The notes under the pieces were generated by a model that was not told the origin of the DNA, made no database searches, and saw only the letters and a list, made by a program, of their open reading frames with translations. A program made the translations under genes and the position numbers. A stretch of DNA of 20,676 nt from a virus: positions 1-20,676 of the IMG/VR virus record IMGVR_UViG_3300025430_000134; one strand, written 5' to 3'. Positions 1 to 20,676 of this stretch are shown piece after piece. The first letter of the stretch is position 1, and each line of letters begins with the position of its first letter.

Positions 1-922
1 GATATACCAGTGTATTCCTAATCCGTCCTTCACGTTGTATCTCCATCATCTTAGCGTACTTAGCCACGCTAGTTTGGCTTCCTTCTTGGCGTAATTCTAA
101 CACACGACGCACAGTGCCCTTTATGTTAGTATCCACTAACTTAGCTGAAACGGTCTCGGCGGTCATATCGTCAATCAACAAACCCCTATCACGTACCCAC
201 TTAAGCAATTTAGCCCTCTCAGACGGCTTACAACCGGTCAAGGCGACGCATTCATTGTCGATGGCATCCTGTGCCCTTACCACAGCCAAGACAGCGTTAT
301 GGAGCTCCTGTGGATCGACTGGTACGCCTCTTAGGTTGATGCGCTGGGTGAGGTACCAGATCTCCTGTTCGGAGGCTGTAAGGGGCCTTAAAACGCTTCC
401 TATAGCCATTTCTGTACGTACGTCTTGGGAGCAATAACGGAACAACTCTTCCATAAGCATAGGATCGTTATTAAACTTTCCGTCTTTTTTGGGTTTACAA
501 AGTTTTTGAATTAAAAATCTGCCACGGGGGTCTTTTTGGTGTTCTGCATCCATAAACACGCCAGCATCATCCAATGATTGTGGTATGTTATTGGCCGCGG
601 CAATAGCCATGGAGTCAATGCACTGCTCCAGCTTTAGTGGTGGCCAGCCGTACTTAGGCACACAGACGCAGTTCCAGATGGCGTACTCGAACATGGCGTT
701 CCATGCTTGGATTTTGCCACCGCGTTTGACGTGCGCCAACAAAAACATTAGGTCTTCGTTTGAGGGGTCAACTCGGGGTTTTGTAACAATAACGGAATCG
801 GTTGCAGGGTTACCGAACGCAATACACAACACTTCTGTTGTGTCGTCGTTGGCGTAGATGTCTAGCCCTTGGTCGACTAGGTCGATGTGGCTGCGTGTTT
901 CAAAATCAATGCTATAAATCAT
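1..922 (-). CDS. Family A DNA polymerase with 3'-5' exonuclease domain, C-terminal part beyond the window
   Basis: This is the N-terminal part (307 complete codons) of a phage DNA polymerase I-like protein; the rest lies past the left edge. The start ATG at 922 is preceded by a good ribosome site, AAGGAG with 5 bases of spacing. Visible exonuclease motifs are D6-x-E8 (DFETRS), an Exo II-like NAMFE around residues 75-79, and Y163-x3-D167 (YCSQD) for Exo III. These are the metal-binding residues of DnaQ/Pol I-type proofreading domains, so proofreading should be active. The following residues, around 180-205 (LTASEQEIWYLTQRINLRGV), resemble the start of the polymerase part in phage family A enzymes. 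It would copy the phage genome with the ssDNA-binding protein and primase-helicase encoded upstream. It has its own promoter and operator region, separated from the preceding operon by a terminator. Confidence 0.93.
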   Translation of the reverse strand, partial: MIYSIDFETRSHIDLVDQGLDIYANDDTTEVLCIAFGNPATDSVIVTKPRVDPSNEDLMFLLAHVKRGGKIQAWNAMFEYAIWNCVCVPKYGWPPLKLEQCIDSMAIAAANNIPQSLDDAGVFMDAEHQKDPRGRFLIQKLCKPKKDGKFNNDPMLMEELFRYCSQDVRTEMAIGSVLRPLTASEQEIWYLTQRINLRGVPVDPQELHNAVLAVVRAQDAIDNECVALTGCKPSERAKLLKWVRDRGLLIDDMTAETVSAKLVDTNIKGTVRRVLELRQEGSQTSVAKYAKMMEIQREGRIRNTLVY

Positions 923-956
923 AAATGCTCCTTAGGCAAGCCAACGTATTGGCGGT

Positions 957-1038
957 TTTGTTGACAATAGTTTACAGTATAAACATATTTGTTGACATAT
1001 GTCGAAGAAAATTAATTTTATCGACATGTTTGTTGACA
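957..1038 (-). promoter_or_regulatory. Probable polymerase promoter with three 10-bp operator-like repeats
   Basis: On the minus strand a sigma-70-like promoter can be read: TCGACA at 1005-1000 and TATACT at 981-976, 18 bases apart, about 55 bases upstream of the polymerase ATG. Three identical copies of TGTCAACAAA lie at 957-966, 988-997 and 1029-1038, so one is downstream of the -10 box, one is in the spacer and one is upstream. The middle copy runs into the palindrome GACATATGTC (994-1003). This arrangement suggests binding of a regulator. On the opposite strand the repeats contain TTGACA, but no plus-strand gene follows. The rest of 923-1094 is AT-rich with nothing else recognisable. Confidence 0.5.
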
Positions 1039-1094
1039 AAATCTTACATCTTTACATTTTTTCCTACAAAACAGTACTTTAACATACTTTTTTA

Positions 1095-1127
1095 TACATA
1101 AAAAAGGGGAGCTATGCAAGCCTCCCC
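1095..1127 (-). terminator. Rho-independent terminator after the DUF1289 gene
   Basis: Read on the minus strand, GGGGAG (1127-1122) and CTCCCC (1111-1106) form a GC-rich 6-bp stem with a 10-base loop, directly followed by TTTTT and an AT-rich tail. It lies just downstream of the stop codon at 1132 and ends the ribonucleotide reductase operon before the polymerase promoter. Confidence 0.85.
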
Positions 1128-1131
1128 AATA

Positions 1132-1326
1132 TCACCACCATGTGATTCTATCTATTACCTGTTGCTTTTCGCTGTTTGATAGGCGTGTCCAAGCCGCAAT
1201 TTCATCTCTTGTTCTCTTGCAACCTTTGCAAACGCTAGAGAAGTTGAGCTCGCATTTTCCCACGCAAGGACTTGCCACGTCCATGCTAGGTTCCAATTGA
1301 GTAGATTGAGTGGAGGACATGCCCAC
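1132..1326 (-). CDS. DUF1289 family small cysteine-rich protein
   Basis: This 64-residue protein matches the DUF1289 pattern. SPCVGKCELN (residues 19-28) is followed by CKGCKRT and EIAAWTRLSNSEK, giving four cysteines (C21, C25, C33, C36) in the family's CxxxC...CxxC spacing. Such proteins are thought to bind a metal or Fe-S cluster; their biochemical role is not established. I take the GTG at 1326 as start, because AAAGGAG lies 6-7 bases before it. The ATG at 1320 would leave a 12-base gap. The gene starts 3 bases after the original stop of the HNH gene and is the last gene of the operon, followed by a terminator. It has diverged from cellular members mainly in its short N-terminal extension. 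The family assignment is firm; the function is unknown. Confidence 0.88.
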   Translation of the reverse strand: MGMSSTQSTQLEPSMDVASPCVGKCELNFSSVCKGCKRTRDEIAAWTRLSNSEKQQVIDRITWW

Positions 1327-1329
1327 GGA

Positions 1330-1656
1330 CTACTCCTTTCCATGTTCAATCCTGTGGCAATTAGCACACAGCAAAATACACTTATCCAGTTCCTGTTGTA
1401 TACGTTTTTAACTATAGTGCATTAATGATCCGGGATCCGCTTTTTTACCCGCTGAATCTATATGATGAAAATCATAAATGCCCCGATGCTCAGAAACAAT
1501 ACCACAGTGTGCGCACTTACCCCCAAGATACTCAATTGCTTTAAGTTTGTTTTTAACTCTTCGCTCTTGAGTTTTCTTTTTGTCCTGCGCCGCCAATTTT
1601 TCTTTATTGACGGCGCGGTACTTACGCATGTACTCTTGTTTTTCCGGAGTTATCAT
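1330..1656 (-). pseudogene. HNH homing-type endonuclease gene interrupted by an in-frame TAA
   Basis: Translation from the ATG at 1656 gives 82 residues with a basic N-terminus, the first zinc knuckle (YLGGKCAHCG) and FHHID of an HNH nuclease, then a TAA at 1408-1410. In the same frame, past the stop, comes KRIQQELDKCILLCANCHRI and a final TAG at 1330-1332. This is exactly the missing second half of the HNH fold, with its CxxCH knuckle. The reading frame is not shifted, so a single nonsense codon splits an otherwise complete domain of about 108 residues. The ATG overlaps the reductase stop as TAATG, and the ribosome site of the DUF1289 gene lies in the last codons. The 82-residue product would lack the second zinc knuckle and is probably inactive. 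A sequencing error cannot be excluded. Confidence 0.85.
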
Positions 1657-3530
1657 TATATTTCGCAGTGGCCGGAACTACACGCAAGAGTTTGAGCACC
1701 TTCCACATTGTCTGTTTCTTCCTTAAAAATACTCCAGTCAAGTACAGGCATTTTAGCTTTAAGCTCTTCATACTCCTGTTCTGTACAGGTTGTATAAGGT
1801 GCTTGCTTATATGTACCATTATCCATTGGTAAAAAAGATACACCACTCATTTCATTAAAATGCTCCCAAACCCAAGCACCCACCGCAGGCCAATCATTTT
1901 CATTTACAGAAACTGTTACCGATGGTTTATGTTCACAAAAATGTCTTTGATATGTTAACCACAACCCCAAATGATTAATTGAGCTTACTTCGTCTCTGGT
2001 GATTCCGTCTGGGGCTTTGATTGGGAAGCTAAACACAGTTGTCTGAGTTGGCTTGTAGACACAGTCCTCCGCTGGAACTCCTTGACTAACCAAGAATTGG
2101 CTGAGAGGATCCTTTTTATCTCCGCGTACTCTGCGGATGTAGTATTTAGCGTGTCGTGGGTGGATTCCCGAAGCTGAGTCAACAAGCTGTGATACTGTGC
2201 CACTTGGTTTAACACATGTAATTGCAGCTGATTTAGGGATTCCAAGGATTGCAGCAAACTGCTCATTTGCCTCTCTTGCTGCCAAGCGGAGCTCTGCGAG
2301 GAGTTCATTTAACTCTTCCCCTTCGGTGGTGAGCAAAGGGTTGTCGTAGATGCCTGTAAGGGAAACGCCAAGTAAGCGCTCCTCTTCAGTATTACGTTGC
2401 CACACTTTGCGCAGGTAGGGGAACTTTGTGAAGGTGGCTTGGATTGTACCAAGGATGGCGGCAAGCCGCACTTTTCGCAATAAGGTTTCTTTGTTGTCAT
2501 CATGTCTCACTACACATTCAGATAAATTACAAAATTGGTATGGTCGCAGAATGATCTCTGAGCACGGATTACATCCGAACTCAAAACCACTATCTCTATT
2601 CCCGTATTTTTCAACAACCTTTTTAGCAGCCTCCCGATTAAATATGCCTCGTTCACCGGAATGGGAGTTGTAAAGTGACAACCACTCTTCCATGAATTTT
2701 CCGACAGTAGGTATTTCGTTATACACCGCACTATTGTTCGCAAGGGCACGATGCGGTGCTGTGTCCCACCAAGGTCCTGCTTTAGCATGGCGAATCCTTT
2801 CATCATCAAGATCAGACAACGAGATCATTGCAGAGCGACGTACGCCACCCACCACAACCACCTCACCAATTTTACACATTAAGTCGTGGCACTCCAATGA
2901 ATTTAAGCGACGGCCTTGTGCATGTTTAAAAGTATTAACAGTAAACTTAAATAAATCAATCAGTGGTTCCGGCCCGGAAGCTCTTCCACCAAAAGTTTTG
3001 AGTCGTGCTCCGGCAGGTCTAACATTGCTGACGTCCCACTTTGGAATTTCTCCGGCCCAGAGGTGGGCAAGAAGTAAACGTAATGATTTTGCCCATCCTT
3101 CTTTGCTATCATGTACTGCAATGGTGTGGTCTGACTCAAATAGTTTTTCTGGCACCTCGGGCAATTGTGTAATGTATTTGGACTCGACTGAAAATCCAAC
3201 TCCAGTTCCGCAGAGCAAAATAAACATAGCTTCGTCGAAGCTCTTGGGGTCATCCACTGGGAGATAGCTGCAGTTATAGACGCAAGTATTGTCACGATCG
3301 GCACTCTTTCCTGCAGTCATCATGGCTCGCATGGACGGCATAAGTTCTAGGTTATAAATAGCACTACGTAATTCGGTTTTTAATTCTGTGTCTTCGCTAA
3401 TCGCTGGTGTGCGACTAAAAATATAATTTACATAGCGGTCTACTGTTTCACCCCATGTTTCTCTACGGGCTTTTTCGTCTACGAAACGGGCATAGCGGCT
3501 GGCGGCAATGTATTCTTGATACTGATCCAT
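1656..3530 (-). CDS. nrdJ: Adenosylcobalamin-dependent (class II) ribonucleotide reductase
   Basis: This 624-residue enzyme converts ribonucleotides to deoxyribonucleotides using adenosylcobalamin to make the active-site radical, so it can work with or without oxygen if the host provides B12. The active-site triad is visible in FGCNPCSEI: N321, the radical cysteine C323 and E325. The redox cysteine pair of the active site is likely one of C83/C87 (NTCVYNC) with C334 or C339 (FCNLSEC). The C-terminal shuttle pair C617 and C622 (ACSSGHCEI) is intact. SMRAMM (66-71) and FILLCGTGVGFSV are typical of the monomeric class, of which Lactobacillus RTPR is the model. It is shorter than that enzyme (about 740 residues). 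A weak GAGA ribosome site precedes the ATG. It sits between the ssDNA-binding protein and the polymerase and is followed by the HNH relic at TAATG. Confidence 0.95.
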   Translation of the reverse strand: MDQYQEYIAASRYARFVDEKARRETWGETVDRYVNYIFSRTPAISEDTELKTELRSAIYNLELMPSMRAMMTAGKSADRDNTCVYNCSYLPVDDPKSFDEAMFILLCGTGVGFSVESKYITQLPEVPEKLFESDHTIAVHDSKEGWAKSLRLLLAHLWAGEIPKWDVSNVRPAGARLKTFGGRASGPEPLIDLFKFTVNTFKHAQGRRLNSLECHDLMCKIGEVVVVGGVRRSAMISLSDLDDERIRHAKAGPWWDTAPHRALANNSAVYNEIPTVGKFMEEWLSLYNSHSGERGIFNREAAKKVVEKYGNRDSGFEFGCNPCSEIILRPYQFCNLSECVVRHDDNKETLLRKVRLAAILGTIQATFTKFPYLRKVWQRNTEEERLLGVSLTGIYDNPLLTTEGEELNELLAELRLAAREANEQFAAILGIPKSAAITCVKPSGTVSQLVDSASGIHPRHAKYYIRRVRGDKKDPLSQFLVSQGVPAEDCVYKPTQTTVFSFPIKAPDGITRDEVSSINHLGLWLTYQRHFCEHKPSVTVSVNENDWPAVGAWVWEHFNEMSGVSFLPMDNGTYKQAPYTTCTEQEYEELKAKMPVLDWSIFKEETDNVEGAQTLACSSGHCEI

Positions 3531-3564
3531 TTATTTTCTCTATTGTTGTATGGTTGGTAAAGGG

Positions 3565-3601
3565 CAAAAAAGGGAGGCCGCAGTTTCTACGGACACTCCC
3601 T
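3565..3601 (-). terminator. Rho-independent terminator after the ssDNA-binding protein gene
   Basis: On the minus strand AGGGAG (3601-3596) pairs with CTCCCT (3576-3571). An inner CCGTAG/CTGCGG pairing extends the stem, and TTTTTT follows. It lies about 90 bases past the ssb stop and about 35 bases before the reductase start. Upstream at about 3660-3680 there is also a small GCTGA/TCAGC hairpin without a T-tract. I see no clear promoter for the reductase in the short remaining space. Confidence 0.8.
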
Positions 3602-3693
3602 GCACTACGATAATGTGGGTGGGAAAGACAGTTTTTTTAGTCGTTCGTCTTCGAGTACTTGAGCTGAATAGTGTCAGCCTTTCCCATAACTAC

Positions 3694-4212
3694 TTAGATT
3701 GCAAAATCTGCTGCAGCGGAAGTTGCTCCGCCTAACTTCTCTCCGTCCTCTAATTTTTGGACGTTATTCAAACCGCATGCAATACCTTTAGAACCAGCTG
3801 CATTGTATGGGTAGAATGTAATTGATGCACGGCCATAGCAACCGCTGTAGAACTCATTCATATCCATAATAGGATTGAGGTCTTGGTCTACAACACCAGG
3901 CTTTTGAGCTGAGTTTGCGTTAATAAAATAGCAACCTGCGTATGCTGGATCATCACGCTCTTCATCACCATCACGTAAACCACCTTTTAAACCTTTTGGA
4001 ACAGAACCACCAAAGAAGCTGGCTGCAGCTGTCTTGGTATCTTCAAAAGCTTTTTGCAACTTAGCAATAGTTTCTTTATCAGATTTAGGAATAATAAGAG
4101 AGATAGAATACTTTGGTTCGCCACCATTCATACCAGCTTTTGGTGAAAAAACGTTGGCATAAGAAAAACGAACTTTGCCTGTTACTACTTTTACTTTGGT
4201 GCTTTGTACCAT
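3694..4212 (-). CDS. Enc34-type ssDNA-binding protein (DUF2815)
   Basis: This 172-residue protein belongs to the phage ssDNA-binding family once called DUF2815, typified by Enterobacter phage Enc34. That family has an OB-fold and coats single-stranded DNA in replication and recombination. Supporting features are the opening VKVVTGKVRFSYANVFSPK, then EPKYSISLIIPKSD (residues 32-45), a glycine-rich PKGLKGGLRDGDEERDDPAYAGCYFINANS in the middle, GCYGRASITFYPYN, and GIACGLNNVQKLEDGEKLGG near the end. The C-terminus is short and ends AAADFAI, with a single acidic residue rather than the long acidic tail of bacterial SSB. The ATG at 4212 has AAAGGT upstream. It follows DUF2800 in the same block, a pairing common in phage replication modules. 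Confidence 0.92.
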   Translation of the reverse strand: MVQSTKVKVVTGKVRFSYANVFSPKAGMNGGEPKYSISLIIPKSDKETIAKLQKAFEDTKTAAASFFGGSVPKGLKGGLRDGDEERDDPAYAGCYFINANSAQKPGVVDQDLNPIMDMNEFYSGCYGRASITFYPYNAAGSKGIACGLNNVQKLEDGEKLGGATSAAADFAI

Positions 4213-4235
4213 GATTTGTTACCTTTTTTACGTTA

Positions 4236-4284
4236 GAACTGGTCTTCAATCGGGGCCAGTTCGTCTACCCGTACTGCAAGTATA
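4236..4284 (-). promoter_or_regulatory. Possible ssb promoter and leader hairpin
   Basis: On the minus strand TGTTATACTT has an extended -10 form (TG-n-TATACT, -10 box at 4284-4279) without a convincing -35 box. Downstream, GAACTGG (4262-4256) and CCAGTTC (4242-4236) form a perfect 7-bp hairpin with a 13-base loop in the leader, 20-odd bases before the ssb ATG. There is no T-run immediately after the stem, so this is not a standard terminator. It could be a translational operator, as ssDNA-binding proteins sometimes bind their own leaders. Confidence 0.4.
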
Positions 4285-4292
4285 ACATAACT

Positions 4293-4547
4293 TTATGCGT
4301 CGTACAGAATGCCATGTGTTTCTAAGGCTTGACGCATCGCCAGTGCTTTTACAAAATCGCTTAAATACTCTCGTTTATGCAAAATTTCTGGCTCTATTGC
4401 AACTGCTTCAATAATTTCATTGATAGCTTCTCGTAATTGTACCACAGCTTCGTGGTTATTACCGGGCAATCCATCAAAGTCTTTAATGTATTTCTCAATC
4501 ATTATATCAGGAATTTCAATTTCAGTTCCTAGACAAACTATTTGCAT
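4293..4547 (-). CDS. Hypothetical 84-residue protein
   Basis: I do not recognise this family. The ATG at 4547 is preceded by AAAGG with good spacing and defines 84 residues starting MQIVCLGTEI; a longer in-frame version would run through the small membrane-protein gene and into the end of DUF2800 and is not credible. The protein is mostly predicted helix and acidic, with clusters such as QLREAINEIIEAVAIEPEI and a C-terminal segment YLSDFVKALAMRQALETHG. It lies between a small membrane protein and the ssDNA-binding protein in the same block. No catalytic motif is visible. Confidence 0.75.
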   Translation of the reverse strand: MQIVCLGTEIEIPDIMIEKYIKDFDGLPGNNHEAVVQLREAINEIIEAVAIEPEILHKREYLSDFVKALAMRQALETHGILYDA

Positions 4548-4558
4548 GGGTACCTTTC

Positions 4559-4708
4559 TTATAATTGTAATGTTACCATGACTAAACCTACATTCCCTAG
4601 AGCGTACCCTAAGAATGAGATTCCCATGCCTACTTGGCCTTTCATAAAAAATTGTATTGCAACAATCGTATAAACGACACCAATAAATCCAATTAACCAA
4701 GAGTTCAT
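4559..4708 (-). CDS. Small two-helix membrane protein
   Basis: A 49-residue product reads MNSWLIGFIGVVYTIVAIQF, then FMKGQVGMG, then ISFLGYALGNVGLVMVTLQL. Two hydrophobic stretches (about residues 4-21 and 30-48) are separated by a short basic turn, as in a helical hairpin in the inner membrane. The ATG overlaps the DUF2800 stop as ATGA, which supports coupled translation. The role is unknown; small membrane proteins in phages include lysis factors and superinfection functions, but nothing here decides between them. Confidence 0.75.
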   Translation of the reverse strand: MNSWLIGFIGVVYTIVAIQFFMKGQVGMGISFLGYALGNVGLVMVTLQL

Positions 4709-5859
4709 TTAAAGTCATCCTCAGCGGTTTCTTTAACACGAACCAATTTTGGTTGTCCTTCTGGACGTAATACCAAATCACCTAACCAAGCGGTTACTTG
4801 TCCTTTTGGCCCTAGCTTTTCTAATGCTGCAATAGATTTAAGTTTGGGTTGTTCCCAAATAACTTGGGCGTCCATACCTTTTTCTACAAGCACAGTAGCG
4901 GCTAAAGCATGGTCGCTAATTTTGCGATGTGTTACTGTGGTTGTTAGTTTAAATCCAGGTGGCACTGTGTTACATGTAACGGCTTTATCTAAAGCGTACT
5001 CTTCAATATCGTTTACCCAAGATTTTAAGTTTTGGGCTTTGATAAGGACTTCGGCAACTTCTTCTTCGTTGAGGAGGGGCGCGGCTTTGAACTCGAGACG
5101 GGCGAGTTCTGTGTTGAAATCGCTGCGCGCTCTGCACGTCGCTTTAGCACGGCAGAATTGGCACCATTCGCCTGGGAGGAATTCGCCTGAGCCGCTCCAC
5201 GCTTTCTTGGCTTTTGGCTTGACGAAGTAATTGGCCCAGTCGACAAGTTTACTGATGCTGGTACCATCGGTACTGATACTGTCAAGTCGGGGCTGGTGGA
5301 TCGTGTAACTGACTTCTTTGATCTCTGGCCATTCTTCTTTGAACTTGGCGTAGGCTCCGAGGGCATAGAGTCTAAGTTGCGGGTTATCTTGCGCATAGAC
5401 CGGAACGCCTCTTCCGAACTTGAGGTCGATGACACGAATGGAGTGCTGAGAAAGTATAACCACATCGGCTGTACCAAAGCCGTCAGGAACCCATTCAGAA
5501 AAGTCGACACGCTGTTCGAACAATGGCGTGTCAGCCTCACCAATTTGAGAACGAACGTATAGTACATAATTATCAACGTTAGCTTCAAAATCTTCACGTT
5601 CGTCAAAAGTGTAGTCTTTGTAGATTGGGTGGGTCTTGATAATTTCGTATTCACGTTCATATTCTTCGTGTCCAATTTGGTTAAAATGAAGGCGCAGGCG
5701 AATTTCACCCAAAGAATGGGCAAGTGTTCCCTCGGCAGAAAAATCAATGCCATTGGAAGAGCGCTTTTGTTCGGGAAGTGTTGCTTCTAAACGAGCTGAA
5801 GGGGTGCAAGAAAGCCACCGTTTAGAGCCAGAAGCAGATAAGAGGGCATGTGCAGTCAA
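4705..5859 (-). CDS. DUF2800 PD-(D/E)XK nuclease, RecB/Cas4-like, with Fe-S cysteines
   Basis: A 384-residue protein with the DUF2800 hallmark start AHALLSASGSKRWLSCTPSA. The nuclease core is visible as AEGTLAH (42-48), GTAD (129-132), VIDLK (143-147) and NPQLRLYALG (159-168). The D132, D145 and K147 pattern is that of PD-(D/E)XK enzymes such as RecB and Cas4. C18 plus C233, C236 and C242 (CQFCRAKATC) likely hold a 4Fe-4S cluster as in AddB/Cas4. It probably resects or trims DNA ends during replication and recombination. The start must be the TTG at 5859: an in-frame stop lies shortly upstream and no ATG occurs before the conserved region. GAAAG lies about 9 bases ahead. It is first in a block headed by the 11-bp motif and directly follows a strong terminator. 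Confidence 0.93.
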   Translation of the reverse strand: MTAHALLSASGSKRWLSCTPSARLEATLPEQKRSSNGIDFSAEGTLAHSLGEIRLRLHFNQIGHEEYEREYEIIKTHPIYKDYTFDEREDFEANVDNYVLYVRSQIGEADTPLFEQRVDFSEWVPDGFGTADVVILSQHSIRVIDLKFGRGVPVYAQDNPQLRLYALGAYAKFKEEWPEIKEVSYTIHQPRLDSISTDGTSISKLVDWANYFVKPKAKKAWSGSGEFLPGEWCQFCRAKATCRARSDFNTELARLEFKAAPLLNEEEVAEVLIKAQNLKSWVNDIEEYALDKAVTCNTVPPGFKLTTTVTHRKISDHALAATVLVEKGMDAQVIWEQPKLKSIAALEKLGPKGQVTAWLGDLVLRPEGQPKLVRVKETAEDDFK

Positions 5860-5900
5860 GTTATTCTTTCAATTCAAGTTATTGAGGTTTCCATTATACT

Positions 5901-5911
5901 TACTAATACGC
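5901..5911 (-). promoter_or_regulatory. Conserved 11-bp motif, copy 1, upstream of DUF2800
   Basis: Minus-strand GCGTATTAGTA, identical at three other sites in this window. Here it lies immediately after the terminator of the preceding block and about 42 bases before the DUF2800 TTG start. TATAAT follows 2 bases further on, so a -10 element is plausible. I infer a phage promoter element. Confidence 0.6.
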
Positions 5912-5939
5912 AAAAAAGCCACCTCTTGGGTGGCTTTTT
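5912..5939. terminator. Strong bidirectional Rho-independent terminator
   Basis: GCCACC (5918-5923) and GGTGGC (5929-5934) form a 6-bp GC-rich stem around a 5-base centre. A-runs and T-runs lie on either side, so it has the terminator form on both strands. Functionally it ends the tRNA-to-small-terminase block on the minus strand; no plus-strand gene is seen. Confidence 0.92.
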
Positions 5940-5963
5940 AGTAAAAATTAAAAAAATATATTT

Positions 5964-6356
5964 TTAGGCTTTTAGGGCGGCAATCAATTCTGCAATTTCT
6001 TTATTGAAATCCACCTTGGTTTCCACTTTAGCATCTAATTTCACATCGCGGGATTCTTTGTAGGTGTCTTGAAATTGACCACGAACTGCTACTTCTACCA
6101 TACGGGTATTGAAGTTTTTATTTTCAGCATTAGCAAGCATTAGACGCTCCCAATGAGCTTGACTATGTACCAAAGCCATATCAAGAGCTTCAGCAAACTC
6201 TGGATGGTTCTTTTTCATTGTTTCGGCAGCTGCTTTGGTGATACCTAAATCAGACCATATCATCTTTTGAGATGCACCTTGCTTACCTAGCTCGATCATA
6301 CGATCGCACATTTGGGGTTCAAATTTGTATTTTGTTTGGGGTTTTTTAGCTGCCAC
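5964..6356 (-). CDS. Probable terminase small subunit
   Basis: This 130-residue protein looks like phage small terminase subunits, which bind the packaging start site and load the large subunit. Residues about 14-50 resemble a helix-turn-helix (MCDRMIELGKQGASQKMIWS then DLGITKAAAETMKK), followed by HPEFAEALDMALVHSQAHWERLM, a helical part typical of the oligomerisation core. The tail (VETKVDFNKEIAELIAALKA) would bind the large subunit or portal. The start is GTG at 6356, with AAAGGTGG 5-6 bases upstream; it overlaps the DUF6321-like gene by 11 bases. No large subunit gene is next to it: a terminator and then DUF2800 follow. It could instead be a DNA-binding regulator of the same fold. Confidence 0.68.
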   Translation of the reverse strand: MAAKKPQTKYKFEPQMCDRMIELGKQGASQKMIWSDLGITKAAAETMKKNHPEFAEALDMALVHSQAHWERLMLANAENKNFNTRMVEVAVRGQFQDTYKESRDVKLDAKVETKVDFNKEIAELIAALKA

Positions 6357-6609
6357 ACTTCCACCTTTTTAGTGATGCTGCCTTGCGTGTTGGTTTGCCG
6401 TTCTCGTCCTTCATCGGGCCTTTTACGCCAGACATACGAGCACAAAATGAATCTTTACGTGCACCGCCTTCAGGCTGTGGTGCTTTTAAATTGCTGCCAG
6501 TAGCTTTGTTATAAACAGCACGACCTTTGGCGGTAAGCCCAGCGCCCTTAGACGCAGGCAGCTTTTCACCGCGGCCAATTGCAAGCGATACATTTTTCTT
6601 AGTTGCCAT
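6346..6609 (-). CDS. Small basic phage protein, DUF6321-like
   Basis: An 87-residue lysine-rich protein beginning MATKKNVSLAIGRGEKLPAS, with KGAGLTAKGRAVYNKATGSN and RKDSFCARMSGVKGPM. This resembles a conserved small phage protein family I know as DUF6321; I recall the family from its sequence pattern and not from a search. Its role is not established. The ATG overlaps the previous stop as TAATG and the gene overlaps the small terminase start by 11 bases, so the three are translated together. High charge and conserved glycines suggest nucleic-acid or virion association, which is inference. Confidence 0.8.
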   Translation of the reverse strand: MATKKNVSLAIGRGEKLPASKGAGLTAKGRAVYNKATGSNLKAPQPEGGARKDSFCARMSGVKGPMKDENGKPTRKAASLKRWKCGS

Positions 6610-6758
6610 TATTTTTTAGCGGTCTTTGCAGACTCTTTAAATTGTTTTGCTGTTGGAGCGCCTTTGGCGCCCGGTCTGCGCATTTTCTCGTTGGAGCCAG
6701 CTTTGATGCGCTCTTGTTTAGCGTGGATGTTTGCGTACAAACCGGGTTTAGTTGCCAT
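6609..6758 (-). CDS. Small basic phage protein of 49 residues
   Basis: The product starts MATKPGLYANIHAKQERIKA and continues GSNEKMRRPGAKGAPTAKQF to a lysine-rich end. Pairs of this type often sit beside the DUF6321-like protein in phages. The ATG has AAGGA with 4-5 bases of spacing. It is strongly basic (about 13 Lys/Arg in 49), likely disordered, with no enzymatic motif. It lies just after the tRNA and just before the DUF6321-like gene (TAATG). The function is unknown. Confidence 0.8.
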   Translation of the reverse strand: MATKPGLYANIHAKQERIKAGSNEKMRRPGAKGAPTAKQFKESAKTAKK

Positions 6759-6780
6759 ATATTCCTTAAAACAGTTTAGG

Positions 6781-6851
6781 GGTGACCAATGGGATTTGAA
6801 CCCATTCTAAGACAGTCACAATGTCTGGTGCTACCATTACACTATGGCCAC
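6781..6851 (-). tRNA. tRNA-His (anticodon GTG)
   Basis: A complete cloverleaf can be folded by eye. The acceptor stem GTGGCCA pairs with TGGTCAC (one G-T pair). A short D arm contains AATGGTAG. The anticodon stem AGACA/TGTCT has loop TTGTGAC, giving anticodon GTG for histidine. The T arm is ATGGG/CCCAT with loop TTCAAAT. The discriminator is C, as expected for tRNA-His. CCA is not encoded (CCT follows). The base before the acceptor is C and not the usual G-1, so the host Thg1-like or processing system would have to add it, or this tRNA lacks it. It lies inside the minus-strand operon. Confidence 0.92.
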
Positions 6852-6874
6852 GCCTAAGCTGTCTTGCTTAGCGT
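6850..6874 (-). other. Hairpin abutting the 5' end of tRNA-His
   Basis: On the minus strand ACGCTAAGC (6874-6866) pairs with GCTTAGGCGT (6859-6850), allowing one bulged G, around a 6-base loop. The stem overlaps the first two tRNA bases. It may present the precursor to RNase P, or compete with the acceptor stem. Confidence 0.5.
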
Positions 6875-6915
6875 AGTTACGATGTCGAAAGGTAGTTTTT
6901 TGGTTCATTGTGAAG

Positions 6916-7176
6916 TTAAAATATTACTGAAACGCCAGCTAATTTCTTAGCCACGTTAGCCAGTTCTTTTGTTGTCTGACCGCTGATAAAGGTATTGATT
7001 TCAATAGCCTTATCAATGATCTCTTCAGTTGTTGGGAACTGAGGAGCCAATTCTGCAGCCTCTTTAGTTGTTTTGTTTAACACTTCCCACGCCGCCATGT
7101 TGGCTTCGTGCTGCTTGATCATCAAGTCTTTAGCTGTGTTAAAAATAGAAAAGCGTAATTCAAATGGTGAAACCAT
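6916..7176 (-). CDS. Hypothetical helical protein of 86 residues
   Basis: The ATG at 7176 has AGGAG with 7 bases of spacing, so the protein starts MVSPFELRFSIFNTAKDLMI; the longer 100-residue version lacks a ribosome site. It is largely helical and mildly charged (KQHEANMAAWEVLNKTTKEA), ending KKLAGVSVIF. The opening recalls a small protein found in T4-like cyanophages, but I cannot name a function. It follows a 200-base leader with motif copy 2 and precedes tRNA-His. Confidence 0.75.
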   Translation of the reverse strand: MVSPFELRFSIFNTAKDLMIKQHEANMAAWEVLNKTTKEAAELAPQFPTTEEIIDKAIEINTFISGQTTKELANVAKKLAGVSVIF

Positions 7177-7218
7177 GGTAAATCTCCTGTGTGTTGTGGT
7201 GTGTGTAAATGCCCGCAT

Positions 7219-7348
7219 TTTGGTACAAAATCCTCACTGTCTTGGGTGTTGTGAGAATGCCAGTGTTCTATGAAGGCGCGCTGGCAGCCTTTGGCCTTCT
7301 TTACGGCCAGAGTGGGGTTAAGGAGCGTCTCACGACGTGTCCTATATT
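7219..7348 (-). promoter_or_regulatory. Structured leader region upstream of the 86-residue protein
   Basis: Between the 11-bp motif at 7349 and the ATG at 7176 lie about 170 bases without a credible gene, more GC-rich than the other gaps. On the minus strand CGTC-GTGA-GACG forms a tight hairpin closed by a GNRA tetraloop (around 7325-7336). GCCAG at 7285-7281 (minus) can pair either with CTGGC at 7310-7306 or with CTGGC at 7263-7259, so two structures exclude each other. TGGCC/GGCCA is a further competing stem. This is compatible with a regulatory leader or a small RNA; I recognise no known family. Confidence 0.4.
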
Positions 7349-7359
7349 TACTAATACGC
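7349..7359 (-). promoter_or_regulatory. Conserved 11-bp motif, copy 2
   Basis: Minus-strand GCGTATTAGTA, followed 2 bases later by TATAGG. It stands 20 bases after the stop of the 80-residue gene and heads the leader, 86-aa protein, tRNA and small terminase block. See the other copies at 5901, 8996 and 17004. Confidence 0.6.
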
Positions 7360-7378
7360 TTTTTTGAAGCCTTCCGCC

Positions 7379-7621
7379 CTAGTCCGGAATAATGATCTTG
7401 CGGACCGGCTTTTCCTTTTTCTTTTGCTCTTCTTCCATCATCTTTCTGAAGGTTGGCATCATCTCATTGACAATCAGCTTGGTCATTGCCTCTGCCTTGA
7501 GCCGGTCTTCCATCTCTTTTTCTTCGCTGTTTCGCTTAGTTCTCTCATCCACCGCGTTTGCAATGTTGTTGCCAAACTTGCGGTGCTTTAAGAACTGGCG
7601 GATGAAATTTTCATCACTCAT
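7379..7621 (-). CDS. Hypothetical charged helical protein, 80 residues
   Basis: The ATG at 7621 gives MSDENFIRQFLKHRKFGNNI as the start and overlaps the upstream gene by 8 bases. From about residue 23 to 76 the chain is nearly all helix, with dense Lys/Glu (RTKRNSEEKEMEDRLKAEAM then MMEEEQKKKEKPV), probably a coiled coil. It is the last gene of the block that begins at 8996. The function is unknown. Confidence 0.75.
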   Translation of the reverse strand: MSDENFIRQFLKHRKFGNNIANAVDERTKRNSEEKEMEDRLKAEAMTKLIVNEMMPTFRKMMEEEQKKKEKPVRKIIIPD

Positions 7622-7808
7622 CTTTTGTTTCCAGTAATGCCTTGAACTGGGGCTCACCTTGCTGCTGGATTAGCGCAATCAATCCGGCTGATGCAACGTA
7701 TGGTGCCTGCCCAAGGATGTGCAGGATTGCATTGGTTTGTTTTACTGTGAATTTAAATTCAAGGATCTCGTTTTCCAACGGGTCTGATTGTTGTACTTGT
7801 TCTGTCAT
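7614..7808 (-). CDS. Hypothetical protein, 64 residues
   Basis: Starts MTEQVQQSDPLENEILEFKF and continues TVKQTNAILHILGQAPYVAS and AGLIALIQQQGEPQF. The pattern is familiar from small phage proteins often found near structural genes, but I cannot give a role. The ATG has AAAGG at 7 bases and overlaps the previous stop as ATGA. There is one amphipathic helix, no membrane segment and no catalytic motif. Confidence 0.78.
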   Translation of the reverse strand: MTEQVQQSDPLENEILEFKFTVKQTNAILHILGQAPYVASAGLIALIQQQGEPQFKALLETKDE

Positions 7809-8086
7809 TTTTTACCTTTCTTTTTAATTGGGAACATTGCCTCTCTTGCTGCTAACTTAACTGGGTCTGTGCAATATTGATCTAATTCCATTTTGCGGTA
7901 GTACGTATCCATTAGCTTTTCCATTCGCATGTCGTGAAGTGCCTTGATACCAAGTAGTGCTGTGGCCACTTCATCTTCTGTCATTGGTCTGGGCGCGTCA
8001 CCATGGTGCTTGTACAGCAGATCAATGTCTTCGCTGGTTTGCCACGCCACCATGATGGCTGATTCTAAGTCTATTTGGTTATTCAT
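7805..8086 (-). CDS. Hypothetical protein, 93 residues
   Basis: An acidic N-terminal half (MNNQIDLESAIMVAWQTSED) with HHGDAPRPMTEDEVATALLG in the middle, then DTYYRKMELDQYC and a strongly basic tail (PIKKKGKK). Both ends overlap neighbours as ATGA, so translation is coupled. I recognise no family. Confidence 0.75.
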   Translation of the reverse strand: MNNQIDLESAIMVAWQTSEDIDLLYKHHGDAPRPMTEDEVATALLGIKALHDMRMEKLMDTYYRKMELDQYCTDPVKLAAREAMFPIKKKGKK

Positions 8087-8304
8087 TTCATCCTCTTCTT
8101 AGCTTTTTTAAGTTCTGTTGCAAAGTCTGCGCTAAACCATTTACCTACGATTTCAAGGGCCGGCATCATTTCTTGATACGCCGCCACATCATCTTCGTGA
8201 TTGACGGCACCACTTTTTAGCATTTGCTTCATGCTAACATAAGAATCTGCCAGCACATTTACCACAATCTGGTCCGCAAAATCATCATCAATTTCTACAA
8301 TCAT
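8083..8304 (-). CDS. Hypothetical protein, 73 residues
   Basis: I use the ATG at 8304: it overlaps the DUF3310 stop as ATGA and has AGGAG 8 bases upstream, whereas the GTG at 8313 is only 1 base from that site. The protein begins MIVEIDDDFADQIVVNVLAD, an acidic start, has a central helix, and ends in a basic KKAKKRMK. The function is unknown. Confidence 0.75.
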   Translation of the reverse strand: MIVEIDDDFADQIVVNVLADSYVSMKQMLKSGAVNHEDDVAAYQEMMPALEIVGKWFSADFATELKKAKKRMK

Positions 8305-8522
8305 TTTCCACACTCCTCTATTTTTGTTCGTTTTGTAATTTCGCGGTCAATATACCAACGCGCCTTGCGTAGGTCTTCAACTGCGTCTCGTTTTAAATCA
8401 CAGCGCCAAATATATTTAAGCGCATTGCCAAGGTTAAATCCCATGTGCTCAGTGATTTGAATACATTCTATTCCGCTTGGATGCTCGGTGTAATGTTTAG
8501 GCTGGTTGACTGGATCGTGCAT
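8301..8522 (-). CDS. DUF3310 family protein (phage nucleotide kinase-like)
   Basis: At 73 residues it is almost entirely the DUF3310 domain: VNQPKHYTEHPSGIECIQIT (5-24), EHMGFNLGNALKYIWRC (25-41) and LKRDAVEDLRKARWYIDREI (43-62). Phage T7 gene 1.7, a nucleotide kinase, carries this domain, so a role in nucleotide metabolism fits with the reductase elsewhere in the window. The domain alone is short, and activity is not shown by sequence. AAGGA precedes the ATG by 6 bases; it overlaps the upstream gene by 26 bases and the next by ATGA. Confidence 0.92.
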   Translation of the reverse strand: MHDPVNQPKHYTEHPSGIECIQITEHMGFNLGNALKYIWRCDLKRDAVEDLRKARWYIDREITKRTKIEECGK

Positions 8523-8688
8523 GCTTTTTCCTTAATTCATTTTCAACAGCGGCAATCTCTTCAGGGCTGTCGCAAACCCACATAGTCAATATCTTATCAA
8601 ACAAAGAGGTATCAATGTCTTCTACACCAGAGATGGTTTCAAATATCGGATAGCCTTTGTACTCATGCTCAACAATAAATGTGCTCAT
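8497..8688 (-). CDS. Hypothetical protein, 63 residues
   Basis: Begins MSTFIVEHEYKGYPIFETIS and ends KKHARSSQPA. The first half suggests beta strands; DSPEEIAAVENELRKKH is a helix. The ATG overlaps the upstream stop as ATGA. It is located between the sigma-4-like gene and DUF3310. No family recognised. Confidence 0.72.
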   Translation of the reverse strand: MSTFIVEHEYKGYPIFETISGVEDIDTSLFDKILTMWVCDSPEEIAAVENELRKKHARSSQPA

Positions 8689-8996
8689 AAACCAAGTTCC
8701 TTTTTAATAAATTCAACACCTTTTTCAAAATGATACCGCCAATACTTTTCTGTTACTTTTAAATCTTTATATGTAAGCCCTTCTAAAAAACCATGAATAA
8801 TTTCACGTTGTTTTTCGGGCATACGTTCATAAACCAAACGTCGTATATCTAAAATATCTTCAGGGCGCCATGGAAGAAATGGGTCAATTACATCCACGGG
8901 AATACCATCCATATCATCTTGCTCAATTGGATCTAACTCTTCATCGGATAAACGTGGGGTTGCAGCCTTGATTATACTTGTTTTTTTCATAGTCAT
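8685..8996 (-). CDS. Small DNA-binding protein resembling sigma factor region 4
   Basis: From the ATG at 8996 (overlapping the helicase stop as ATGA) the protein has 103 residues. Residues about 1-50 are acidic (DEELDPIEQDDMDGIPVDVI). The C-terminal half, MPEKQREIIHGFLEGLTYKD then LKVTEKYWRYHFEKGVEFIK, matches the layout of sigma-70 region 4: KQREII, a short first helix, a turn at GLTYKDL, then a recognition helix around TEKYWRYHFEKG. There is no region 2 in this protein. A separate protein at 17999-18571 has regions 1.2-3 and no region 4. It might bind -35 DNA or the RNA polymerase beta flap. It could also be a plain HTH regulator. The TTG at 9008 lies inside the 11-bp motif and is not favoured. 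Confidence 0.72.
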   Translation of the reverse strand: MTMKKTSIIKAATPRLSDEELDPIEQDDMDGIPVDVIDPFLPWRPEDILDIRRLVYERMPEKQREIIHGFLEGLTYKDLKVTEKYWRYHFEKGVEFIKKELGL

Positions 8997-10345
8997 ACTA
9001 ATACGCAATTTAGGTCATTTAAAAGTGCTTCTTGCAAATTTATTTTGCCTTCCAATACTTTTATAACGCGCTCGTCAATACTGTCAGACACGGTCAGGTG
9101 ATGAATGATAACCGGTTTTTCTTGCCCTTGGCGGTAGATCCGAGCATTCGCCTGGATGTAGTTCTCTGAGCTCCATGGTAGATCGAACCAGACCGTCTGT
9201 GCTGTGTCTCCAACGTTGCACTGTAGATTGAGCCCGATACCTCCGGATTGCGGGTGGGCAAGCAGCATACGAATCTTGCCACCACGCCACGCTTCAATGT
9301 TGTCATCGTCCAGCACCACCGCTTCTGGGAACTGAAGACGTATTCGCTGGAGCGAATGCTTGAAATGATAGAAGACAAGTGTGGGGCTGGAAGATTCTTC
9401 CATGATCGACTCAAGGTATTCCAGTTTAGCGCGGTGTACTTCTTGGACATCTCCTTCTTCAGTATAGACCGCTCCCGATGTAAATTGGAGCATCTTGTTC
9501 GCCAGTGCCGCTGCTGTTGGAGCTGTGATTTTTTCTTTCTTGATGTCAACGACCATGTCTTTTCTAAGTTCGTCATATTTACTCCTTACGTTTTTGTCTA
9601 TCTGAATAGGGTGGTACAGCTTGGTGCACTCTGGTAATTGCAAATATTCTTCTGCCTTGAGTGAGAAGCAAATGTCCTCAATTTTGCCTTGGATCTGCTT
9701 ATCGGCGCCCGGCTTTAGTTTCCAACTATACACGACGCGGGTGTGGCGGTTCATCTGATCTGGCACCATGTACTTATCCCTAAACTTGGTAAGGCTAGTC
9801 TCTAAACGTTGCCCTAAGTCCAATATACCCACCTGGGACCAGAGATCAGACATGCCCTGAGGGGTAGGTGTGCCAGTGAGGATAACGCGGCGCTTAAAGC
9901 CCTTTAAATGCTTTTTGAGTGCCTTAAAACGCTTGGTGCTAGGATCCTTAAACCGGCTGCTCTCATCAATTACTAAGTTAGTGAACACTAACATATCTGC
10001 GGCGTCTGTAAGCCAAACTACGTTTTCAAGATTTATCAAATAAACATCGGCTTTGGTTTTCAGTGCGGCTTCTCGCTGGGCTGGTGTGCCCATGATTTTG
10101 ACAACTTTTAACTGGCTCAAATGCTCCCACTTCTTGACTTCTGTATCCCAGACTGTCTCTGCTACTCGTTTGGGGGCTATGATCAATGTCTTGCCATCGA
10201 ACTGTTCGGCTATGATTGTAAGTGTGGTTGTAGTCTTGCCAAGGCCTGGGGGTAGAAAGAGCCCAAGGTTTGGAATGGTCGTAGCTTTCTTGATTAGTTC
10301 TTTTTGATACGGGTGTAGCTGGTTTCTTTTGAGCATCTTTATCAT
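8993..10345 (-). CDS. SNF2-family helicase/ATPase
   Basis: A 450-residue superfamily 2 enzyme with the helicase motifs in order: HPYQKELI (11-18), Walker A PPGLGKTTT (32-40), TLIIAPKRV (53-61), Walker B-type VIDESSRFKD (125-134), LTGTP (156-160), and in the second lobe LVFYHFKHSL (323-332), AHPQSGGIGLNLQ (363-375) and the arginine-finger motif QANARIYRQGQ (398-408). DESS in place of DEAH is common in phage members. It would move on double-stranded DNA using ATP, likely to remodel replication or recombination intermediates. It sits with the VRR-NUC and HNH nucleases, a usual phage grouping. The ATG overlaps the HNH stop (ATGA); no independent ribosome site is visible, so coupled translation is expected. 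The last codons include motif copy 3. Confidence 0.95.
   Translation of the reverse strand: MIKMLKRNQLHPYQKELIKKATTIPNLGLFLPPGLGKTTTTLTIIAEQFDGKTLIIAPKRVAETVWDTEVKKWEHLSQLKVVKIMGTPAQREAALKTKADVYLINLENVVWLTDAADMLVFTNLVIDESSRFKDPSTKRFKALKKHLKGFKRRVILTGTPTPQGMSDLWSQVGILDLGQRLETSLTKFRDKYMVPDQMNRHTRVVYSWKLKPGADKQIQGKIEDICFSLKAEEYLQLPECTKLYHPIQIDKNVRSKYDELRKDMVVDIKKEKITAPTAAALANKMLQFTSGAVYTEEGDVQEVHRAKLEYLESIMEESSSPTLVFYHFKHSLQRIRLQFPEAVVLDDDNIEAWRGGKIRMLLAHPQSGGIGLNLQCNVGDTAQTVWFDLPWSSENYIQANARIYRQGQEKPVIIHHLTVSDSIDERVIKVLEGKINLQEALLNDLNCVLV
8996..9006 (-). promoter_or_regulatory. Conserved 11-bp motif, copy 3, in the 3' end of the helicase gene
   Basis: Minus-strand GCGTATTAGTA encodes the last helicase residues and ends at the A of the ATG of the sigma-4-like gene. 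TATGAAA follows 4 bases on. That the same 11 bases recur in coding DNA suggests selection at the DNA level. If it is a promoter here, transcription would begin inside the sigma-4-like gene, and the leader would be very short. Confidence 0.5.
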
Positions 10346-10791
10346 TCATGTTTGTTACTCTTGTCACGGTTTTGTTTTTTGGTTAGGAGTTGTAAGTTCC
10401 AAGGCACATGCAAACCTGATACATTTTTACCATTAAGTGGAATGATGTGGTCAACTTCCCACAACTGTCCTGTAAATTGTTGCAAAATTTTTGCACGTTT
10501 GTACCATATTTTAATTTCCTCAACAAAAACATTTTTAATCCATTTGGGTTTTCTTTGATTACGTTTGGCTCTTACCTTTGCTGCAATTGCGTTCATGTTA
10601 CCACGATTATCAGCTTGCCAATTTCTGATACGCTGGTTTTCTTTTTCATATTTAAAAGGACAACGCCAAAATTCAACAAAGTATTTGTCTTTTTTGTTTT
10701 TAAGATTGCCGTAACCCCAAAACCGAAAACCGTCATCACGATAATCACCTTTTTTAAAAGGCTGTCCGGTGTCAGGATTTAAGCGCCGCAT
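10342..10791 (-). CDS. HNH endonuclease
   Basis: I take the ATG at 10791, with GAGGA 8 bases before it, giving 149 residues starting MRRLNPDTGQPFKKGDYRDD. The HNH core is at the end: LWEVDHIIPLNGKNVSGLHV then PWNLQLLTKKQNRDKSNKHE, with D-H and N as the catalytic and structural residues. The N-terminal part is basic and aromatic (FRFWGYGNLKNKKDK), likely for DNA binding. It overlaps the VRR-NUC gene by 20 bases and the helicase by ATGA. This gene is likely a free-standing homing or host-DNA nuclease; it does not show an intron or intein around it. Confidence 0.88.
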   Translation of the reverse strand: MRRLNPDTGQPFKKGDYRDDGFRFWGYGNLKNKKDKYFVEFWRCPFKYEKENQRIRNWQADNRGNMNAIAAKVRAKRNQRKPKWIKNVFVEEIKIWYKRAKILQQFTGQLWEVDHIIPLNGKNVSGLHVPWNLQLLTKKQNRDKSNKHE

Positions 10792-11074
10792 TAACAAATT
10801 CCTCAACGTCTTCTTTTGATCTAAGAACATGAACAGGAAACCCCTGCTCACCCAGCTCGTCGAACACGAGCACTTGTCTTGGACTTAGTACCCCCGTTGC
10901 TGTTTTTAGTTCTACGAGGTACACTTTTTGGTTCAGAAACACTATCCGGTCCGGCACTCCCGTTATTGAGCTCAGCCATTTGAAGGAGAGCCCCGAGGAC
11001 TTTTTCACTAGTTTCGTTAGATGCTGTTCTATTGCGCTTTCTAGAATTTGCACGTTTTTCATCCTCCGTTGCAT
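10772..11074 (-). CDS. VRR-NUC domain nuclease, largely overlapping the upstream gene
   Basis: A 100-residue protein that is almost all VRR-NUC fold (PD-(D/E)XK type): ESAIEQHLTKLVKK (12-25), GVPDRIV (39-45), VYLVELKTATG (51-61) and SPRQ (64-67). D42, E55 and K57 fit the catalytic pattern and E12 the leading glutamate. Such single-domain phage enzymes cut branched or flap DNA. About 227 bases (10848-11074) are shared in another frame with the HExxH protein gene. The start is uncertain: ATG at 11074 has no ribosome site, while a GTG at 11053 follows GGAGG by 9 bases. It precedes the HNH and SNF2 genes, a classic phage neighbourhood. Confidence 0.9.
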   Translation of the reverse strand: MQRRMKNVQILESAIEQHLTKLVKKSSGLSFKWLSSITGVPDRIVFLNQKVYLVELKTATGVLSPRQVLVFDELGEQGFPVHVLRSKEDVEEFVNAALKS

Positions 11075-11480
11075 AAATTGAAAATACTTGTTTAAAAATG
11101 TGTTCGCCTAAGTAGGAGCGTGACTCATCACCAATTTTAGATTCATCTTCGCCAATGTACTCAAAGACGTGAGTTGTTGTGTGGGATACCTCATGGTAGA
11201 TAATACCCATGCGCTCTAACGCATCTAGTTTTGCCATGTCTTCGTAGTTAAACACGATAGCCATCATGGCAAACTGTGTGCCTTCTTGTTGGATGTAATG
11301 CGACTCAGCTAACCCAAGATCCAAGGAGTTATGTTTGGCAGTGATCTTGGAGTCTTTCAATGCCTGCTGAAAAGCAGCATCAGAAAAGCACACCTTGATC
11401 GTAATACCAAAGTGTCCAGTATCCGCTACGTAGTAGGGCTTATCGGCCAAAAGGGATTGTTGCTCGGAGTTCTTCGTCAC
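10848..11480 (-). CDS. HExxH-motif protein (putative metallopeptidase-like), 210 residues
   Basis: The N-terminal part (residues about 15-140) is folded-looking, with YVADTGHFGITIKVCFSD, FAMMAIVFNYEDMAKLDALE and RMGIIYHEVSHTTTHVFEYI, followed by GEDESKIGDESRSYLGEHIF. HEVSH (96-100) is a zinc-peptidase HExxH. Protein or metal activity is not shown beyond that. The last 70 residues (from KRANSRKRN onward) are basic, Ser/Asn/Gly-rich and likely disordered; this stretch is overprinted by the VRR-NUC gene in another frame. The start is GTG at 11480 and overlaps the 55-residue gene by 41 bases; no strong ribosome site is seen. It resembles a recurring phage protein next to replication nucleases, but its role is unknown to me. 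Confidence 0.8.
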   Translation of the reverse strand: MTKNSEQQSLLADKPYYVADTGHFGITIKVCFSDAAFQQALKDSKITAKHNSLDLGLAESHYIQQEGTQFAMMAIVFNYEDMAKLDALERMGIIYHEVSHTTTHVFEYIGEDESKIGDESRSYLGEHIFKQVFSIYATEDEKRANSRKRNRTASNETSEKVLGALLQMAELNNGSAGPDSVSEPKSVPRRTKNSNGGTKSKTSARVRRAG

Positions 11481-11607
11481 GTTGTTTTTCCAATTCTTCC
11501 AATGTTGGTACGCCGTTTTTAAAAATAGTATCCCAGTTTTTATTAAACTGCTCTAAATTTTGTGGTGGGATTTGTTTGTCTCCCTTGCCGCCATCGTGTT
11601 TTGTCAT
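11440..11607 (-). CDS. Hypothetical protein, 55 residues
   Basis: Begins MTKHDGGKGDKQIPPQNLEQ and continues FNKNWDTIFKNGVPTLEELE, ending IPFGR. The ATG at 11607 overlaps the upstream stop as ATGA, with AAGGA 6 bases before it. Polar and likely partly disordered. No family recognised. Confidence 0.7.
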   Translation of the reverse strand: MTKHDGGKGDKQIPPQNLEQFNKNWDTIFKNGVPTLEELEKQRDEELRATIPFGR

Positions 11608-11882
11608 TTTGGTTCCTTTGCTTTCTTAAGGCCGAGGGCCTTGCGTAGTTCATGGCTGTGTAGCTTCTTGCCTGGATCCTTTACCTCACCGGTTTCTTTG
11701 GCTACCTTAGCGGCTTCTTTGCGGTCAGCAAACTTGCCGTTGGATAACAGGAAGCCACGCTTGTCTTTCTTTACGCCAGCCTTTAGCTCGATCTCTTTGT
11801 GGGAGTATGCAGCAGTGTCCTTGATAATCTTGCCGCTCTTGGTCTTGATTGCTGGTTCAACTACTTTAATCTTTGTTGCCAT
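11604..11882 (-). CDS. Hypothetical basic protein, 92 residues
   Basis: Starts MATKIKVVEPAIKTKSGKII. KAGVKKDKRGFLLSNGKFAD then RKEAAKVAKETGEVK resembles a recurring phage pattern in which residues G(F)...(S/N)G(K/R)...R(K/E)EA...A form a small domain. The C-terminus is a basic helix (HSHELRKALGLKKAKEPK). AAGGA lies 6 bases before the ATG. It overlaps the membrane-protein gene by 17 bases. The function is unknown; nucleic-acid binding is possible from charge only. Confidence 0.78.
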   Translation of the reverse strand: MATKIKVVEPAIKTKSGKIIKDTAAYSHKEIELKAGVKKDKRGFLLSNGKFADRKEAAKVAKETGEVKDPGKKLHSHELRKALGLKKAKEPK

Positions 11883-12060
11883 TTTGGTTCCTTTGTTCTA
11901 CGTGCCATTTGCACAGTTGTTTGTAATAAGCAATATCAATCTCGTACTGAATAACCTTCTTGTCATAGATTGCTTTTTGCTCTTCTAGGTCTTTGTCTTT
12001 TGGTTTTATAAACAGGCCGGCCATGAAGCCTATTAACAGTGCTATTCCTATGTCAATCAT
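11866..12060 (-). CDS. Small single-span membrane protein with coiled-coil tail
   Basis: The 64-residue product (ATG at 12060) starts MIDIGIALLIGFMAGLFIKP, a membrane segment at about 4-18, followed by a charged helix KDKDLEEQKAIYDKKVIQYE and YYKQLCKWHVEQ. The layout resembles phage spanin i-type or anchor proteins, though nothing confirms a lysis role. The ATG overlaps the previous gene by 8 bases; AGG lies about 9-10 bases upstream. Confidence 0.72.
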   Translation of the reverse strand: MIDIGIALLIGFMAGLFIKPKDKDLEEQKAIYDKKVIQYEIDIAYYKQLCKWHVEQRNQNGNKD

Positions 12061-12172
12061 TTCGATGGTACCTGTCGTTAGGGTTGGCCAGCATGCTGGC
12101 AATAAGCTCGTCGGTGGTTGGGAACCACTGGATGACTTTGAGCCCGTCTGCTTGGTAGATGGTGAAGCTCAT
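12053..12172 (-). CDS. Very small protein, 39 residues
   Basis: MSFTIYQADGLKVIQWFPTT followed by DELIASMLANPNDRYHRND. The ATG overlaps the upstream stop as ATGA and the stop overlaps the membrane gene start by 8 bases. Support rests on this tight tiling and protein-like composition; the function is unknown. Confidence 0.6.
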   Translation of the reverse strand: MSFTIYQADGLKVIQWFPTTDELIASMLANPNDRYHRND

Positions 12173-12393
12173 TCTTTTCTCAACATTTTTGCAATTTGGA
12201 AACAAAGTTCAATGTGCTCTGTTGGTGAATCAGATAGCTGTACTCTTAACAGTTTACCCTCTTTGTTTTTAAGTTGGCAAATTGCTATAGCAATAGCTTC
12301 GGCAGTTGCTGATGCGGTGTTCATTGCCATAAGTTCATCAATAGATTCTTGTGCTAGTTTAGTAATTCTTTCCATTGCTTCATTGTGTGTCAT
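12169..12393 (-). CDS. Hypothetical helical protein, 74 residues
   Basis: Starts MTHNEAMERITKLAQESIDE, then AMNTASATAEAIAIAICQLK, ending LCFQIAKMLRKE. Mostly helical, with no membrane segment long enough to call. AGGAG lies 8 bases before the ATG. No family recognised. Confidence 0.75.
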   Translation of the reverse strand: MTHNEAMERITKLAQESIDELMAMNTASATAEAIAIAICQLKNKEGKLLRVQLSDSPTEHIELCFQIAKMLRKE

Positions 12394-12396
12394 AAC

Positions 12397-12585
12397 CTAT
12401 TCTCCTATTCCGTGGGCGCGTTCGATGGCGCGGGCGAACTCAAGGTAATTAAACTGCTCAAACGGCTCTTCATTATCCAGCGTGTAATCTGTGAATGTGC
12501 ACTGTTCCATAATTTCTCTAATTTGTTGATTAGTCAACGGGGTGCGTTGCGCATCTTGCCGGTCTTGTGTGGTGAAGGTGGTCAT
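12397..12585 (-). CDS. Hypothetical protein, 62 residues
   Basis: Polar N-terminus (MTTFTTQDRQDAQRTPLTNQ) followed by QIREIMEQCTFTDYTLDNEE and a helix ending YLEFARAIERAHGIGE. The ARAIERAHGI ending recurs in unrelated small phage proteins in my memory; its role is not known. ATGA overlap at the start; 3 bases separate it from the next gene. Confidence 0.75.
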   Translation of the reverse strand: MTTFTTQDRQDAQRTPLTNQQIREIMEQCTFTDYTLDNEEPFEQFNYLEFARAIERAHGIGE

Positions 12586-12896
12586 TCATCGTCCCTCATT
12601 GGCCATTCTGTATACATCATCGGTGTCCCTACAATATGCTCTTTGCCTGTCACTGCGGCAATAAATTCATGCGGGCTGACTTTGTTGTAGCTTCCATTGA
12701 TTGCTTTTTCATAGTCACCAAACTTATCCTCAAACTGGGCAATCATCATATCTGCTGCAGCGATAGAATTGTCCTGCGCTTTTACTTGCTTTTTCAACGC
12801 CTCTATTTCAGCTTGTTGCTGGCGTGTTGTGTTATTTAATTCAATAATTAACGCTGAGTTTTCTTTAAGCAAATCAGCTAGTTCATTTGCGTTCAT
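12582..12896 (-). CDS. MNANELA-family protein, 104 residues
   Basis: I use the ATG at 12896, giving MNANELADLLKENSALIIEL; AAAGG and GAGAA lie just upstream. A coiled coil follows (NTTRQQQAEIEALKKQVKAQ), then AAADMMIAQFEDKFGDYEKA and a C-terminal part ending YTEWPMRDDE. It shares the first eight residues and the RQQQAEIEALK motif with three other proteins in 13252-14173. The function is unknown. Its ribosome-site region is a copy of a 22-base repeat found at other gene starts nearby. Confidence 0.82.
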   Translation of the reverse strand: MNANELADLLKENSALIIELNNTTRQQQAEIEALKKQVKAQDNSIAAADMMIAQFEDKFGDYEKAINGSYNKVSPHEFIAAVTGKEHIVGTPMMYTEWPMRDDE

Positions 12897-12912
12897 TTCT
12901 CTTGTGCCTTTC

Positions 12913-13008
12913 TTAGCAATGTTTACTTGCAATAATCATCATAAAAGATTGAAAAATTACAATAATACTTAGAATTGTTATCGTTACTCTGCTCCAAAAT
13001 GTAGTCAT
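12913..13008 (-). CDS. Tiny membrane protein, 31 residues
   Basis: MTTFWSRVTITILSIIVIFQ then SFMMIIASKHC. One hydrophobic helix at about 8-27. ATGA overlap with the 35-residue gene. The stop lies just inside the repeat that holds the next gene's ribosome site. Support is by tiling and composition only. Confidence 0.5.
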   Translation of the reverse strand: MTTFWSRVTITILSIIVIFQSFMMIIASKHC

Positions 13009-13112
13009 TTTTTTTGTGCCTTTATTAGTATTGCCATTGAATACAACAATCCAGCCAAAAATCCCGCCACAACAAAAAATGTAATATGCAATCCAATTAG
13101 TAGATATATCAT
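13005..13112 (-). CDS. Tiny membrane protein, 35 residues
   Basis: MIYLLIGLHITFFVVAGFLA then GLLYSMAILIKAQKK: one long membrane helix and a basic end, KAQKK, matching the KAQEK ends of neighbours. The upstream block gives AAAGG and GAGAA before the ATG; ATGA at both ends. Confidence 0.6.
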   Translation of the reverse strand: MIYLLIGLHITFFVVAGFLAGLLYSMAILIKAQKK

Positions 13113-13255
13113 TTCTCTTGTGCCTTTCTTAGTAACTCTTCTAAAACATTTTCCAATTCTTCGCTTATGTAAGTCAAAAGTCTTTCATTGTCCAAATCAT
13201 TGATGTTGTCGTATAAAAAAGTTGCTCTATCCCGAACTCTGTCGTATAAGTTCAT
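13109..13255 (-). CDS. Small protein, 48 residues, with shared LRKAQEK end
   Basis: MNLYDRVRDRATFLYDNIND then LDNERLLTYISEELENVLEE and LLRKAQEK. Acidic helix with the same C-terminal seven residues as the 166- and 78-residue proteins. ATGA overlap on both sides. It lacks the ANELA start and RQQQAE motif, so it may be a reduced or recombinant family member. Confidence 0.72.
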   Translation of the reverse strand: MNLYDRVRDRATFLYDNINDLDNERLLTYISEELENVLEELLRKAQEK

Positions 13256-13752
13256 TTCTCTTGTGCCTTTCTTAGTATTGCTCTAGCAAAATCCACCATC
13301 TTTGAATCAAGACCAATCCAACTACCATTTGAATGTCTTACAAAGATTCCTTTATCTTCTGACCAATTAAATCCAGCTTCTTCTGCTGAACTAATTATTT
13401 CCTCATCTGTTAGTGTCTTTGCTGGATGGGTGTAGAGTGGAACATAACCTTCTTTTGGGTCTGGAATAATACCGCTTGCCGTTACCCAATAATCATGTTC
13501 TTCTAAATACTTTCCATACGCTACTGGTTCATTGCTAAAGACTTTTTCAAATTCAGGTATTTCTTTAAACAATAACTCTATTTCAGCTCGCTGTTTTAAG
13601 ATAACATCTAAATCAGCCAACCTAGCCAACTTCAACTCTTTCAATTCAGCTTGTTGCTGGCGTAGCAAGTCAGGTATTTCCCAAACAAGGCGGTCATACT
13701 CTTCACCTTTGAGGTAATGTTCCAACTCAACAGCTAGTTCATTTGCGTTCAT
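13252..13752 (-). CDS. MNANELA-family protein, 166 residues, longest member
   Basis: Order of parts: MNANELAVELEHYLKG (1-16), LLRQQQAELKELKLARLADL (29-48) as a coiled coil, then a conserved-looking middle with NEPVAYGKYLEEHDYWVTAS and PDPKEGYVPLYTHPAKTLTD, then EEIISSAEEAGFNWSEDKGI and a C-terminal helix DFARAILRKAQEK. The EGYVPLYTHP part occurs in many unrelated phage proteins, where it is an uncharacterised small domain. This looks like a fusion of the coiled-coil head with that domain. ATGA on both ends. The function is unknown. Confidence 0.82.
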   Translation of the reverse strand: MNANELAVELEHYLKGEEYDRLVWEIPDLLRQQQAELKELKLARLADLDVILKQRAEIELLFKEIPEFEKVFSNEPVAYGKYLEEHDYWVTASGIIPDPKEGYVPLYTHPAKTLTDEEIISSAEEAGFNWSEDKGIFVRHSNGSWIGLDSKMVDFARAILRKAQEK

Positions 13753-13940
13753 TTTTCTATCCCAAAGTGTTGTTTAAGAAACGGGCGCCATGTATCTTGC
13801 CAGTGTTTTAATGCTTCTATTTCAGCTTGTTGCTGGCGTAGCATTGCGGCGGCACTACCTACAGGCGATGCTCGCCACTCTTCAATAGTGCAATCATAAG
13901 AAATGCTATCTAGTTCATCAGCTAATTCATTTGCGTTCAT
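13749..13940 (-). CDS. MNANELA-family protein, 63 residues
   Basis: MNANELADELDSISYDCTIE, then EWRASPVGSAAAMLRQQQAE, then IEALKHWQDTWRPFLKQHFG. It is the shortest full member: start motif, variable linker, RQQQAEIEALK coiled coil and a short aromatic tail. AAAGG and GAGAA lie upstream in the repeat; ATGA overlap. Confidence 0.82.
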   Translation of the reverse strand: MNANELADELDSISYDCTIEEWRASPVGSAAAMLRQQQAEIEALKHWQDTWRPFLKQHFGIEK

Positions 13941-14173
13941 TTCTCTTGTGCCTTTCTTAAGTACTCGGCAAGTCTTTCACCATAAGTCAATGAATGTATA
14001 TCCATTTTTAATGCTTCTATTTCAGCTTGTTGCTGGCGTAGCATGGTGGCGGCTTGGTCTAATTGGTCAGCAAGTCTGTCGTTAGCACCTTCTTGTACGC
14101 TCTTACGGCTTGTTGCTTGCCTACGAATTGACGCACGAATTTCCATTGCATCAGCTAGTTCATTTGCGTTCAT
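13937..14173 (-). CDS. MNANELA-family protein, 78 residues
   Basis: MNANELADAMEIRASIRRQA, a basic and polar linker, then ATMLRQQQAEIEALKMDIHS and LTYGERLAEYLRKAQEK. The first of the family in transcription order. AGGTGAG lies just before the ATG. ATGA overlaps on both sides. Confidence 0.82.
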   Translation of the reverse strand: MNANELADAMEIRASIRRQATSRKSVQEGANDRLADQLDQAATMLRQQQAEIEALKMDIHSLTYGERLAEYLRKAQEK

Positions 14174-14301
14174 TTTCTCACCTGTAAAAGTATTGGCCCA
14201 AGTCTATAGACATAGTATACATCGCCGCCATTAAAACGTACAGAGTTCCATTGTAATGGCTCTCCTTTAAACCATGGTGCCTTGTAAAAACGGATGTTCA
14301 T
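14170..14301 (-). CDS. Small conserved-looking protein, 43 residues
   Basis: MNIRFYKAPWFKGEPLQWNS then VRFNGGDVYYVYRLGPILLQ and VRK. Aromatic-rich with likely beta structure. AGGAG lies 5 bases before the ATG; ATGA overlap with the next gene. I recall similar tiny proteins in phages but no function. Confidence 0.68.
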   Translation of the reverse strand: MNIRFYKAPWFKGEPLQWNSVRFNGGDVYYVYRLGPILLQVRK

Positions 14302-14302
14302 G

Positions 14303-14554
14303 CTATCTCCTAAATTGTGGTGTTGGTTTACGTCTGCCGAATGTTTTACGAACCTTTAACGCCCATATACTACCATGCACCTTGTTACGCCAGCCTTGGT
14401 GCGCACGTCTAATCTTTTGCATCTTAAAGCGCGCTTTAATACGTTTTGGCTTATTATAGTAGTCTTGAACAAGGCGCCGCTTGCCAGCGTCACCGAAGAT
14501 AACGCCAAACAAGCTGCGCTTGATGATGCGTGGAAAGTTAAAACGCTTCTTCAT
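14303..14554 (-). CDS. Very basic small protein, 83 residues
   Basis: MKKRFNFPRIIKRSLFGVIF, then GDAGKRRLVQDYYNKPKRIK and ARFKMQKIRRAHQGW, ending GRRKPTPQFRR. Roughly a third of residues are Lys/Arg, with no acidic block, so it probably binds nucleic acid. There is no clear ribosome site; it overlaps the upstream gene by 17 bases and likely relies on coupling. Confidence 0.65.
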   Translation of the reverse strand: MKKRFNFPRIIKRSLFGVIFGDAGKRRLVQDYYNKPKRIKARFKMQKIRRAHQGWRNKVHGSIWALKVRKTFGRRKPTPQFRR

Positions 14555-14687
14555 TCAGTTTGCCCAACATAGCAAACTCTGCATATGTCCACATCATGTC
14601 ACGCACTTCTGCTGGGCTTGCACCACGGGCTACCAAACCCATGAGCGCAAACGCTGCATACATTTCCTTTAGTTCTTGTTCAGTCAT
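14538..14687 (-). CDS. Hypothetical helical protein, 49 residues
   Basis: MTEQELKEMYAAFALMGLVA, then RGASPAEVRDMMWTYAEFAM and LGKLNEEAF. Helical, with an amphipathic pattern. The ATG overlaps the primase-helicase stop as TGATG. No family recognised. Confidence 0.72.
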   Translation of the reverse strand: MTEQELKEMYAAFALMGLVARGASPAEVRDMMWTYAEFAMLGKLNEEAF

Positions 14688-16993
14688 CAAAATATCTCTC
14701 TTTCAAAGTTAGACACAGAATCAGCGTACTGCTGTGCTTTTGGTTTCAATTTTACACCACGATACAAATACTGTACAGCTCCTTCACTACGCTTGCGATA
14801 CGACTCCACATGATGTTCCTGTGTAGAGGCCGCAAACCTACGTTTGAAAGACATCTCTGTGCCAGGGTGTAAGTTTTTCTTAATCGCCCAGTGCTTATAA
14901 CAAGCAAACAAATCGTCTTTATCAACCTCGCCTTCGGGTGTGAAATCCAGCGCTTCCTCAACAAACGACAGCAACGGGTTAGATAGCTCTGTCATCATTT
15001 CCAAAGAAGATTCACTAGATTTAGGTTGCACAAAACGTTCGCCTGATCTTGCTGTGCGCTTCTTATGTCCTTCAATCGCCCAGTTAAAAATACCAGCTAG
15101 CTCTTTAGACAAACGCTCTGCTAGGTTGTGATCTTCTTTACCCCAAAAGCTATTCTTCATAATCAACACCAACATACGTCCAATCAATGCGTTAGAGTTC
15201 TCCGCCAGTTGTAGCATCTCGTTGGAATACACAATAATTCGTGTTGGTAAATACCCCGACCATGCTTCCTTGTTCTTGCGGTTTACAGTCACAGTATCCG
15301 CACCAACAATACGTAACAACTGAGAGACAACGCCAGCTGAGCTTTTAGTTGTCACCCTCGCATCCGTAAAGGACGCAAGCTGTTTACCAAGCCATGGTTG
15401 TAGTCCAAAGGTATCGCACAACTCCTCCATCTGTGGACTTACCACATTATGTTGTCCAAGTAAGTCAGTCAGAACTCGGTTAATCGTGCCTTTACCACTA
15501 CGGCGAGGCCCAATAACATTCAAAAACTTCTGTTGACGAGTGTCGCCTGACAGAATGTATCCAAAATACTCTTGCAACAAGTTCTTTGATTCCTCATCGT
15601 CTTTCCACGCATCGTCCAAGAATTTCAACCAGTCCGGACAAGTTGCCTTCGGGTCATACTCGAATGGTAGCGAGTTGTAAGTAAAGAATCCCAGTGAGTG
15701 CGGATACAACGTGCACGTATCCATATTGAACAGTCCATTTCGCATACTGATCAACTTTTCTGCTGGTGGGTGGTTTGCTTCAAACCCATCTAACCACACT
15801 GGTGGCTTGGCATTCGGATCATTAGCAAGGTGGACAATCGACTTAATTGCATCCAAGGCAGCATTGATGACCGCTGGGTTGGCTGTAAATGGTAGCAGAT
15901 TTCCTTTCTTATCTTGCTTCTGACACTTGTCTAGCATCTTATAAAGTTGTGAACGGATGGTCTGTTCCTCGATGCTGGTGTAGTGAGTCCCATTGTAAAT
16001 AAAGAACTCTTGAGCATAGTGAACAAGACGAAATCCTCCCTCAACCTCGTATAACGAAGCTAAGAACTTACGGGCGTGGTCAAGTGGATTGGAGGCGTCT
16101 AACACGATCTCGCCCCGATCGAGTGCCTCCTTGAGCTTTTTTTGGTTCACCTTGAAGATCAATGAGCGAAGTGTAGTCCCATGACCCCTAAACGTGTTCC
16201 ACTTGTTGATGCACGAATTGATGCCAGTTGATGCGTATTTTAATGACTGTGCGCTCCAACGATCCCACGCTTCCAGTGCTTCCACATCGCCTTGAAACTG
16301 GTGATGCAATGCCATACCAACAGCAGTCCAGTCCGCATAACCACAGTCCGCATCTAAATGAGAAAGCAACTCATTCTCAACACGGTGAACGTCCCATCCG
16401 TCCACAGGGGGTGTGTAGTTCTCAAACGCATCACGGGTTCTTAGCGGGCGAACGGGCATGATTCCTGATAAGTCCTGTGGGGTGTCAGGCAAGTCACCAC
16501 CGAGTTTGTGTCCTGTCATGGTGAAGTATCTGCCGTTTGAGTATGCCTCAAAGCCAATCTCGTGGTCAGCATGCGCGGCAAACTTCTCAGCACGGGTAAA
16601 TATCTTTACACCAGTCCCAGAGGGGCTAACTTCACAATACCCCTGTGTGCTGTCCACGATGTTCTGTGCGAAGTCTGTTAGGACTCCTGTATCAGGATTG
16701 CGACAATCATCAATATCAATCCCAACAAGGTCATCATCCCCAGTAAATACAAAACCAATGCCATCAAAATCGCCATTTTCGTATGCTTTCTGTGCTGTCA
16801 AGAAGTCTACCCATGTCCCTGGGTTGGTCGAGCTACCCATACGACCATTGAGTTGCATTGGGGTTTTAGCCCACTTCTGATTGTCAATCAGGGTATATTT
16901 CCATAAAAGAAACCGAGGAATCATCTTTAAGTCCATCGGTATCTCATCAAACTTTACTTCTAATGCTGATGGTTTAATCATATTATTCTCCAT
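14687..16993 (-). CDS. Primase-helicase: AEP primase/polymerase fused to D5/SF3 helicase
   Basis: A 768-residue replication initiator-type enzyme. The N-terminal AEP (prim-pol) domain shows the catalytic GIDIDDC (91-97; D93, D95) and SPSGTGVKIF (123-132). Residues about 205-285 look like a PriCT-type domain (DWTAVGMALHHQF; SCINKWNTFRG). A D5_N-like part runs about 300-470 (FFIYNGTHYTS, MRNGLFNMDT, CPDWLKFLDD). The SF3 helicase has Walker A GPRRSGKGT (495-503), LASFTDAR (539-546) and the PTRIIVYSNE (583-592) sensor with N591. It would melt the origin, unwind DNA and lay primers, as phage P4 alpha does. Two starts are possible: ATG 16993 (AGGA 7 bases ahead) and ATG 16981 (GGAG 6 bases ahead). 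The adjacent iterons at 17051-17315 are the obvious target. Confidence 0.95.
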   Translation of the reverse strand: MENNMIKPSALEVKFDEIPMDLKMIPRFLLWKYTLIDNQKWAKTPMQLNGRMGSSTNPGTWVDFLTAQKAYENGDFDGIGFVFTGDDDLVGIDIDDCRNPDTGVLTDFAQNIVDSTQGYCEVSPSGTGVKIFTRAEKFAAHADHEIGFEAYSNGRYFTMTGHKLGGDLPDTPQDLSGIMPVRPLRTRDAFENYTPPVDGWDVHRVENELLSHLDADCGYADWTAVGMALHHQFQGDVEALEAWDRWSAQSLKYASTGINSCINKWNTFRGHGTTLRSLIFKVNQKKLKEALDRGEIVLDASNPLDHARKFLASLYEVEGGFRLVHYAQEFFIYNGTHYTSIEEQTIRSQLYKMLDKCQKQDKKGNLLPFTANPAVINAALDAIKSIVHLANDPNAKPPVWLDGFEANHPPAEKLISMRNGLFNMDTCTLYPHSLGFFTYNSLPFEYDPKATCPDWLKFLDDAWKDDEESKNLLQEYFGYILSGDTRQQKFLNVIGPRRSGKGTINRVLTDLLGQHNVVSPQMEELCDTFGLQPWLGKQLASFTDARVTTKSSAGVVSQLLRIVGADTVTVNRKNKEAWSGYLPTRIIVYSNEMLQLAENSNALIGRMLVLIMKNSFWGKEDHNLAERLSKELAGIFNWAIEGHKKRTARSGERFVQPKSSESSLEMMTELSNPLLSFVEEALDFTPEGEVDKDDLFACYKHWAIKKNLHPGTEMSFKRRFAASTQEHHVESYRKRSEGAVQYLYRGVKLKPKAQQYADSVSNFEREIF

Positions 16994-17003
16994 TATCTGT
17001 TCC

Positions 17004-17014
17004 TACTAATACGC
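17004..17014 (-). promoter_or_regulatory. Conserved 11-bp motif, copy 4, before the primase-helicase
   Basis: Minus-strand GCGTATTAGTA ends 10 bases before the first primase ATG. GATAAT lies 6 bases downstream of it and overlaps the start codon region. A dyad operator at 17022-17037 is directly upstream. Confidence 0.6.
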
Positions 17015-17021
17015 AAACTAT

Positions 17022-17037
17022 GTTAGTGGTCACTAAC
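17022..17037. promoter_or_regulatory. 16-bp dyad, possible operator
   Basis: GTTAGTG, 2 bases, CACTAAC: a perfect 7-bp inverted repeat 7 bases from motif copy 4 and upstream of it on the coding strand. Spacing and symmetry suit a dimeric repressor or activator controlling the primase block. Confidence 0.5.
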
Positions 17038-17041
17038 CAAT

Positions 17042-17315
17042 GTCTGTCAAGTGTGTCAAAATTGCCAGTGAATTGACACACTTCTTTTACACACCCCCTA
17101 TATAAATCAAGGACTTAGAGCCGATTGACACACTTGACACACTTCTTTTGTATTTTTTTAATTTTTTTAAAAAAAATAATAATAACATAGGAGAGGTAAA
17201 TATAGCAAAAAAGTGTGTCAAGTGTGTCAATCCTTCGCAAGTCCTTGATTTCATTGACTTTTTCGTGACACACTTTGATTTTGGAAGTGTGTCAATTTAG
17301 GAAGAAGTGTGTCAA
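17042..17315. other. Putative replication origin with iterons and an AT-rich core
   Basis: Nine copies of the 9-mer GTGTGTCAA or its complement: plus orientation at 17051-17059, 17213-17221, 17222-17230, 17287-17295 and 17307-17315; reverse (TTGACACAC) at 17073-17081, 17125-17133, 17134-17142 and, with one mismatch, 17265-17273. A weaker copy is at 17042-17050. Two tandem pairs face each other around an A/T-only stretch (about 17150-17185), and further out ATCAAGGACTT (17106-17116) is matched in reverse by AAGTCCTTGAT (17239-17249). Iterons flanking an easily melted core next to a primase-helicase gene is the usual layout of a phage or plasmid origin. Transcriptional operators are the alternative. 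No gene lies in 16994-17291. Confidence 0.75.
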
Positions 17316-17495
17316 ATGGTATCCAAAATACAAAACTGTGGCTAAAAGTAGCCAGTTGCCAATTTTGTTCCACTTTTCTTCTTCCAAGTCACGCTGTAAG
17401 AAAGACTGGCGGTCATAAATGCCGTAGTCCCCTTCCAGTCCAGTGCAGTCACACACATTTCTGCCCTGATTGTAGTTTCCGGTGCATTGTTTCAT
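17292..17495 (-). CDS. Small membrane protein, 67 residues
   Basis: The ATG at 17495 (AGGTGG upstream, ATGA overlap) gives MKQCTGNYNQGRNVCDCTGL, a Cys-rich start (C4, C15, C17), then a charged helix YDRQSFLQRDLEEEKWNKIG and a membrane span NWLLLATVLYFGYHLTHFFL at the very end. C-terminal anchoring would leave the cysteines in the cytoplasm or periplasm. Its last codons contain an iteron copy. The function is unknown. Confidence 0.75.
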   Translation of the reverse strand: MKQCTGNYNQGRNVCDCTGLEGDYGIYDRQSFLQRDLEEEKWNKIGNWLLLATVLYFGYHLTHFFLN

Positions 17496-17692
17496 ATGGC
17501 CACCTCGTAGCCCATCTGTTTGAGCATATGATAAGCCCACTTCCTAAAAGCCACCCTGTTTTCACTGTTTTGCTCGTCTCTTTCATCCCAAGCTGCCTCA
17601 ATAATAAACTCCCCTGAAGGGCTATTAAATTCAATACCAATCATGTCTCCATCACTGTTGTATTGATCTACTGGTATTGCTTTGCCTTTCAT
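17492..17692 (-). CDS. Hypothetical acidic protein, 66 residues
   Basis: MKGKAIPVDQYNSDGDMIGI, then EFNSPSGEFIIEAAWDERDE, then FRKWAYHMLKQMGYEVAI. The ATG at 17692 has AAAGGA 6 bases ahead and overlaps the upstream stop as ATGA. Mixed strand and helix. No family recognised. Confidence 0.75.
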   Translation of the reverse strand: MKGKAIPVDQYNSDGDMIGIEFNSPSGEFIIEAAWDERDEQNSENRVAFRKWAYHMLKQMGYEVAI

Positions 17693-18012
17693 GCTATTTC
17701 CTTTCGTGTTGATTTCTTTTCTTTCCAAGAGTCCTCAGTCCCATAGTCCCCTCGAATCATGCTCATACGCTCGTCTTTACGGAATTCAGGCTCTATTGCC
17801 CACCATGCCTTTGATGCTTCAAGGTATTCTATCCACTCATCATTTTGTTCAAAAAACGGATGACTAAACCCAGCGATGTCCACTGTGCAAGTCACCTCGC
17901 TATGCGGGATTATGGGATGCAACCCACCCCGTCCATAAGTCCCCAGCCTTACTTTATTCCTAGCCCGTATAAAGCGGTCATAAGCTATTTGTTGCTCTTT
18001 AGTCAGCGTCAT
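17689..18012 (-). CDS. Hypothetical protein, 107 residues
   Basis: From the ATG at 18012: MTLTKEQQIAYDRFIRARNK, then VRLGTYGRGGLHPIIPHSEV, then TCTVDIAGFSHPFFEQNDEW and a basic C-terminus. It begins 14 bases inside the sigma-like gene. No family recognised; the His/Gly-rich middle might bind a metal, which is speculative. Confidence 0.75.
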   Translation of the reverse strand: MTLTKEQQIAYDRFIRARNKVRLGTYGRGGLHPIIPHSEVTCTVDIAGFSHPFFEQNDEWIEYLEASKAWWAIEPEFRKDERMSMIRGDYGTEDSWKEKKSTRKEIA

Positions 18013-18571
18013 TTTCTTCTTCCAGTTTGTCAAGATTTAAAGCGTCCAATGAGCTAGGCTCTTGGAGTAAGTAAAATTTTAATTGATTGATGCGCTTAAC
18101 AGATTTGTTAAGGATAATTGATACCTCATGGACAGTTGGAGGTCGCCCCAAAGTCTGAGTCAATGCTCGCTCTGTGTAGGTCATCTTGCGTATCTCTTCC
18201 CTCACTTTGATGGGTATACGCACTAGGTTTTCGGTGTTGTCCAGTCCACGCTCTACACCACGCATAATAAAGCGTTTAGCGTAGGTGGCAAACTTAGCCC
18301 CGTTGGTAGGCTTCCACTGCATAGCGGATTTTAATAAAGCCTCGTTGCCCAGTCCAATTAAGTCCTCTTGTGGCACACGACTGTGATTCCATGCGGTCAT
18401 CTTACGCACTGTATAAACCACGAATCTGAGATTATGCTTGACCAGTTGCTCTAAAGCATAGTCATCCCCTTGTGCTATGCGCTCAGCCAGCTTGTATTCA
18501 TCGGCAGAAGATAGCACGGGGATACCATACAGGGATTGTAAATAGTCCGTTAAAAAATCATTTTTGCTCAA
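17999..18571 (-). CDS. Sigma-70-like protein with regions 1.2 to 3 and no region 4
   Basis: A 190-residue sigma factor-like protein. Region 1.2: LSSADEYKLAERIAQGDD (20-37). Region 2: EQLVKHNLRFVVYTVRKMTA (41-60, core-binding 2.1), PQEDLIGLGNEALLKSAMQW (67-86, 2.2) and KFATYAKRFIMRGVERGLDN (93-112, promoter-melting and -10 recognition 2.3-2.4). Region 3: VRIPIKVREEIRKM, then ERALTQTLGRPPTVHEVS (118-151). It ends at EPSSLD plus an acidic tail, where region 3.2 would begin. Full primary sigmas continue with region 4, absent here. It could direct host RNA polymerase to phage promoters that need no -35 contact, or work with a partner. The start is TTG, overlapping the upstream stop as TTGA; no good ribosome site, so coupling is likely. 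Confidence 0.9.
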   Translation of the reverse strand: MSKNDFLTDYLQSLYGIPVLSSADEYKLAERIAQGDDYALEQLVKHNLRFVVYTVRKMTAWNHSRVPQEDLIGLGNEALLKSAMQWKPTNGAKFATYAKRFIMRGVERGLDNTENLVRIPIKVREEIRKMTYTERALTQTLGRPPTVHEVSIILNKSVKRINQLKFYLLQEPSSLDALNLDKLEEENDAD

Positions 18572-18741
18572 AATAAGGCTTTCTCTAGGGTTATAGTAGC
18601 AAGCTCATATGCACTTGGTTGAGGTGGCAATCGCAAGAGCGTTGTCCCTTCGGTCAGGTAGGGTTGTGCTTCCAGTTTGTTAGCAAACTTTCGCACTGCC
18701 CCACCGAACTCGTCAATCAAGATGAATTTGTAGTTACTCAC
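18568..18741 (-). CDS. Hypothetical protein, 57 residues
   Basis: GTG at 18741, overlapping the upstream stop by 8 bases. MSNYKFILIDEFGGAVRKFA, then NKLEAQPYLTEGTTLLRLPP, then QPSAYELATITLEKALF. A short strand-rich start and helices. Its stop overlaps the sigma TTG. It is tiled between two clear genes, which is the main support. Confidence 0.65.
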   Translation of the reverse strand: MSNYKFILIDEFGGAVRKFANKLEAQPYLTEGTTLLRLPPQPSAYELATITLEKALF

Positions 18742-18994
18742 CTAGAGATTTTACCACAACAGCATCAATCGGTTTGATTTCAGTTACCGATGGAATCAAG
18801 TCCGAGTCCAGCACCTCACGCACTAGGCGAGGGCTGATAGTGGCTCTGTCGTAATGCTGAACCTCAGCAAAGAATAGAGTGCCATCATACTTACCCACCC
18901 CACGCGCTATCAGCTCTGCTTTAATTCTCCGCGCATCGGCTTCTAACTGGGCGATGGTTTGATTGATAAGTCCAAGTTCGTCAATGATGTTCAT
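18734..18994 (-). CDS. Conserved-looking coiled-coil phage protein, 86 residues
   Basis: MNIIDELGLINQTIAQLEAD, then ARRIKAELIARGVGKYDGTL, then FFAEVQHYDRATISPRLVRE, ending VVVKSLGE. The leading 30 residues form a coiled coil; the rest resembles a small phage family seen in many tailed phages, where AEVQHYDRATI is well kept. Role unknown. ATGA overlap at the start. Confidence 0.8.
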   Translation of the reverse strand: MNIIDELGLINQTIAQLEADARRIKAELIARGVGKYDGTLFFAEVQHYDRATISPRLVREVLDSDLIPSVTEIKPIDAVVVKSLGE

Positions 18995-19227
18995 AGATTC
19001 AATTCCTTTACAGTTAAAAATTCTTTTACCATTTGTTTCGCTAATACAGTATAACGCTCAGCATACTTGTCAAACCTATCTTCAGTGAACTTCCAAGAGT
19101 CATCGCTGAACCGCTTTTGCTTGAGGTATTTTATACCATGTTCAACTCCAACTTCAAGAGGATCAGAGTATCTCATGGCATGGTTAGCCACAATCTTTAC
19201 TTCGCTAAAAAAGAAATCGTTGTTCAT
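18991..19227 (-). CDS. Hypothetical protein, 78 residues
   Basis: MNNDFFFSEVKIVANHAMRY, then SDPLEVGVEHGIKYLKQKRF and a helical end, AKQMVKEFLTVKELNL. Charged and helical; ATGA on both ends. No family recognised. Confidence 0.75.
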   Translation of the reverse strand: MNNDFFFSEVKIVANHAMRYSDPLEVGVEHGIKYLKQKRFSDDSWKFTEDRFDKYAERYTVLAKQMVKEFLTVKELNL

Positions 19228-19457
19228 AATGATAGCTCCTTCATAAATGTTTTAGTGTAAAAGATTTCAAAGCCCTTGCATTCTTCGGGGATCATCCAGC
19301 TATCATGGTGATTTACCGCCATGTAGTCCTCGATCTCTGATTCATCCACCCATACCTTCTCGTCAATTTTATGGATAAGCACACAGGGGTATTTGTCACC
19401 TGACTTGTCGAAGTCCCCGAACTCAAAACTACCAAACCATACTAACTTCGTTGTCAT
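19224..19457 (-). CDS. Hypothetical protein, 77 residues
   Basis: MTTKLVWFGSFEFGDFDKSG, then DKYPCVLIHKIDEKVWVDES, then EIEDYMAVNHHDSWMIPEEC and a short C-terminal helix. Strand-rich, acidic. ATGA on both ends. Function unknown. Confidence 0.75.
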   Translation of the reverse strand: MTTKLVWFGSFEFGDFDKSGDKYPCVLIHKIDEKVWVDESEIEDYMAVNHHDSWMIPEECKGFEIFYTKTFMKELSL

Positions 19458-19753
19458 ACACGCTCCCTTAATTCTTTGTTAATTTCCCTAATCAAACTTT
19501 TGTCATCAAACCACATGATACGAGCATAAGTCCTACGAGTTGGCTTGCGTGGAATCTCCCAGTTCACAGAGCCATTGTTTACATACAAAGCAAACGCATT
19601 ACACGCTAACTTATTATGACCGCAGTTATCCGCATGGATGCATCCATCGCAAGGAGTTTGTTCATTGTTAATCTGCGAATAAAACTCCTTGCTGGACTGC
19701 TCCGTTAAGACATAGTGGTCAGCTTGTTTCTCAATACTTAATTGCTTGTTCAT
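19454..19753 (-). CDS. Cysteine-motif protein, 99 residues, possible zinc knuckle
   Basis: Contains PCDGCIHADNCGHNKLACNA (34-53): C-x2-C-x5-C-x5-C plus histidines, which may hold zinc. Flanked by FALYVNNGSVNWEIPRKPTR and RTYARIMWFDDKSLIREINK. I recall a recurrent phage family with this Cys motif and a following PTRxxYARI; its role is not known. AGGAG lies about 7 bases before the ATG; ATGA overlaps on both ends. Confidence 0.82.
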   Translation of the reverse strand: MNKQLSIEKQADHYVLTEQSSKEFYSQINNEQTPCDGCIHADNCGHNKLACNAFALYVNNGSVNWEIPRKPTRRTYARIMWFDDKSLIREINKELRERV

Positions 19754-19956
19754 ACATTCTCCTGTATGGCCGTATCAGTCCGCACATCGTAGAGCTGGAA
19801 TACATACGCATACTCATCGCTTGCTTCGTTGGCTTTCTTTTTACCCATGCTGATATCGTCAATGGTGGCTTGCAAAGCATCACCCAGTGAGTTGCCATCA
19901 TCGGCAGTAATCACCAACACCAGTTTCATTCCGTTACCTTGTTCTAAGTCCATCAT
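19750..19956 (-). CDS. Hypothetical protein, 68 residues
   Basis: Begins MMDLEQGNGMKLVLVITADD, then GNSLGDALQATIDDISMGKK, then KANEASDEYAYVFQLYDVRT. An alpha/beta pattern. The GAGGAGG ribosome site is placed for ATG 19956 or 19953; the ATGA overlap with the upstream stop favours 19956. No family recognised. Confidence 0.75.
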   Translation of the reverse strand: MMDLEQGNGMKLVLVITADDGNSLGDALQATIDDISMGKKKANEASDEYAYVFQLYDVRTDTAIQENV

Positions 19957-20129
19957 ACTACCTCCTCATTCCAATCATTTAATGTTAACGCAACTTGTTG
20001 CACATCGCAATTAGGTTTGCGTTTCTTAATAATGGTAACAGCTTCTTTAGAACTGCCAGCCATCACATCCTCCCAATAATAATGGATTTCTCCTTGTGGG
20101 CAAATCTCTACAACATAATGGTTAGTCAT
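19953..20129 (-). CDS. Hypothetical protein, 58 residues
   Basis: MTNHYVVEICPQGEIHYYWE, then DVMAGSSKEAVTIIKKRKPN, then CDVQQVALTLNDWNEEVV. AAGGAGG with a few bases of spacing, in a context repeated before the neighbouring genes (GGAGGATGTATG). No family recognised. Confidence 0.72.
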   Translation of the reverse strand: MTNHYVVEICPQGEIHYYWEDVMAGSSKEAVTIIKKRKPNCDVQQVALTLNDWNEEVV

Positions 20130-20138
20130 ACATCCTCC

Positions 20139-20354
20139 TTATGGTTGATCATCAATGGCATACCCAGCCATTTCATTTAAGTCCTCAGCAATCCAAGCCA
20201 TTGCAGTGGCAAGATCATCGAGTTTCTCATCATACTGGCTACGATTAAACTCGTAGTCATCGTTATTCTCTACCTCACTGCGGTAAAAGTCAATACATTC
20301 CCACAATAAATCAAACCAAGATTGTGGGTTGTTGCGTGTTATCTGAATGTTCAT
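20139..20354 (-). CDS. Hypothetical acidic protein, 71 residues
   Basis: MNIQITRNNPQSWFDLLWEC, then IDFYRSEVENNDDYEFNRSQ, then AMAWIAEDLNEMAGYAIDDQ. Strongly acidic and helical, like early anti-host or DNA-mimic proteins in size and charge, but that is only a resemblance. Ribosome site GGAGG; ATGA overlap at the start. Confidence 0.72.
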   Translation of the reverse strand: MNIQITRNNPQSWFDLLWECIDFYRSEVENNDDYEFNRSQYDEKLDDLATAMAWIAEDLNEMAGYAIDDQP

Positions 20355-20497
20355 ACATCCTCCGCTATTGTGTTGATAAACTCTTGCGCTATGGCAATCT
20401 TTTCTTTTACACCATAAAACTCTTCATATTCTTCATCGGGATATAGGTCATAGACCAGTCCCACCAGCATATCAATAACTCTAATTGCATCAGTCAT
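20351..20497 (-). CDS. Hypothetical acidic protein, 48 residues, first gene of the operon here
   Basis: MTDAIRVIDMLVGLVYDLYP, then DEEYEEFYGVKEKIAIAQEF and INTIAEDV. Acidic, helical. AAGGAGG 4-5 bases before the ATG. It is the most upstream minus-strand gene visible before the tandem repeats. No family recognised. Confidence 0.72.
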   Translation of the reverse strand: MTDAIRVIDMLVGLVYDLYPDEEYEEFYGVKEKIAIAQEFINTIAEDV

Positions 20498-20580
20498 ACA
20501 TCCTCCTTAGTTAAACAACAAACACAGTTTCTTAAATTAAAACACATTTTCATATTAGGATAAACCCTAACGTGGCTAGT
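20498..20580 (-). promoter_or_regulatory. Leader and possible promoter of the right-hand operon
   Basis: An AT-rich stretch without a gene. On the minus strand TAATAT and TTTAAT could act as -10 boxes, but no firm -35 partner is seen. TTAGG/CCTAA (20556-20571) makes a small hairpin. Low confidence. Confidence 0.3.
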
Positions 20581-20676
20581 CCAGTCACACCTACCCAGTC
20601 CAGTCACACCTACCCAGTCCAGTCACACCTACCCAGTCCAGTCACACCTACCCAGTCCAGTCACACCTACCCAGTC
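20581..20676. repeat. 19-bp tandem repeat, five full copies, running off the edge
   Basis: The unit CCAGTCACACCTACCCAGT repeats perfectly from 20581 to 20675, with the start of another copy at 20676. No reading frame is evident. Perfect identity suggests recent slippage or selection. It could be a binding-site array, a terminal or packaging region, or an assembly break. Confidence 0.9.

Follow-up and report, generated by a model that had tools for sequence, protein, structure and literature searches.

A repeated 11-bp word as the very probable core of a promoter read by a two-gene phage sigma in an uncultured freshwater phage family

The closest described systems

The known systems that lie nearest to the one described here are the T4 late pair gp55/gp33, SigO-RsoA and phiEco32. 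In the T4 late "split sigma" the work of a sigma factor is divided between phage proteins: gp55 reads a -10-type promoter, a second protein of about 100 amino acids stands in the region-4 place on the host core, and there is no phage core polymerase (PMC2988020). This second protein, gp33, is without recognisable sigma homology and reads no DNA, and T4 late promoters need no -35 element (PMC2988020). The T4-type split sigma (gp55/gp33) is activated by the replication sliding clamp. Two phage proteins, the late sigma gp33/gp34, are also required for the late promoters of SPO1, which belongs to a different phage group from the present family and has different promoter words. SigO-RsoA of Bacillus subtilis places a region-2 and a region-4 domain on two proteins; it is a cellular system with three known operons (PMC8103513). 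In phiEco32 and 7-11 the word read by the phage sigma is short and resembles an extended -10 (TAATGTATA; TGTGATGTTATA), and its spelling differs between related phages, as in the present family; the words themselves differ from ours, and the part of the source used here describes no separate region-4 gene (PMC4331800).

The stretch of DNA analysed here, called the window throughout, is a 20.7-kb IMG/VR virus record. It contains an 11-bp repeated word, GCGTATTAGTA, which is very probably the core of a promoter read by a two-gene phage sigma in an uncultured freshwater phage family, and we would class the system as a new variety of phage sigma control. We hold the whole explanation with high confidence: the word would be the extended -10 core of a phage-specific promoter, and host core RNA polymerase would read it when carrying the two-piece sigma of the phage. 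A 190-amino-acid protein with regions 1.2 to 3, probably made early, would bind the -10 and extended -10 elements, while a 101-amino-acid region-4 protein would probably bind the RGGGCG -35 element where this is present. Counted from the first base of the word, transcription would start 16 nt further on, at the purine, and middle and late genes would start at these promoters, some of them as leaderless transcripts. Unlike in T4, the second protein is a region-4 homologue and part of the sites have a -35 word at fixed spacing, and these two features argue against a second protein of the T4 type that does not read DNA. Unlike in SigO-RsoA, regions 1.2 and 3 are also present in the first protein, and the sites are found genome-wide in a phage. 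Our limited literature search turned up no work on this phage group and none on phage sigmas without region 4. An uncultured freshwater phage family would in this way gain a readable transcription programme, and it offers both a sigma of two proteins, the second part of which is a region-4 domain, and natural relatives in which the spelling and the sigma residues have changed jointly.

The repeated word, its start pair and its -35 element

The genes of the window comprise replication genes, a SNF2-type helicase, a PriCT-2/D5 primase, an exonuclease, an ssDNA-binding protein and a small terminase-like gene. The word has four exact matches (Table 1), each on the minus strand, where the genes also lie. 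A first-pass annotation had given these four positions and their common orientation, and both were confirmed. Its view that chance recurrence is unlikely also holds: the word was neither expected nor found in 300 second-order Markov simulations of the window (count 0), and in the same simulations complex 11-mers reached at most 3 copies per strand and never 4. The neighbourhoods are as it had described them: a terminator precedes copy 1 and the end of an ORF precedes copy 2, copy 3 stops beside the sigma-4-like start codon, and copy 4 stands directly ahead of the primase. The arrangement of terminator and then word seen at copy 1 recurs in several relatives, and palindromes of the TTTCACATTGTGAAA type lie upstream of the copy-4 homologues and of other copies in relatives. 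The annotation was also correct about a TATA two bases beyond copies 1 and 2, but the general feature, present in all four copies, is NNNN followed by YR at +15/+16. A drifted fifth site resembles a host-like TGnTATACT element, and the homologous sites in relatives retain the phage word. A scan for host sigma-70 promoters gave matches no more numerous than in shuffles, and an Rfam search with the word itself gave no match.

Table 1. Positions of the word copies and associated features in the window
Feature	Position	Strand	Remarks
Drifted fifth site ATGTTATACTT	4278..4288	-	upstream of DUF2815 RNA (4210-4271)
Copy 1 of GCGTATTAGTA	5901..5911	-	predicted start 5895, YR at 5896/5895; heads DUF2800/PD-(D/E)XK exonuclease gene (4705-5859)
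Terminator-like hairpin and T-run	5912..5939	-	directly upstream of copy 1; read from the sequence
Hairpin with GNRA-type loop	7321..7343	-	from folding; begins at the predicted +1 of copy 2
Copy 2 of GCGTATTAGTA	7349..7359	-	predicted start 7343; heads block with tRNA-His and small terminase-like gene
-35 element AGGGCG	7375..7380	-	begins 21 nt upstream of copy 2, an offset common to relatives' sites
Sigma region-4-like protein, 101 aa	8685..8990	-	ATG is the predicted start of copy 3
Copy 3 of GCGTATTAGTA	8996..9006	-	within last codons of SNF2 helicase gene; predicted start 8990
Copy 4 of GCGTATTAGTA	17004..17014	-	predicted start 16998; heads primase-helicase gene (14687-16993; more likely start 16981, after GGAG)
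Palindrome GTTAGTGACCACTAAC	17022..17037	-	7 bp upstream of copy 4; candidate operator
Phage sigma, 190 aa	17999..18571	-	regions 1.2, 2, 3 and start of 3.2; no region 4

More than 200 related IMG/VR loci, many of them overlapping, were collected by scanning with the helicase, primase and sigma proteins, and they supplied most of the evidence. A motif search of relatives had been proposed as a check, and in these loci the word recurs, overwhelmingly on the strand of the query gene. In relatives that do not have GCGTATTAGTA, the orthologous position ahead of the region-4 gene is occupied by another word, TTGCATTAGTA, TTGCATTAATA or TTGCATTATTA, and this other spelling is likewise found genome-wide. 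Long contigs contain 4-10 exact copies each of GCGTATTAGTA, or 5-8 of one of the other three. Within a contig the spelling is largely uniform; a few variants differ by one base, and several of these also lie before genes.

The copies align as WWTT-GCGTATTAGTA-NNNN-YR-N-GA. The YR at +15/+16 is present in 98 of 98 distinct GCGTATTAGTA copies in relatives and, at the same offset, in about 88% of sites with the other three spellings. Of the 24 GCGTATTAGTA copies that bear a -35 word, 23 have RGGGC[GC] exactly 21 nt upstream, and the -21 offset among GGGC-bearing sites of the four spellings is kept in 23/24, 32/33, 9/10 and 10/11. These fixed offsets set the geometry of -35 element, extended -10 and start site; the spacing of -35 to -10 and the YR start are those of bacterial promoters, the -35 word being identical across all spelling classes and present in only a fifth to a third of sites. 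Taking the purine as +1 brings [TC]ATTAN into the place of the -10 hexamer, a frame that we chose by its fit to known contacts. An alternative hexamer three bases on, TANTAT, is possible but would have a short spacing to the start.

Gene context was counted for 77 copies from eleven long contigs (39-80 kb) and the window. The first-pass annotation had named randomly placed copies within coding DNA, without relation to block starts, as the result that would speak against a promoter or operator, and this objection failed: only 12 of the 77 copies lie within a same-strand ORF (at least 100 aa), compared with 47% of random positions, and 67 have an open ATG at most 100 nt from the word, compared with 33% of random positions. 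In 11 of the 77 copies the ATG is itself the predicted start nucleotide.

The two sigma proteins and the spelling of the promoter

The 190-amino-acid protein is homologous to sigma factors, with Pfam matches to PF04542 (2.9e-7), PF04539 (3.7e-6) and PF00140 (3e-5), membership of PHROG 351 and a SigA match at E 2e-34, and it was mapped to E. coli RpoD numbering. The polypeptide ends soon after the EPxSLD start of region 3.2 and region 4 is absent from it. In the family of the 101-amino-acid protein, 21 of 48 members have a weak match to Pfam Sigma70_r4_2 (best 4.7e-5). Because a PDB sequence search with the region-4 profile gave nothing convincing, a fold search was needed. The AF2 model (pLDDT 78.5) has sigma region-4 domains as its top PDB matches, with Z 9.0 (1or7) and 8.9 (2h27), and as modelled the protein has a region-4 fold. 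Its translation from the copy 3 transcript would be leaderless. We found no phage records carrying the region-4 protein, and a host search in the genome collection returned one betaproteobacterial MAG contig only, which is a lead.

Loci were typed by promoter spelling, GC as class A and TT as class B. The class changes once on the sigma tree and once on the region-4 tree (92 loci), as against 19 times on the helicase tree, where at least 7 of the changes are forced by well-supported branches. Quick trees of other genes gave 5 changes for the primase, 8 for the exonuclease, 4 for ssb, 13 for the VRR nuclease, 5 for RNR and 7 for the small terminase. Among the 39 loci that have all three genes, the sigma and region-4 trees again have 1 change each and the helicase tree has 6. 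Some 9 kb, including the helicase, separate the two sigma genes, and these phages exchange genes; that the sigma pair and the spelling stay together despite this exchange is the strongest argument for a reading of the word by this pair. The spelling of the very probable promoter differs between family members in step with changes in the sigma. The suggestion in the annotation that the motif is a promoter, perhaps for the split sigma, is supported by comparative evidence, and the division of the sigma over two proteins is real. On the other side, 12 of the 86 distinct sigmas come from loci without a strict site.

The residues that may read the word were compared in E. coli numbering, checked against rpoD. 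In sigma-70 the extended -10 is the target of H455 and E458, and position -12 that of Q437 and T440 (PMC2613000). T429 lies at the bend between the flipped bases -11 and -7, and the -7 pocket takes no purine (PMC4496690). K455/R457 accompany the GC spelling, and loci with the TT spelling have N455 together with M, V or A at 457. Among the loci typed, T429 is paired with a G at hexamer position 6, and S, G or A at residue 429 with an A or T there; one T429 locus is a tie, without a G site. For the G013 lineage (TTGCATTAATA) a residue other than T429 was predicted before the sigma was found, and the residue is S429. A simple code from residue 440 to base -12 (T/C) was broken by L203 and L243. 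With one evolutionary event for GC/TT and two independent pairs for -7/429, statistics do not single out any residue, and sign tests on independent pairs had too few events for significance. Because of the few events, the nine alignment columns that fully separate class A from class B, and a base -12 that does not follow residue 440, the residue-to-base assignments are suggestive only. The co-changed relatives make this reading, including the purine at -7, directly testable with small proteins and short DNA.

Other explanations and the order of transcription

Instead of a -10 element, the word could be an operator, bound by another DNA-binding protein of the phage that acts as an activator at host sigma-70 promoters. 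Such activation is known for T4 middle promoters, where the activator is MotA; some sites have extra upstream palindromes, and the region-4 protein alone has a DNA-binding fold. We nevertheless regard an operator as improbable, since there is no second conserved hexamer downstream, the word stands at -10 distance from an invariant YR, and its class is linked equally closely to the region 1.2-3 sigma and to the region-4 protein. A promoter for a single-subunit (T7-type) phage RNA polymerase would suit the compact motif of about 23 bp, with its A/T flank and fixed start, and the annotation had recognised a likeness to the T7 promoter in TAATACG on the plus strand. We set this resemblance aside because it faces away from the genes and because no T7-type polymerase was found in relatives: PF00940 was not found in 17 related records, possibly incomplete, and a T7 positive control run beside nine of them gave E 1e-109. 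With a -35 element at bacterial spacing and two sigma genes linked to the class, a T7-type promoter is very improbable. Multisubunit RNA polymerase (PF00562) was not found in eleven related records and, since no phage RNA polymerase was found, the host core polymerase would be the one that is used.

A role in RNA, as a translation signal or as a regulator site in 5' leaders, deserves equally little credence. The word does end a fixed 5 nt before the ATG at copy 3 and at some structural-side genes, yet at other sites its distance from the start codon reaches about 160 nt, it directly follows terminators, and the hairpin and the DUF2815 RNA start after it. Short repeats occur in phages and these phages recombine often, which could suggest a dispersed repeat with no regulatory role, such as a mobile or recombination sequence or a packaging signal. 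This we find the hardest of all to believe, as orientation follows transcription on both arms, the spelling changes genome-wide in concert with the two sigma genes, and copies unrelated to transcription units were not seen in the 77-copy count.

If the word is a promoter core read by the two-piece sigma, the placement of sites along the genome suggests an order of use. In the 44-78 typed loci, the region that extends from 9 kb before the sigma start to 1 kb beyond it has no same-strand site. Same-strand sites begin 1-2 kb downstream of it and opposite-strand sites 4-9 kb upstream, toward the structural side. Because no same-strand phage site lies within 9 kb upstream of the sigma, it would probably be expressed early, from host promoters, and would then open the rest. 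The -35 word occurs more often on the opposite strand, which is the structural one, at 35 of 70 sites against 56 of 247 (p 2e-5, with homologous sites being non-independent), and the same-strand sites that have it are mostly of the copy-2 type, which in the window leads to the terminase. This distribution would fit middle promoters read by the sigma alone and late promoters read by the sigma with the region-4 protein, so that early host promoters would be followed by middle and then late ones. We offer tentatively, as something short of probable, the joint proposal that the split is a timing device and that the two proteins and the spelling form one unit which recombination does not split. The sigma alone would open the middle promoters that have only the extended -10, including that of the region-4 protein, which would then turn on the late promoters bearing RGGGCG; and the unit would have left a natural series of sigma specificity switches, including those to purines at -7.

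Several observations are consistent with the predicted starts. The DUF2815 RNA (Rfam) begins 1 nt after the start predicted from the drifted site. The conserved ATG of the region-4 gene would be lost from any transcript beginning downstream of the predicted start. The hairpin at copy 2 shows covariation, with changes on both sides in 4 of its 8 pairs and 97% of cells paired, compared with 36-55% in slid controls.

The DUF2815 RNA and the predicted copy-2 transcript

At the DUF2815 RNA, which lies ahead of the gene for the ssDNA-binding protein, the phage promoter of the window has drifted to ATGTTATACTT and is now readable as a host-like TGnTATACT, where relatives have retained the phage word (the 11-bp motif read as the promoter core). 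Where transcription from copy 2 is predicted to begin lies a hairpin with a GNRA-type loop, which is kept across the variant spellings of the word, with compensatory changes.

Coordinates of features in the window and in related loci
Feature	Source	Position
Palindromes like GTTAGTGNNCACTAAC	window	122-140; 9974-9992; 17022-17037
DUF2815 RNA (RF03084) with the drifted promoter	window	4210-4288
Copy-2 hairpin	window	7321-7343
MNANELAD ORF family	window	12582-14173
TTGACACACTT / TGTGTCAA repeat cluster	window	17040-17360
19-nt tandem repeat, end of record	window	20559-20676
Second region-4-like ORF	L080	2419-2733
Second region-4-like ORF	L096	7278-7724

Repeats and palindromes

Upstream of the primase gene the clustered repeats occur in both orientations and include a 54-nt inverted repeat; they are perhaps a replication origin or an operator array. 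Palindromes are also found 5' of the word in relatives (TTTCACATTGTGAAA, for example in the loci L083, L113 and L099), and those upstream of the word in the window and relatives are possible sites for another regulator. The small ORFs of one paralogous family, whose products start with MNANELAD, are accompanied by a repeated leader, GAAAGGCACAAGAGAAATGAACGC.

Additional region-4-like genes and a host lead

Two relatives carry a second, divergent region-4-like ORF near the sigma gene. The betaproteobacterial MAG contig L278 (CAIPQU010000110.1), possibly a phage contig binned into the MAG, offers a lead to the host; it has a region-4-like gene and TTGCATTAGTA sites.
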